From Ceratodon purpureus (taxonomy: Eukaryota > Streptophyta > Bryopsida > Pseudoditrichales > Ditrichaceae), in contig CM026426.1 in assembly GCA_014871385.1 (NCBI GenBank), forward strand, positions 44,812,484 to 44,876,483: a DNA stretch of 64,000 nucleotides, in the 5' to 3' direction. Position numbers and translations under genes: made by a program. Below the pieces are notes generated by a model, which ran no database searches, had not been told where the DNA came from, and saw only the letters and a list, made by a program, of their open reading frames with translations. Within the stretch, counting starts at the first letter, position 1. Every line of letters begins with the position of its first letter. This document shows positions 1 through 64,000 of the stretch, piece after piece.

Positions 1-1055
1 CTAACGTGGTAAGGACTACGTAGTATGTTGGATTTGGCATCCTTGGTCAAATCCCGAAGTGGATCCTTCACGGCTTGGTAAATAGCACCATAGCCGCGAT
101 AAGACACCCCTGCTTGGTCGCAGGCAGCAAGAATATTACCGGGCCCTACCCTTTTTCCAATTGCCTTCATGACGTTACTAGCAATTTTTCTCTTAACATG
201 CTCCATAGATGGCTGAGTTGCGAGGGTGAGACCTTCATGCCTAGACAGTATCTTTGCTAACGCTATAGCAGTTATTGTTTGTGAGGCTTTATCCCCATGA
301 AGTCGCTGCTTCTCATGGTTGACCCGGTTGTTGTCGTTGACAACATCCACGAGATGAGGTTGCAAATGCGTCCTAACGAGCTTCACTCTGCGTTTTGCTC
401 ACCGTGAACCATGATTCAACTCATGAATCTCCCTGAGCGGTCGAGCCCTACGTCGCATCTCCATAGGCGTGTCCTTCAAAGGGCTAGGCCCCTCCTGTAG
501 GCGCTCACTTGCTTGCTGCTAGCGATGCACCTCGGTCCCCAAGCCCTGCACCGTCATCCTATGATTTCTCTCCATGCTGCTCATCTCGGTTCGAATGGTC
601 TCCAATTCAATCCGCAATTGCATGCATGTATCTTCAATGTCCCTGTTATGGTCGAGCCTCTCTCTGCTGCCAACAAGGTCCTCTCTCACCTTCCTGAGTT
701 CTTCTTCTAAATGTGGGCACTACATTTCCATCTCACGCCGTGTAGGTCCTCCACCATCAACGAGACCCAATCTGCGTGTATATCCATATAGACCTTGCTC
801 TCCATGACATATGAATTTCAGGCAATGTCGAAGAGTTGTGAATGGAGGTGGCCTCCCTATTCCTGGATCAACCGGGTAAATGCTGCCATTGATCCACAAA
901 TCAATGTTTGTATCCCCGGCTGCCCTCCGTCTTGGAAATGTTGATGGGCAGGGTTGCTCGGATCTCAATGAACCTCTCCTAACAAGTGGTGCGTAGCGTG
1001 CATCAAGCGAAAGTGAGGGACGGTAGCTTGAAGCCTCTGCCACTCCTGCTGCCAT
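1..1055 (-). pseudogene. unknown coiled-coil protein gene, decayed, runs off the left edge
   Basis: One reading frame runs leftward from an ATG near 1055 to the window edge, interrupted by three stops: TAG near 718, TAG near 527 and TGA near 408. Each could derive from CAG or CGA by a C-to-T change. Upstream is a basic, low-complexity part (about 110 codons). Around 700-530 is a clear coiled coil with LEEELRKVREDL and QLRIELETIRTEM. Below 420 is a compact part with KRRVKLVRTHLQ, ITAIALAKILSR and GNILAACDQAGVSYRGYGAIYQ that reads like a helix-turn-helix or transposase N-terminal region. I do not recognise the family. The rest lies outside the window, so a transposase identity is only a guess. 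The frame coherence across stops and the heptad pattern are why I accept it as a former gene. Confidence 0.5.
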
Positions 1056-1737
1056 CGTGAGTCCAGAATTTCGAAGTACTGCTTCAAGCTCTCAATGCCC
1101 CGGGTCGGCCTGGAAGTATGTGGATAAACGTTTTTAAAATTGCCAAATATCCAAAACTCGAGAGTTTTCAACAAGCAAACCCTATACCATAGCCACTCAA
1201 AGAAATTGCAGGATCAAATGAATAGCATGCAATGTACAAATGCACGACCCAAACTTGTCATAGAGAAATCGACACTTACACAACCTCTTCAGTCCACGGC
1301 AGGAGGTGTTGCAAGAACACCCTTCGAATGCTTGTTGCTCGAATTTGTAACTGCTGCCAGCGCATATCTGTACAACCATGGTCGCTGGTTTAGTTGTCAC
1401 AATTTCCCTTGACTCTCTCGAATTCCACCTGCGAATTGGGTCGTTGGTCCTGCAACACCCAAATTCTACGCACCCAACTTCGATTCTCCCCATTCCTAGG
1501 TGGGGAGACCAACCTTGTCTCCACCGAGCTCCATGGCTTCTTCCCGTTGTGGCAGCAAACTTCGAATCTTCAAACGGTTGACACCAATCTCCCGTCATCT
1601 CTCCTTCGAATCGGGTTTCATGGGTAGTAAATGCGACAAGGCATAGTTCACCAAACAAGGCAGCCACCACGGCGCCACTAGGCACACCGACTCCGCCCCG
1701 CAACCCCATCCCGAGACCATTAAGTCACCCTATTAAC
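1056..1737. other. no convincing gene
   Basis: Open stretches exist on both strands, including a 170-codon minus frame at 1197-1709, but none shows domain-like composition, continuity with the gene at 1-1055, or splice signals I trust. It could be 5' untranslated or intron sequence of that gene. Confidence 0.4.
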
Positions 1738-1857
1738 TGTGCAGGCAGCGATCCTGGCACCCGCTGCCAGCGACAGTGCTGCATTTGGGCAGGGGGTTCA
1801 ACTAGAAAGGGCAGGCTTACACGGCCTTTTCTAGACCCCCTTTTGCACCTAATGTGT
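1738..1857. repeat. half copy of the 35.1-kb TIR element (right end)
   Basis: This stretch is homologous to the right-hand 120 bases of the element at 35128-35529. Both share the block around GCTGCCAGCG and the run GGGCAGGCTTACACGGCCTT, and both finish in CTAATG. No matching left end is visible upstream, so the copy looks truncated or rearranged. Confidence 0.6.
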
Positions 1858-3150
1858 GGTCATGGTACCTGTACTGTTGGACACAATGGCTTCTTACATT
1901 CATTGTTGCAAGGAAAGTCCTTTCATCCCTATGGAAATTATTTTGATCTATGTCTACAACTATAGTAAATGACTTTATAGTAAATATGAAATTAGTCAAT
2001 GTATACTTTGGGCAAATGGAGCATGGTTTCAATAATATTATTTTGCTTTTCCAGACTCTAATCTGCTTTCTTAAATGTGTACCAAAATTGTAACTCATGA
2101 ACGTTTGTAACGATGTCTAGAGGAATTTGTTGTCATTTGGACCTGCTCACTAAGATCAGTGGATCTTAATTGACACGTCTTCTCTTACGCTCCATACAGA
2201 GAACAAAGATATTGAGCTAGACATTTGACACACCCGATTGAGTGAACGTATTGTGTCTTGAGCATGCATCCTATGACGTCTCGATGAATAGACAAACATC
2301 TTCTAGAACAGGTGATCAACGACGTTAAGATGTTTAATAGCACGTCTCCATGTTAAATAGTGATGTATTCCATAGCGAGAATACGTTCCCCATGAATGTT
2401 TGCAAAGACGTTCTCCATGACATTGAGATGTCTAATACAACACTTTTGCCCGGAGAATCTATGAGAATGCTACAAAGTGGTGATGCCTTCTATATCATGT
2501 CACACGTGCTTTGAAACATCCGCGTGAACATTACATCAAGAAAATCCATGGATGACAAGAAAGGAATATTTAGGTAATTCTGGACAAAAAAAGTCCAGAA
2601 TTCAGAAATGGCCAATTCGAACTCAGCGGACCCCCGATGGATGGAGACCACGGATAAACACTGTCAGAGTACAAGAATACCAGACAAAATGGAATGCAAA
2701 AGTGGACATCGATATGTATATGGGCGGAATTTGCCAGTGATGGATATATGAAACCGAAGATTGCGACATATGATGCAGAATAAGAGTTACAATGGATACT
2801 TTAAAGAATATCATGTTGATTCAAGTATTGAAATGTACAATACAGAGTCGGCATCCCGCCAATAATAGAACACGCTAAACTAACTAGTCCCGTAGCAGTT
2901 TGAGTCATTAAGTCCTACAACATTAAGTCTACATCCACCACTATGTACCAAGTTGACGTAAATCCTATCTTATTATAACCTACTCGGGGAACTATTTCCC
3001 TGAAAGCATAGGCGTAAGGTCAATGAGTAAATCATATATTTCAAGGCCGCACAAACGGGTCGACCAAGTCGGCGGGCAGCCGATGGAAGGTGTTCTGTTG
3101 GTCAGGAGGAGGGAAGAAGTGCAAGTTGTAGGCGAAAAAGTCCGCTGAAC
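1858..3150. other. non-coding, mostly AT-rich
   Basis: No gene seen. Between 2100 and 2500 there are several GACGTCT/AGACGT-like words spaced irregularly, too degenerate to call a satellite. The first 17-bp palindrome of the dispersed family lies at 3068-3084, just downstream of the FCP1-like copy that ends at 3151. Confidence 0.4.
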
Positions 3151-3828
3151 TCAGTCCCAGCAAACTTCAGTCCAGTCCACTCGTGCACGTCCAAACTTTC
3201 TTGCAGCTTCAATTGCCCAGTGCACTTGCCCCGGCCTCCACGCCTGCGCCATATACTCCGGTACAGATCCGAACTTGTGCAAGGGATATACCAGAGGAAG
3301 GATATCTGTAGCAATGTTAGGTATAACGCCGTCATCGTTTGGAAAATTTAGATGACCCCGAAAAGGCCAAGGAATGTAGCACATACAGTTTGGTGTCTTC
3401 CTCAATGACCTCGGGTCAACGTCCACAAATAGAACTTGATCTAGTTTGCAGACGTTACAAGACTGTACCTTGGAGCAAACTTGACCTAACGTCTTATAAC
3501 TCCAGGGGAAATTCTTCCGATCGATAAGGTCACTTCTGCTATACACAAAGGACAGCCTCTCCATTACACCGGCCGGCAGAATACGTGTGAGTAAAGGCTT
3601 CAGTTCTCCCAAGGGCATCTTCGACCACAGACCAACATGGAAATGCAAGAAAAGCATGTCGAAAAGCTTCTTCAAACCTGGGCGCTTCACTACATTCCGA
3701 TGCGTATCCCATGGCAAAGCCTCTGTCTTGGGATCCACATAGCAGAGAAGGCCATTGACGCCTAGGACAATACATTTCTTGACATGATTGGGTGGACCGT
3801 GAAGGCATTTGAAATAAAACAAGGTACC
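3151..3828 (-). pseudogene. FCP1/NIF-type HAD-like protein, tandem copy 3
   Basis: FCP1-homology (NLI-interacting-factor type) fold. The sequence shows KKCIVLGVNGLLCYV where active phosphatases have a DxDx(T/V) nucleophile motif, then RPGLKKLFDMLFLHFHVGLWS, then QVLFVDVDPRSLRKTPN matching the distal acidic motif. The nucleophile Asp is Gly and the second Asp is Asn, so phosphatase activity is unlikely. The frame has no ATG near its 5' end. A TTCTTTAG acceptor just upstream (near 3829) suggests it is an internal or terminal exon. The C-terminal part ends in VDWTEVCWD. It is the most diverged of three head-to-tail copies. The exon itself is open, but without a first exon I treat it as a probable remnant. 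Confidence 0.6.
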
Positions 3829-3909
3829 CTAAAGAATATGAAAAGCAATCAGTGAATGACATCAAAGAACAGGAGGAAGTATATGAAAAAATGGACTATA
3901 TTCAAAGTC

Positions 3910-3926
3910 GTCGGCAAACTGCCGAC
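3910..3926. repeat. 17-bp dispersed palindrome (GTCGGC-type)
   Basis: Reads GTCGGCAAACTGCCGAC: 6-bp outer arms that extend to GTCGGCA/TGCCGAC, with a short centre. It lies between FCP1-like copies 3 and 2. Degenerate or full members also occur at 3068-3084, 4142-4158 and 5433-5449. Confidence 0.75.
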
Positions 3927-4134
3927 AAATCGATGCATTGAAGAAACCTCAAAGGTAAATGTGCAGCGAGGGAAATCTCATGCATGGATCTACAAAAAGA
4001 AGTACCAAACTGCAGCACTGGAAACAAATGTGTGGTGCAGGGAAGTTCAATAAGGGAACAATCTTAGCGTATTTACCTAAAGAGTGTAGAGTATCATATG
4101 TGCTTATAAAAAACTAGCGCCGCTGGTATAGGCT

Positions 4135-5250
4135 CTAATTAGTTGGCGAACCACCGACGATGGAACTACCAGGGGCCTCAGGAAGACAAGGTAAATTCAC
4201 AAACCAAGATCCAGGATTACCCAGGACATCAAACCCGCATGCAGGAGAAGGAATAACCTCCCTATACTTCTGGTATTTGCGAGATTCTGAAAAAAGACGT
4301 GGCTTCCCCACGATAGAATTCTTCCTACAATACTCCTCGACATCCAATCTTGACTGCTTAAGTCCTGCAAGGAATGGTATAACTACCCTAGTTAAATAGG
4401 GATTGGGGGTGGATTGAGGTCCTTTGCACTCTGTAGAGTCTCAGAAGAAAGACTTAGGATAGACAGCCCTAAATGGATGATTAAGTACATTCCAATAAGG
4501 CCGGTCGTCTACCAGTAGGGTATTCTGGACACTGGCGCCTGATCGAGCCATTAGCCTAGTGTCGCAGAAAAGTCTATCCAAGCGCTTCAACAAGTACTCC
4601 CGTTTTCCATTCGAATTTTTTCTTGTCGAGATATCACACCAGTATCCTGGAAGGCGTCTGTAATTGCTCTTGACCAAAGGATGAATGGCTAACAGCTTCT
4701 GGTAGTGACGATCGAGATTCTTTTCAGAAACCGTGGACCAAAAGACTACCTCGAAATTCGCCGTGCGGAACTCTAGAAATGAATGAAGTCCAGGTCTAGC
4801 CCGGATATGAATTTTTGTCTTCACGTCATCACCGATATACCCGTGATGCTCCGCTATGAGCAATCCCTTAATGTCAAGGACAAGGTAGTATCGTAGGAGA
4901 GATACCTCAATATTACGCGCGATAATATCAGTGCTGAGACTGACGTAATCATCGCGCGGGGAACCGGTGCGCGGGATCCCAACGTTGGTCTCGACGAACT
5001 AGGTGGAAGCCATAGCACAACGGCCGGAGCTACGTGCAGCAGACAGCGTCGGCGGCCCGCCGACTGGATAATCGTACTCGTCCTCCCCATCACTTTCATT
5101 CTTGACTTCCGCTCCCGGAGACTCTTCTTTGTGAGCATCGCCATTAGGAGATGCTGGGTACTGCTCCAAGAGCGTACTAAAAAGGGAAGGTCGCTGGTGC
5201 ACTTCAACTCCAGCGTCATCCTCCAGTGACTCCTGAACAATGAAGGACAA
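4135..5250 (-). pseudogene. FCP1/NIF-type HAD-like protein, tandem copy 2
   Basis: A single frame covers an acidic N-terminal region (about 80 codons, including EVKNESDGEDEYDYP), the FCP1 core and a tail. The core reads YYLVLDIKGLLIAEHHG, RPGLHSFLEFRTANFEVVFWS, EYLLKRLDRLF and NTLLVDDRPYWNVLNHPFRAVYP. The second Asp of DxDx(T/V) is Lys, while the distal VDD is kept, so catalysis is doubtful. Plant proteins with LDxNGLL are a known FCP1-homology clade with the same kind of loss. Two in-frame stops (TAG near 5000, TGA near 4440) fit C-to-T changes. The palindrome at 5048-5064 is read as VGGPPT, and the one at 4142-4158 encodes the C-terminal VGGSPTN. The 5' end has no ATG, so a first exon may be missing. 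Confidence 0.65.
5048..5064. repeat. 17-bp dispersed palindrome, perfect member, in coding sequence
   Basis: Reads GTCGGCGGCCCGCCGAC, whose reverse complement differs only at the centre. It lies within the frame of FCP1-like copy 2, where the minus strand reads VGGPPT. Because it is self-complementary, both strands give the same peptide. Confidence 0.85.
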
Positions 5251-5689
5251 ATTCCAAGTACATAGCGGCGGTCAATTACGTGTTCACAATTCATACATAC
5301 TATGGCGTACAATAGGAGATACAATAAGACACCCACGACAGAATACACAGCCTTGACACTAAATTTCGCTTTCATATACTTAAAAGGAGGAAAACTTTAT
5401 TTAATGTATAGATCTAAATACATAAAGATCCCATCGGCGAGCAGCCCACTGAATCATGTGCATGTTCTCAAAACCAGTTTCTACTTCTCCTATGTACTCT
5501 TTCGTTTAGGGCAGTCAATGTGTGGAGAGAAAAGACTATAAGCTTCATCCCTCGGAAACAGACGATGATGACCAAATTGGAAGTGTTTCTGGCAGTACTT
5601 GAGCGCAGGGAGTTTGGATTCTTTCAATCAAGTAAGCCAAGGCATCAATTCTCCAACCAGATAATTCCTCTTATTTTCCGACTCCTTCG

Positions 5690-6290
5690 ACTCTTAGGTA
5701 TATGCTGTAGGGTGCACAGCGTTCCAAGGAGTGTTTGCGACATTCTTATAAGGCGAATCATCAACTTAGAGAGTGTTAATTGAAGACGCCCCCGTCCCCT
5801 TCAGCCCGTCATCGAGGTCGAAGAGGGTCTGGAGTCTCTTCAAATAAAACTCCCTACCAGCCTTATGTACGCAAGTCTCGCAGAAACTCTGGTCGAACTT
5901 GTAGCGCACTTCAACATCTACACGAGGACAGTGCGGCTGCAACACTTTCCACAGAATCTCGAACCTCTTTTCCTGAATGCAGCTCCAGAAGACCACCTCG
6001 AAATTGTCCAGTCAGAACTCTAGGAACTTCTCTAAACCCGGTCTAAGTTTAGTATTCCACCTAGTGCCCTGCTTCGTCTGGACTAATAGCAGACCGTTAA
6101 TATCTAGAACCAGAAAGTACTTCAGCACTGGATCGTGTACCTGAGTACCAGCCTGTTCGGGGGCTATATGAAGTGAATTCAGAGGTGGAGGTCCCTGCTC
6201 CAGTACTGCACTTGGTCTGTCTTCGCGAAGTTTTCCATGGACTTCCTTGTCCGCGGACTCTGGAGTGACAGAAAACAAAGCAGAAGACAA
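5690..6290 (-). pseudogene. FCP1/NIF-type HAD-like protein, tandem copy 1
   Basis: Same family and order as copy 2: variable N-terminal region, KYFLVLDINGLLLVQ, RPGLEKFLEF, then FEVVFWSCIQEKRFEILWKVL, YLKRLQTLFDLDDGLKGTGAS and VDDSPYKNVANTPWNAVHP. The motif is DIN rather than DID, so the second catalytic Asp is absent here too. Three stops interrupt the frame: TGA near 6011 where copy 2 has Arg (CGA-to-TGA would explain it), TAA near 5766, and a TAA after AYT near 5696. The last may be the end or another break, since similarity to the copy 2 tail continues beyond it. The start is uncertain; no ATG is in frame at 6290. Confidence 0.6.
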
Positions 6291-6310
6291 ACGTGACAGT
6301 TAGGACGACG

Positions 6311-6327
6311 GTCGGCGGACAGCCGAC
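6311..6327. repeat. 17-bp dispersed palindrome
   Basis: Reads GTCGGCGGACAGCCGAC, just upstream of FCP1-like copy 1 and downstream of the stop of the ParB-like gene. A further member, GTGGGCGGCCCGCCGAC, is at 6901-6917 and is read in frame (ATVGGPPTV) in the ParB-like gene. Another (GTCGGCTGCTCGCCAAC) is at 7753-7769. Confidence 0.8.
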
Positions 6328-9145
6328 TTGCAAGCAACATTATTTGGAAAAAGGGAGGGCGTACAACTTGGCATTTATCGAAAATTTATTCATATTTGCT
6401 AGTACAAACATCTAACACAATCCTAGCGCCCGATCACTACACTAATTTATCAATGCAGGCATTTAAAAGATGGACTTGGCCACCGCATGATTTACTGATC
6501 TCCACCTTTGAACTTCTTCGGCCTAGGCGCCTTACTGAATGCCCGCGGAGGTAACAGAACGTCCTCTGGAGCGTCCACATTTTTCGGACTCATGTGCTAT
6601 TCTCCAAATGTGCCCTTCTTGGAGGAAGTCTTTTTATAAGCAGCCTTCCGTTTGCCCTTCCCTGATGACTCTTCCCCTTCCTGAACACCTGGGGAATTGC
6701 GGGATACGTTACCCACAAGAGACGAAGCCTGAGCAGTACCATTGGTCTTACTTCTCTTTGCTGCTCGTGTCTTGCCCTGAGGATTCTCATCTGGGCCAAT
6801 CATCCAAGTTGCGCCCTTCACACCATGAGTGACGAATGCCATTGACTTCACTATCCCCTTGGTCTTGGTAGTGGGGTTAGATGAAGTTTGCTTGTCTACC
6901 GTGGGCGGCCCGCCGACGGTAGCAGGAGGAAGATGCCCTTCAATGCTCACTATAGGCTCCTGGGTTGGTGCTACACGGACAACCAGTTCTTGGTCAGGCC
7001 TCAATGATAGAGGAACCTGCATCTTTTTTGGAGGCCTCGCCTGGTCTATGTCAAGTAGTGGCTTGGCGGGAGGAGTCTCTTGCTCATGTATTGTAGCAGA
7101 ATTATTACCAAAGCCGAGGGAGTCTGTTCTTTGCTCCCCTGCAACTTGTGATAAAGGTGGGTTTACGTAACAAGGATTCGAGCTTCCAGCGGTACCTCGT
7201 CGGGTTCTGGTTCATAGTCTACGTCCTCCTTGTATTTTTCCTCTACCTCTGCATCTCCAGTCGGAATGCGAGCTTCGGCTTGGTCGTCGTCGTATTCCTG
7301 TTCCTCATTATCTCCACTTCGAAGGCAAGCTACACCTTCAACTTCTGGGTCGGGTACATCTGGTGGCTCATTGTCGTCGTCCTCGGAGTCCAGAAAATTC
7401 TGTGACCGAACCCCTGCAGTCTTCTCTGAACCCATACATCCACCCTTCCCGACCAAATGGGCCTCCTCTGCATTCACACCCAAGTCGGCAGGCGTGAGAC
7501 TGCCAGTCATGGCTCTAGCTGAGGCGGGGACAGACGGCCCGGCCCTAGACTGCATGTTCTGAACTGGAGCTTCGAGGGGCACGTTATAAACGCCCAAAAT
7601 GAATGTCATATTCTGAACCCGATAGTGCGCTTGGAATCTCTCTTCCTCGGTACGCACGATCTCAATTATAGTCAAATGGTTTTTCTGCTCGAGAACAAGA
7701 CGAAATGGTTAAGGAAATCTTGTACCCAAGAAACACGAAGGATGCAATGAGCGTCGGCTGCTCGCCAACGATCGGTGAGCAAACAGCGAAGGCACTAAAA
7801 GAGACAGCATTGACTTATCAGAGCAAGGGCTGTGACGTTCCCACCTCCCCAGCAATTGATCACCCGAACGTCGTCTAACTGCATCGCTTTCTCTAGAAGA
7901 GAGTGGAGGTAAGAGTAACTAGCGTGGCAGTCTTTATTAGACCAATCCTCCCCAAGACCATCTTCCCCTTCGTCCACATAGGGAGGAAGCCGCCATTTCA
8001 AACCAGTGAAGTCCGAGAAGGTATTCCATGCATCCCTGGGCGTTGTTGGCTTTGGATACATAATGGACACATGAACATTGGGCCTAGAGTCAATGAGAGA
8101 ACTCCTTTGAAACCCGGCGGAACTATCAAGGAAGTATTGCATAGTATGCACTGTCCACGAACTACCCGTCAGCCTTGACAGGCCTTGAAGATTGTAATTG
8201 GACTCAGCATCGAGTAGCCACAAGGATGGCAAGACAAGCTTTTTCACCTTAGTTGTTTCTCCCTCCCCACCCACCTGAAAGACCTGCTCCTCCACCTCAC
8301 GGTGAATCCTCTCAGGGATGCTTAAAATATCTCTTTGTCGCATATTCGGCATCTCCTTCCCCGATGTATCGTAGCCAAAGACTACGAACATCTCATATTG
8401 CGCCTTGTCGAAGGAGAAAGCTCCGCAAACGTCAAGAATTCTGCACACTTCATCTAGGTCCTTTGCAATTTGGGCATTGTATAGCCAACTGCAAAGAGTG
8501 GTCCACATCCAACTTCCAATACTTCTGCACGATGTCCTTGAATAAATTGGGTGTTGCTCCGTGCGACGGCGTGAGCGGATGATTTCGTCCCTTAAGCCAC
8601 TCCTTCCCCTCAGGACTATCTTCCAAGTCAGTGCGAATATTACTAACCATGGGATTGCTGAACCCCTTCTCGACTTGGAGGGAATTCCAGTCATCCAAGC
8701 TCCACTCAATAGACTTCGCATTCCCTGGTTTCTTGAGTGCAAAGCCCCTGTAAATGGACATGAGCTCGTTTCTGACAACACACTCGTATTTCACCTGCTG
8801 ACACCAATTCTGCAGTGATGTTCCATCGCGTTGAACCACCTCTTTCCTAGTGACCTTGAGGTACACTTTGAGGTCCAGAATTTACTTGGCCAGCCTCTTG
8901 CATTCGTGGTCTCAAAGACCGGTCACCCACAGCATGTCGTTCAACGTTATGTCCCGGCCGGCTAGCTTTAGGGGAAATCCTGGTTTTAAACCGTCCTCCC
9001 CAATGATCCTCCCCTCCTTCTAGGTGTAGAAGACCACTTGCCACTCGTTGTATGCTTTGTTAGATACAAAGACTAAGGGCAGCTTCATGGTTTGAGCAAC
9101 AGGGGACACTCCGAGAATCGGAGTGAGGTACTCTTTGCAGATATC

Positions 9146-9279
9146 CTGCAAGGAAGAAGAAAATGAAATCGATAAATCAATTTCACTTCTATGATACGGA
9201 AAACCACTTGAGCGTCGGCGGGCCGTCGACGAGTTTTAACTACATGTAAACAACAGGAAAAGTGGAAGATGTGATTTAC
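9146..9279 (-). other. intron carrying a dispersed palindrome
   Basis: Donor GTAAAT at 9279 and acceptor TTGCAG at 9146 (minus strand) flank 134 bases between KADFNKWK and DICKEYLTPIL. The palindrome GTCGGCGGGCCGTCGAC is at 9214-9230 in the middle, which shows that the motif family occurs in introns as well as exons. Confidence 0.7.
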
Positions 9280-9898
9280 CTTCCATTTGTTGAAGTCAGC
9301 TTTCTTGTCGATCCTCCCCTTCTCTTCCCACTTGGCGCGCACCATCTCCAGCAAGGACCTGAAACTCACTTCGGCGACTTTATCCTGTACCTCGATGTTT
9401 AATGCGTTAGAGACCTTAATGAGGGTATCCTCGTCATTAGACCATACATGAATGATATCGTGGTTGAGGAAATATTTCCGCATGGGAGAGTCCAGTGGAT
9501 TCTTCTCTCCCAGTTCTCGACAAGCCTCGAACATGTGCTGGCCCCCAATTATGTACCAATGAATGCCCTCATCTTCATACCAAGGTATCTCGTTACGTGT
9601 GCCGTCATCTTGTGAGTAAGAAAACTTGGCACCGAGGGGTAGCATAGGACTAAGAATTGCTTCCTTGCCAGCCATCCTAATCTCGCCCGTCCCCGCATCC
9701 TATTTTCTAAGGTCACCATGCAAAGGAAGGCAATATAGCTCGGGCTTCTTCCGGATTGCTCCAAGTCCTATGTAGAAAAGACTTATCTGATCCTGCCTCT
9801 TCCTGAATATTGCTCTATACTTAAATGTGTCGGGAGCTATGTGTATTCTGTCAGCAGGAATCTGCGCAGGAATGGTTTTGTAGCACAACGTGGTATCC

Positions 9899-9906
9899 GT
9901 ATTCCA
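9899..9906. repeat. 8-bp target duplication, left copy
   Basis: GTATTCCA here and again at 13363-13370 bracket the CCGG-rich element. The gene around it reads through if one copy is kept (HWNT then DTTLCYK), which supports an insertion with an 8-bp duplication. Confidence 0.7.
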
Positions 9907-12900
9907 CCGGCAGGCACTTAATTCACTCTAATTACCCTCCAAAGTAAACCACTCCGTGTTCGTTCCCACGAAGACCTATAGTTTTCTTCCTTTTAGATCA
10001 TAACGGAAATCACCACCCAAATCCAACCATATTCCGTCTTTCGACCGGTTGGCCTGATCCGGTAGTTTTTGCCTCTTTCCTATTTTCCGGCTTTTTAGAC
10101 TAGTGGCCGGTTCCCACTGATCCGTCTATCCTTTCAAGTGGCTGGATTCTCGACCGTCCCGTGACTTTAAGTGGCTGGACACCCCGCTGTTCCTATCTAC
10201 CATCCGGAGAGTGGAGTAATAATCCTTCCGTATGGCTAAGTACCGGTCCGGATAGCTACTCAGTGCCGGTTATGGATACGGAAATCATACTACAATGACA
10301 TCACCTTACGGTTGTACGGTATCCTAACTATATCATCTCCCTTCCGGATTGGTTCGCAGTAGGAAATCCGGCTTTTATCCCATCTACAGGAAGCGACCGG
10401 TCCGTTTCCGGATTTCGGTGTACACACGGCCCTCCGTGTCTTAAAGACTACCAGCCCTGCTACAATACGTCTCTCCTCCCCTCTAGGCTCCTTCCGGGAC
10501 TAGAAACCGTCAACACTCGACGCTTGACACCTTCCCAATCTCTCCGGGCGCTCTCCAGACTATTCCACTGTTCAACACTCCTCTGGAACACTACTGAAGA
10601 CAATAGTACCAACAAACCATTACGGTAACGGACCTGTCAGCCAGCCGGTCGACACAACAAATCCAAAAGTATATTCTCAATTGCAACAACAAAATGGCGT
10701 ACAAAACAAGGCCCCGGCCTTGGAAAAACGTCCAGCTTAAATACTAAAACCTATCGATCCTAAAGCGACCAAGTGGCCCACCGAGATCCAGAAATTCCGG
10801 ATCTTGGATCCGTGAATCCTAGACCGGTGGCCGCCTTCTTTTCCTAGTTACTGCCGCTACCTATCCGGATTGGCAGCCGGGTACACTTGAGCCCCATCGT
10901 TAGTCGCTGCCATTTTATCCGGTCCTTATCCTAACTTCTACTCCTTGTTCTTATCGAACCGGGGACTGTGCCGGGTTCCGTCCAACCGCGTCTTCTTCTA
11001 TAATCCCTTCTTGAGCCGTTTTAGCGAGGGGCCTTCTTCCGAAGTATCAGCTGCCGGCTGGACGATGGCCTTCCGGGATCGTCCTGCTTGAACCGCCGGG
11101 GAAGGAGATCGTGCTGCCACCGGAACTGCGCTGAGATCCACCTGGAGATGTTCCGGAGATCCCTGTACCAACGCAAAGTCTTCCGGTGTTGGGCCTTGGT
11201 CCGGTTCCAAAGAGATGTGTCCGGGGTTAACAGTCTCAATTCCAGCCAGGGTGGGCAGATTGTGCAAGCTGTTCAAGGTATCCGGGATAGGATCCTCCAG
11301 CGGTTGTCCTAACTCCGGTTGCACTGGCCGGATGGTCGACCGCACCGGAAAGGCTGGAAGTGGCACCTGTGCCGGTTCCCTAGTTGGTGCCGATGGTCTG
11401 GGCTCCTCCTGATCTGCCGGTGGCTCTGGTGGTCTTGACGGACCGTCCTTTCCGGCACTGATGATATTCACAAAGTGCCTCATCTGCAACCAAGTGTCCT
11501 TCATCACCTGCGTCCGGTCGTGCATGAATTTCACGATCTTCGTCCGAACCGGATCCGGTTGACAAGTCAAGAAGGCTTGGTAAACGGCGCACTGATTGGT
11601 CATATCCACCGGAAGGGCTAAAGTGGCCTTGACCTCGACAACCGACTAGATGGCATGGGCTGCCCGGTCACGGGCGTCATTGAAATCCCTTTGGGCATCA
11701 CGTACCTCCTACTCGAGCTTGTTAATCCTCTCTCGGTACTGCTCCATCTTGTCGATGTGCTTGGTCTGTAGACTGGCTAAGTCCCGGTGCTTGCGAAGGA
11801 TAACCAGGCATTCCTCCAACCGGTCCGAGCCCGTAAGGGAAATTACCTCCTTAGCCAACCGGCCCTCCAGCTGCCTAGTTGACTGTAGGAACTGAGCATA
11901 CGCCGACACCTGCTCCGAAAGGTTGACTAAGTCCTGGAACATGTCCCCGGTGTGCTCCGGTGGTCCGGTGGGTTTGAAGACTTCCGTATTCAGGGTTCGC
12001 TTGGTGGGGGTGGGAGTCCGAGGTGATCCGGACGGCTGTCCCTTCTCCGGGCTGGGACGGGGTCTCTTAGCCGGCGTGGGAGAGACCTCCATACAATCCT
12101 CATCATCGTCCTGATCAGACACTTCTTCCGGTTCAGCGTCAAGTTGCAAGCTCTTCAATTCATCATACTCCAGGATCTCCTTAGGGTTCAACAGCCCCCG
12201 GTGACGGTAGAGGTGAACGAGGAAAGACGGAAGGCAGGAAGCCTGTTCCTTGGTCTTTCGGAGATTGGCTACTTGCCGGTCGACTATCGTCTTTATCATG
12301 AGGCCCCAGTCTACGGAGAACTCACCGTCCATGGCCCCAAGGAAAATGGACGCCCACTTGATGGTTATCCGTTTGGGCTTTTCCGGATGGAAAATAGGGT
12401 TCATAAACCCTACTACCCTCCGGGCCCTCGCATCCTGGATGTCGTCCAGGTCCCACCCCTCTCTCCTGTCTCCGGACCCCTTGATATACGTCCACACAAA
12501 TTCCCGGGTCTCCGGTGCTGAGACCTCCCCAACGTTAGTGAAGCCGTACGTATCCCTCCAGTCTTGTGCCGTCCACTGCTCCGGTTCTCCCCGGATGGTT
12601 CCTCGATTGTCGGGGTTCTTGATGAGGATCTCCTGGGCCGGAAGGGAATGTTTCCAACCCCACGCCTTGTCCAAGAGTAACGCACAGCCCATGACATCTA
12701 AGGCGGCCCGGAGGAGCTCCATCTCTCCTTCGTCTGCCGACATCAACGGCATCACCCGTTGTACCTTCACCAACTGTCCCTCCTCCGCCGATTCTTTCCT
12801 CTTTCTACCCATCCTGCTAAGTCCTCCTCACCGTCACTCTCGTAGCACCTGCACGCACGATCCTCACTTCAATCCCTCACCTAACAGAAACACTTCCGTC

Positions 12901-13362
12901 TCACCGTCTCTCTCTCACACCGTCACAACCCTAACTGCGCACTTCGCCGCAGAGCACAAGGGTCCAGCGCGCCACAAAATGACAAAAGAAAGGAGGAGCA
13001 CGGTTGTTCTTCCTCCTTTTATACCTGCACTCACTTCCGCCCGTTTGTAGCTCATCATGACGGACGGTCGTAGCCTTTCATCATCGGACGGTCGCGGCCG
13101 GCGGCGCTTTAATGGTCGCAGTCATTTTTCCCGCGAGCATCGCACCCTCCGGTGGTTACTCTAAGTCCGATGTGTCAGCGTTCCGTCATATGGACGGTGC
13201 TTCCTTTTCTTCGATTCAGACGGATGGATCTCACCCGGCTGACCTTCCGGTTCTCTTATTTATTCGGCCAACCGTCTTAACCGGTTGTTTCATTTATCTA
13301 AGTAGAACTTCCGTATTCCTAACACAAAATTTTTAAATTTTTATCATTTTCCTACCGGAATT
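9907..13362 (-). mobile_element. 3.46-kb CCGG-rich insertion with retroelement-like ORF
   Basis: Inserted in the ParB-like gene and flanked by GTATTCCA duplications. The ends carry CCGGCAGG (left) and, inverted near the right end, CCGGTAGG, so any terminal inverted repeat is short and imperfect. I found no long terminal repeats. Composition differs sharply from both flanks: CCGG, usually as TCCGG or CCGGT, occurs several dozen times in coding and non-coding parts alike. It carries one coiled-coil ORF related to the extra ORF of the neighbouring Ty3/gypsy element, and no polymerase or transposase, so it is probably non-autonomous. The 8-bp duplication is longer than usual for LTR elements, leaving its class open. 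Confidence 0.6.
10998..12812 (-). pseudogene. coiled-coil ORF of the CCGG-rich element
   Basis: Starts MGRKRKESAEEGQLVKVQRV at an ATG. Features in order: a globular region with ITIKWASIFLGAMDGEFSVDW and LPSFLVHLYRHRGLLNPKEI (about residues 150-230), a Pro/Ser/Asp-rich linker (240-290), a coiled coil with ERINKLE, then a Pro-rich tail ending SLKRLKKGL, probably a nuclear signal. The globular region aligns in layout with the additional ORF downstream of integrase in the element at 14149-33955. I infer relatedness to the PF20167-like 'putative plant transposon protein' group. The ORF is broken by about two interruptions. Confidence 0.5.
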
Positions 13363-14148
13363 AGTATTCCAGTGTGCCAACCGTAGAAATCACTTTCCAC
13401 AGGCTTTTTACCCGTAGGGAAAGCACTGCACAAGATCCTCCTCCAACTTCTGGTACATAGCAAGGACGTCGGTGTCCTTTGTTTTGAAAGTGAGATTGTT
13501 TGCGAGCATGAGAGCATCCACCAAAGTATGCTTTTTCTCTTCCTTCTTCCCACCTTTCTTCTGTCTCCCACCCTCGCCCTCAGCAGCCGGAGCCTTCGCC
13601 TTCTTCTTCCTTGTTGACTCCCCTGTCGCCTGTGTCTTTCAAGTCTCGGGGGTAACTGTATCAGTGCCCGCTTCTACAGTAGTCTTGCGGCCGCCTCTTT
13701 TCTTTGGTGAAGGCTTAACTGCACTCTTCTTCTTGTCTTCCATCACTTTGTCTCCGAGCATATCAATCACGTCGAGTATCTGTTCAACGTCTTCGGGGTT
13801 CTCGCCTCTACCCCAAGGAACCGCTTCCTGTATTTCCTTGGAACACAAGTTGTCTATACACTTCTTAACCGTAAATACGACCGCGAAGCAGTCCACTGGG
13901 ATCCCCTCCACCACAAGAACCGTTGCATTCACCAAGTACATATTGTCCTTCCTCTTGCATTCCTTGCCTCCTATGATCTCGAATCTTGGTCCACCCTGCA
14001 TTTGCTTCTGACCTATTTTGGTCACGAATCCCAGTGACATGGGAGTGTCACGCCAAGTGATGCCTTACTCCGTTATCTTCAAATCAGCGGGGAATGTCAC
14101 CCTCGATTTCATGCCCCGTGCAATTATTGTTCCTTCAGGATCAACAAC
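13363..14148 (-). pseudogene. middle part of the interrupted ParB-like gene
   Basis: One minus-strand frame reads DPEGTIIARGMKSRVTFPAD, then MSLGFVTKIGQKQMQGGPRF, CKRKDNMYLVNATVLVVEG and ENPEDVEQILDVIDMLGDKV. It then becomes Lys-rich (VMEDKKKSAVKPSPKKRGG and later RKKKAKAPAAEGEGG) before LANNLTFKTKDTDVLAMYQ. In-frame stops occur near 14072, 13639 and 13410-13390; some fit C-to-T, others do not obviously. It joins 9906 across the CCGG-rich element on one side and 33956 across the LTR element on the other. The fold is unknown to me. Confidence 0.5.
14144..14148. repeat. 5-bp target duplication ACAAC, left copy
   Basis: ACAAC directly precedes the left LTR and is repeated at 33956-33960 directly after the right LTR. 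Confidence 0.9.
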
Positions 14149-14823
14149 TGTTAGCCCGCGTATAACATGGAGATGCTTAAAGGACACGGGAAGGGTAAGG
14201 AGGTAGGAATTTAGAGGGTTAGACAGATTAAAAGAGGGTCCAATTACGAGTCACGGTCATAGGGCGTAGGATGTCCCAACGGAATGACTGAGGTTGTTAG
14301 CGAGAGACTGATACCGTGGGAAGTCCTAGGGAACAAGGCAGCGAGACAGAGAGGGGGGAAGACTTGTGGAAGTAAGTCCTTCCAACGAGGGTTGGAGCCC
14401 CTGACTTCTTGCTCATGGAACCCCAAAGAGAACCTAGTGCAGGCGCATCAGAAAGTAACCAGACAGAACCGCAAGTACTAGATCAGTAGGCCGGGTTAGG
14501 GTTAAGGGAAGAACTCATACAAAGAACACCAAGCATACACACAAGAATACAAGGGAGGTGAAGGTGAAAAGGGCGAGTATAGCAAAGGGTAGATAGTCTT
14601 ATAGAATGGCAGCGCCAAGGATTCCAAGAGTCCCAGGTCCTCTGATACAAAAGTGGCGGCCAAGCACCGAGACCGAGACTCGACTCTACTAAGGCAAAAT
14701 GAAGAGTGTATGTTCCTACCAAGCTACCCTGTTTATACTTGCTATTTTCCTATTCTCTCTGTCCTAACTGATAGTTCGCACCGTCTTGGCTTTCTTGGCT
14801 TCCATGGGTCGAGCCAGGTAACA
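14149..14823 (-). repeat. LTR (3' LTR in element orientation)
   Basis: 675 bases starting TGTTAGCCC and ending GAGCCAGGTAACA on the plus strand, nearly identical to 33281-33955. A purine-rich tract lies just inside it on the element strand. Confidence 0.95.
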
Positions 14824-15120
14824 TTGTGCCCTCCCTTGGAGAGTGCAATCCGTCCTGGGTTGCAGGTCAGCCACGCGTGCGTCTCCGGGCAGGTCTTCGA
14901 TCCGGGCGGGTTTCCTCACGGGGAAGCTGGATGCTGCAACATGGAGGAGCCTGGTTTCCGTAGATGGCAGCTATGGTTGCACCAACACCTCTGTGGATTA
15001 GATTGTGTTTGGATCTTGAGGTCACTGCATGCTTAAAAACATCATATACAGTTTTTCATAAGATTCTATTGCAAGCAGGGCATTGTACGTGGTCAGCCTC
15101 GGGATTGCTATAGAGAGCAA
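14824..15120. other. untranslated part of the LTR element
   Basis: Non-coding sequence between the additional ORF and the 3' LTR. I see only the purine-rich tract next to the LTR. Confidence 0.5.
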
Positions 15121-17039
15121 TCAGGTCAGGATGGCGGTGAAGTAGCGCTTCACTTCTTCAATCGCGGTCTCCAATTCCTCCTCGGCTTCGTCATCATCAC
15201 TGGCCTGCACTTCAAGTCCAAATTCCTCTTCTATCTTTTTTAAAACATCCTTATGTGTTTTAAAGGTTTTAGGTCGCGGGGGTACGATGGGATTGACAGG
15301 GCTTGGTGCAGCTTGGACTGTTGGTTGCAGGTGGGGAGAAGGCTGAGGTGTGTCCTCGGGGTCATCGAAATTCTCCGGGATATCAACATGCTCAGCCTGC
15401 TCATGGAGGTCGGCGATGGTCAAGCTAGGAGGCCGTGGATCCTCCTGGGGCGTTCTGGCCGGGCTGATCTGGGCATGCTCCTGATCTGGTACTATGAGAG
15501 GGGACAAGGCTTCCATCGCTATGTCTTCCAAGTCCACGGAGTCCCAGTCATGCTCGGACTGCTCCAGCTCCAAAGGCAAGAGAGCATTGTCGATGCAGTA
15601 GTTGAAAAATTCTTGCGGGGGTCTTCTAACTGCGACACATGTTCTCGCAGCCACTGATGGGCGTGGGTGGCGATTACCCTGGCAGCTCGATGTATCCACC
15701 CGAGCTTGTTGGCTTCAAAGTCTTGCATGGCCTGCACGTCCTCAGGCTGCTGTCCCTGGGGATTGGAAATACTCCCAGTGCCTTGAGTATTCTAGCCTTG
15801 CTCCAAGGTGTTGTTGTGAGCAGCCAGGGCCTTGCACTGAGCTAGGTATTCATGGCTCTGCTGCTCCAGTCTCTGAATACGCTCTCTTGCCCTGGCTTTC
15901 TCTGTAGTCAGGGTATCCACGTGCTTCTGGGTGGCCTTGAGCTCCAGTTTGGTATTGGTAACCTGATGGCGTAGGTTGGTTAACGTTTGAGTTGTCTCTA
16001 CCATCTGCTGTTTGTATTCTGCGTGTGTTTTCTCCAGGATAAGTTGTGCTTGTTCACGGGTCATTTGCACCGCCAGTGTTACCTTGCGCTTGTATCGTTC
16101 CTCCAACTCCCGCAGCTCCGTTCTAATTGTTGCCTTCTCCTGCTCTGCAGCATGGATCCACTGCAACATCTCCCCCACGCAATTGGAGAGAGCCAATCCC
16201 TGGGCGTGGAACTTGGTAGCTTGCGGTCCCCATGGTGTGGCTTGATTATCGTCCTTGGCTGGCTCTAAGCTTCGAGGACGTTTGCTGGGGCCGGGAAGTG
16301 CACGGTCCCGGGTAGCAGCTTGAGCAATCTCCCGCTGGACATCCAAAAAACTTCCCATCTGGGGCCCCTTGCCATATCTCCGATGGTATGTGACATAATG
16401 TGAGATGTAAGAGCTGAGAAATGGCCCAATGGGGCTGGAGTACTTGGGATTTGCTCTGTAACCGCGGAGCTGCAGTCGAAAATTCTCCTCCACAATCATC
16501 CTCCAATTAATCTTTTCTCCTTTGTCGGCCATGAAGAGCAGGGTCAGCTGTTCCGGTGTAATGCTGTTGTGCACAATTATTTTGGAAATACACCTGGCTC
16601 AACACGCCGAGCATCCGTGAGAACCAAGGGTCCTTCAACTGATCACCCAAAGCAAAAATGTCATACCTGCCCTTCTTCTTGCCTTTAGTGTGTGGCTACA
16701 GATCGCCTACGCGGGTGCGAGATTGGGCTTTGGGTAGACGCACCCCGTGGTCCATGCTGTAGCAACCAAGCCATCCCAGCCGAAAAACTTGTGAAGGTAC
16801 TTGTTGGAAAATTGAACCAAGACGCCCTCGATCATACCCGATGGATACGCCTCGGTCTCGCTGCGGGTACGTATAGACTCCACGAATTCCTTGCAATGCT
16901 CTATGTTCACTTTCTCCTCTAGCAACGTCCAGTATCGTCCTCATCCAGCGCTAGTGTGCCTGATCAGGTCGGGCCGGCGCTTCCACTCCATGACCATCCT
17001 TGGAACATAGAAGGGCGGGGATACTTTTCTACTCTCCAT
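15121..17039 (-). pseudogene. additional ORF of the Ty3/gypsy element (fossil)
   Basis: Lies between integrase and the 3' LTR. It begins around MESRKVSPPFYVPRMVMEWK. A globular part contains INWRMIVEENFRLQLRGYRA and SSPIGPFLSSYISHYVTYHRR. A long coiled coil follows (ATIRTELRELEERYKRKV, LKATQKHVDTLTTEKARARE), then a Pro-rich acidic tail. The layout resembles the PF20167-like plant retrotransposon ORF seen also at 10998-12812, 44181 and 47341; this family assignment is inference. Broken in several places. Confidence 0.55.
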
Positions 17040-17410
17040 GCTATCTAACTGTGTGTGTGGCGGAATGTGCAAGGGAAAATGCGAGGCACACAGCTCAGTG
17101 AAGTGAGAATGCCCAAGGCAGAAATGGCAAGCCGCATTGGCTGTGGGAAGGGAAGGAGGAGACAATGGATGGGAGGAGAGAGGGGGAAACCATGGTGCCC
17201 TTGGCTGCAAGAGATGTAACCTGGCGGCCCGGATGGGATAGCAGAGGATTTCTATGGAGTACTAAGGGGAGACATCGGGTAGTCTAGGAGGTGAATGGCT
17301 GATAGCGCGGATGGTGGCGGCTGGAACCTCATGATGCGGAGGCTAGTAGGTGTCGAGCCTGTCCCATCGAAGGGATGCCTTGGGTAGTTGTTGGGAGCCT
17401 TTATGCTGAC
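17040..17410. other. spacer between integrase and additional ORF
   Basis: No coding features that I would defend. It is internal untranslated sequence of the LTR element. Confidence 0.4.
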
Positions 17411-19515
17411 CTAGATGAGGCTTACATGGAGTGCCATGGTTTCCATGTTTTCTGTGGGGTTGACCGAGGGTAGAGTTTCCAAGGTGTCGGTGTTGGCCTG
17501 GGCCTCAGTAGCCAGGGCTTGATAAATCTCGCCTAGGCTAAGAGCAGGGGCTGGGTTCAAATTATCCGCATGATAATGTTTTAATTTTGTGGAATTTATT
17601 ATTGTTGCGTGATTGTCATAGTTGTCGTTATTTACTAAAAGAACTGTATTATTTGGTAACACTAATTGTACTTGGTAAGGCCCGTACCACATGGATTCAA
17701 ACTTTGTTCTTTTTAACTTGGGATCCCAGGCGTACCAGAGAACTCGGTCTCCTCTCTAAAAAATCCTTAGTGGTTTGGTGGATTGAAAATATCTGGCGCT
17801 CAACTCTTGCTTATGAGCAATATTTTTAATGGCAAAGGCCCAAACCTCCAACAGATGAATATCATGGATGCGTGCTGCCTAAACTCGATGGGGGGCACAA
17901 TCCTTGGGCTGCAAGGTTTGAAAAGTGGGGGCAATATACCCTCTTGGTAATAAAGGTTGGGTGCCATAGACCATCTCAAATGGGCTGACCTGGGTTGCTG
18001 TTTTGACGACTACTCTATAAGCCCACAATGCTGCTGGAAGGCCGTCACCCCAGTCCGATTGGTTAGCATGGATGAACCTGCGTAACATGTTAATCAGGGT
18101 TTTATTGGTGGACTCGGCTTGCCCATTTCCTTGGGGGTAGTATACGGTACTAGTTCTATATTTTATAATGTGATTTTCCATGAGATCCTCGATAACAACA
18201 TTGACGAAATGGGAACCTTGGTCGGAAACAATCTCCAAAGGGCAGCCAAAACGAGTAATTATATTTTCGTAGATAAAGGAGGCCGTGACCATGGCTGTAT
18301 TTTTTCTTAATGCCTTTGCTTCAACCCATTTAGTTGTGTAATCCGTGGCAACCAGGATGTATTTGTAGCCTTGCCTAGTGGCTAGTTTTATGGGGCCAAC
18401 AAAGTCTAATCCCCACCGTTGGAAGGGTCCTAACGGAGGAATGGATTTTAAGGGTACACGACCTTGGTACTGAAAGATAGTCGTGGAAACCTGGCAGAAA
18501 TGGCAATGCTTAACATACTCATGGACATCGTTGTGAAGACTGGACCACCAGTAGCGAGCTGCTAAAATTTTCTTCATTGTGGTTTCGGGTCCCTGATGGC
18601 CTCCTGCTGGGCCGTCATGGAGGATGGTGATGATATTGTGCTCTTCCCCCGTGGGCACACAAAGGCGGAGTTCCTGGTCTATGCCACGGCGGTATAACTG
18701 TCCTTGGACCACAGTATAGGGCAGTGTGGTACGTACAAAGCTGACCCTGCGAGTGCTTGTAAGATTGGGTGGTGTATTGCCTTGGGTCAAATATCTCATG
18801 ATATCTCCTCGCCAATCCCTGGGAATGTCACCTTGTAAACTTGCAGGTTGTATGTATGGTTCATTGAACGAGTCATCTATGCCTTCCTCGGTAGCCTTGG
18901 TGTCCCCAGACAGGTAATCTGCCACTATGTGTCTCTTACCTGGGACGTACACTACTTCAAAATCATACTCGAGCAGGATCATTATCCACCTTGCCACCCG
19001 GCCAGTAACCAGAGGCTAGTTTACGAGGTAAGACAAACTATGATGGTCTACCATGAAACGGAATTTATTCCCTAATAAGTAGTGCCTAAATTTTTTAACT
19101 GCATAGACCATGGCTAAGGCTTCTCTTTCGGTCGTGGAATAATTTCTTTCGGCTTGATTCAATAGACGACTGGCATAGGCCACGGGTTGATCATATTTCC
19201 CGGTAATATTGTGAGCCAACATGACGCCTACGGTGATGTTTGAGGCATCGGTATGAACATGGAATGGCTTGGTCCAGTCAGGGGCGATTATTATTGGAGT
19301 ATTAGAATAGGCGAGCTTGATTTTTTCCAGGGCGACTTGTGCTTCGGGGGTCCAGTCTTGCGGATACTTGTACTTACCATGGTTGAGTGCCGTAATTGGG
19401 GCAGTGATGTGGGCAAGCTTTTCTATGTAGATCCTGTTAAACTGTGATAGTCCTAGGAGCCGTTGTACTCCTTTTTGGTCTGTTGGGGGTGTAATGTCCA
19501 GGATATCGGGTGGAA
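17411..19515 (-). pseudogene. RNase H and integrase region of the Ty3/gypsy element (fossil)
   Basis: RNase H motifs are visible: HVHTDASNITVGVMLAHN, NYSTTEREALAMVYAVKKFR and FRFMVDHHSLSYLVN. The integrase follows with its HHCC zinc finger ([14 protein letters not shown] to YVKHCHFC), the catalytic core ([46 protein letters not shown]) and a C-terminal part with MWYGPYQVQLVLPNNTVLL. This order defines Ty3/gypsy. The 5' side of this part is cut by the DNA transposon. It is broken, with a small number of interruptions. Confidence 0.85.
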
Positions 19516-19523
19516 GCATACTA
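19516..19523. repeat. 8-bp target duplication of the SET transposon, left copy
   Basis: AGCATACT here and AGCATGCT at 30157-30164 (7 of 8 identical). They flank the inverted termini, and both lie in retrotransposon sequence. Confidence 0.75.
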
Positions 19524-20315
19524 AGGTGGCTCAATATTTACATGTACTTGTACCCAAGGAAGTACCTGAAGTCAACAGTTTTTGGAAGCTTAAGATGCGA
19601 TGAGTACATGGGATACTGTTTGCTTTCTTTAGTGAAAGGTGACAGCTTGGTATTACGCGTCAGGGTCGATTAATACGGGGATGCCGCGTGGGGCAGGGCT
19701 GTCAGGATGAGGCCAGATTTGGGTTAGTAACGTACTTTTGGAGAGTACAGGTGATCACCGGTCGCGGATGGCGGGAGAAGGGTGACCACCAGTCACTCCA
19801 ATGGGAGACCCTGATCTCTCACCGGTCAAGCAGGTGGTCGTCTCGCACCTCGCCACCTCTGTTCCCCCCTTGGGAGTTTAGGGTTTTTTTTGAGTTTTCC
19901 GCTTGCGCCAGTTTTGCGGTCGTTCCGTAGGTTGCTTGTGTTTCTTCTTCCCCCCTCCTGCTTGTGTCGCTTTTTTGGCTTCTAAACCGTAGCTCGTTCC
20001 TTTTAGTATGTGGAGGCGTGGAAGTGTAGAGTCGAGGGGAAATACTCAGGGTGTTAGAGTGAGCGCAAGTGAATAGAGGCGTGCGGTACAGGCATACATG
20101 TTGGAGGCGCGACTAAGTACAGGGTGCGGTTCTGGTGAGCGTCGAAGGCGCCTGGCACTTGTTGTAAGAGTGAGTAAGATCACTCTACATATCTACTCCG
20201 TGAGTGCTGTGTGTGTTCTGTGAATCTGTGAGGTTTAGGGTTAGTCTTCAGAGTTGCAATGACGATGTGAGTTTTTCTTCTTCTCGTGGTGTTGCAGGTG
20301 TTTAGGGTGCTGTAA
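19524..20315. promoter_or_regulatory. left terminal region and leader of gene A
   Basis: Non-coding. It contains the terminal inverted repeat, then GTAC-containing words (ACATGTACTTGTACC) and a GC-rich leader. No promoter element can be named. A GTGAGT-type donor and a TTGCAG acceptor near 20250-20297 hint at a 5' untranslated intron, which is unproven. Confidence 0.35.
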
Positions 20316-23300
20316 ATGGGAAAGATGAAAGGCCCGCCTATACAAGTTGGAGGGAAGTTGACTCAGTCTCCATCAAAGACAGGGTCGCTGAGTGCTGCGA
20401 AGAAACCTGTTTGCAGCGGCAGCGCCAAGTCTAAGGAGAGTGGGCCGAAGGAAAGAGATACCGTCTCAAAAGCCAAGGCGGTTGGAGTGAAGGTGGTAGC
20501 GGACGCTGCTACGCTCCTTGAAAGCGACCGGGTAGAGAATGAAGATGAAGGCGTCGGAGAGGAGGAGGACGAAGACGTCGTCGAGCTCGTTGACGTGAAT
20601 GCTGCCCTCGTGAAGTGTAGAGCACCGCCGGCAATTTTGCTGGAGGAGGATTGGGTGAAGTTACACAATCTCTGTGGGACTGGAGTTAACCCTAAGCGCT
20701 TCAGCAACGTCTTCAAGTCTGCTGACGACATGGCGAAGCTCTTTGGCAAGCGGTCAGGGAAAAGAGGACGCAATGGCTACAAGTGGCAAGACTGTCTAAA
20801 CGCGAAGGTGATGGAGAGGGTGCTGGAGCTGCACCCCTTGATCTACCAGCACGATCCCCAGCAAATGCCTCCGGTGCTGAAGGTGAAGTTTGCAGAGGGA
20901 ATCCAGCATGAATTTGTGCATGGAGAGGGAAGCGTTAATTGGGCAGCTTTCGCACAAGAGGTTAATCATAGGCAGCGGAAGATGCGTGTTGATACGCGAG
21001 AGAAGCTGCAGTACTGTAAGGACAATGGAGTCACGCGGGTGAGTAAGGATGACATTTACAAGCTGAAGCTCGAGACGTCCGTAGGAGATCCTGTAGCCAA
21101 CGTCAAAACGGTACGTAATCCAAGGACATCTCCCAGTTTTTAGGGTTTAGGTGATTTGAGAATTGTCCACACACAATTCTGAAGCAATTAGATTAGGTGT
21201 GCAGTATGTACATGGTCTGAATTGGTATAGGGTTCGGCCGCAGGATGCTTCAGAGGTTTGTGGAAGTCGGATCCCAACGAATCAGGAGGTTGAGCTCGGA
21301 AGCTGCACTGCAGAGAGGCTCGTGAGATTGGGAGACATTGCGAGGATCCTCACGCTGGAGAGGACAGCAATAACTGCAGAGGTAGGGAAGACCAAGACGA
21401 AGATTGCAGCGTTGTGCAATACAAAGAGGGCGTTGGAGGCTAATTTCGACATGTTGGAAGACCAGCTTGCTGCGCTTGATGGAGATGCATGGGAGCCTGC
21501 GAAGTTAGAGGCCCAGGAGCACGTGAAGGCTCATTTCGATCAGATGAGGGAAAGGAATAGAGCAAAGGTAAAGCAGACTGAGGAGGAGTGCCTAGCAGCG
21601 AAGACAGACCTTGAGGGAATTCAATGCCAGTTGAAGCGAAACCAAGTCGGGCTTAATGCTATCATTGAAGAGGCCAATCAGCTGAGGTTTGGAGGACGAC
21701 CGTCAGGAATATATCCGTGGCCTATGTTCTATCCCCAGCCGTCAGCTTCGTCAAGTGAACCAATTCTAAGTATATCCATTTCGCATTGTAGCTTGTGTTC
21801 TTTCGGTTTTCCAAATCGTGATATCATAGTCGCAGGTTGCATGCACATCTACCATCCGTGGTGTGCGTTTGCTGGTTTTAGTAGAGGGGACAGGTGTGTG
21901 GTGAAGGATTGCTCGGCAGTAGTCCATCCCAGTTGGTTCCAAAGCTTCGGGTGGGGTGTCGCAACTAAGGAGATCGAGCAAGAAGCTGTGAAGGTTGATG
22001 TTGATGTGCAGTTGTTGGGATTTATGCATTCAAGGGAGGAAGCTGTAAGACAGCAACAACCTCGGGAAGAGATACCTGTCATGGAGAAGGGGGACGCAAA
22101 AGGTATGAAGCTCAGGACCAGGTCTTATGGACGAGTTATTAGACTTATATTGTCGATTGATGGTAGACGTGTCACTTTCGGTGTAATGAAAATGAGTAAT
22201 GTGTACTTAGGTTTAAGCACCAACTTCAGCTAGGTAGTTCTATGTGTAGCCAGGGTACTCTACAAGACTAATTGCCGGAATTACGTACAGATTGGGGTGT
22301 ACGTTGGGTATTATAGAACAACCTTCTCATAGCTGGATAATGTGAGTATTCTGTTATCATACTTCAAGTAGTCGAGGGTAGCAATTGCTAGGGATACGAC
22401 TACTATATCAAGTACGCTCTGTACACTCCGGGTGCAGTGGTTACTATATCATGTAGTTCCATTCCATTGAGTACTGCACGTAGATACTTGAGGTACACTT
22501 TATGATTACCATAGGTACGTGATTTGTATACTGGGTACTCTAATGTACGCACTTGCCTCGCATAGTGTCCAGAGTACCGAAGTAGGTAGACAGGGAAGTA
22601 TAGGCATCTCGTTGACGGTAGTTTAGGTATCCAGAGTACTTTCATACATTGGACTAGGTACTGCTCTATTGATTACCACTACTCCTAGGACTCTGAGTAC
22701 AGCTATTAATGTCTTGTACTGACTGTTGGTGCAGGTTGTGGTTCAGATCTAACAGGGCCGCAGACTCAACCTGCTATTGCCGACGTAGTTGCCTCCCCTA
22801 CCGTCAACGGAGCTGCTGGCGAGATTCCACATTCTGTAGCAGTGGATCATGTAATGGGGAGCGGTTTAGCTCAAACGATCCCCGATGCTCCGGGTCCCGT
22901 CGTTACAGGATTCACTACCCCGAGACAAGTCCTGCAACCGCCGAGACTAGGTGACGCATCTGGGAGCTTGCCGAAGAAGCAGAAGTTCAATCCACCTCAG
23001 CCATCGGGTTTTGCAGGTTAGCTGAGGTGTAGTTAAGTTGCGTTTTCTGAGTGTTTTTGTCCTCGCCTGAGTCACTAATTCTAGGAATATTTGATCCGCA
23101 GCGTTCCCTAAAATTAATGTTGAAGATGATGAGGATTCTGCTGCCGATACTGCCTCATCAAAGAAGGATGAGGCATCCGATTCTGACGGTGAGGGAGATG
23201 ATGGGGGGGAGTCTCCTGTTGCATTGCACGCTCTTCCGTCAGTTGCCCATACAGAGGAGGAGCCTTGCGGTTCTGGAGACAGAGTTGTAGGGGCCGAGGA

Positions 23301-23526
23301 GTTGGTGGAGCCACTTCAGGTGCCAAAGGCGTTGCCGGTGGAGACTGAAGGGGTTTTGACTCGGAAGGGTAGGGCACGAGGGATGGCCCTGAAGGATGCA
23401 AGCATGGCGAAGGAGTTAGACAGTCCGGCCCAAGGCAAGCCATCAAAGATGATGAAACTGAGCAAGGAAGCGAGCCCTACCACAAAGAAGAAGGCGGTGG
23501 GTAAAAAGAAAAGGGGTAAACGGTAG
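20316..23526 (+). CDS. gene A of the SET transposon: coiled-coil protein with a RING/PHD-like finger
   Basis: Four exons with fully consistent phases: 20316-21110, 21244-22102, 22735-23016 and 23102-23526, giving about 786 residues and no internal stop. The N-terminus is basic, then an acidic block (EDEGVGEEEDEDVVELVDV), then a globular part (DWVKLHNLCGTGVNPKRFSN, KRGRNGYKWQDCLNAKVMER). Exon 2 holds a long coiled coil and then a Cys/His cluster: CSLC, GCMHIYHPWC, CVVKDC, a C-x2-C...C-x-H-x3-H-x2-C arrangement like RING or PHD zinc fingers. The last exon is acidic and then strongly Lys-rich, ending KKKAVGKKKRGKR, a probable nuclear signal. Intron 2 is loaded with GTAC words. A chromatin or DNA-binding role alongside the downstream SET gene is inference. 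Confidence 0.7.
22103..22734 (+). repeat. GTAC/GAGTACT-rich intron of gene A
   Basis: About 630 bases between GTATGA and GGTGCAG. It contains repeated words such as GGGTACTC, GAGTACT, AGTACT and GTACACTC, in both orientations and at irregular spacing, far denser than in flanking exons. The same words recur in the transposase introns and near both ends. Confidence 0.6.
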
Positions 23527-23675
23527 CTAGACAGTTTTGTATGCGAAAGTACGGATTGCATGTAGTCAGTGTTGAAGTAGTGACTGCCCGTGGTCATGTA
23601 AACGATGATAAGTTATTTTGCTTATTGTCAATTTTTTTATATATATGATATTTTTTGCAAAGTGAATTCTTTTAC

Positions 23676-24852
23676 ATGACCACGCAGGTTACATGGTTTG
23701 ACCACTCTGACATTTCTAGGGGTCTGGAGGATGTGCCTGTAGCGGTACAAGTGCCTGTGGAAGGCAACTGCCCCATGGCTCCGTTTATTTACGTCCCCAG
23801 CACTATTTTGAGTGAGGAGGTAGTTGTTGGTAATAAAAGAGAAAGCAGTTGTTATTGTTATGGGCAGGATTGCTCACAGGACCCGGGTGCTTGTGAATGC
23901 ATGCGGAAGAATGGTGGAGCATGTGCATATGATGCAGACGGACGCTTGAAGGTGGAGGATCACGATGTAATGGAGGTACCGGTTTAGTACTCAAGACTTC
24001 TGGTTTAGAGTTTATTATATTTCATTTTTGTGTAACATTCTGGAAAGGCGTCTTCATGCTCGATGTCTTTGTTGTGTAGGTACCGGAGTTACGTTACTGT
24101 CGACCAGGCGAAGGGTGTTATTACGAGCTCGAACGATCTAGTGATCCTCAGATAGGATACGTTGTGTGTAGAGGACATTATGAGCGAAAGTTTATATTTG
24201 AATGCAATCTGTCATGCTTGTGTCGTGGAACTTGTAGAAATAGAGTTGTACAGAAAGGGCTGACCTTAAAGTTGAATGTAGTTTGGACTGGAGGTCGGGG
24301 TTGGGGACTTCAAACACTTCAAGCCATAGAGAAGGGACAATTTGTTGTAGAGTTTGCAGGTCAGATTTGTACAAATCGGGAAACGATGTCGAGGACAGGC
24401 TTGCGGTCCAGCAACGGCTGGTACTCTCTCAACCTAGATGCTGAATGGAGGGCGGAAGCGGCAAGTAACGACGATACGGCTCTCAACATCGACGGAGTTT
24501 TATATGGTAACGTGGCACGTTTTTTGAACCACAGGTGCAAGGATGCTAACCTGGTGGACGTGCCGGTGAGAATCGAGCAAGCTGATTCACGGCTATATCA
24601 TGTGGCCTTTTTTGCTTGTAGATATATCGAGCCAGGAGAGGAACTCACATGGGTATGACTTCTCCTTTACTTGGTGTAGGTGATTCTGTTTTGGAGCAGT
24701 TTTTAGAGTGATCGAGTCTCTTACTTACTCCCTGTTGTCGGTGATGTCTCCTTGAATACTAGGATTACGGTGAGGAGGGATACAGCACGGGTTCTAACGG
24801 CGGGCCATGTTTGTGCGATAGTTTAGCGTGTAGGAATCCAAGCCGACATTAG
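23676..24852 (+). CDS. SUV39/SUVH-type histone lysine methyltransferase encoded by the transposon
   Basis: Three exons, 23676-23975, 24080-24652 and 24763-24852, all phase 0, give about 320 residues with no internal stop. Pre-SET: DISRGLEDVPVAVQVPVEGN, then the Cys cluster CYCYGQDC and CECMRKNGGACAYD, and ECNLSCLCRGTCRNRVVQ. SET: RGWGLQTLQAIEKGQFVVEF, GNVARFLNHRC (the NHxC cofactor motif), AFFACRYIEPGEELTWDYG with the catalytic-site Tyr. Post-SET: PCLCDSLACRN with three Cys. All expected motifs of the H3K9 (KMT1) class are present, so activity is plausible. No SRA, chromo or ankyrin domain is seen, so the protein is minimal. A TTG just upstream or a further 5' exon spliced at CACGCAG (23687) is possible. 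Its position inside the terminal repeats makes it transposon cargo. Confidence 0.88.
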
Positions 24853-25216
24853 TTCATAGATTTGCATAGACATTCAAGCCGCCTGTAGAGGCACCTCAGA
24901 TTTACGTGGACAGAACATTATCTCGAAGACGAGACTGTTATGGAGGATTTTTGATTTAACAGTTCGGTTCGATTTTCAAGTGGTTATATAAACTGTGCCC
25001 ATTACGTATGGACTTCTCATAGATCATCATTTCTGTTACAATTTTTTTTGCCCACAGTATAAACATTCTACTCAGAGACAGTTTATCTATTTAATTTGTT
25101 TTCCAAATTTTATACATCGTACTCTATGCGTACACATCCTACTACTTAAAAGACGATTGAATTATTGATTTAAATGTTTGCCCAAACGGGAAATGTACCC
25201 AAAATACATCCGGCAC
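24853..25216. terminator. space between convergent genes
   Basis: AT-rich, non-coding. It must hold the 3' ends of the SET gene (plus) and the DDE-like gene (minus). I see no distinctive signal beyond AT-rich runs. Confidence 0.4.
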
Positions 25217-26225
25217 TCAGCTTGTAACGTCATCAGTTGCCCACCATGCTGATAAGACTTGTTGGATCATATCTAATGTCTCGTCCGTCATCTTATAAAC
25301 TGCATCACCACCCCGAACCACATGCGAAGCTAGAATCATCGGGAATTTTGCGACCCTAATCTTACTTGCATGGACGTGGGCCTGCACGGATCTTTCGAGG
25401 TAGACAAAGGTGTTTGACCCTCTCCCGTACTTCTGATAGTATGTGCTAGCCACTGCAAAATCTCCCTTCTGAAAAGATTCTACCCATGGGCAAATGAAAT
25501 CCTCTTCGACCTGAAACCTATTCTTTGTACACTGCAACACATAAAAATCAACCCCCTCATCGTTGCCTTCGAAAGCCGGTATCATGAAGTTGTCTCCTAC
25601 AGTGAGAAGGATTGAATGTGAGTTGTCACTCACACTCGCTACCCAATTCTCGGGATCATCTTCACATTCGATTTGCTCTTGTACTTCAAGAGCATTTGTT
25701 GGTCAAAGACGTACTAATCGCCAATCTTCCACATGCGACTTTTGCTCACAATGCACCCACTCCTGATTAATGCAGGGCGCACAGAAACATGACAAATCAC
25801 GCACCATCAGCAATGTAGGATCTGTCCTTGAAATTCCGAGTATACTATGGAATTGCCTAGAACCTGATATAGTTCTACATTTCCACTCATTCACTCTGTC
25901 AACATCTCCAAGGCCAATATGCCAGAACACTCTAGATATGGGCACCTCTTTCGAAACATCAAAAGAACTGACAGCTCTATGACTGCACTTTGTTTTTAAA
26001 AAGTCAACACACTGTGATGCGTTGGCCAACTCGTCTTCTGGGTGCTGAATTTGATGGGTGCGTAAAGCCCTCTTTGCAACCGCTCCAGCTCCATCCCACT
26101 CCCCTGCACCATTTGTATTCAAGACGTCAATACTCACGGTACACAAAGAGTTCATAGAGTATCAACAGAGTACTCTGCTTGATGGATGGTGCAACAACAG
26201 TACTTAGAGTATGACGTTGAAGCAC

Positions 26226-26376
26226 ACGGGTACGCCAATGTCGGTACACGGGTACTCCAGTGGGTACCACACGGGAACTCCAATGGGAACCACACGGTTA
26301 CTCCAACACTTATCCACATGGGTACTCCAATGGGTACCACACGGGTACTCGAATTGGAACCACACGTGTACTCCAA
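26226..26376. repeat. minisatellite of about 23-bp units in the last transposase intron
   Basis: About seven imperfect units with the core CACACGGGTACTCCAATGGG, each 21-24 bases. They sit in the intron (26104-26439) between the exon ending at GHGK and the exon beginning EWDGAG. Confidence 0.75.
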
Positions 26377-27481
26377 AGTACGCACAATATTAAGAAAAGA
26401 GAAGGTGTACACATGAATGGCTAAGTGAGACCGCAGTACCTTTCCCGTGGCCTGAACCGAAAAAACTCCATCTCATCGTGCATCCTGTGAGGCCGGGGTA
26501 TTGAGCCACAAAATACATGGCTCGAGCTCCCTTAAACTGTCCGGCACATCCGTCGCTATACACCCAGTGTTCTGTAGGCTTCAAACCTGCATCTACCACC
26601 CACTTCCAATGCAAAAGCATACAATGTTGTACAAACAGGCTATCATGTTTTTTATCATCACTAATATAGTAATGAGTATGTTTGATTAAGCCTAAATCCA
26701 CACCTTCTTCTGTCAAGGGGGGCTTGTACAGAGTAATGTGCACAAGTATAGTTATGGAACTACTAAACCAATGCATACTTTGTACCTCGTTCTAAATTGC
26801 AAAAGTATAATTTTCTGCGAAATCAATATGTGAAATTAAAACACCATGTGGCACGTTCTCCATCATCTTACGGCACTCTGCATCTTGCCAATTGGCAACG
26901 AAATTGTGAGTGACAAACTGCTGTACCTTTTTCTTCAAGTACGATACAAACTCACCGGGTGCCGTTTCTTTGAACACCTCCTGGATACGTTTCTTTTGTT
27001 GACCTGTTTCTTCATGTATCCCTATAACTTTCATCTCAAAACATCTCCACTTGACCAACAAATCAGTGGCAAGGTCGCATTCTTGAGGACAGAATTTGAG
27101 CATCTGAACTCCACAAGCTCAGCAGTCGCCCATTAAGCAAGAGAGCTTATGCCATTTTTCAAGCTCTCCTTTGGGACACACACATGCTTGCCATAATGTG
27201 GAGATTCGTTCAAATGTCTTAGAGATAGCAGAACAACCATTTGCATCACTACCGCAAACCTCACACCCACATGTACAACCTATGTGACAGTGATTAACCT
27301 TCGAGGAATCTCGGATCGTGTTTATAGCTTCCCTTAAAAGATCAATTTCTACATGATAGACACAGCAGCAAGAATTCTGATCTTTCAAAGTTTTCACATA
27401 CCAGGGTTTTAGATACTCAAAAGCTCGCTGCTTAATGTGGCATTCGGGATGCGCTTCCTTAAAATTTAGAAACAGTTGGGC

Positions 27482-28141
27482 CTGCAAGAAAATGCACTAA
27501 TCAGCCACGTATAGCATCACCACCAAAACCCTGATTCGGAAATGGTAACAAACAGAATACTTTGAGTATACAGTTCCTATGTCATGTACCTAGGCTACAT
27601 ATAAGAGTACTCCTAGTACTAACACCCTTATACTTATAACGTAACAATACTCAGAGTAATAACTCAAATACTACTGACGTTGGCATGAGTATCGTACAAG
27701 ACAGTCAGAGTACTCTCTTCAGTACTCTTTTAAATCTGGGTACTACAGTGTAACTCCGTTGAATACTCTAAGAAGTAGTCGTGGGTATCTAGTGTACTAT
27801 AAGCTATACTTTGAGCGAACCAAATATCTACAAAGATCCTGTCTCCACCACTGGATATGTACCCAGATTACCATCCCAATGAACTACTTACTTCTACTTG
27901 TACTAATACCAACGTAGGAGACATCATGACTACTGCAAGAGTACAGACCTAAACGTGGGAGTAGTTAGAGTAACAACTCTTCTAAAAAAAATGCCCAGTA
28001 AGTGATCTTCACATTCTAAGGGAGGACTCCGAGTAGGTGTGGTTGTACAGACCAGAAATGTAAGCATTTGAGAAATATAATGAGAATCTGAGCTCCTATT
28101 ACAACATTAATTTCAACTAAGATTATACCATTTAATCATAC
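27482..28141 (-). repeat. GTAC/GAGTACT-rich transposase intron
   Basis: A 660-base intron (GTATGA to TTGCAG on the minus strand) with many GAGTACT, AGTACTC and GAGTAT words, matching those in the gene A intron at 22103-22734. Confidence 0.6.
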
Positions 28142-28850
28142 CTGGGCGTCCGTGAGGTAATGTGTAGCATGTATTACATACTCATTCCTCTGTATGCGCT
28201 GTCTAGTTACGTCCTTCTTGTTGGGTGAAACGCGGGTCCTCCCATGCCAAAACACTCGCACAGCCTCCTTCACATAATCTGACAAGCCAGCCCGCTTGGC
28301 CCGCTCCAAAAGTTTGTACTGCTCGTTAACATCTGTGCACGCAGTTCTCCTGTCTAAAGCATTCGCAATGTTCCGGGGATGTACCTGCAGACCAAAGTGA
28401 GGATTAACAACACATCAGGGAGATCAAACTCCACATCTACTGGAAGTCACCACAAATGCATCACCAGAGTCACTCCAACGTCCTTAACATCACATCTACG
28501 ACGGCTCTGAAATCCCGATACCACCATAGCCCTATGAACTCCTAAACCTAGGATACTTGAAGGAGCAGTGAACATCCTCAATATCTATAGTCCAACAGTG
28601 AAACCAATATCGTAAACCGTCATTTAAAAAAAAAGACTGAACCGTAGACACTATCATGTCTGATCTTTCGTACACCAAATGGACGTCACTTTCGGCAGAG
28701 GATCAAACACGATTCCGATTCTACTATAGTGGGTTAGCAACTACAAACCTGTAAGACCCTGGAGAGCCCCCGCATCGATGACGACACATCACTAACAGCG
28801 GCGTCCAGAAGACCGTGGGTAGTACTCAGGGAGCATTGGCCAAATCCCAT

Positions 28851-30143
28851 TGTGATTCAAAAGCTTCTCAAGCACAGTGCTTTTGCAAGTCGCTGGTGGG
28901 CATTCTTGGAGCTCAGCCATGATGCACATCGCCAATTTTGCTGACTTCGAAGTAGTCTACCGCTCACCCATGCCACTCGACTCCACCGAACCTTCCCCGG
29001 AGTGCCGCAGTATCTCAATATTGCGATCTTGTGTTCCTACCCTCTCACGATATTTCTGCATTCTCAGTCGGGATTGCTCTGCCAGGTACGCACGTTTTAC
29101 TTCAGCTGCAGCTGCAGCGGCAGCTCGTCCTCGTGGCCCAGGTCGGATGATGCTCAGCCGAGTCCGCTGCCGATTAGCTTCATTCCCCATAGCAAAATTG
29201 CAGATGAATCTGTCTAAACCCTAAGACCAGCGTCAGGAAGAGCAAACGTTCCCAGCGAAGACCACAAACCCTAGGCCAAATCCTTGAACCCAATTTGCAA
29301 AAATTCCTCCACTCAAGAAACAACACCCTGCTAGACAGTACCCTAACAAAACCACGAAAACAACACCAAGAACCAACGGCGGGAATTCCACAGACGCAGC
29401 CACAGCCGCCCCCCCACAACCTGTACTCCGCACGCCAAGGGAAATGATCCATCGGATCCTATGTGAACTTGGAAGGAAATCTGCTGGAGCCAGTAAGACG
29501 AAGATGAACGTCGTCATTCTTCCATCAAACAGCGAATAAAGCCCCTCTTAACGGAACGGCCTACCACGACTGGTCCTAAAAAAAGATGATACAGAGTATC
29601 TTGAGTACTCAAAAGTACGAACTGTTGATTTTCCCGCACTTCCTACTGGCATGCTTGGGCGCCAAAAACCATCTGTTCAGACCCTGGCTCATTAAGGGAC
29701 AACGGTCCTCAGTAGGAATGGGAAAAAAAAAACAAAAAAATTCCAGTTTTTGATCAAATTAGACCATGTCAAAATTTTGGCACTTTGACCGATAAAAAAA
29801 GCAAAGAAGGAATGAGTTTTTGGAAAGTAATAATACAACATATTAAACACTAGAAGGTGTTCTATGAGCACAAGAAATCTTCCTAGTACTTCGCAACTTA
29901 GTATTTGGCAAAATTGAGTACTTTGTGCATTTTTTCCTGACAGCAACGTACTCCTATGAAAAAGTTTAAAGGGAATTTATAGTATGTTGCAAATGCCTAT
30001 ACAAATTTTGTCAAGTACAATTGCACACCTAAACACTCCTTCTTCAATATTATAAAAAACAAAATGGTACTTTGGCGTGTATACACCCCAAAAAAGGTCC
30101 TTGAACATGGAAATTTACAGCAAATACAGGGCGTAACGTACTT
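28851..30143. other. upstream region of the transposase gene and right subterminal region
   Basis: 28957-29190 (minus) has an open frame starting MGNEANRQRTRLSIIRPGPRG with an Ala-rich, Arg-rich segment. A stop and then a frame change separate it from the exon at 28850, so it may be a decayed first exon. 29191-29520 is GC-rich leader. 29580-30143 is AT-rich and again has GAGTACT words (for example around 29596-29620) up to the terminal repeat. No other gene is seen. Confidence 0.35.
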
Positions 30144-30156
30144 TTTGATCCACCCT
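30144..30156. repeat. right terminal inverted repeat of the SET transposon
   Basis: TTTGATCCACCCT, the inverted counterpart of AAGGTGGCTCAAT at 19524 with two or three mismatches. It abuts the target duplication at 30157-30164. Confidence 0.7.
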
Positions 30157-30164
30157 AGCATGCT

Positions 30165-31948
30165 TTCACCCTATCCTTGATTTTCTCGGGGTCAGGGAGT
30201 TTCCCATATTTGCACACGATATATCCAAGGATTACGCCAGCGAAAAACAAAAACATGCATTTGTCAGCATTTAAGCTTACCCCGTTTGCACGGCATGCCT
30301 GGAAAATTTGACGGAGTTGAGCAACATGGTCTTTCATGTGCCCGTAAACGGTTTTGTCGTCTAAATATATCCGGAAGAATGTTTTCAACTATGGTCTGAA
30401 AATTAATTCCATAACACGTTGAAAAGTCATAGGTGCGTTTTTGGCCCGGAAAGGCATTCTTTCAAATTGGTAAGGGTCCCATTCGGTAGAAAAAGCCGTT
30501 TTGTTTTTATCTTGTTCGGCCATGGCAACCTGGTAATTTTCTGAAAAGCAATCTAGGAATGAGTACATTTCATGGCCGGCGACCTCGTCAATTATCTCTT
30601 CCATGTAAGGCAAAGGATAATGGTCTTTCTTGGTTGCAGCATTCAATTTACGGAAGTCTACGCAGATCCGTAATGTTCCGTTTTTCTTGGGGATAATTAC
30701 CATGGAAGAAAGCCAAGGTGCGAAATCCACAGGTGATATAAATTTGGCTTTTAGTAATTTATCCAATTCGGTTTTAACCCTTTCTGCATAGTTTGGGTTC
30801 ATTCTATATCGTCTTTGTTGTACCGGGGTTGCATTGGGAACCAAGTCAATCGTATGTTCTGCTAGTGTCCGTGGTATCCCTTTGAGGTCTTCATGTCCCC
30901 ATGCAAAGATATCTTGATATTCATGAAAGAGTTCGATAGCAACCTTTTTTACTTGGTTTGGTGCATTAGCATTGATTTTGATATATTTGGGACTGTCCAG
31001 AGTTCCCAAGTTTACTAATTCAATTTTATCCTTGGCACCATGGGTCCAACCTGTGATAACTTCCTTCCGGAGGGTTTCGCTAGCGGGAGTAGCTTGAATT
31101 GTCACGGTTTCCTGAAGCTCCTGTGAAAAGTGAGGAGGTATATCCATTTTGTCTTGATCTGCTACCATACTGGCTAGATGAATTTCTGCTAATGGAATGA
31201 GGTCTAGATTGGCCTGGAACACCATGGCTTCCTGTTTTGGGGATAAACCTTCTACCGAGTTTGTTCCTGCCTTGTGGCGAATTTGGTTTGCTCTGGCTCT
31301 AGTGATACAACTATCCACGGGAGTATTAACCGTTTTGCCTTGCCTTTGAATACGTATCTGGTTCCTAGACCATTCGTGTACGGCATTCATATCTCTTAAC
31401 CAGGGTCGCCCAAGGATAACTGGGAAGTTACTGCTATCAGGCATATCAATGATGACAAAGGTAGCAGGTGTGTAAACCCCATGAGTAGTAATAGCTAGAG
31501 TTGATAGTATGCCTAGAGGTGTGACAGGGGCATCATTGGCCATGCGCAGTATAAATTGGGCAATTTCGGGTGATGGTAAGCCTAGATGTTTTCTTAGATG
31601 ATTGCTCATCACATTGACCCCAGAACCTCCATCTACCAGTACATTTGTAAGTTCATGGTCCCCAAGTTGGAAATGGATAACAACTGCGTCAGGGTCCAGC
31701 GTGGTTGCATTTACTTCAATGATTTCTGGATCATTTGTTGCTGCAGGCGTAGCTGCCTGCTGTAAATATTTTTGTAGTTCTAGACTCAATTTAATTAACT
31801 TGGAAAGCGTGATTGTGACATTTGTGTCGTCCAGGATTGTTTTGCATGTGGGAACCCTGGTTCGATGTTTCCAACCCCTCTTGTAAGTCTTTTCGAATCT
31901 TGTGAAGCCGTTCCCAGTGATTTTCCGAAAATGGTTTCCTGGGTTCAA
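30165..31948 (-). pseudogene. protease and reverse transcriptase region of the Ty3/gypsy element (fossil)
   Basis: The aspartic protease motif is in VLVDGGSGVNVMSNHLRKHL. Reverse transcriptase motifs follow: FISPVDFAPWLSSMVIIPKK, GTLRICVDFRKLNAATKKDH, YSFLDCFSENYQVAM, FERMPFRAKNAPMTFQRVME, and the catalytic box in RIYLDDKTVYG. The 3' side is cut by the DNA transposon at 30157. Broken, with a small number of interruptions besides the insertion. Confidence 0.9.
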
Positions 31949-33218
31949 CCACGTGTTCGTCTGGGGTTGCTTTGGACCGGGTGGTTACAACCGCGGTGCT
32001 AATAGTGGACACATTAGTTTCAGCCCCATGTACCTCGGTGAGTGTAACTCCCCCACGCCTTGGTGTCCGTGGTGTTTTTTGGTTGTCAATGGTTCCTGGA
32101 TTTTCTGAAGGCGAACGATACTGAGCCCATCTTTGTTGCAGCTGAGGGCATTGGCCCCGCCTATGGTGTAGGGAACCGCATTCCCAGCAAGCATCATTCC
32201 GCCCTGGTTGAAAAGCATCCACGTTAACCTCCTCGGGATACATGGCTGCCGTAGTTGAACGGGGACGGCGAGTATCCTCTAGCCGGGAGGAGTTCCCAGC
32301 ATACCAGCAACGACCCCCATGTATCTTTCCACAATCGGAGCAGGGCGCGAGAGGTGGTCGATTTTCCGTTCTTAGGCTGGGTAATGGTAGCAGTGGAGCC
32401 TGTGTTTTGTTTAAAGCCCCTAGCTCTCGGCTAATATCGTTGGCAGCGGTTAATATATCCCCACGAATCACAATGCCTTGTTGGATCCATGGTAATAATC
32501 TTTTTTTAAACCATTCACAGAGGTAGTCTTCCTTAGGACGCTGGTCTAGTTTGTCGGCCAACTGCTTGAATCTATCATAGAATTTGTCCACGGGTTCATT
32601 TTTCTCCTGTGCAATACTTCCTAAGGCACGCAAGACCTCTGAGCTAGTTTTGAGTTTTCTAAACTTGTGCAAAAAAATTCGCTTTATATCTTCCCAGGTG
32701 GCCTGGTAGTGTTCTGTTTCAAATCGATATACCAATTGATGTGGTTGCCCTGGAGTGTGGCACCAAAAATGTTCTGTAGGTCCTCGGAATTGGTGACACC
32801 ATTGGTCCTTGCAATAACTTCGAATCATCTGATGTGCCAATCCGGATCTCTAGATTCATCAAAGACAGAGTAGGAGATTTTAGGGAACTTGGTATGTTTG
32901 TTCATGTCAACTTGGCTGGGTATCGTAGCAGCCATGTGATTTTCATGAGGGATCCTAGTGGACCGTATTGCCTCAGGGATAGCTGCCGAAGCTTGAGGCG
33001 TTGCGTTTAAAGCGTCCTGAGTTCTACTGTCCTGCAAGCTCATGTATTGAGCAGTTAATAGTTCTAGTTTGGCGTTGGTAGCCTCATTCTTTGCTACCAA
33101 GTCATCCATTTGCTATTTCGTCTATAACAGGCATTCCTTGATAGATTCGGGGTCGTCTTGGTTGGCAGCTTCTTCTACCTCATCTATGCGCTCCACTGGG
33201 AGCTTCCTTGGAGGCATG
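31791..33218 (-). pseudogene. gag region of the Ty3/gypsy element (fossil)
   Basis: Begins near MPPRKLPVERIDEVEEAA. The retrotransposon gag core is recognisable (TWEDIKRIFLHKFRKL, VLRALGSIAQEKNEPVDKFY, RFKQLADKLDQRPKEDYLC). It is followed by a CCHC zinc knuckle, CWECGSLHHRRGQC. It overlaps the start of the protease frame by about 150 bases, as in many gypsy elements. Broken, with a few interruptions. Confidence 0.8.
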
Positions 33219-33259
33219 GTGATTTCTCAAGGAAGGCCTAGAGTATCTTCAGCATTCCA

Positions 33260-33277
33260 TCCCCGGCATGGTCGCCA
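33260..33277 (-). promoter_or_regulatory. primer binding site resembling tRNA-Asp
   Basis: Three bases inside the 5' LTR the element strand reads TGGCGACCATGCCGGGGA. This closely matches the TGGCGCCGTTGCCGGGGA expected for plant tRNA-Asp(GUC), the primer of many Tat/Athila-type elements. Confidence 0.65.
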
Positions 33278-33280
33278 AAA

Positions 33281-33955
33281 TGTTAGCCCAGGTATAACAT
33301 GGAGATGCTTAGAAGACACGGGAAGGGTAAGGAGGTAGGAATTTAGAGGGTTAGGCAGATTAAAAGAGGGTCCAATTACGAGTCACGGTCATAGGGCGTA
33401 GGATGTCCCAACGGAATGACTGAGGTTGTTAGCGAGAGACTGATACCGTGGGAAGTCCAAGGGAACGAGGCAGCGAGACAGAGAGGGGGGAAGACTTGTG
33501 GAAGTAAGTCCTTCCAACGAGGGTTGGAGCCCCTGACTTCTTGCTCATGGAACCCCAAAGAGAACCTAGTGCAGGCGCATCAGAAAGTAACCAGACAGAA
33601 CCGCAAGTACTAGATCAGTAGGCCGGGTTAGGGTTAAGGGAAGAACTCATACAAAGAACACCAAGCCTACACACAAGAATACAAGGGAGGTGAAGGTGAA
33701 AAGGGCGAGTATAGCAAAAGGTAGATAGTCTTATAGAATGGCAGCGCCAAGGATTCCAAGAGTCCCAGGTCCTCTGATACAAAAGTGGCGGCCAAGCACC
33801 GAGACCGAGACTCGACTCTACTAAGGCAAAATGAAGAGTGTATGTTCCTACCAAGCTACCCTGTTTATACTTGCTATTTTCCTATTCTCTCTGTTCTAAC
33901 TAATAGTTCGCACCATCTTGGCTTTGGTAGCTTCCATGGGTCGAGCCAGGTAACA
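33281..33955 (-). repeat. LTR (5' LTR in element orientation)
   Basis: 675 bases from TGTTAGCCC to GGTAACA on the plus strand, followed by the ACAAC duplication at 33956-33960. About 15-16 differences from the other LTR, several clustered in its last 60 bases. Confidence 0.95.
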
Positions 33956-34011
33956 ACAACCTTTTCATAGAGCCACCGTAACTCAGCTGGTTTTGCGTTT
34001 AGGTCGACCAT
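33956..34011 (-). pseudogene. 5' fragment of the interrupted ParB-like gene
   Basis: From an ATG at 34009-34011 (minus) the frame reads MVDLNAKPAELRWLYEKVV and runs into the ACAAC target duplication; the same frame continues at 14148 with DPEGTIIARG. This shows that the LTR element landed in an exon. Whether this ATG is the true start is unknown. Confidence 0.5.
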
Positions 34012-35127
34012 CGCCCATCATAATCAGAATCACAAGATTAGACCATCAAAGTAGAGTCTCACTTCATCGGCGGATAGCCGACGGGCTCGGCAGTCCCTCC
34101 ATATTGGCGAACAGCCGACAAGGGGAAAGGACACTCCCTCCTCATCAGCTGACAGCCGTCGGGAGAAACAAACCCAGATGAGAAAAAAGAAACTTAAAGG
34201 ACTCAACAAGGAGAGGCCTCGGTGGATAGCCAACGGGGGGACAAACCAAATGAAATAACAGAAACTTGAAGGACTCAAGAAGGGGAGGCGTTGCCGGACA
34301 GCCGACGGGACAACTTACCCAGTCTCGGAGGTAGCCATGTCGTCGGCGGATGGCTTTTCATCGTCGGCGGACGATCCGAGCACAGCAGCTGACGCGCGCA
34401 GGTAAGGAGCCGACGTCCTGAACCCTAGCAGTCAACGCACGAAACCCTTGCAGCTGACGCAACCTCCGCGGAGCGCTGAGAAGAGGACAAAAGAGAGCTG
34501 AAAAAGAGAAGGCTGGAAATGAGGAGGAAATGTTGGGAGTGGCGGATGTATACTCTACAGACCCCGACCTCCGGAGACTGAATCGTCATGCCCAATGGAT
34601 CATGGCGTATGGCCATGTACATACCATCTATGCATGAGTGGTCATCCCTAACATCCATCCCATCACGCCACGTAGAATGATGATGGGACGTGTTTTGACT
34701 AATTTCGAATCCGTCACCAAGTCATGATGGCGTGGGCAAGTGACGTGACAGCTGCTGTAATCGCCACGTTCAAATTCGTAATAATGAACTAACATTGTTC
34801 TGTGGCGGCGGGGGTATCTCGCCGCCATGATGGGATCTTCATCTGTTCAAGGAGCGCAAAATTGAATTTGATTCTGGCGCCAATTTGTACTCCTAGGAAT
34901 TCATAACTAACCCATTGTCAGATGCGCATGCTTCATTCTATTTCTGTCATTGCACTTTCGATTCCCTCTGAGAGTGCTCCTCACGCACACATCTCTTGAG
35001 AGGACCGATATCATTCTCGTATGTGCTTAACTGTCCAGCACCTTCTGCTGCCGTTTCCGCTGTCTTCGTCTATCATTTCTGATTGGACAGTTGAGAGGAG
35101 TCTCTGATTGGACAGGTTAGAGGACAC
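34012..35127. promoter_or_regulatory. non-coding region with a cluster of dispersed palindromes
   Basis: Upstream of the minus-strand ParB-like gene and of the plus-strand genes from 35.7 kb. Within 34066-34306 there are five full-length members (34066, 34103, 34144, 34218, 34290) and two half sites follow at 34342 and 34363 (GTCGGCGG), at spacings of about 20-75 bases. This is the densest cluster in the window. No gene is seen in the rest; short frames at 34425-34828 lack domain features. Confidence 0.5.
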
Positions 35128-35529
35128 CCATTAGGAGAAAAATCAGGTCACAAAAAGGCCGTGTAAGCGGCACGTGAGAGAAAAAAACGGGCGCTGCCCG
35201 CGTACTTTTTGACATGGCATGTGAGGTGCCACCGTGGTGCCAGCAACCGCCACGGGGGCTCGAACCAATGACCTCCGAGGGAGGCGTGTGGAGGGCACAT
35301 CTACAGTGTCGGGCTAACACAACCTGTCCTCTTGGGACCAAAGCCCGAGCCGAGGCATTCATGTCTCACCTAATATTCCGAGGACCTTTGTTGTGAGTGC
35401 GCCACGCAGTTCTGTGTGGGCAGCAACTCTGGCATCCGCTGCCAGCGGCAGAGGTGCCCAAAGTAGGGAGTTCACCTAGAAAGGGCAGGCTTACACGGCC
35501 TTATTTTGAGCTCATTTTTCTCCTAATGG
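35128..35529. mobile_element. 402-bp TIR element with a tRNA-like core
   Basis: Terminal inverted repeats of about 40 bases start CCATTAGGAGAAAAAT on both ends and share AAGGCCGTGTAAGC. The interior, read on the minus strand (about 35340-35240), has GGAGGTCATTGGTTCGAGCC, which matches a tRNA T-arm/B-box region, preceded by a D-arm-like TTAGCCCGACACTGTAGA. This combines MITE-like ends with a tRNA-derived (SINE-like) core. No clear target duplication is seen. A half copy lies at 1738-1857. Confidence 0.6.
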
Positions 35530-35563
35530 TATTGCTTTGCACAAAAGGTCTCCCGCAGTCTCT

Positions 35564-35730
35564 GTCGGCGGACCTATCCGACTTCGTCGGCGGATACTAT
35601 TTCTGTGCAAACTCCGAGTTGTCCGATCCGCGTCGGCTGCCCGCCGAGGTGTGTTCGTCGTCGGCGGATACAGTCCTCTCCGTCGGCGGGAACACTTCCC
35701 ATCAATTCTATTGGCGGTCTGTTGACGAGG
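35564..35730. repeat. cluster of GTCGGC palindromes and half sites
   Basis: GTCGGCGGACCTATCCGAC at 35564-35582, half sites near 35586, 35656 and 35682, and GTCGGCTGCCCGCCGAG at 35632-35648. Confidence 0.65.
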
Positions 35731-36529
35731 TCTTCTACTTCTATCCAATGGAAGTAGAGCTTATCCAGACGTTTCTAAGGAATGGCCGATCAAGGCGGTG
35801 GAAGGTTAAAAAGGGCGTTGTTGTGGCCCTTACTCATTCTAGGCTTTATTATGCAAGCAGGGCAGTGATCCAACGTGTAGTAGAATTTGATCCTATAGTG
35901 GTGATGGTAAAAGTGATTGAGGTTTCGGACAGCATGGAAATGAATATACCATTTCCGAATGAATGTGTGAAGTCCTTGAGCGACTGCTAAGGACGCATGA
36001 TATTATGGATGGCGGCGGACCTCAGGCCTTTCGAAGAGGTGGAAGAAGATGACATCAACACCGTTGGCTGCCCGCTTACGGATGTTGTAAAAGATGTCGA
36101 GCCCGTTCAAGAATTCCTAAACCTCGCAGAGCAGATGGAAGTTGCGCTCCTCGAGGAATCCAGAAGTTCAAAGCGTTGTACTGCCATTGGAGTTATTTTG
36201 GAGTGCTCTCTTAAAGGAACGTGGGAGGGATTCCTGATTCTCCACAGCTTCTTTCTAATAGTGAGAGTGTCGTCCGTCAATCCAGAATTCTCTGAAATAC
36301 CTGCTTTCTGCGAGTTACCGGATGTGTTAACGATCGGGTGTGCTGTGGGGCGATTGGTACTTTGGAGTGGATACAAGGTATGTCCACTTGTGAATGGCGC
36401 GTCCGCTCGCACATGGCCCGTCGGCTGCTAGCCCACAAAACTTCACTTGGAGAACGACAATGAAGAAATTGATGAAAGAAACTCCGCTCCGTCTGAGCAG
36501 GATCTGGGGACTAGGTCTTCAAACACCAT
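35713..36529 (+). pseudogene. unknown gene piece upstream of the DUF7869 gene
   Basis: One plus frame reads DEVFYFYPMEVELIQTFLRN, KKGVVVALTHSRLYYASRAV and MNIPFPNECVKSL, then after a TAA near 35990 ADLRPFEEVEEDDIN and VQEFLNLAEQMEVALLEES, then after a TAG near 36431 LENDNEEIDERNSAPSEQ. It ends at the MITE. Both stops fit C-to-T. It contains palindrome members at 36063-36079 and 36420-36436. It may be the N-terminal part of the DUF7869 gene across the MITE, but the frames do not simply line up. No domain is recognised. Confidence 0.4.
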
Positions 36530-36530
36530 A

Positions 36531-36767
36531 TTCGTTATATCGAGACTTTTCAAAGTCTCAATTTAATGCTTGACTGTAGCGTTTTCATTGATTTCTTGAT
36601 TGATTCTATATTTGTCAAAAACTTTTTGACTATATATGGAAAGATTATCCTCGAGTCGAGGATAATCTATGATTAGAAAGTTAAAAAAAGTTCGAATTGT
36701 CTAAAAACAATTGCTGAAATTGTAGGCAATAAGTCTCAAAGTACTAAAATTCTCTCAAAATAACGAA
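36531..36767. mobile_element. TA-type MITE with a palindromic core
   Basis: Inverted ends TTCGTTATATCGAGA and TTCGTTATTTTGAGA, flanked by TA within a CCATATGG-like target, which fits a Tc1/mariner-type insertion. Inside are strong hairpins: GAGACTTT/AAAGTCTC at 36541-36558, GTCAAAAA/TTTTTGAC at 36614-36630, and a perfect 13-bp-arm palindrome at 36642-36668. No coding capacity. Confidence 0.65.
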
Positions 36768-36768
36768 T

Positions 36769-39700
36769 ATGGTCATTCCAATAAATATTAGCTGTGACGA
36801 CGATGTGTCAAAACAGGGGGAATCTGACGTAGACACGGATGATCATAGTTGGTGTCCGGAATCCGGGACCTCGGGTACTCCTTCCACTCCAGATGCTTCA
36901 TATCCCAACCGCCACCTCTGGAGAAATCGGTATGTTGAATTTCTTAATGATGACCTATCAGTCCGTGGTAGAGCAATGATTCAAGTATTTTTACCGGACG
37001 AGGCATGTGATGATGAAGTCCTAGGGGATACAAAGGTTGGGGTTCTCTTCGTCTCTGAAGACGATCATCTGCAGATGACAACTCTCAGATGGCGTCTGAC
37101 TCACACTCGCTTAGAAGGGGGTCACCTTCTCTCTGATATAATTACTTACTGCTCCGAGAATTTAGCAGACGCCGACGCGGACGATGGTCTGGATGGTGTC
37201 CCGAAGAATGCCTATTGATCGGTGAGGAGGAAAGTTCGCTAAAAAGATGACGTCTCCTCTACTAAGCTTCGTCGAATGATTGTCCCTGCTGAATGCCGCT
37301 TAGTGAGCTCAAAGCGATGTTGCAAGGACCGATGTTGCCAGACTTTTAGATGGGAAGATACTGTGCGTATTCGTCGTAGATTTTACGCAACAACCTTCAA
37401 GGCGAGGCGAGAGATGTCCTTCGCTGTGCAAGGGCACTTACATACCGTACCTGGCAAGCGGAAGCTCTATGTTACTCTTGCGAGCGTTGACGTATGAAAA
37501 GTGGCGTGGTATATTATTCACAAAGTATCAAAATCCGCGTACTACAACTACAAGGCTTTCGCGAGAAGTGGCCGTGTCAATGGAAGTCACGGAAATTCCG
37601 GAGTACATCGTCCCTAGATTCACACAATCCAAGCACGCGCGACGTTAACCACTATCATTAATGAGAATGCCGACCAAATGCCCAATGAGTTTCGGATGAT
37701 TGGCAAGAAGAAAGTGGGCGCGCTCAAAGTACTCCTGTCTGCAATGAACTGGAATCACATGCGCGAAATGGCCAACGCCGTAATCTCCTCGTCATCTTCT
37801 TTCACTTTGGATAGTTTATTGAATACCAGTGATTACTAACGTCGGCGGCCCGCCGACCGGATGACGAACTAGCCAACTGATCGGCCTCACCTTGTGCTTT
37901 TTAGGTCAATGAGCAGTGCAACGCAAAGCCAATTTTGCAGTCTTGTGTTAGTCGCATGAGAAAGGGGTACTTCCGCAACGTTGAGGTCAAGGCGGTAGGA
38001 AGTAATTTCTCCAAGTGCACTGAGTGTGACTTCCTCGTTGAACTCATTGCAAAGTATCCTAGAGCGTCAGACGAGTTGCAGAGCTTGACAGAGGATAGGA
38101 ACAGGCATTTGAACTATCAATGAGCTTGTCGCAACATTTATTACCGATGGACAACCCAATCTATACAGAGTCCTACTGAGTTCCTATGCATCATACACGT
38201 TAAGATGGACACATCGAAAACAGCGATCTCCCGGATGCAACGTATCACGAAGGCTACAGCAAGGCTTGGTCAAATTCCGATTTCCTGTACTGGAATGCTG
38301 ACTCACGGACACGGAGATGGTGCCTACGCACACTATGCAACTGTCCTATGGCCAGGAGACCCAAATTTCACAATCTCCTCGTTGTGCAGGGTATTCCGTG
38401 CCTTAGAGAGACTACTTGTCCGAGAGACAAAAGGACTCTTTGAGGCTCCGCCACAGAATGAATTCTTTGAAGCGCTAATGCATGGATCGTCACGTTGCAT
38501 CTCCTCAATTCCATCCTCTAGAGATGAGCCACTCACTCCACCTTTGCCTGGTAGGCCTACCGTTCCTTTGCCGAAGAAGTTGTATCTCCAGCTTGACAAT
38601 TCAGCGAAGTACAACAAGAACCGGTTTCTTCTAGCATTCTGCTCGTTGCTGACGACGAGGCGAATCTTCAAGGAAGTTACAGTTGGTTTCCTGATTGTGG
38701 GACACACACATGAAGACATCGACGCCTACTTCAGCCACCTGTTGAAGCTCATTAAGCGGAAGAACACATACTGCCTTGCCGACCTTATGTAGGCATTCAT
38801 GGATTCTCAGAAGACAGTTGCCTTTATTCCAGAGGTTGTTCAGGAAGTGGCAGACTTCAAAAGTTATGTTGCTGATTTTCATCACGACGAAGGTAATGCG
38901 ATAGAAGGTCACAGTGAAATGCATCTTTTTAAGTTCTATGTAGTGGAGGATGGGGAGGATGCGGGGTGGCCCGTGATGAGGTACAAGAAGCGTGCAACTG
39001 ATCCGTCATGGCTTCCATCTGGCAAACCCGTGAAAATGTGGAGGGCAGACAAAGAGGATAAACCACGTTTGCCCGTCGGTGATCCCAAACCGGTTCCTCA
39101 TAAGCACTTATGGGGTAGTGTTGAAGTCGATGAGGGCAAGAAGAACGTGGATAAAGAGGTGGCACGAGCAGCGGAGTGTTCAGAGAAGAGAAATTTCATT
39201 AAAAGTGGATTATTTAAGAACATTGAGTACTAGAGAACTAGCATGGCTCGGGATAAGAAATACGCACAAGACATGTTACCATATGTACAGTATTGGGAGA
39301 GAATTTTAAAGGAGGTCAATGAGCCACTATCCTCCAATTCCGCCACCTTACAGGAAGGATTTTGACCTATCTCAGACTGGAAACGGGACCACGTCACCAC
39401 ATTCGATGCAGAGGACGATTATATACCGGATCCGGATATTCGTCCCGGTGACGAGGATGAGGTCGAGCCTTATCCTTTCTGCGGTCCGAAAAACTCTAGG
39501 CCAAAGTCTGTGTTTAACCCATATCGTGACGTGTTGCGTGACGATTAGGTGTTCTGTTGTCCGAGTAAGGAAGACCACCTACCCATTTGGATGGGTAGGG
39601 AGATAGAGCCTGTTATAACAGAGCGTGGTCCTAATTATGGTAAGTTCAAGGTTGAATGGCGGACTTCGATGAAGGGCAAGAAGGAAGGTAAGAAAAAAGT

Positions 39701-39896
39701 TGCGAGAGAGTGCTGGACAAGACGGTGGGAAAGGGAGTTGACTCTTGCAGAGTGGGTGGAGTGTAAATCCATCGTATACACTCATAGGACCAAGAAAACT
39801 ACGCATGAGGGCCCCGTAAAGTCCCATCTAATACCCGAAGAGGTTGCGATTGCTGCCATGGCAAACTTCGAATCGCATGGAATCTTGATGAACTAG
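36769..39896 (+). pseudogene. DUF7869-type DDE-like gene, multiply stopped
   Basis: A plus-strand frame carries the DUF7869 order: a Cys-rich part (KRCCKDRCCQTF), then KVAWYIIHKVSKSAYYNYKAF, SHGNSG, NADQMPNEF, C-x2-C (FSKCTECDFL), and the core YLQLDNSAKYNKNRFLLAF, VTVGFLIVGHTHEDIDAYFS. LDN...NKNR and GHTHEDID are hallmarks of this domain, thought to be an RNase H-like transposase derivative (family knowledge; function unproven). Downstream are HLFKFYVVEDGEDAGWPVMRY and a basic tail. An intron of 76 bases (37829-37904, GTGATT...TTTTTAG) contains the palindrome at 37841-37857. About nine in-frame stops interrupt the frame (for example 37218, 38123, 38790); most, though not all, fit CAA/CAG/CGA changed by C-to-T. 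Confidence 0.75.
37841..37857. repeat. 17-bp dispersed palindrome in an intron
   Basis: GTCGGCGGCCCGCCGAC, identical to the copy at 5048-5064, close to the donor of the short DUF7869-gene intron. Confidence 0.85.
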
Positions 39897-40553
39897 AATG
39901 ACGAGGATGAAGACTAGTTGGCGGCCCGGCGACGATTGTGATGTTAGCTCTAGAAGACGTAGGTTGTGATGGTTTCCTCTATCCACGTTATAGTTGAATA
40001 TTATAAACACTGTAATTCCTTCGAATAAGAATTGTATTTTACCATAGACCCAATATTAGTCATGTATTACGCTTGGTCCTCAATTTGTTGTTCTGATGCC
40101 TTTCTTTTCTTTCTTCGGTGATCGTCGGCTATCCCCCGATGCTTCTAACCATACTAGATAAGCATCATCAGCAGTGACTTCGTGAGGCTGCTCTAAATTG
40201 TATGGCCTGTGATTTTTACAGTGGACACTGTTACACTAGTTGGCTGCCCGCCGACGCTTTCCACAACATTGGTAAAACCACTACACGCTTGGAGAAACTG
40301 GGAAAAAATATTTATTCATTTCATTATATTCTTATCGGAGTACAACGGTACTGTTCCGCCCTCTACATGTTACTTTGTATCTTGTAGACATCAGAGATGC
40401 CACTACTCCTAAAGGTTTAGTAACAACTGCTAACCATGAATTCTACAACTATCTTAGTGTGTGAAGCAGCTCTATTGAAAACAAGCTGGACAATGTCAAC
40501 ACTCACTAATTCTCTCGTAGCCTTTGTACACGGGGTCAAGCCGCATATGGTTG
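39897..40553. other. non-coding, three palindrome members
   Basis: Downstream of the DUF7869 frame. Palindromes: GTTGGCGGCCCGGCGAC at 39917-39933, a degenerate one at 40124-40140 and GTTGGCTGCCCGCCGAC at 40239-40255. No gene is seen. Confidence 0.5.
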
Positions 40554-41084
40554 CTAACGGCCATGCAGCCATCGATCCTTCGCACTAGACTTGGCTTGGA
40601 CAGCACTACACCGAGTATTTACAGATGGAAGCATGGATCCAAACGACGAATACGATGACAGCGGGCTGGCGTTCCCTTTGCACCACTGATCTTGGCCAGA
40701 GTGACGACTTCTTGCACCCTCCGAGACGTCATATGCTTCGTCAATGACGCGGAGCCAACCTGTTGTTGACATGGTGTGCGTTGACACTGTCCCATTGTGG
40801 CTGAAGTGAACGCTGCCAGCACTCTCGGACTCCTTAGACTCCTCCGACGTTAGTGGAAAGGCGATTGCGGAAGCGTCAGATATCTCATGCAATTCTAAGG
40901 TGCGAGCAAGGCTCCAATACCACTCTGCACATGGCTGTAGAAGGCGTGTAATGTATTTGAAAGCAGGAATGGCGGTGTTGCGAGAACAAGCGACCACCGC
41001 CCTATACCATGGCCGGAGCTCCTCGACGTCAGCCGGTGTCTCCTGATACTGCAGATACCCCACATTTCTATTCCGCCTCCTCAT
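40554..41084 (-). CDS. hypothetical protein, 176 aa
   Basis: Uninterrupted ATG-to-stop frame beginning MRRRNRNVGYLQYQETPADV. It includes ELRPWYRAVVACSRNTAIPA and LLQPCAEWYWSLARTLELHE, then a Ser-rich second half. No family is recognised. The hydrophobic-aromatic patterning of the first 90 residues looks protein-like; the second half does not. It may be an exon of a larger decayed gene, lying next to the DUF7869 gene and inside the palindrome-bearing block. Confidence 0.35.
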   Translation of the reverse strand: MRRRNRNVGYLQYQETPADVEELRPWYRAVVACSRNTAIPAFKYITRLLQPCAEWYWSLARTLELHEISDASAIAFPLTSEESKESESAGSVHFSHNGTVSTHTMSTTGWLRVIDEAYDVSEGARSRHSGQDQWCKGNASPLSSYSSFGSMLPSVNTRCSAVQAKSSAKDRWLHGR

Positions 41085-41944
41085 AACGACAAAATATTCG
41101 CAGCTCTAGCTTACTTCTACAGTATGCGACTGGCTGACAAAACTTGTGGCGCTCAAATGCTATGGCGAAGGGACTTCAGTACTGATTACTGGAAGCGGCG
41201 GCGGGAGTTCTTCTACTGAACTGGTGAAAGTTCTTGTTGCCTACTTCTCTAGGGTTTTTTGGACGACTAGTTGCCAATGTGGACCGAGCCTAGTAGCGCC
41301 TACTCTACTAGTCGGCAAGTAGCCACCTAGGACTAGCTTAACTATCTGCAGCTAGCCGCACCTAACCTAGTAGCGCCTACTCTCCTTGTCGGCGGGTAGC
41401 CGACGAGGACTAGCTTAACTGCGACTAACCTAACTAGAAAAAACTTATCATCTTTGGCAGATATTTATCTAAGCGTAATTAACCAACATTGAGTACTTCT
41501 CCTGGTATGGTCTACTTTTGAAGAGTACAATTTATAATATGACAACTTATCCCAATTTCTAAAATCAGGACCGGGCATTGTCTCCTTTGCACGCTCTTTT
41601 AGGCAAACACCTCAAACCCTAAACCATATGGATAGTTACTTTTCTTCCTGATGTATTTTTAATTCCGCTATATGTGACGATTTCTCATCATTTTTATATG
41701 TATTTCAAATTCCACACGTCGGTTCAGTAAGGAAGAGGTTGACTCTCCTAGTGGGCGGCCAGCCAACTAGAAAGGACTTCAAACGTTGTGACCGTGTGTA
41801 CTGTTCATTCTGAACGACGACTCTGGATACCTCACAGACAGACTCCTCAATGTGAGAAGCCTGACAGTCGTGTCCACTCAGCGGTTCGCCGACGATCTTC
41901 CCTTCACCCGCTTCACTTCACAGATCTAAACTTTGCAGAGCATG
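41085..41944. repeat. non-coding with a duplicated 75-80-bp unit and palindromes
   Basis: Two units (about 41290-41345 and 41368-41420) share TAGTAGCGCCTACTCT and GACTAGCTTAACT. Each contains a palindrome member: GTCGGCAAGTAGCCACC at 41311 and GTCGGCGGGTAGCCGAC at 41388. Further members are at 41751-41767 and, degenerate, 41877-41893, the last of the family in the window. No gene. Confidence 0.6.
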
Positions 41945-44900
41945 TATTATTACCTCCTGGGTAATGGCCAGGCAAAATCAACAAACAAGGTGATTGGTCA
42001 CCTACTGAGCAAGCTTGTCAATGACGGAAGAACGGATTGGGATTAGCATCTTCATACTATATTACTCTCCTACAGGACTGCCTACAAAGTTACTACAGGT
42101 TACACACCGATTCAACTCGTCTATGGCTTACATTCGTTAATGCCAACAGAGTACATAGTACCGACCAGGATGACCAACAGCGAAATTGATTATACACCAA
42201 CCAGGGTTTTGGCAGCCAGGATTGCGGATGTGGAGCAGATGGATACTTCAAGACTGGAGGCCCAGGAAGCAGTAGGGGCCAAGTAGTGGAATGGAGCACT
42301 TTGGAGCCAGCATCACTACAAGCAAAGAGATTTTCAAGTGGGCGATTATGTGCTCTGGTATCCCAAGGGCCACAAGGAATATGTGGGGAAAATATAGAGA
42401 TAGAGAGTGAAAAAAGCTGTGAAGAAGGAGGTAGTGAAGCAATAAAGTAGCAGAGGGGTAAAAAAAAACAGTGAGAGAAAAATTAAAAATCAAAAGAAAA
42501 ATAAAAATGAGCAAGAAGAGGGACAACAATCAAGGGAAGGAGACATGAAGGAGGTGATTGAAAAAAATAAAAGAAATGAAAAAAATTAAGAGGAAGAAAA
42601 AATTAAAGAGAAATAAGATAAAGCTAAAAATATATGAGAAAGAAGGGTTGCAAATTACTGGATTTGGAGTATTAGAAGCCGTAATAAAGGAGAAAAGGAT
42701 GGGAGAGTTACTACTGCGGCCCATTAAGAGAGAGGAAGGAGAAAATTCATCTAGGCAGGAGGAATCATCCATTCGCCAAGACCAAGGATGAATGAGAAAC
42801 GAAGTTCCATCCAAAGTGGATGAATTTTTCAGAAAGGATTGGGTTGTTAGGGTTGCGACATCTGAGCAATATCGGAGTGCCGACGTCACATTTTGGAGCT
42901 GCCAGCAAAATAGAGCCTAGCAGTGAGTTATGGAGGGATGAAGAAGTGAGGGAGAGCAAAGAGTTAGGAGCCAAGGCCGAGGGAGATCACGGGAGGAGAG
43001 TGGAAACACAGCAGCAACTGAGCTGCCAACCCCACCAACAGAGGCAACCAGGAGCGCAGAAGATAGAAGCAGCGGCGGCACACCCTCAAGAGGAGCAGTG
43101 GCGGCGGCCGGGCAAGAAGCAGCAGATAAACTAAGAAAAGAGCCGGTGGCAGCTTGCAAAGGAGCATCAGTTAGGTCAAGAAGAACAGCGACACCGCTCG
43201 GAGGAGAAGCAGCAATGGACCCAAGAGGAGCAGTGGCGGCGAGCTGAAGAGGAGCGACAGCTGATCGAGGAGGATCAAAGGCGTTTGATCGAGGAAGAAC
43301 ATTGGAGGATAATAGACGAAGAGCAAAGGCAGTGCCTCAACGGCGGAGTTAGAGACAGCTGGAAAAGGGAAACCCTAGGAGGCGGCGCCGAGTCGGGCAG
43401 TAGGAGACAAGGAAACCTCGGCAGCGGGGAGCGAAGGAGCCAAGAGCGAGGAGAAAACCAAGGTGGATCATCACATCGAGGAATAGGGGCAGTCGAACTC
43501 AACCAAGGAGTAGAGGGCGTTCAGCTCGGAAGGAAGGACACACAGCAGAGGGAGAGCAGACGACACCAGCAACATCAGGACCAAGAACCACGGCTTACCC
43601 AGGTATTCTCAGCTGCCGTAGAATTTTGGAAAACTTTTCATTTAGGATACGAGGGGGACCAAGAGGGTTTCAGCCCGAATAGTAATAGACCAAGATAGTG
43701 GTGATCAGTCAGGGCTCAAGATAGAGGAGAGCAGCAAAACAGGATAGGAGGTAGAGTGAAGGTAGAAGGAACCAAAGAAGAAGAAGAAGCCCAAGAACCA
43801 CTGTTGACTTTCCGGGATGGGGCCTCGAAGAAAACAGTAGAAGTAGAGAGCAGAGGAAGAGAAAGGAGAATGGTAACAGGGGGACAGGGGGACGCCAAGG
43901 AAACAACGCCACCAAACAGGAGAGCAGGAAAGGGGACTACATGCAAAAAACAAGGACGATGGGAGACATGGAGGAGATAACAGTCTAGGGAGAAGATGGA
44001 GCACCGCCACAACCAACCCAGGGAGCTTCAGAGGGGGACCAGGCAAAGACACCAGAAGTAGAGTCGGAGCTACAGCGAACCGGGACAGGGACCAGGCGCA
44101 AACAGATAGAGACACTGGCCCGCGCACCCAAGAGAGTCACCATAGCCAGGAAGAGGAATAGAAATTTTGAGCTTTAATTCATGCCGCTGGAGTTCTGGAA
44201 AGGGTGGAAAGATCTGAAGGATGACTATTGGGCCAAAAAGGTGAATCTAGGGTCTTTTTACGAATATACATGGCCAGTACCGAGGACAGAGCTGGTCATG
44301 GACTTTGTAGAGGGGTTCCAATATGTCAAGGGAGAGAAGATGGACCAAACCACACCGATTCGGGCGACTGTTAGAGGAATCCCAATAGAAATTACAGCTT
44401 GGACCATTCGGTATGCACTCCGAATTGAGGGAAACAGGACGGCTGCAGTCCCAAAGGCCAGTGGGGAACTTGACCCGAGATACAGCAGGTGGTTTGGACT
44501 AACCCGGGCAAATCACACTTTGGATGGGACCAGAATCATCGGGTTCGATGAATCGTACCAGGACAGGGTCAAGGCCCTTGTGGAGATCATGTGTGTGAAG
44601 AAAAAATCACATTATGCCAGCAACGAGTTGCTAGAAAATATGTACTAGGCCGTGAAGAAGGTGGACCACAACTGGGCTCCACTCATTTTATCAAGCGTCT
44701 GACGCATGCTAATTCAAGTCCACACCAGCCCGACTCGCGAGATCAAGGGAGCAGAGCTAATAGACACCCTACTGAAGAGTTGGTTTCCTGAGTAGGAGGA
44801 ATATGTAGACCCAGAGTCGGCCCAAGAATCTAAGGAAATGGCAGTGAAATACCCTCGGATGTGACACCAGTGCAACCTGAGGGAGAGCTACCACCTGATG

Positions 44901-46487
44901 TTATTAGTGGAGAGGGCTCGAAGGGGACCAGACCGAGAAGACTGACCAAGGGCAAAGGGGACCAGACAGGCGGAGCAGAATACCAGTCGTCCTCGTCTTT
45001 GGGCCAGGACAAAAATCAGAAGAAAAGGAAGAGGAAGGACCAGTCGTCACCATCAACTCAAAGAGACCAGGGGGTCACCTTCAAGAGACTGAGACGACAG
45101 GAGTAAAAGCCCAAATACTGGGACACTACGATGGGGTCTCTTGACCCCAGGGAAGCGGAGGAGGTAGAACGGGGAGCCATTACTTCTGATCCAAAGAAGA
45201 CACCAGTAGCCAAGAGGGGTAGGCCAAAGCGGAAACAGGAGCGGCTTACAGGCGAGACACTAGTGGAGGCTTCAAAAACACTACTCACCCTCAGATCGAC
45301 TCAAACAGCAGGTGAGAGTCGCCAACCAGAACCACCAGTGGCAGGAACATAGGGCGACCAGGAGTTTCTGTCGACCCAAGCAGGACCAGGATGGACAGCT
45401 GAGAGGGCGCATATCACGGAGACAGTACCACCTAGGAACCTGGGGGGGGTATTCTCGGCAGCAAAGGGGGAGCAATCTGAAGTAACTGCCGGATTGGAGC
45501 AGCTAGTGGGACAAATGCGTCATTGGATGGAGGAGGCAGAGCGGTTGAAGGACGTGTAGTCTCGATAGGAGAATCAAAGGCCGACTTATGAAGATCTGGC
45601 CCTCTATAACCAGGAATTGCAGAAGACGAACGGGGATTTGGCAGCCCAATTACAAATGAAGGGATAGGAGTTGGAAGAACTGAAGATCACTTGGGCCGAG
45701 ACCCGGCGTAAATTAACAGTGTTAACTGAAGAACAGTGTAAGGAGCTGAAAAAATGGGCAGCTCAAGGAGGACAGTTGGAGGAGAGGCAAAAACAGCGGC
45801 TGGAGTTGGAAATACGGACAAATGCACGCCTCCAGGACTATGATAGATTAGCCTTAAAGAACTAGCAGCTTTGTCGAAACTAGAGGTTGTGGAGACCAGT
45901 GCTTCACCAGCCAGTAAAGGTCTAGCCCGCCACTTCTTGTCCACTTCCAAGAAGCAGGTTTGTGACAAGCTCAAGGCTTATACCGAAGACCAAGAACGCT
46001 ACAACAGGTATCTGATACGATTTGCAGATGCTTATCCCACTTTTGTATATTGGTCTGTTGAGGAGTAGGGTTAGGAGAAGGAGAAGGGATCGATTTCTTC
46101 CATGGAACTCGGGATGATCAACCGCACAGTTGAAGGAGTATTGGCCATTGCAGATACCACTGGGGGACTAGTATCGGCCCCTTCACCCCCAGTAGGAGGC
46201 CAAGGATCAGTACCATCGTCTTTGACAAGAGCACTAGCATGTGTCGACCCATCAACAGCATGAGGATCAAGGTCACAACTAGACCCCCAGGGTCCGATTC
46301 AAGAAGCAGAGGAGTTGCAAAGATAGTCACCGGGGCTTCACCAACTAGTGGCTAGGAGTAGTTTTACGATGAGTACTGGTATGACTAGTAGTAGACTCTT
46401 TTTAATTTTTTATTTCCTTTTTTTTTTTTGGCTAACTACATAAAAGCCGGAGCATCTGAGGGCAGATGCAGACTAAAAGGGGGATAA
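41945..46487 (+). mobile_element. old Ty3/gypsy remains: integrase end plus additional ORF (fossil)
   Basis: Plus-oriented. 41945-42400 preserves the end of an integrase (STNKVIGHLLSKLVNDG, YKVTTGYTPIQLVYGLHSLM, DFQVGDYVLWYPKGHKE). 42400-44160 is extremely purine-rich on the plus strand, with Glu/Arg/Gln-rich coiled text. From 44181 the additional ORF reads YTWPVPRTELVMDFVEGF and RATVRGIPIEITAWTIRYAL, followed by coiled-coil and Lys/Arg/Glu-rich parts to about 46070. A purine tract at 46474-46487 precedes an LTR-like segment. It is heavily broken, with many interruptions, and much older than the element at 14149-33955. Confidence 0.65.
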
Positions 46488-47101
46488 TATTAATGAGATT
46501 TTTTGCCTTTTACCTCGGAGCAGTAAATTAGGAGCAGGAACAGTAAACTGCCAGGAGCAATAAAATAGTTAGTTACTGTCCAGTCACTAGTTACTGCGTT
46601 TTGGATGAAGTTTTGACAGTCCGATGAAAAATCGACTTGGATGAAAAACGGACAGATTGGATGACGACGGCTAGGGTTTGGGGGGTAGTGAGGAGTGAGG
46701 CCGTGGCGTCTCTCACTCTCTCTCAGACCTTGGGTGTTTTCAGGAGCTATGGAGGTTAGAATGGTAGTTAGAATAGAGGGTTAGTGATTAAATGAGGAGC
46801 AGGATTGCTAGGACTAGGACTGAATGTACTTGGGAAGCATTAAATGACATAGAAGGAAACCTTTTGATCATTGGGTTGTGTGCACATTGAATGCTAGGGT
46901 TTGTCGGTAGAAGTATGTTGTGGGTACTTGCATTGATGAGAGTTAAGAAGGCAGGGGTTGCAGTATACTGGTACAGTCCAGGAGCAGATTAGTAAGAGGA
47001 GGTAGGAACTAGGTGGGTACTAGAAAATTTTGAGGGTTTTCATTTTTTTCTCTTGGATAGTAAATTAGCTTTCAAAGGGTGAGCTATATCACCCTTTAAC
47101 A
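46488..47101 (+). repeat. LTR-like segment
   Basis: Follows a purine tract (AAAAGGGGGATAA). It starts TATTAATG, ends TTAACA, is about 614 bases long and has no coding content. No partner LTR could be matched in the window. Confidence 0.45.
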
Positions 47102-49592
47102 CTGACGTTGCTGCCGGCCGAGACAACTGCAGCAACACAGTCGGCTGTATCCTTACAGCCGACTCCCACCGACATGAGGGGAGGAGTCAAGCAGAAGTTG
47201 ACTGCCATGGATGCGAGGGTACAGAAGACTGAGAGTATCCGGCGGAACCCCCATCGCCGCTTTACATCACCTTCGAGCTGCACACACAGTGGGACGCCTG
47301 GCGAGCCGTGGCCGACGATGACTAGGCAACCGAGACGAGTTTGCAGGTATTTTACAATTTCCATTGGCCTCAGCCTCGGCCTGAGTTAGTCCTAGATTTT
47401 GTCGACGGCTTTAAGTATATTCAGCAGCCCCCGGGCACCCGCTGCGCTCCCGGTGAGGAGAGCATCCGCTCGATGGTTCGGGGCAAGCCCGTCGAGATCA
47501 CGGCATATGTGATCCACACTGCATTAGGGTTCGAAGAAGGAGCCAGCTTACTAGGTCAGAAAGTTGGTTTCGGGTTCTATGAGCGCTACTCGCAGCAGGG
47601 GTTGACAGAGGCCAATCATGCACATGATGGCAATCAGGTTACAGCATTACCGGAGGTTTACTGGTACAGGTGCGGGTGTTGAGTGACGCCATAGGGTTGA
47701 AATAGAGGTTCCTTTGCGTTAGTAACGACCTCTTGGAGCACGTTCTACCAGTAGAGAAGCCCGAGCATCGTCTGCAATCTTTTGGCTAGTCCCATTTTGT
47801 CCTTGCCAATTTGCGACGCCATCTGATCTATCTTCACTCCCAGCCGGGGGAGCCGAGCCGACTTCATGGAGTTGCAGTCATGGATGCCATTCTCTCCTAC
47901 TGATTTCCGGACCGTGAGGAGGTGACTGACCCGCCGGCAGTGGATTCGAGCATTGACACGATGGACGGTAGCCACGAGGGCGCCCCCGTCATTCCACCCA
48001 TCGTATGCCCTACAGCCACACAGCTCCGAGATCATATTAGTAGCGATGGTCACCGCCCGACCCTGAGCACCTCTGCCGACCTCGCAGACACAGGAGCCGA
48101 CTTTCTGATCCCAGGATGGTTCCTCTTATGTCGGCCTTCCCGCCCGCCAACTCATCTGACAAGGCCAGCATATTCGCCACCCAGCGTTCCCAGACCGATC
48201 TCCAACTCAGTCGACCCCGCCTCAAAGATCTGTTGCGCCTACCAGTATGGCATCCCCAAGTTGCAAGTACCCCCTACGCTAGCGCACTATCCCCCGACCA
48301 TACCGTGAGGTTTCTTCCGCGTCCGATCTCCAAGACGATCCTCTGCGTGCTGCTGCCACGCCATCCAACTCTGTCATACAGCTCGGCAGCTCGACCGGTA
48401 CACCACCCAACAATCTCTCCGCATTACCTGGCTCCCCATCACGGCGTTTAGTAACGCTGTTTGTTCTACACGCACATCCCACTGCCACTTTTTCCGCCAC
48501 CGAGACCCTAACCTCAGTGCCCTCGGAATGTTCTTTGTCACCTAGGCTCCAGCCATCCCTGCCACCCATGGAGCTGATACTGTACAGGGAACCATTTCTA
48601 CTTGCGACTCCAAAGTCGGCTACATCACAGCCTCTCAGTGGAGTCAACAACTACGATGCGGTACTTTCTGTTGGTGATGTTCCCTCGTCCGAACAGCACC
48701 TTGCACCACACCAATAGGAGGGCCCATCTCAGCCCCTTCATCCGCAACCGGACCCCGCCCCCGTTTCGCCCACTGCATCCCCCGTTGGCTCTGCTCCAAC
48801 ACCAGATTTTTAGGTTTTTCACAACATTCAGGCCATTGCCAACGCCCTCGTACAGACCCGTAACGCAGCCCCGCAACTCGAGCTCAGCCGACAGCAGGTA
48901 GCCAGAGCAGTCGCAGAACGCGACTTCACGATCCATCAGCTTCTCAGCTCCTTGCGGCACGCAACTCCAAACTTCACAACCTTAAGGCGAGTCACAGCGG
49001 GCCGCTTCAAGACCACACTACCCTTCAGCTTCAGGTACAGGCCTTACAGGCCGACATGGCTGCCCGGGTTCCAGCACCACCACCAGCTGCTGCAGCTGTT
49101 CTCCGATTGGAGTTAGAGGCTACCCTCAGTGCCCGTCTTCAACAGGCTGAACTTCTCTTGCTTGAGAATCAGTAGTTGAAGACGGTGCTGGCTTTGCACA
49201 CCCTCTAGCCCAAGGAACTCAGCCGTGCAGTGCGGGATTATGCGGCTACTAAGCAGCGGGATCTCGAGACTGCGCTGACCGCCTACCGAGCTGACTTCGA
49301 CCGCCTGCGGCTTTGGTTGTCCAAGTTTGAAGATCGTGACCCGACTTATGAGCCGTGGCTGAACACTGACGACCCGACTTCTGCACCACCGACCGAGGCA
49401 CAACCGACTTTGCACCCGCACTGATTTCACACCCGACTATGTCGACTGTGACTTTCATTTTTGAAGTTTCTTTGGGGCTAGCATTTTTGACATTTTGATT
49501 AGCTTAGACATTTTATTTTTTCTCCAGGCTGGTTTTCATGTTTCCTCTGTACCTCCCGTTCTAAGGATAGAACTACCGGAAAAAGGAGATAA
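47102..49592 (+). mobile_element. second old copy of the additional ORF (fossil)
   Basis: From about 47200 the sequence is homologous to the ORF at 44181: HWPQPRPELVLDFVDGFKYI and RSMVRGKPVEITAYVIHTAL match its two most conserved blocks. The remainder to 49430 is GC-rich, Pro/Ala/Thr-rich and then coiled-coil-like (QLRLELEATLSARLQQAELL region near 49100). It ends at a purine tract (49577-49592). No gag or polymerase is seen, so it may be non-autonomous. Heavily broken, old. Confidence 0.55.
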
Positions 49593-51410
49593 TGTTAACC
49601 GGAGATTCCCCTATCTAACCTTCCCTTAGCCCCCCTTAGTCTCTTTTCAGTTTTCATCCTTAACTTAGACAATCATCCGGTCGGCTGGATGAACTCTGTC
49701 GCCACCCTACTAGATGACTTCCGCCAGCTCAGGAGGATTAAGAGGCAAGGTTAGGGTTTCCTATAATCATTCTACACTAGAGCAGGTAGAGTCATAGAGG
49801 TTTGAGAGCTGTTAGGAACTGTTGTACCATGTTTTGGGTTGTTTTGACCCATTTTATGCAGTTTTGACCTCTTTTTGCACTTATATTTTACATTTCCAAC
49901 ATCTTATGAGGGTTTGGAGCACTTAGCTTAGTTGGGTTTTGTTGAGTTTTGATGGGATTGTGAAGGCTAGGGTTTAGTTGGTAAATCCTCCCTTTACTAG
50001 AGAAGCGGAAGCTGAAGAAGAAGGAGGCCAAGGAGCAAAAGAAGAAGGGTAGTACTTAGATTTTTAATTAGATTCGGATGCAAGTTGTTTTGGTAGGTAG
50101 TTAGATGGAGTTGGACTTTGCAAATTGTCTTTTTGTTGGTTTTGGGCTTTAGCTTTTCGGGTAGCGGAAAGTCAGCTTGCTGCCACGTGGCCAGTGATTT
50201 TGATCACGCGGTCCGTGGCTCAGTAGCTTAAAAGGGAGAACCCTTGGGGTTTTTTCTCACCATTATGCAATGTAAGTGTTCTTTTGTTCAATTCAGGCTT
50301 TACGTTTTACTGTACATTTGTCTTGAGTTGTTTCTTCAGTGTATTAGCAAAGTGAGTGATCTCTCCTTCTCTTTCTTGTTGTTTCGGAGTTTCCCACCTA
50401 CCCCTATCACTGTGTAGGTTAGTTAGGTTAGTATTTTGTGTTAGATCTCTTTGGGTCAGTGACACCCCTACGCTAAACAAGGTCCAACACCCCTAATTCA
50501 AGCCGTTGTACTCATGCAAGGGGTAACTTAGTGAGGTTACAGCCGCCCCTATCTAGGTTTAGTGTACTTGTGTACTAGGCTTGGAGTCCACGTGTATGAG
50601 GAAGGTGCTCGACGGAGGATCACTAAGGGCGGATAGGAGGAAAGAGTAGAAAGTGGAAGTGGGAGCATACCGACTTGGGGTTAGAGGGGGTACTCCGGCA
50701 CATGGATACTTGGGGATTCGGAGGGGGTACTTCGGTGCAAGGATAGGCTATCAACGTTTTGTCTTTCCACCCTAGGGACCGACATAGAGAGACCGTGGGC
50801 CAACCTGACAGTAGTAGGGGGGGATCTGGCTTGGGGGATTTCCGCTTTCCATGTGTAGTGACCTGGAGATAGATATATCCTCCAATAGCATGTAGAAGGT
50901 CCATCGGCTCGTGCACCTGCCATTATCTGACGCTAGGTATCCACAGGGGATGGTAGGAGTAGTAGCCCCATCCCTAAGTTAGCTCCAAAGTCTCGGAATA
51001 GCGGAAACTTGGCCCTACTCTGTGTGACGTGCGGGAACAGAAAATTCTACATGTTGTGAGAGTAGTGGCCTGAGTCTGCATTTCCACCTCTTCAGGGAAA
51101 GGATTTGTTTTCCGAAGGCAGCATAGTATCTACTTTGTCAGTGCAGAAAGTGAGTCTAGCTAGTCCACGGGACCCAGAACTTCCTCTTTCTTTCCCCTTC
51201 TGTGGGAGTGGTATGTGACTTGAGTGGGACGGCTTTCCGCAAGAAGACAGCCTTCATTAAAACACAAGGCGAAGGGAGTATCGATTAGTAGGAAGAAGTG
51301 AAGTAGGGAGAAAACCATGATAAATCAAACCAGTGGGCGAAATCCTCGAAAACAACTATAAAGTCTCTTTGAGCATTCTAGCTTAAACTCCTAGAATTAT
51401 TATCTCGGTT
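49593..51410 (+). repeat. LTR-like or untranslated retroelement sequence
   Basis: Starts TGTTAACCGGAGATT directly after a purine tract, as an LTR would. The right limit is uncertain; TCTCGGTTACA near 51400 is one candidate. No coding features beyond short frames. Several CCACCTA/TAGGTGG words occur. Confidence 0.35.
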
Positions 51411-52479
51411 ACAGAAATCTAGATCTGGCGGAAAGGTGAAGCAGCAGCTGAGAATCCACTAGTAATCTCAGAAATGGTGTCGTAGGAGTAGCTAACTACG
51501 ATGGAATTTCTGGGACGTATTTGTATATAGTTGTGGGCTATAGGGTCAGGATACTTGACCTGTAGGTGTTGTTAGGATAGAATGTGTTTCTCGTAGTTCT
51601 TTGGGGTAGACACTGTACCACTTTCCACCTTTAGATAGTGGAATTTTCCTTGATAGTAATTATCCGGGATTTATCAATCCTTGTAGAATTTTGTTAGCCT
51701 TAGGTGTTTCTTGGGTTTGTGTTTGTGATTTTGGTGTTTACTTTATAGATTTTCTCCTCTCTCAGTTGTGTTTACAACGGCAGATTTCTCGTAGGAACGA
51801 ACTTGGCGCGGTTTTGATGTGTTACGCATTATTCGGGCTAATTGGCTGAATACGTTACCGCCGTGCTACGACGTGATGGCAGTCTCTATCCACATTCATT
51901 GTAAGTTTTCAATTACTTGTATTTACATTTTGTTATTTGTTTAAATTGAACTTGAATATCTTCGTTGTTTTCTTTCTTTCACAATTTTGTAACTAATTGA
52001 AGATTGTTTTGGATGTTTTTCAGATTTTGCTCCAAAGTGTAGTATATAGAACATATAATATTATCAAAATTTAGATCAAGAATTTGGAAACTGTAGTTTA
52101 GATTTTATAGTGTAGAAATTAAAATATAGTTTTGAGTGTTCTAAATGTTTGTAAATGTGTTATTATTTGCTTGTAAATGTGCAAGAATGTTGTATTTTTA
52201 GATAGTTGGTAGTTTTAGCAGCTTGGTGGTTTTAGACTGTTGTAATTTCAGAGTCTTAAAATTAGTGTTGGTAGTTTGAGAGTGTTAATTTCATAGAGAT
52301 TTTCAGAGTTTGAGACATAGTATAGACTGCCTCGATCATGATGTAGTGGATACTTTAAAACAAACTGCTAGGTGGCCTAAATTCAATAATGGAGAGTTAG
52401 AGGTGAGGTATAGAGGAAATTCGCATCCAGTTGTTCTAATGGCTAAAAAATCGTTTTAAGTCAAAAGACAAAATATGGT
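51411..52479. other. AT-rich, nothing recognised
   Basis: No gene, RNA or clear repeat seen. TTAGATTTT/GTTTTAGA-type words recur loosely between 52050 and 52330. Confidence 0.4.
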
Positions 52480-52483
52480 TTAA

Positions 52484-53355
52484 CTCCTAAAATTCTGAGA
52501 ATATTTTTCATCAAAACTGCCTCAAAACAGCCCCTCTTCAAAGCAAGGCGGATTTTGCAAACTTGGGGTCTTTTTTGGTACATCTAACCATAAGATCTTG
52601 TAGCTAACTTCCATGTCTACATGTCCATCAAATCTCACACACTCATTCTTCACCAATTGCAAGATCATAACGTTCAAAGTAGGAAAACAAGTTTTTTTTC
52701 ACTGCGAAAAAAGGAGACAGCAGAGTTTTGAAGGCCCAAAAAACCATTTTTTTGCATTATGGATTTTGGTGGTTTTGATGCACGTCAAAGAAGACTAAGT
52801 TAGCTAATTGTATTAAAAAAAATTATATTCAAAAAAGTTGTGGAAGGTTTCCAAAAAATTCATTTTCCACTAGGGGGTATACTGAAATTCACAAACAAAG
52901 GCCGTTTTTGGACAATAAAAATAGCATATGAAAAAAAACTGGATTAAAAGTCCAAACGGTGGGAACATGCTCTACTGCCTTCTCTATACACAGAAATTTT
53001 TATTTTTGAAAAATATTAAAATCTCAATTTTTGGTGGAATTTCAAAGTTTCTTCTTTAGGCAGATTTTCGCAGATTTTTGCAATTTTGGGCAGTTTTGGG
53101 CAGTTTTGGGCAGAATTTGCTGCATTCACAGTGGCTTAGAAAATTTCAGCAGCTGCCCAACGAGCAGCGTTTGACACTCAAACCTTCATAACTTTTGATC
53201 CCGATGTCGGAATTGAAAAATAAAAATACCTACACGAGGATCTCCGAACGGCCCACCTTCAATAAAAATTTCAGAAAATCCCAATGTAAATTGCATTCAT
53301 AGGTACATGCCCAAATTCCAAAAAAGCCCAAATGTGGATGATTGTCCTTTAGGGG
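52484..53355. mobile_element. possible piggyBac-type non-autonomous element
   Basis: TTAA at 52480-52483 and 53356-53359. The right end inverted reads CCCCTAAAGGACA, very like the right end of the full piggyBac element (CCCCTAAAGGTCA). The left end CTCCTAAAATTCT matches less well. Contents are AT-rich and non-coding, with a 10-bp tandem (CAGTTTTGGG, three units) at 53081-53113. Confidence 0.4.
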
Positions 53356-53359
53356 TTAA

Positions 53360-55082
53360 GAAGCTAGTCGTGGAGAGAAACACACTTGGAAAGGCAGTCT
53401 ACTAATTGACCGAAGTAACACCTCCTAAGTATTTCAGTCTTTAGATTTTCTTTCTCATGGTGCAATTTCTTTTCAAGATTTAACTCTGATAATTTTATCT
53501 AATTTTTTCATATGCTTTTTAGGTATCATTGTTGGTGATCACAAATTCACAAACAAAATTCACGCATGATGAGAATTTTTGCCTATAGCTTAAGCCTAAA
53601 TTTTCATTGACAAATGTGTGCTAACAATTGGTCATAGGGATGTCAAATTGTACAACCAGTACAACACAAATCCTGTCAAGTCGCAGATGGACACTTGTTA
53701 GAGGATCATTTCTGGAAATGGAAGAAACTACTCCACACTTTTATCCTAAGAGATGGAAAAGATAATTTATGACTTGATTCATTTGTGTAATCAAGTTAAT
53801 TTAATTAGTCTTATTTTATCTTCTTGTATTCTAACACATGTTTTTGTTCTGTGTTTATTTAAAAACGGGGAGCCATTGGAGTTCAAGTGAAACTCAAGGT
53901 TCACGTGAAGACAGAGGTGAAGGCTAAATCTAAGCCGTTTTTAAAGCCGAAAACGAAGCCAAAAACTTTGGGATTATTAGCGGTTGCTCCAAAATAGTTT
54001 GTGGAGCCACAAACAATAAGTGTTTCAGAAGAAGCAAGAATTATCTACTATTTCAGTATGCTTTGTTTTTCTAAGTGTTTTATTTTAAAAAAAAATGTAT
54101 TTCTAATGTTCTTTTCAATGTGGTTGCTGTGTTCTGTAAAAAATTTGAACTTGCTTAAGATTTTTTCCGTGGCAAGATTTTCTGTCAGGCGGGAATTTTG
54201 CCCAAAATCTCAGGAGGCGTCCTCAACGTTGAATATCGCAACGGAAGGTGCGTTTATATGAATGAAGAAAAAATTCAAAGGGGATTACGTGAAGTAGGAG
54301 CCTCTGGCATCAAGGCCATGGAAAAGAAAGGGCGTAGTCCAACCCACCATTTGGTGAGTCCTCGATGACAAAGGCTCTCCTAGCATTAATCCTTTAGTGC
54401 CCAAGTGACCACTAAGTGGTCATTAGATCAGTAGATAATGAAATGCTATAAAATCTTTGAACCATCTCACTTCAACTCGTAAAGTTCAGATGTGCAGCTT
54501 TTAATTTTGTAGATGATGCAAAAAGAAAATATGAAATTTGACCTTTTTAGCTATTAAAATACCTATGTACAAAATGCCAAAACACTACAGATACTACAAA
54601 ATATAGCAAATACTCACAAATACGACATATATACTATGTCGTATTTCTTGTGTTTGCAAGTTTGTTACTTTTTTTCATTGTATTCTCTTCTTCATGTTCT
54701 AGTAGTGAATATATTTTGATCTTGAACAATGTACTAACTCTTTTCTCATTTTAACATATGAATTTTGTCCTAAGCCGTACATGGATAAGTAACTTTTACT
54801 TATCTACAATAATTATGTTTGAATGTGTTCTTGACATGAAAAATTGCAATGAGAAGGTGTTGATACAAGCCATTGCTTAACTTCTTCACTTTTAATTTTG
54901 AAAATTTAATCCAAATTCCATTTAACCTTGAAGTCACAAATCCCAGAAAATCTTAATTTTGAGTGTGCATAATACAAATCAAAAACATATTAGAATCTTC
55001 CAATCTGACTGTCTAATCTTACCAAGATTGAATCAACACTTGTTTCATTAAACCACACTTACATGCATACAGCTGGATACTA
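53360..55082. other. AT-rich with a short Lys-rich coding-like patch
   Basis: 53879-53998 reads VQVKLKVHVKTEVKAKSKPF and KPKTKPKTLGLLAVAPK then stops; it may be a fragment of a basic protein. A piggyBac-like end TTAATCCTTTAGTGCCC stands alone at 54386. Otherwise no gene. Confidence 0.35.
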
Positions 55083-55796
55083 TTAACCCTTAAAGGTCAG
55101 AACGGACAGAAAGTGTCCGCGCTCTTTTTTCATTGGAAGTTTTCATCTGCTAAGCAATTTTATATTTATTTTCGACCAACTAGGCAAGTGTGGGGAACTG
55201 AGTTGGTGATCAAACACAACTCTCGGATCTGGATTTGGAATTATAGCGTAGGCGCTATGATTTTTGAAGTTACACCCTGTCTCCCATTCCGAGCTCCACC
55301 CAGTGCAACTCGTGCCCATGACGTCAGAACCTGTGTTCCTCAGGGACACCCTACACACGCTTGAGCGCGAAATATAGCAAGCGCGCCAAATTCGTGGCCA
55401 AGCTGTCACCTCCGACCCTGTCTCCTCAAGCCACGTTGGCCCTCCCGCCGCCTCATGGACAAAACCGTTGGTGCCTTCTTCCTCAAGGGTCTCGCTCATT
55501 CTTACAGCCGGACGAGAGCTGTTGAGAAGGTGAAGTCGGCTGTGCATAATTTCTCTGGACGTGGGTAGCATAGATACATTGATGTGTACAGATTCGTGGT
55601 GTCCGTTTGAGAATGTGGTTGGTCGTGGGCGAGATGGAGAGAGTGGTTGCCGAGGGGTGCAATCATGCATTTAAGAGGGAGGTGCAGTCTGTTTTATTTC
55701 GGGGCCCTGAGGATGCGGATTGAAGTTGTTTTTGGTGGCTGAGTACTTGCAAGAATTGTGTCGCTACGGAGTTGGGACGTTGTTGCAGTGATTGCA

Positions 55797-56498
55797 ATGG
55801 ACATGGCGCCGCCTCCGCCGCCGCCTCACCGTCAGGGGGTTGCGGATCGTATAAGAGCTTGGGCAATTCATGAAGGTGCATCAGATTTGGTTGTGCGGCA
55901 AATACTGGGTTGCCTTGACGAGAGTTGGTTGAGAAGCTTACCAGTGAGGAAGAAGAGTAGACCGTGGCCTGCAGTTCCTACATCCGTCAATTTCCGCCAT
56001 CACTGGAGGAGGCAAGTGGCACATTTCCTTCGGTGGGAGAAGAGGACAGACTTCGGAGAGGAGGTGAATTCGCTGTTGAGGGTTGAATTGTGGCCAACTG
56101 AAGATCACGGCGATGGAGCCGTTGCCGATGGAAATCATGGAGGCAGCAACTCAAGTGATGGGGCTGTTGACATGGGAGTTGCAGCACCTGAGATCCCCAA
56201 CTTCGCAGCAAAAACTGAAGCGGGGTCATGCGGAACCGTTGACGGCATGGCGGCCTGTGGAGATGAGACAGGAAGAGCAAGCAAGCGGCTATGTCGGGGA
56301 GATCAGCGCAGCGAGCAAGGAACCCCAGCCGGTGGCATTGCCGGATCTGGAGGACAGAGGGTTGGCAACGCCGATTGCATGCAGCCAACCCCGTCAGGGA
56401 CATCTGATGGATGTTCGAGAGGTCTGCGAATCCTCCCCGCCTGGTTTGGTCCAGAGAGCAAGACGCCGCGGGAGTGGGGGCAGCCCCGTCAGTTCTGA
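55797..56498 (+). CDS. upstream overlapping frame, possible N-terminal exon of the transposase
   Basis: Open frame whose first 100 codons look protein-like (IRAWAIHEGASDLVVRQILG, WRRQVAHFLRWEKRTDFGEE). It overlaps the transposase frame by nearly 400 bases in a different phase. Either an intron joins the two or the overlap is chance preservation in GC-rich sequence; I could not fix donor and acceptor. Confidence 0.4.
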   Translation: MDMAPPPPPPHRQGVADRIRAWAIHEGASDLVVRQILGCLDESWLRSLPVRKKSRPWPAVPTSVNFRHHWRRQVAHFLRWEKRTDFGEEVNSLLRVELWPTEDHGDGAVADGNHGGSNSSDGAVDMGVAAPEIPNFAAKTEAGSCGTVDGMAACGDETGRASKRLCRGDQRSEQGTPAGGIAGSGGQRVGNADCMQPTPSGTSDGCSRGLRILPAWFGPESKTPREWGQPRQF

Positions 56499-59208
56499 GT
56501 CCCCTCCGCATACTGTTGCCGAGGATGGGGGTGATGATTTCCAGACATCCTTGAGATCGGTGGGGAGGGGTAGAGGAAGAAGTTCTAGGGGTCGAGGTAG
56601 ATGCGGGAGGGGGAGAGTAGAAGGTGACGAGGGTGAGAGGTTGGGGGGGATGCCAACGGTGACAGCGCCGAGAGGTAGGGGATTAGGAGGTGCTCGTGGG
56701 AGAGGTGAGTGCGGAAGAGGACGGGGTCGAGCCGTATCAGGAGATGTGGGGGTGGACTTAGCGGATGGGAGTATATTGATGAGCGAGAGGCCAGCAAGAG
56801 GAAGGGGTTCCCGTGGTGGAAGAGGACCGAGGGGTGGAAGAGGAAGAGGTGGGAGGGGACGTAGTCGGGGAGGAGCGGGAGCTGTTGGGGTTGACAATGA
56901 AGAGGCAATCACAGAATTGAGCGAGAGGCCAACAAGAGGGAGAGGGTCACGGGGTGGAAGGGGACCAAGAGGCGGTAGAGCAGGGAGGGGCCAGAGAGGC
57001 GGACGACAAGGGAGTGGTCGCGGGGCGGACGCACATGAGACTCATGAAGTCCCGGAGCTGCTACGAACTCCTCCTGGCTGGGCCCGACCGCAGATCGAAG
57101 TGGTGGCCCGGACCCCTCCAACACTACGTCGAAAGCTATGGAGTGACGGGCAGGAAGACGAGGTATTGCCAAGGACCAGCGAACCTCAAGGCTATGAAGG
57201 ACGATACAGCCAGAATTACGGGGTTGAGTATGGCGGAGAATTAGGTGGTGACATGCATGAGCAGTCGTTCTCAGAGACAGAGTCTCCTGCATGGAGTGAC
57301 AGCGGCAATTCAATGGAGGAAGAGGTGTACGGGGGCGAAGACTCTGACGGCAGCCGTGACTCGGGGCTTGTAGAGGAGACACAGGAGAACGACAAGGGAC
57401 CGGTGTCGGAGCCTACAGCAGCAGTTCCGAACGTAATTGTTGAAGGTGACGTCCAACCTCTTCCTCCTTGGTGGTCTGGCTTTTCCGATGCTTCAGAGGA
57501 CGATGTAGACTGGGAGGGGAGGTACGCAGACTTTGTAGATATAGATGAGACCGACGACGAGGATGCTGTAGTCGACAATGCGTGGCTGCTGCACGGGGAG
57601 ATTGGGGTCTATGACAGCAAGGAGGATTTGAGTTCGTGGGGTTTCAAAGAGCTCTACGATGACTCACAGTGGCAGAGCCATGACGTTGAGTTGTGTGCGA
57701 TGGGGGATGACTTCAGCGGGCCAGCACCCGGGCCGACCAACCCCCCTACTGGCGCACCTGCTACAGTTTACCCATGGGACTTCTTTGCCGAATTCTGGCC
57801 AGATGCTGTGCTCGACCGCATATGCCAATATACCAACATCCATGCTTCACAGCAAGACTACGATGTGAAGCACAAGTTTGAGACAAACGGAAGAGATCGT
57901 TGGCGGGTTCTAGGCCGTGGGGAGCTGAAGGCGTGGTTCAGCATCACAATCTTGATGGGATTGAAACGTCTTCCCCAAGTCAAAGACTACTGGCAGCAGA
58001 CGACCTTCTTCGGTTGCGACCTGATCAAGCGCACCATGTCAAGAGTTCGATTCGAAGACATCACCAGATGCATCCACTTGGTCAACAACGAAGAAGTGAT
58101 CACTGATAGGATAGACCCCGGCCATGATCGTCTGGCAAAGATGCGGTGGTTGGTTGAGCACTTTGTTGAGCGGTCGAAAGCCTTGTACAACCCTGGCCTG
58201 CACCTCTGCATCGACGAGATTATGATTGCATATAAGGGAAAGTTCTGCCGGATTCGCCAGTACATGCGTGCAAAACCAGTGAAGTATGGAATCAAAGTTT
58301 GGTGTGTGTGTTCTTCGAAGAGCCGTTACACCTGGAATATCAACGTCTATCTTGGAAAAGGAGGAGAGCGCACTGTTAGTGGCACAGGACACGATGTTGT
58401 ACTGGAACTGGTGAAAGGCCTTGAGCACAGAGGACACGTCTGTGTCATGGATAACTATATCACCGGAGTGGCGCTATTTGATACTCTTTTGAAGCACGGG
58501 TTCTACGCTACTGGCACGGTACGCACTGACCGAACTGGCTTGCCATCGTCTCTCACAGGGCATACAAAAACCGACAAGGTGCCTCGCGGCACTCTATTCT
58601 GGAAGATGCACCGCTCTCGCCGCATGGCAGCAATATGCTGGTACGACAACCGCCCTGTGTACCTGCTCTCGACACATTCAAATCCTTTGGGACCTGAGAC
58701 TGTATACTGCAAGCGATGGGTGAACAGTGTACGTGAACAGTACCCTACATCTCCGATCCAGCTTGAGTATCAGGAGATGATGCGCGGTGTTGACATTGTC
58801 GACCAAGTGAGGACCGGCTACACGGTTCAACTCCGTTCGCATTGCTGGTGGCATCGCCTGATGTTGTTCGTCCTGGATTCTTCTCTAGGCAACGCCTATG
58901 TTATGTACAAGGAGTGGTCGGCAGCCTTAGGCGAGCACCCCATGAGCCGCCTGCACTTCCACTTCACCATCGCTAAATGGTGGATGAGTTTCTGCACCAA
59001 CTATTCTCCTCGAACATTCTCTACTCGCACTGTGACTACACCGGGCGTGCATTATGCGACGCGGGCTGGACTTCGGCGCCAGTGCATAGTCTGCGGGAGA
59101 AAGCAGAACCGTTGTTGCCTCCAATGCTCGGCAGCATTCATGTGCGACGGCGAGTGCTTCTTACTGGTTCACTCCGATGCCCGTTGGGCTGCTCGTGCAC
59201 GTCGCTAA
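56113..59208 (+). CDS. piggyBac transposase
   Basis: Open frame of about 1030 codons from the first ATG at 56113. Residue numbers here count from 56083, where the frame opens. It has an Arg/Gly-rich region (about 160-312) with duplicated SERPxRGRGSRGGRGPRGGR units, an acidic linker (380-490), then the DDE_Tnp_1_7 catalytic domain from PWDFFAEFWPDAVLDRICQY. Candidate catalytic Asp residues are D711 (LCIDEIMIAYKGK), D790 (VCVMDNYITG) and D904 (MRGVDIVDQVR), matching the DDD triad of the family. The C-terminal Cys-rich zinc domain is present (CIVCGRKQNRCCLQC...MCDGEC). The length exceeds typical piggyBac (about 600) because of the RGG/acidic extension. An overlapping frame from an ATG at 55797 (MDMAPPPPPPHRQGVADRIR) may be the true N-terminus through an intron not identified here. 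Confidence 0.9.
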   Translation: MEPLPMEIMEAATQVMGLLTWELQHLRSPTSQQKLKRGHAEPLTAWRPVEMRQEEQASGYVGEISAASKEPQPVALPDLEDRGLATPIACSQPRQGHLMDVREVCESSPPGLVQRARRRGSGGSPVSSESPPHTVAEDGGDDFQTSLRSVGRGRGRSSRGRGRCGRGRVEGDEGERLGGMPTVTAPRGRGLGGARGRGECGRGRGRAVSGDVGVDLADGSILMSERPARGRGSRGGRGPRGGRGRGGRGRSRGGAGAVGVDNEEAITELSERPTRGRGSRGGRGPRGGRAGRGQRGGRQGSGRGADAHETHEVPELLRTPPGWARPQIEVVARTPPTLRRKLWSDGQEDEVLPRTSEPQGYEGRYSQNYGVEYGGELGGDMHEQSFSETESPAWSDSGNSMEEEVYGGEDSDGSRDSGLVEETQENDKGPVSEPTAAVPNVIVEGDVQPLPPWWSGFSDASEDDVDWEGRYADFVDIDETDDEDAVVDNAWLLHGEIGVYDSKEDLSSWGFKELYDDSQWQSHDVELCAMGDDFSGPAPGPTNPPTGAPATVYPWDFFAEFWPDAVLDRICQYTNIHASQQDYDVKHKFETNGRDRWRVLGRGELKAWFSITILMGLKRLPQVKDYWQQTTFFGCDLIKRTMSRVRFEDITRCIHLVNNEEVITDRIDPGHDRLAKMRWLVEHFVERSKALYNPGLHLCIDEIMIAYKGKFCRIRQYMRAKPVKYGIKVWCVCSSKSRYTWNINVYLGKGGERTVSGTGHDVVLELVKGLEHRGHVCVMDNYITGVALFDTLLKHGFYATGTVRTDRTGLPSSLTGHTKTDKVPRGTLFWKMHRSRRMAAICWYDNRPVYLLSTHSNPLGPETVYCKRWVNSVREQYPTSPIQLEYQEMMRGVDIVDQVRTGYTVQLRSHCWWHRLMLFVLDSSLGNAYVMYKEWSAALGEHPMSRLHFHFTIAKWWMSFCTNYSPRTFSTRTVTTPGVHYATRAGLRRQCIVCGRKQNRCCLQCSAAFMCDGECFLLVHSDARWAARARR

Positions 59209-60417
59209 TTCGTGGCGGTATTGGCTGGGCTGTAGATGCAGGTCTTGGGGACTCACGAAGTTGGAGGGGATCTCTGATGGATGATGGAAGCGTTGATTCC
59301 AACCTCGGGCCATTGCGGTACTTGGCTTGACTGTGGGGATAGGTGTCGTCCTTGTCAGTTGATGTGTGTAGTTTTTTTTAGCAAGTAGAGCTCGATGGGG
59401 TTTGAACTTTGAACTCTCGGATCTGGCCATGTTGTTTTCAGCTTGCATGGTTTCATGAAATACAGTCTACTTGCGAGAACATACTGTCTGGGAGCCATTT
59501 GAATTTGTTCTGCGTGTGTTGAACTTTCCTTCATTGGCCTTGTTGCTGGTTGCTCTCTTCATGGCCGGACGTCCACTCTTGCTACTGGCTGCAATCACCG
59601 GTGGTTGATTGAGGGCGGGAAACACTTCACATGACATTCCCCAAGCGCGCCAAAACGGGGTCGTCCTCTCCCACGAGTGACGTCAGTTGGTGACTTGTCA
59701 CTCCTGACGACGGATCCCCGCCCAGTTTGGACCGTCAGGATTTCCTCATCGTGCGTGTAGACCTCGGCCGGAGGCACCAACCCGTCATTTCACGGGGTGG
59801 GCAGCACCTCTCGTAGCCTTGGACTAATCCCCATCCCCATTTCTCTCACACAGAACCACCCTAGACCCTCATGTGCGTTGCCACTACTCCCGTGATCCAT
59901 TTCACTCACAATTTTTTCCACCCACACCTCAGTGACATATTTGTGTATCCACCATTTGGATTGCCCTGAGACCTAGTTGATATTTTTCTACAGTTTTCCA
60001 AAGAAATTAGAACTTGCACTCAAAAGTCAACAGTGATTGACCAGGGCTAGCACAGTATATATAGCTCTCACCAATTCGTGGCCAAGCTTCATATGTAGTA
60101 CTCGAAGTGCTTTACATACTGAGCCAAAAAAATAAAAAAATAAAAAAATATCTCAATGCCGCATGTGATCTCCCGAAGTTCGGGTACTCAATACCCAAAG
60201 TAACCAAAATTACCACCTTCCATTTTTACGTTATAATCTTCCAGATTTGCCATGAACATTTTTTTATTTTTTATTTTTTTTCGGTAGCCAACCCCTTACT
60301 GCCTCATACGATACGGTTGGTCCACCTACATCTTCATTTTTTATGTCTCCATACACCCTCGACAGAGAAGATTCATAATTTCAGCACATGGTAAAAAAAC
60401 AGGATGACCTTTAGGGG
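59209..60417 (+). other. 3' region of the piggyBac element
   Basis: Non-coding. It contains GCGCGCCAAA near 59645, the subterminal AATTCGTGGCCAAGCT near 60072, A-rich runs near 60124-60150, and the right terminal repeat. Confidence 0.5.
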
Positions 60418-60421
60418 TTAA

Positions 60422-60830
60422 CTAATTACAATGGAGATAGTTTTAAAAGATACATCAACCAAAAAGTAGTAGTTTCTCCAGAATCACCCTGGGCACCAAA
60501 GGGTGAAGGGATGGGGGACACTTTAGTTCAATGTAATTGCTGCTTCTGCCATGAGGGCTGATTATGCTGCTCAAATACGTATTCTGAGGTGAGGGCAGAT
60601 TCTGCAAGCACATTCCACCTCCTAGCTTGGCCAAAGGGTCGCCCTACCGGGCTGAGCACATTCCGGCCGAGCACATTCCTTGCTACTCGGATTTATGGAC
60701 TGAAGCCGCACGAGCAGGCAAACCTGCGAGTATCGTAGGTAGAGGGCCGGTGCAGCAGAAAATAATCCTAAATCAGGTGCCTAAAACTTTGGGAAATTAT
60801 TGGCATCTTTTGCCAATTAACCCTTTAATG
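60422..60830. other. no gene seen
   Basis: Short frames only. The CGGGCTGAGCACATTCC/CGGCCGAGCACATTCC pair at about 60647-60680 is a small tandem duplication. Confidence 0.4.
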
Positions 60831-61212
60831 CCTACGGCACCAATTTTGGTTGCAAAAGTATGTTTATTGATGCCTGTGTCTGAATGACGTGGAATTTGGA
60901 TATGAGTTCTTTACATCGAATAGGGGCAGGTAGTTAATCTGTCCAATGCACTAAAATTTAGTGAATTTGCATACTTTATGTGTCAGATATGACCTGAAAG
61001 GTGGCATATTTCTATTATAATGACCCTTCATCCACGGTTGTATGAATTTCATCTAAGGATGACGACATCGTGACATCATCCCCTTCACATCCGTACGGTT
61101 GGAGAAGGCAGATTCTCTTTTTTAAATGACGTTGACCACTAAGAAGGATATAGCTCAACTGATGTGTTTTTTGCCGAACCATTGTGCTGAGACCGCCTTA
61201 GTCATTAAAGGG
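60831..61212. mobile_element. 382-bp piggyBac-type MITE
   Basis: TTAA at 60827-60830 and 61213-61216. The ends are CCCTTTAATGCCTACGGC and, inverted, CCCTTTAATGACTAAGGC (16 of 18 identical). No coding capacity. The ends share only CCCTT with the intact element next door, so a different piggyBac lineage probably moved it. Confidence 0.8.
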
Positions 61213-61216
61213 TTAA

Positions 61217-62152
61217 TATATAAATTACAATTCTATTCTGCCGAAAAGTGAGAATTTTGTATTCTCAGGTCGATATGGACCTAAATGGAAGGTTTGTGAG
61301 AGATTGAATGGGGAGAAAGTGCTCCTTATGTAATCAAGCCCACTTACATTAGTCCACAAAGAATATGGGTTAAGAAGTAGCAAAACTCTAGGTGAGGTTT
61401 TTGAAATGTGTTGTACACAAATTTTTGAAGTCAAATTAAGCATAGAAGATGAAGTTTTATGGAAATGTGTCTAACTAACAAAAGTTGAAAAATCAAGCCT
61501 TTTTCCACTTCCGACAAGTTTTGTGTTAAAACAAGTTTTTATGCAAAAGATATAAATGAAAAAAGATTGTAAAGGTCTATGTGTCAAACTGCATTTCTAA
61601 CGGTTTTTCAAAGCTCATTCGTGCTTAGAGGATCAACATTTTTGGATTTTTTTTGGTCTAAGAAAATCTTAGGAATTAAGTACTCTTTCACCCCCAACAA
61701 ATTTTATGTCATTTGAAGACTTTGTGCAAAAGCTATGCATGTTATTAAAATAAAGACTAACTAGGTGCTTCACCTCAAAGTTCACATATCCCACATGGAT
61801 TGTTGGATACAACACCAGTCCACTTGTATAAAGCACAAAGCATTCCTAATCATGTAGACTCGAATTTTTCATGTTAACTAATAAAAGAGACTTGATCGTA
61901 TCAATAGGGTGGATTTTAAAATTTTAACGAAAAATTGCCGAAATGATCAATGTATTATTTTTAGGTGCTGAACCTGTTTTTTCCACTTTAATTAATTATT
62001 TGGCTAAAATGTGCCGGACTGGCCCTCCACCTACGGTATTACGTTCTGGTTGACCATAATTCTGAGGAGGTTGCACTTAAACCGGTTTCCGACAAGTTGA
62101 GTCAGTTTGATCTTTGACGCAGTCCGGATAATCTTCTGCAGAGAGGAGAATC
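61217..62152. promoter_or_regulatory. AT-rich upstream region of the GT29 gene
   Basis: No gene. It should hold the GT29 promoter and leader, but no specific element can be named. Confidence 0.35.
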
Positions 62153-63858
62153 ATGATGCTACACTCAAGGATTTTTTTGATGCTGTTTGCGATTTCCACT
62201 GTAGTGACAATCTTCACCGCGAGCATCGTCTCCTCGTCAATGGGCCTGTCCATAGTGAAGTTCTTTCCTACTTTCTGTGCGAGAAACGCCAATTCCCACT
62301 TGATTGTAACAACGGAGGATACCAGTGACATGTCTAAGATAGACTACAACGACGTAGATTTCCTCTCCTATGAGCTAGAGCACCAAATTATACAGCTCCT
62401 GGGTGATGAAGTAGATTCCGTTCATAAAATGGAGGATATCTATCCCGGTCAAGGCCGCCTCAAAGGAAGTTATGACAAACACATGCAGCTCAATTCGAAT
62501 TCGCATTTTCTCAGGTACGAGCATTACAAAAAGAAAAGAGAACTGTACCGTCAAACAGTGATTATTGAACAAAAAGCGAAAGCCTAACCCAAATGTGCAG
62601 TAACCATAGTTCGTGAGTATTAAGGGGATACATCAACTCACTCAGATTACACCGAATTGCTGCGGTGGATTACCTACTTTGCGTCATGTGCACAGCAATC
62701 AGAAAAAGCCAATTGACGTGGTGAACTACTCACAGAGCAGGTACAGGCACACGGTGCTCATGCCGTTCCTGCGCAAGAAAGTGGCGGGCTGGCAGCTGGA
62801 GATATTCTACAACTCCATGTTCGAGTCCTTCTGGCCCAAGATGCGAGTGCTGTTGAAGACCTGGGCCGAGAATCGTCGATTCGAACCTCAAATCATGCAA
62901 CACCTTGCACAATACGTGAAGCGGCCCATCGACGAGAGCTACAGCAGCCTTCAACAAACAGACACCGGCACCAGGAAGCGGTATCGCACATGTGCTGTGG
63001 TGGGAAACAGCGGCATTCTGCTGAACTCGTCATACGGGGGCGCCATAGACCAGCATGAGATGGTGATGCGCATCAACAACGCCAGGACGGTGGGGTTCGA
63101 GGTCTTCGTGGGACGCAAAACCACGATCTCGTTCATGAACAGCCACATCATCCGCACGTGCGCGAAGCGGAGCCACTGCTGGTGCCATCCTTACGGCGCC
63201 ATAGTAATCACACTCACACAGATGGAAAATACCGCACAAATTTGTTCGCAAACAGAGTACCTGGTTCCCTAACCCTAACTTCAAACCAATAATCCCTGCA
63301 GGTGCCAATCATCACCTACCTCTGTGCGCCGTGGCATTTCATGCCCATAGCATTCTGCAGTTCAGAGCACAGAGCGCCGCTACTGGTCACCGACCCGCGC
63401 TTCGACAATCTCTGCAATAGAATTGCAAAATGGTACACTCATCCCTCTGTCCTTTAACCACCTTCAAATTAGCAACTGATATGGGAACGACATCATCTCA
63501 CAGGAGTGGACTCCTTCGCAGGTACTCGGTGAAGCTGTTTCTGAGGCGACCCAACATGAAGCCGGGCTGGTGGAGCATCCTCCGCAACCCGAAACGCCAA
63601 TTTCACTACTCCACGGGTATGCAAGGCGTGATGATGGCGTTGGGATTATGCGACAATGTGCACGTCTATGGGTTTGGGAAAGCAACGGGGCTAAAACATC
63701 ACTACTTCTCCCAGCAGAGTGAGGAGCTCAAGGAGATCCATGATTACAAGGCCGAGTATGAATTCTACCATGACCTTGAGCACAACAATACACAGCTCCT
63801 GCCATTCTTCAAGGCAGCCGGCATCACAAGCTTGCCGAATTTCAGGCTCTTGATGTAA
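62153..63858 (+). CDS. GT29 sialyltransferase-like glycosyltransferase, 4 exons
   Basis: Exons 62153-62514, 62696-63203, 63302-63432 and 63522-63858 are all in consistent phase and give about 445 residues, normal for the family. The N-terminal 30 residues (MMLHSRIFLMLFAISTVVTI) form a signal anchor, so a type II Golgi membrane protein is expected. The L-motif is TCAVVGNSGILLNSSYGGAI with NNARTVGFEVFVGRKT and CWCHPYG. VTDPRFDNLCNRIAKW follows, then the S-motif FHYSTGMQGVMMALGLCDNV and a VS-like region (HHYFSQQSEELKEIHDYKAE). Land plants have a few such proteins in the Golgi; true sialic acid transfer is doubtful and another sugar donor is possible. An alternative acceptor for exon 2 at 62742 would shorten the stem. 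This is the one clearly host gene in the window. Confidence 0.88.
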
Positions 63859-64000
63859 TGATTCCTCTCCGAAATCTTAGACAGCCATAAAAATTCTTTC
63901 GAATTTTTAAATTGGAAGTGGATTAATTGCAATCCAGTAGCAACATTACTTGGCAAGCCTGACCCTAATCTTAACTCTACTGAAGCAACGTCTAGCAATT
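63859..64000. other. 3' flank of the GT29 gene
   Basis: AT-rich, no further gene in the remaining bases. Confidence 0.4.

Follow-up and report, generated by a model that had tools for sequence, protein, structure and literature searches.

Within the window, the whole stretch of 64,000 nucleotides of Ceratodon purpureus DNA that was analysed, a DNA transposon with three genes lies inside a Ty3/gypsy element. We give a probability of about 0.42 to the reading that this transposon addresses a chromatin modifier to its own copies through a short motif and in this way may regulate its own silencing, as judged from sequence. The element has a definable pair of ends, a target, a clear gene order, two uninterrupted genes (gene A and a SET gene), a broken third gene and an enriched motif. 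It is not the first case of a transposon with a SET gene, since such genes are known in Phytophthora transposons; what is new here is the accumulation of a motif in the non-coding DNA. The element and its surroundings are as follows.

19523..30156, strand not assigned: whole DNA transposon, 10,634 bp, interrupting the gypsy pol
19523..19534, plus strand: left terminal inverted repeat, AAGGTGGCTCAA, 10/12 to the other end
30145..30156, minus strand: right terminal inverted repeat, AGGGTGGATCAA
19515..19522, plus strand: left target duplication, AGCATACT, 7/8 identical to the right copy
30157..30164, plus strand: right target duplication, AGCATGCT
14142..33955, minus strand: host Ty3/gypsy element, LTRs at 14142-14823 and 33276-33955

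The ends of 19523-30156 read AAGGTGGCTCAA / TTGATCCACCCT, with the flanks AGCATACT / AGCATGCT. We compared all pairs between two 401-bp regions (19300-19700 x 29950-30350), and exactly one had at least 10/12 inverted ends together with at least 7/8 direct flanks. None of the 60 single-base shuffles used as control yielded any such pair (0/60), which rules out chance ends. Such inverted ends, with a target duplication on either side, are those of a TIR DNA transposon. The earlier note had described inverted ends and an 8-bp target duplication, which is upheld by the uniqueness of the pair, although both repeats are imperfect (10/12 and 7/8); its start at 19524 was one base off. A 15/16 direct repeat (19727 vs 30133) was considered as an old internal end and rejected, because by our estimate chance alone would give about 0.6 pairs of this kind over 10.6 kb.

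The insertion inside a Ty3/gypsy element, also proposed earlier, is confirmed by the gypsy pol, which is cut between the RVT_1 matches and RT_RNaseH. In Pfam, RVT_1 is found at 30392-31984 (E 2.7e-12), with a second match at 30158-30388 (E 0.00039, under its Pfam cut-off), and RT_RNaseH at 19019-19537 (E 1.2e-29). Counting against an insertion, the rejoined gypsy flanks are off by one base in frame at the junction, and the pol holds one more in-frame stop. The two LTRs are 97.5% identical, with 18 substitutions in 682 columns.

Three genes are found between the ends.

20316..23526, plus strand: gene A, 786 aa; exons 20316-21110, 21244-22102, 22735-23016, 23102-23526; without stops in the model
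23676..24852, plus strand: SET gene, 320 aa; exons 23676-23975, 24080-24652, 24763-24852; Pre-SET, SET and post-SET; without stops
25217..29190, minus strand: putative DDE transposase, broken; exons about 29190-28749, 28384-28141, 27481-26440, 26103-25217
28957-28959 TAG, 27119-27121 TGA, 26792-26794 TAG, 25703-25705 TGA, minus strand: the four stops of the transposase-like gene

The description of the SET gene in the earlier note, with domains, motifs and clean splice phases, agrees with what we find. Both introns of the gene are GT..AG and in phase 0, and the protein contains NHRC, ELTWDYG and CLC, with a post-SET CxCx4C. Pfam assigns SET (E 1.5e-18) and Pre-SET (E 4.5e-13) to the protein; a Pfam scan of all six reading frames of the element, introns kept, brings up these two families and no others at E up to 5. 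The combination of Pre-SET, SET and post-SET with the catalytic NHxC and DY is that of the Su(var)3-9 class. The label SUVH-like, by contrast, had to be dropped: SRA matches neither the SET protein nor, in Pfam at E up to 5 with introns kept, any of the six frames across the element, and in the search of solved structures GLP/G9a is best, followed by SETMAR and SUV39H2, while SUVH6 and SUVH4 match less well. A scan of the viral contig collection, which reaches close relatives only, returned 0 relatives of the SET protein.

In the alignment with GLP (E 3e-31), GWG, the NH pair of NHxC, the DYG tyrosine and the cysteines of post-SET are conserved, and there are two changes, CEY to VEF and GFDYG to TWDYG. 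These affect two residues facing the lysine pocket in GLP, and because they differ the predicted activity of the enzyme and its product are uncertain. We take NHRC and LTWDYG to be SUVR-like, and the absence of SRA agrees with the pattern of SUVR1/2/4 (N-terminal WIYLD, no SRA). The six-frame scan of the element, introns kept, gave no WIYLD match, with a model that we assume to be present in Pfam. Plant SUVR4 and its relatives, as described in PMC7218100 and PMC4260354, are likewise SET proteins of the Su(var)3-9 class without SRA, and differ from the present case in that here WIYLD has no match and the gene is transposon-borne. One of them, SUVR2, is presented in PMC4260354 as an inactive relative that nevertheless acts in silencing.

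Next to the SET gene, gene A encodes a protein with, by eye, an acidic N-part and a basic end KKKAVGKKKRGKR; a coiled coil is likely. A RING-like finger (zf-RING_16, E 0.0064) is sub-threshold, with 16.6 bits vs a cut-off of 27.4. Two viral stretches (L001, L002) that matched the finger pattern were judged chance, the best tblastn E being 0.15. The first 503 aa gave nothing credible against PDB (matches at E 0.11-0.48), and Pfam recognises no DNA-binding domain in gene A or in the transposase-like gene. This second intact gene, the broken state of the transposase-like gene and the over-represented 6-bp word described below go unmentioned in the earlier note.

As for the third gene, its exon 1 carries one frameshift in addition to the stops. 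Candidate DDE residues, picked by eye, are the D in HIDFAENY, the D in YSDGC and the acidic pair in HGKGEWDG. Pfam assigns it no family, either in the protein scan or in the element six-frame scan, and the transposase core gave nothing credible against PDB (best E 0.41). AlphaFold2 without an alignment reached pLDDT 32 for the core, which is unusable. Two parts of the transposase have 0 relatives in the viral contig collection (a scan reaching close relatives only), the query P0001 has 0 in the genome contig collection, and degenerate patterns of the DFxENY region match nothing in either collection. Elsewhere, the transposase query gave 2 weak, short matches (E 0.07 and 0.66).

The 4 stops in this gene vs 0 in the cargo give P 0.038 by length, and about 0.09 when the weights are the codons that a single transition would turn into a stop (82 vs 100). 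Because of these values, and because the introns of gene A were picked to keep its frame open, the uninterrupted gene A and SET gene argue only weakly for selection on the cargo. Both the stop and the motif counts start transposase exon 3 at 27484, 3 bases before the true 27481.

The non-coding DNA of the element is rich in the word GAGTAC/GTACTC. It is counted 27 times in the 4,692 bp of non-coding DNA of the element, against a mean of 3.3 (SD 1.8, maximum 9) in 300 dinucleotide shuffles, an enrichment of the VANDAL/VANC type. The 27 counts are 23 places, because 4 palindromic places count twice. In the coding DNA (5,942 bp) there are 2, with 1.8 in the shuffles. When 6-mers are ranked by their count multiplied by the log ratio of element non-coding DNA (with limits slightly off) to the outer window, the word comes first, and it is present in 7 of the 12 non-coding segments. 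The main accumulations are listed here, none with a strand.

22103..22734: gene A intron 2, 6 GAGTAC/GTACTC in 632 bp
26104..26439: last transposase intron, 6 in 336 bp, 4 of them inside the tandem array
26223..26376: tandem array in the last transposase intron, 23-bp unit CACACGGGTACTCCAATGGGTAC, 6.7 copies, holding 4/27 motif counts
27485..28140: transposase intron, 6 in 656 bp, including the palindromes GAGTACTC
29191..30156: right terminal non-coding region, 5 in 966 bp

One SET intron carries the motif too. Outside the element the word is also mildly in excess: 18 vs 10.3 +- 3.3 (maximum 18 in 40 shuffles) for the right 30,000 bp, 6 vs 5.2 for the left 14,000 bp and 4 vs 2.4 for the gypsy flanks.

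Since the motif is found in the introns of all three genes, the two halves of the element are tied together. This weighs against gene A and the SET gene being a separate older insertion, or a host segment, nested in the transposon. Such nesting would fit the different base composition of the genes (GC3 of 0.55 in gene A, 0.45 in SET, 0.41 and 0.43 in two transposase exons) and the strand of gene A and SET, opposite to that of the transposase-like gene. On the other hand, no long repeat pair brackets the two genes, and a scan for 10/12 inverted ends with a duplication of 2, 3, 4, 8 or 9 bp around them (19535-20315 / 24853-25216) gave 0 pairs, for which reason a nested transposon was rejected. 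We consider this origin very improbable.

The motif could instead be a binding site of the transposase, with the SET protein serving target choice or heterochromatin tolerance and no self-regulation. GTAC words within 26 bp of both ends, and the position of this copy in another transposable element, are in line with it. The full GAGTAC is absent from the outermost 60 bp at either end, the densest clusters are in introns mid-way in the 10.6-kb element, and a target preference cannot be read from a single insertion (n=1); taken with these, a purely transposase-related site is unlikely. Passenger capture, in which gene A and a SET gene of the host were acquired by an active transposon to which they are useless, maybe in this sole copy, is possible if doubtful. 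A single copy is seen, no second one being found within the window, the transposase-like gene is dead, which may have left the copy as a relic unable to move, and the SET gene retains its introns, as expected of capture at the DNA level. The lack of stops in gene A and SET compared to the transposase-like gene speaks against capture, with modest weight, as does the recurrence of SET genes across several transposon lineages that the Phytophthora sources below describe.

HarbingerS transposons have a Harbinger transposase and a 3-bp duplication, and in primate SETMAR a mariner transposase is joined to a host gene. SETMAR thus shares with our element a SET domain tied to a DNA transposon, and differs as a host fusion gene from the transposon cargo seen here. 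KDZ elements (Kyakuja, Dileera, Zisupton) also carry an enzyme of epigenetic marks as cargo, a different one, and have duplications of 7-8 bp, with 8 bp in Zisupton and Dileera. We presume that both MULE and KDZ transposase models are present in Pfam. KDZ membership was rejected for lack of a KDZ transposase match in the element (Pfam), though the duplication length fits, and MuDR/MULE membership for lack of a MULE transposase match in Pfam, though 8 bp would fit there as well.

The premise of the earlier note, that no stand-alone SUVH-like gene is known as regular transposon cargo, is not supported. According to PMC12730594 (citing Kojima and Jurka 2014), HarbingerS and MuDR transposons of Phytophthora carry a SET histone methyltransferase gene. 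They resemble our element as DNA transposons with such a gene; the 8-bp duplication and the lack of a Pfam transposase match set it apart, and exclude it from HarbingerS. Its host, of the green lineage, is a further difference. Another mobile element, proto-Helentron-Pi of Phytophthora infestans, has a SET gene that PMC4067079 likens to the Clr4 SET domain. This element belongs to the Helitron/Helentron group and encodes Rep/Helicase as well as a SET protein of ~153 aa for which that description mentions no Pre-SET, whereas the present element is cut-and-paste and has Pre-SET, SET and post-SET. The portion of a stramenopile epigenetics review available to us (PMC3145265) contains no transposon-borne SET genes.

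The closest parallel for the motif is VANDAL. As reported in PMC5735166, the motif bound by the anti-silencing factor VANC21 is short and has built up across the introns, intergenic DNA and termini of VANDAL21, in many cases as tandem repeats. Our element likewise has a short motif concentrated in its introns and non-coding terminal DNA, in part as tandem repeats, with GAGTAC/GTACTC in place of YAGTATTAY or AGTTGTMC (PMC5735166). Two further differences are that Pfam, whose coverage of VANC is unconfirmed, recognises no VANC-like protein here, and that the element has a histone methyltransferase gene, none being reported for VANDAL in what PMC5735166 describes.

Returning to self-regulation as the preferred reading, one copy would have inserted into the Ty3/gypsy element and made the 8-bp duplication. 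The minus-strand gene was probably once a DDE transposase, and the copy would now depend on transposase from elsewhere. The gene A product or the transposase may bind (A/G)GAGTACT(C/T), which recurs in the introns and towards the ends of the element, and the bound protein may recruit the SET enzyme, altering the H3K9 methylation state on copies of the element. The family would thereby regulate its own silencing, like VANC in VANDAL, by a different biochemical route. The motif lends indirect support to the idea of self-marking raised in the earlier note. Points that weigh against this reading are the single copy seen, the lack of a recognised DNA-binding domain in gene A and the transposase-like gene, the sub-threshold RING-like finger, the two altered pocket residues, the mild excess of the word outside the element and the absence of GAGTAC from the terminal 60 bp at both ends. 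We lean towards a weakening or diversion of host silencing over self-silencing, for example by converting H3K9me1 to a state that the host loop does not use. Tentatively, and with less confidence, the element could represent an undescribed transposase family with a self-addressing kit, made of an H3K9-class methyltransferase, a nuclear partner and a AGAGTACTCT-like address in introns and ends, which would set a histone mark on its own copies.

Hosts use H3K9 methylation to silence transposons, and a transposon-borne enzyme of the H3K9 class therefore bears on how silencing is evaded or exploited. TET/JBP genes are carried by fungal transposon lineages, as stated in PMC12730594. Together, the oomycete SET genes, fungal TET/JBP and the present element suggest that epigenetic enzymes have been repeatedly recruited. 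The dispersed motif offers a direct biochemical handle on this, through the binding of an element protein to it and through H3K9 marks at copies with vs without the motif.

The DNA transposon (the SET element, 10,634 bp) lies at 19523-30156, inserted in a Ty3/gypsy element. These limits are the single solution among all end pairs in two 401-bp regions, with inverted ends matching at 10/12 positions and a target duplication at 7/8; single-base shuffles gave a solution in 0/60 cases. A repeat search followed by self-comparison places the LTRs of the gypsy element at 14142-14823 and 33276-33955, with 97.5% identity (of 682 alignment columns, 10 are transitions, 8 transversions and 2 gaps), and the Pfam profile matches orient this element on the minus strand.

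Features of the SET element's cargo and of the surrounding gypsy pol
17879-19015, minus strand: integrase of gypsy pol (Pfam match)
19019-19537, minus strand: RT_RNaseH of gypsy pol (Pfam match)
20316-23526, plus strand: gene A, four exons, GT..AG introns of 133, 632 and 85 bp, 786 codons, zero stops
23676-24852, plus strand: SET gene, three exons, introns of 104 and 110 bp, both phase 0, 320 codons, zero stops
30158-30388, minus strand: RVT_1, sub-cut-off match (E 0.00039, profile positions 148-192 of 205)
30392-31984, minus strand: RVT_1 (E 2.7e-12)

Since the RT and RNase H matches fall on either side of the insertion, the gypsy pol is split between them. The transposon claimed by the earlier note is real and correctly placed, but was partly over-interpreted. 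Rejoining the gypsy flanks across the junction leaves the frame off by one base, and pol has one more stop, so either the host element was already decayed or one of the duplication copies lost one base.

The one new observation, absent from that note, is a word dispersed in the non-coding DNA of the SET element. GAGTAC/GTACTC is the top canonical 6-mer by count x log ratio against the outer window (27 vs 2.5 expected), in a ranking with slightly inaccurate non-coding limits, which were corrected for the shuffle test. The 4,692 bp of non-coding DNA hold 27 counts, compared to 3.3 +- 1.8 (maximum 9) in 300 dinucleotide-preserving shuffles. The 5,942 bp of coding DNA have 2 counts (shuffles 1.8). 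Outside the element, the word is counted 6 times across the left 14,000 bp (shuffles 5.2), 4 times across the 9,165 bp of gypsy flanks (shuffles 2.4) and 18 times across the right 30,000 bp (10.3 +- 3.3, maximum 18, 40 shuffles). The excess outside the element is at most mild. The shorter words AGTAC/GTACT are also in excess there, with 59 occurrences at 34001-64000 (mean 37.5, maximum 52, 40 shuffles).

The 27 counts represent 23 places, four palindromic ones being scored on both strands, and the extended consensus is approximately (A/G)GAGTACT(C/T). Of the 12 non-coding segments, 7 contain the motif; 23 of the 27 counts come from three introns plus the right end, and a 23-bp tandem array in a transposase intron accounts for 4 of the 27. 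That the motif occurs in the gene A-SET half as well as in the transposase half argues for one element, and a scan for inverted ends found no nested pair enclosing gene A and SET.

The SET gene is intact with clean splice phases, as previously read. Its spliced protein matches Pfam SET (1.5e-18) and Pre-SET (4.5e-13). No family beyond these two is listed at E up to 5 when all six frames of the element are scanned, stops being masked and introns left in place. A PDB search retrieved 97 distinct sequences at E up to 0.001. Among the best 60 of these 97, the closest is GLP/EHMT1 (3e-31), followed by G9a, SETMAR (3.1e-29) and SUV39H2 (5.3e-28), with weaker matches to SUVH6 (7.6e-23) and SUVH4 (7.4e-14). 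NHRC and LTWDYG look SUVR-like to us. Aligned with GLP, the protein retains GWG, the NH of NHxC, the Tyr of DYG and the post-SET cysteines; the Tyr of CEYVGE is changed to Phe and the Phe of GFDYG to Trp. We take these two to be lysine-pocket positions, and the difference makes the activity and product of the putative methyltransferase uncertain. Other gene models are possible, with an upstream start codon or with gene A and SET spliced into a fusion. A 17-bp inverted repeat (23589-23605 / 23668-23684) bridges the interval between the stop codon of gene A and the start of SET.

Gene A has a basic C-terminus and a RING-like match below threshold (zf-RING_16, E 0.0064, 16.6 bits vs a cut-off of 27.4). 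A PDB search with the first 503 aa gives four non-significant matches (E 0.11 to 0.48), of which two carry names typical of designed coiled coils and one is Rho kinase 1; this would agree with a coiled coil.

The minus-strand transposase-like gene (about 29190-25217) has a cysteine-rich segment and the motifs HIDFAENY, YSDGCAGQFK and HGKGEWDG, which may correspond to the acidic residues of a DDE/D transposase. It resembles unnamed animal transposase-like proteins. No Pfam family was matched, also in the six-frame scan, the PDB search gave nothing credible (best E 0.41) and a structure model built without an alignment had no usable fold, so the DDE reading is an inference from the motifs, the place in the element and this likeness. 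With in-frame stops at 28957-28959, 27119-27121, 26792-26794 and 25703-25705, and a frameshift in exon 1, the gene is broken and the present copy should be unable to mobilise itself.

Against these five lesions (four stops, one frameshift) in about 872 codons, the cargo (gene A and SET) shows 0 in 1,108 codons, a count biased by the choice of gene A introns that hold its frame open. If decay were equal, P by length would be 0.017 for all five lesions and 0.038 for the stops alone, or about 0.09 once weighted by codons one transition off a stop (82 vs 100). This is a hint, no more, that the cargo may have been under longer constraint.

Other features occur in the window. A probable full-length piggyBac-type element at 55083-60421 has TTAA at either side and ends CCCTTAAAGGTCAG / CCCCTAAAGGTCAT (12/14, the best among scanned TTAA pairs, without a shuffle control). 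Its open 1042-codon frame (56080-59208) matches DDE_Tnp_1_7 (E 4.7e-76) after a long RG-rich part. Another transposase-like gene (38124-39893) includes a DUF7869 match (frame 38124-38792, E 2.9e-35) with FLIVGHTHEDID, and its D...GHxxxxxD pattern, judged by eye, is similar to the one in the transposase-like gene of the SET element. A glycosyltransferase family 29 (GT29, sialyltransferase-like) gene lies at 62610-63855, with a 100-aa piece matching at E 1.4e-23, and two NLI-interacting-factor-like phosphatase frames (E 4.8e-06 and 1.8e-09) at 3151-4998 on the minus strand. The GT29 gene, together with the overall style of the genome, may point to a host in the green lineage. A short repeat family may account for a 41-bp inverted repeat (35128-35168 / 35489-35529) and for a block of roughly 118 bp at 1737-1854 that shares 78% identity with 35412-35528.

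The premise that a SET gene is novel as transposon cargo is not supported, as a proto-Helentron of P. infestans is described with one on board (PMC4067079). Among the papers listed by searches of the open-licence PubMed Central literature, a few of them with plant or algal terms, none dealt with such a green-lineage element, which is weak evidence of absence. The SET element is a variant of an already known kind of SET-carrying mobile element, and the dispersed motif is what is new.

We propose that an element-encoded protein would bind the word and recruit the SET enzyme to copies of this same element, where its activity could benefit the element. The motif layout is the same in kind as in the VANDAL elements of Arabidopsis, for which PMC5735166 describes VANC proteins that bind a short motif and cause loss of DNA methylation at motif-bearing regions; the motif has built up, often as tandem repeats, in introns, between genes and in terminal non-coding DNA. 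H3K9 methylation directed by a DNA word is plausible given that plant SUVR4 turns H3K9me1 into H3K9me2 or me3, while SUVR5 contacts DNA via zinc fingers, binding a short sequence in vitro (PMC7218100). A non-catalytic role of the SET protein is also possible, by the example of SUVR2, with a silencing role and no methyltransferase activity detected (PMC4260354). With the dispersed motif, the idea of self-targeting becomes testable.
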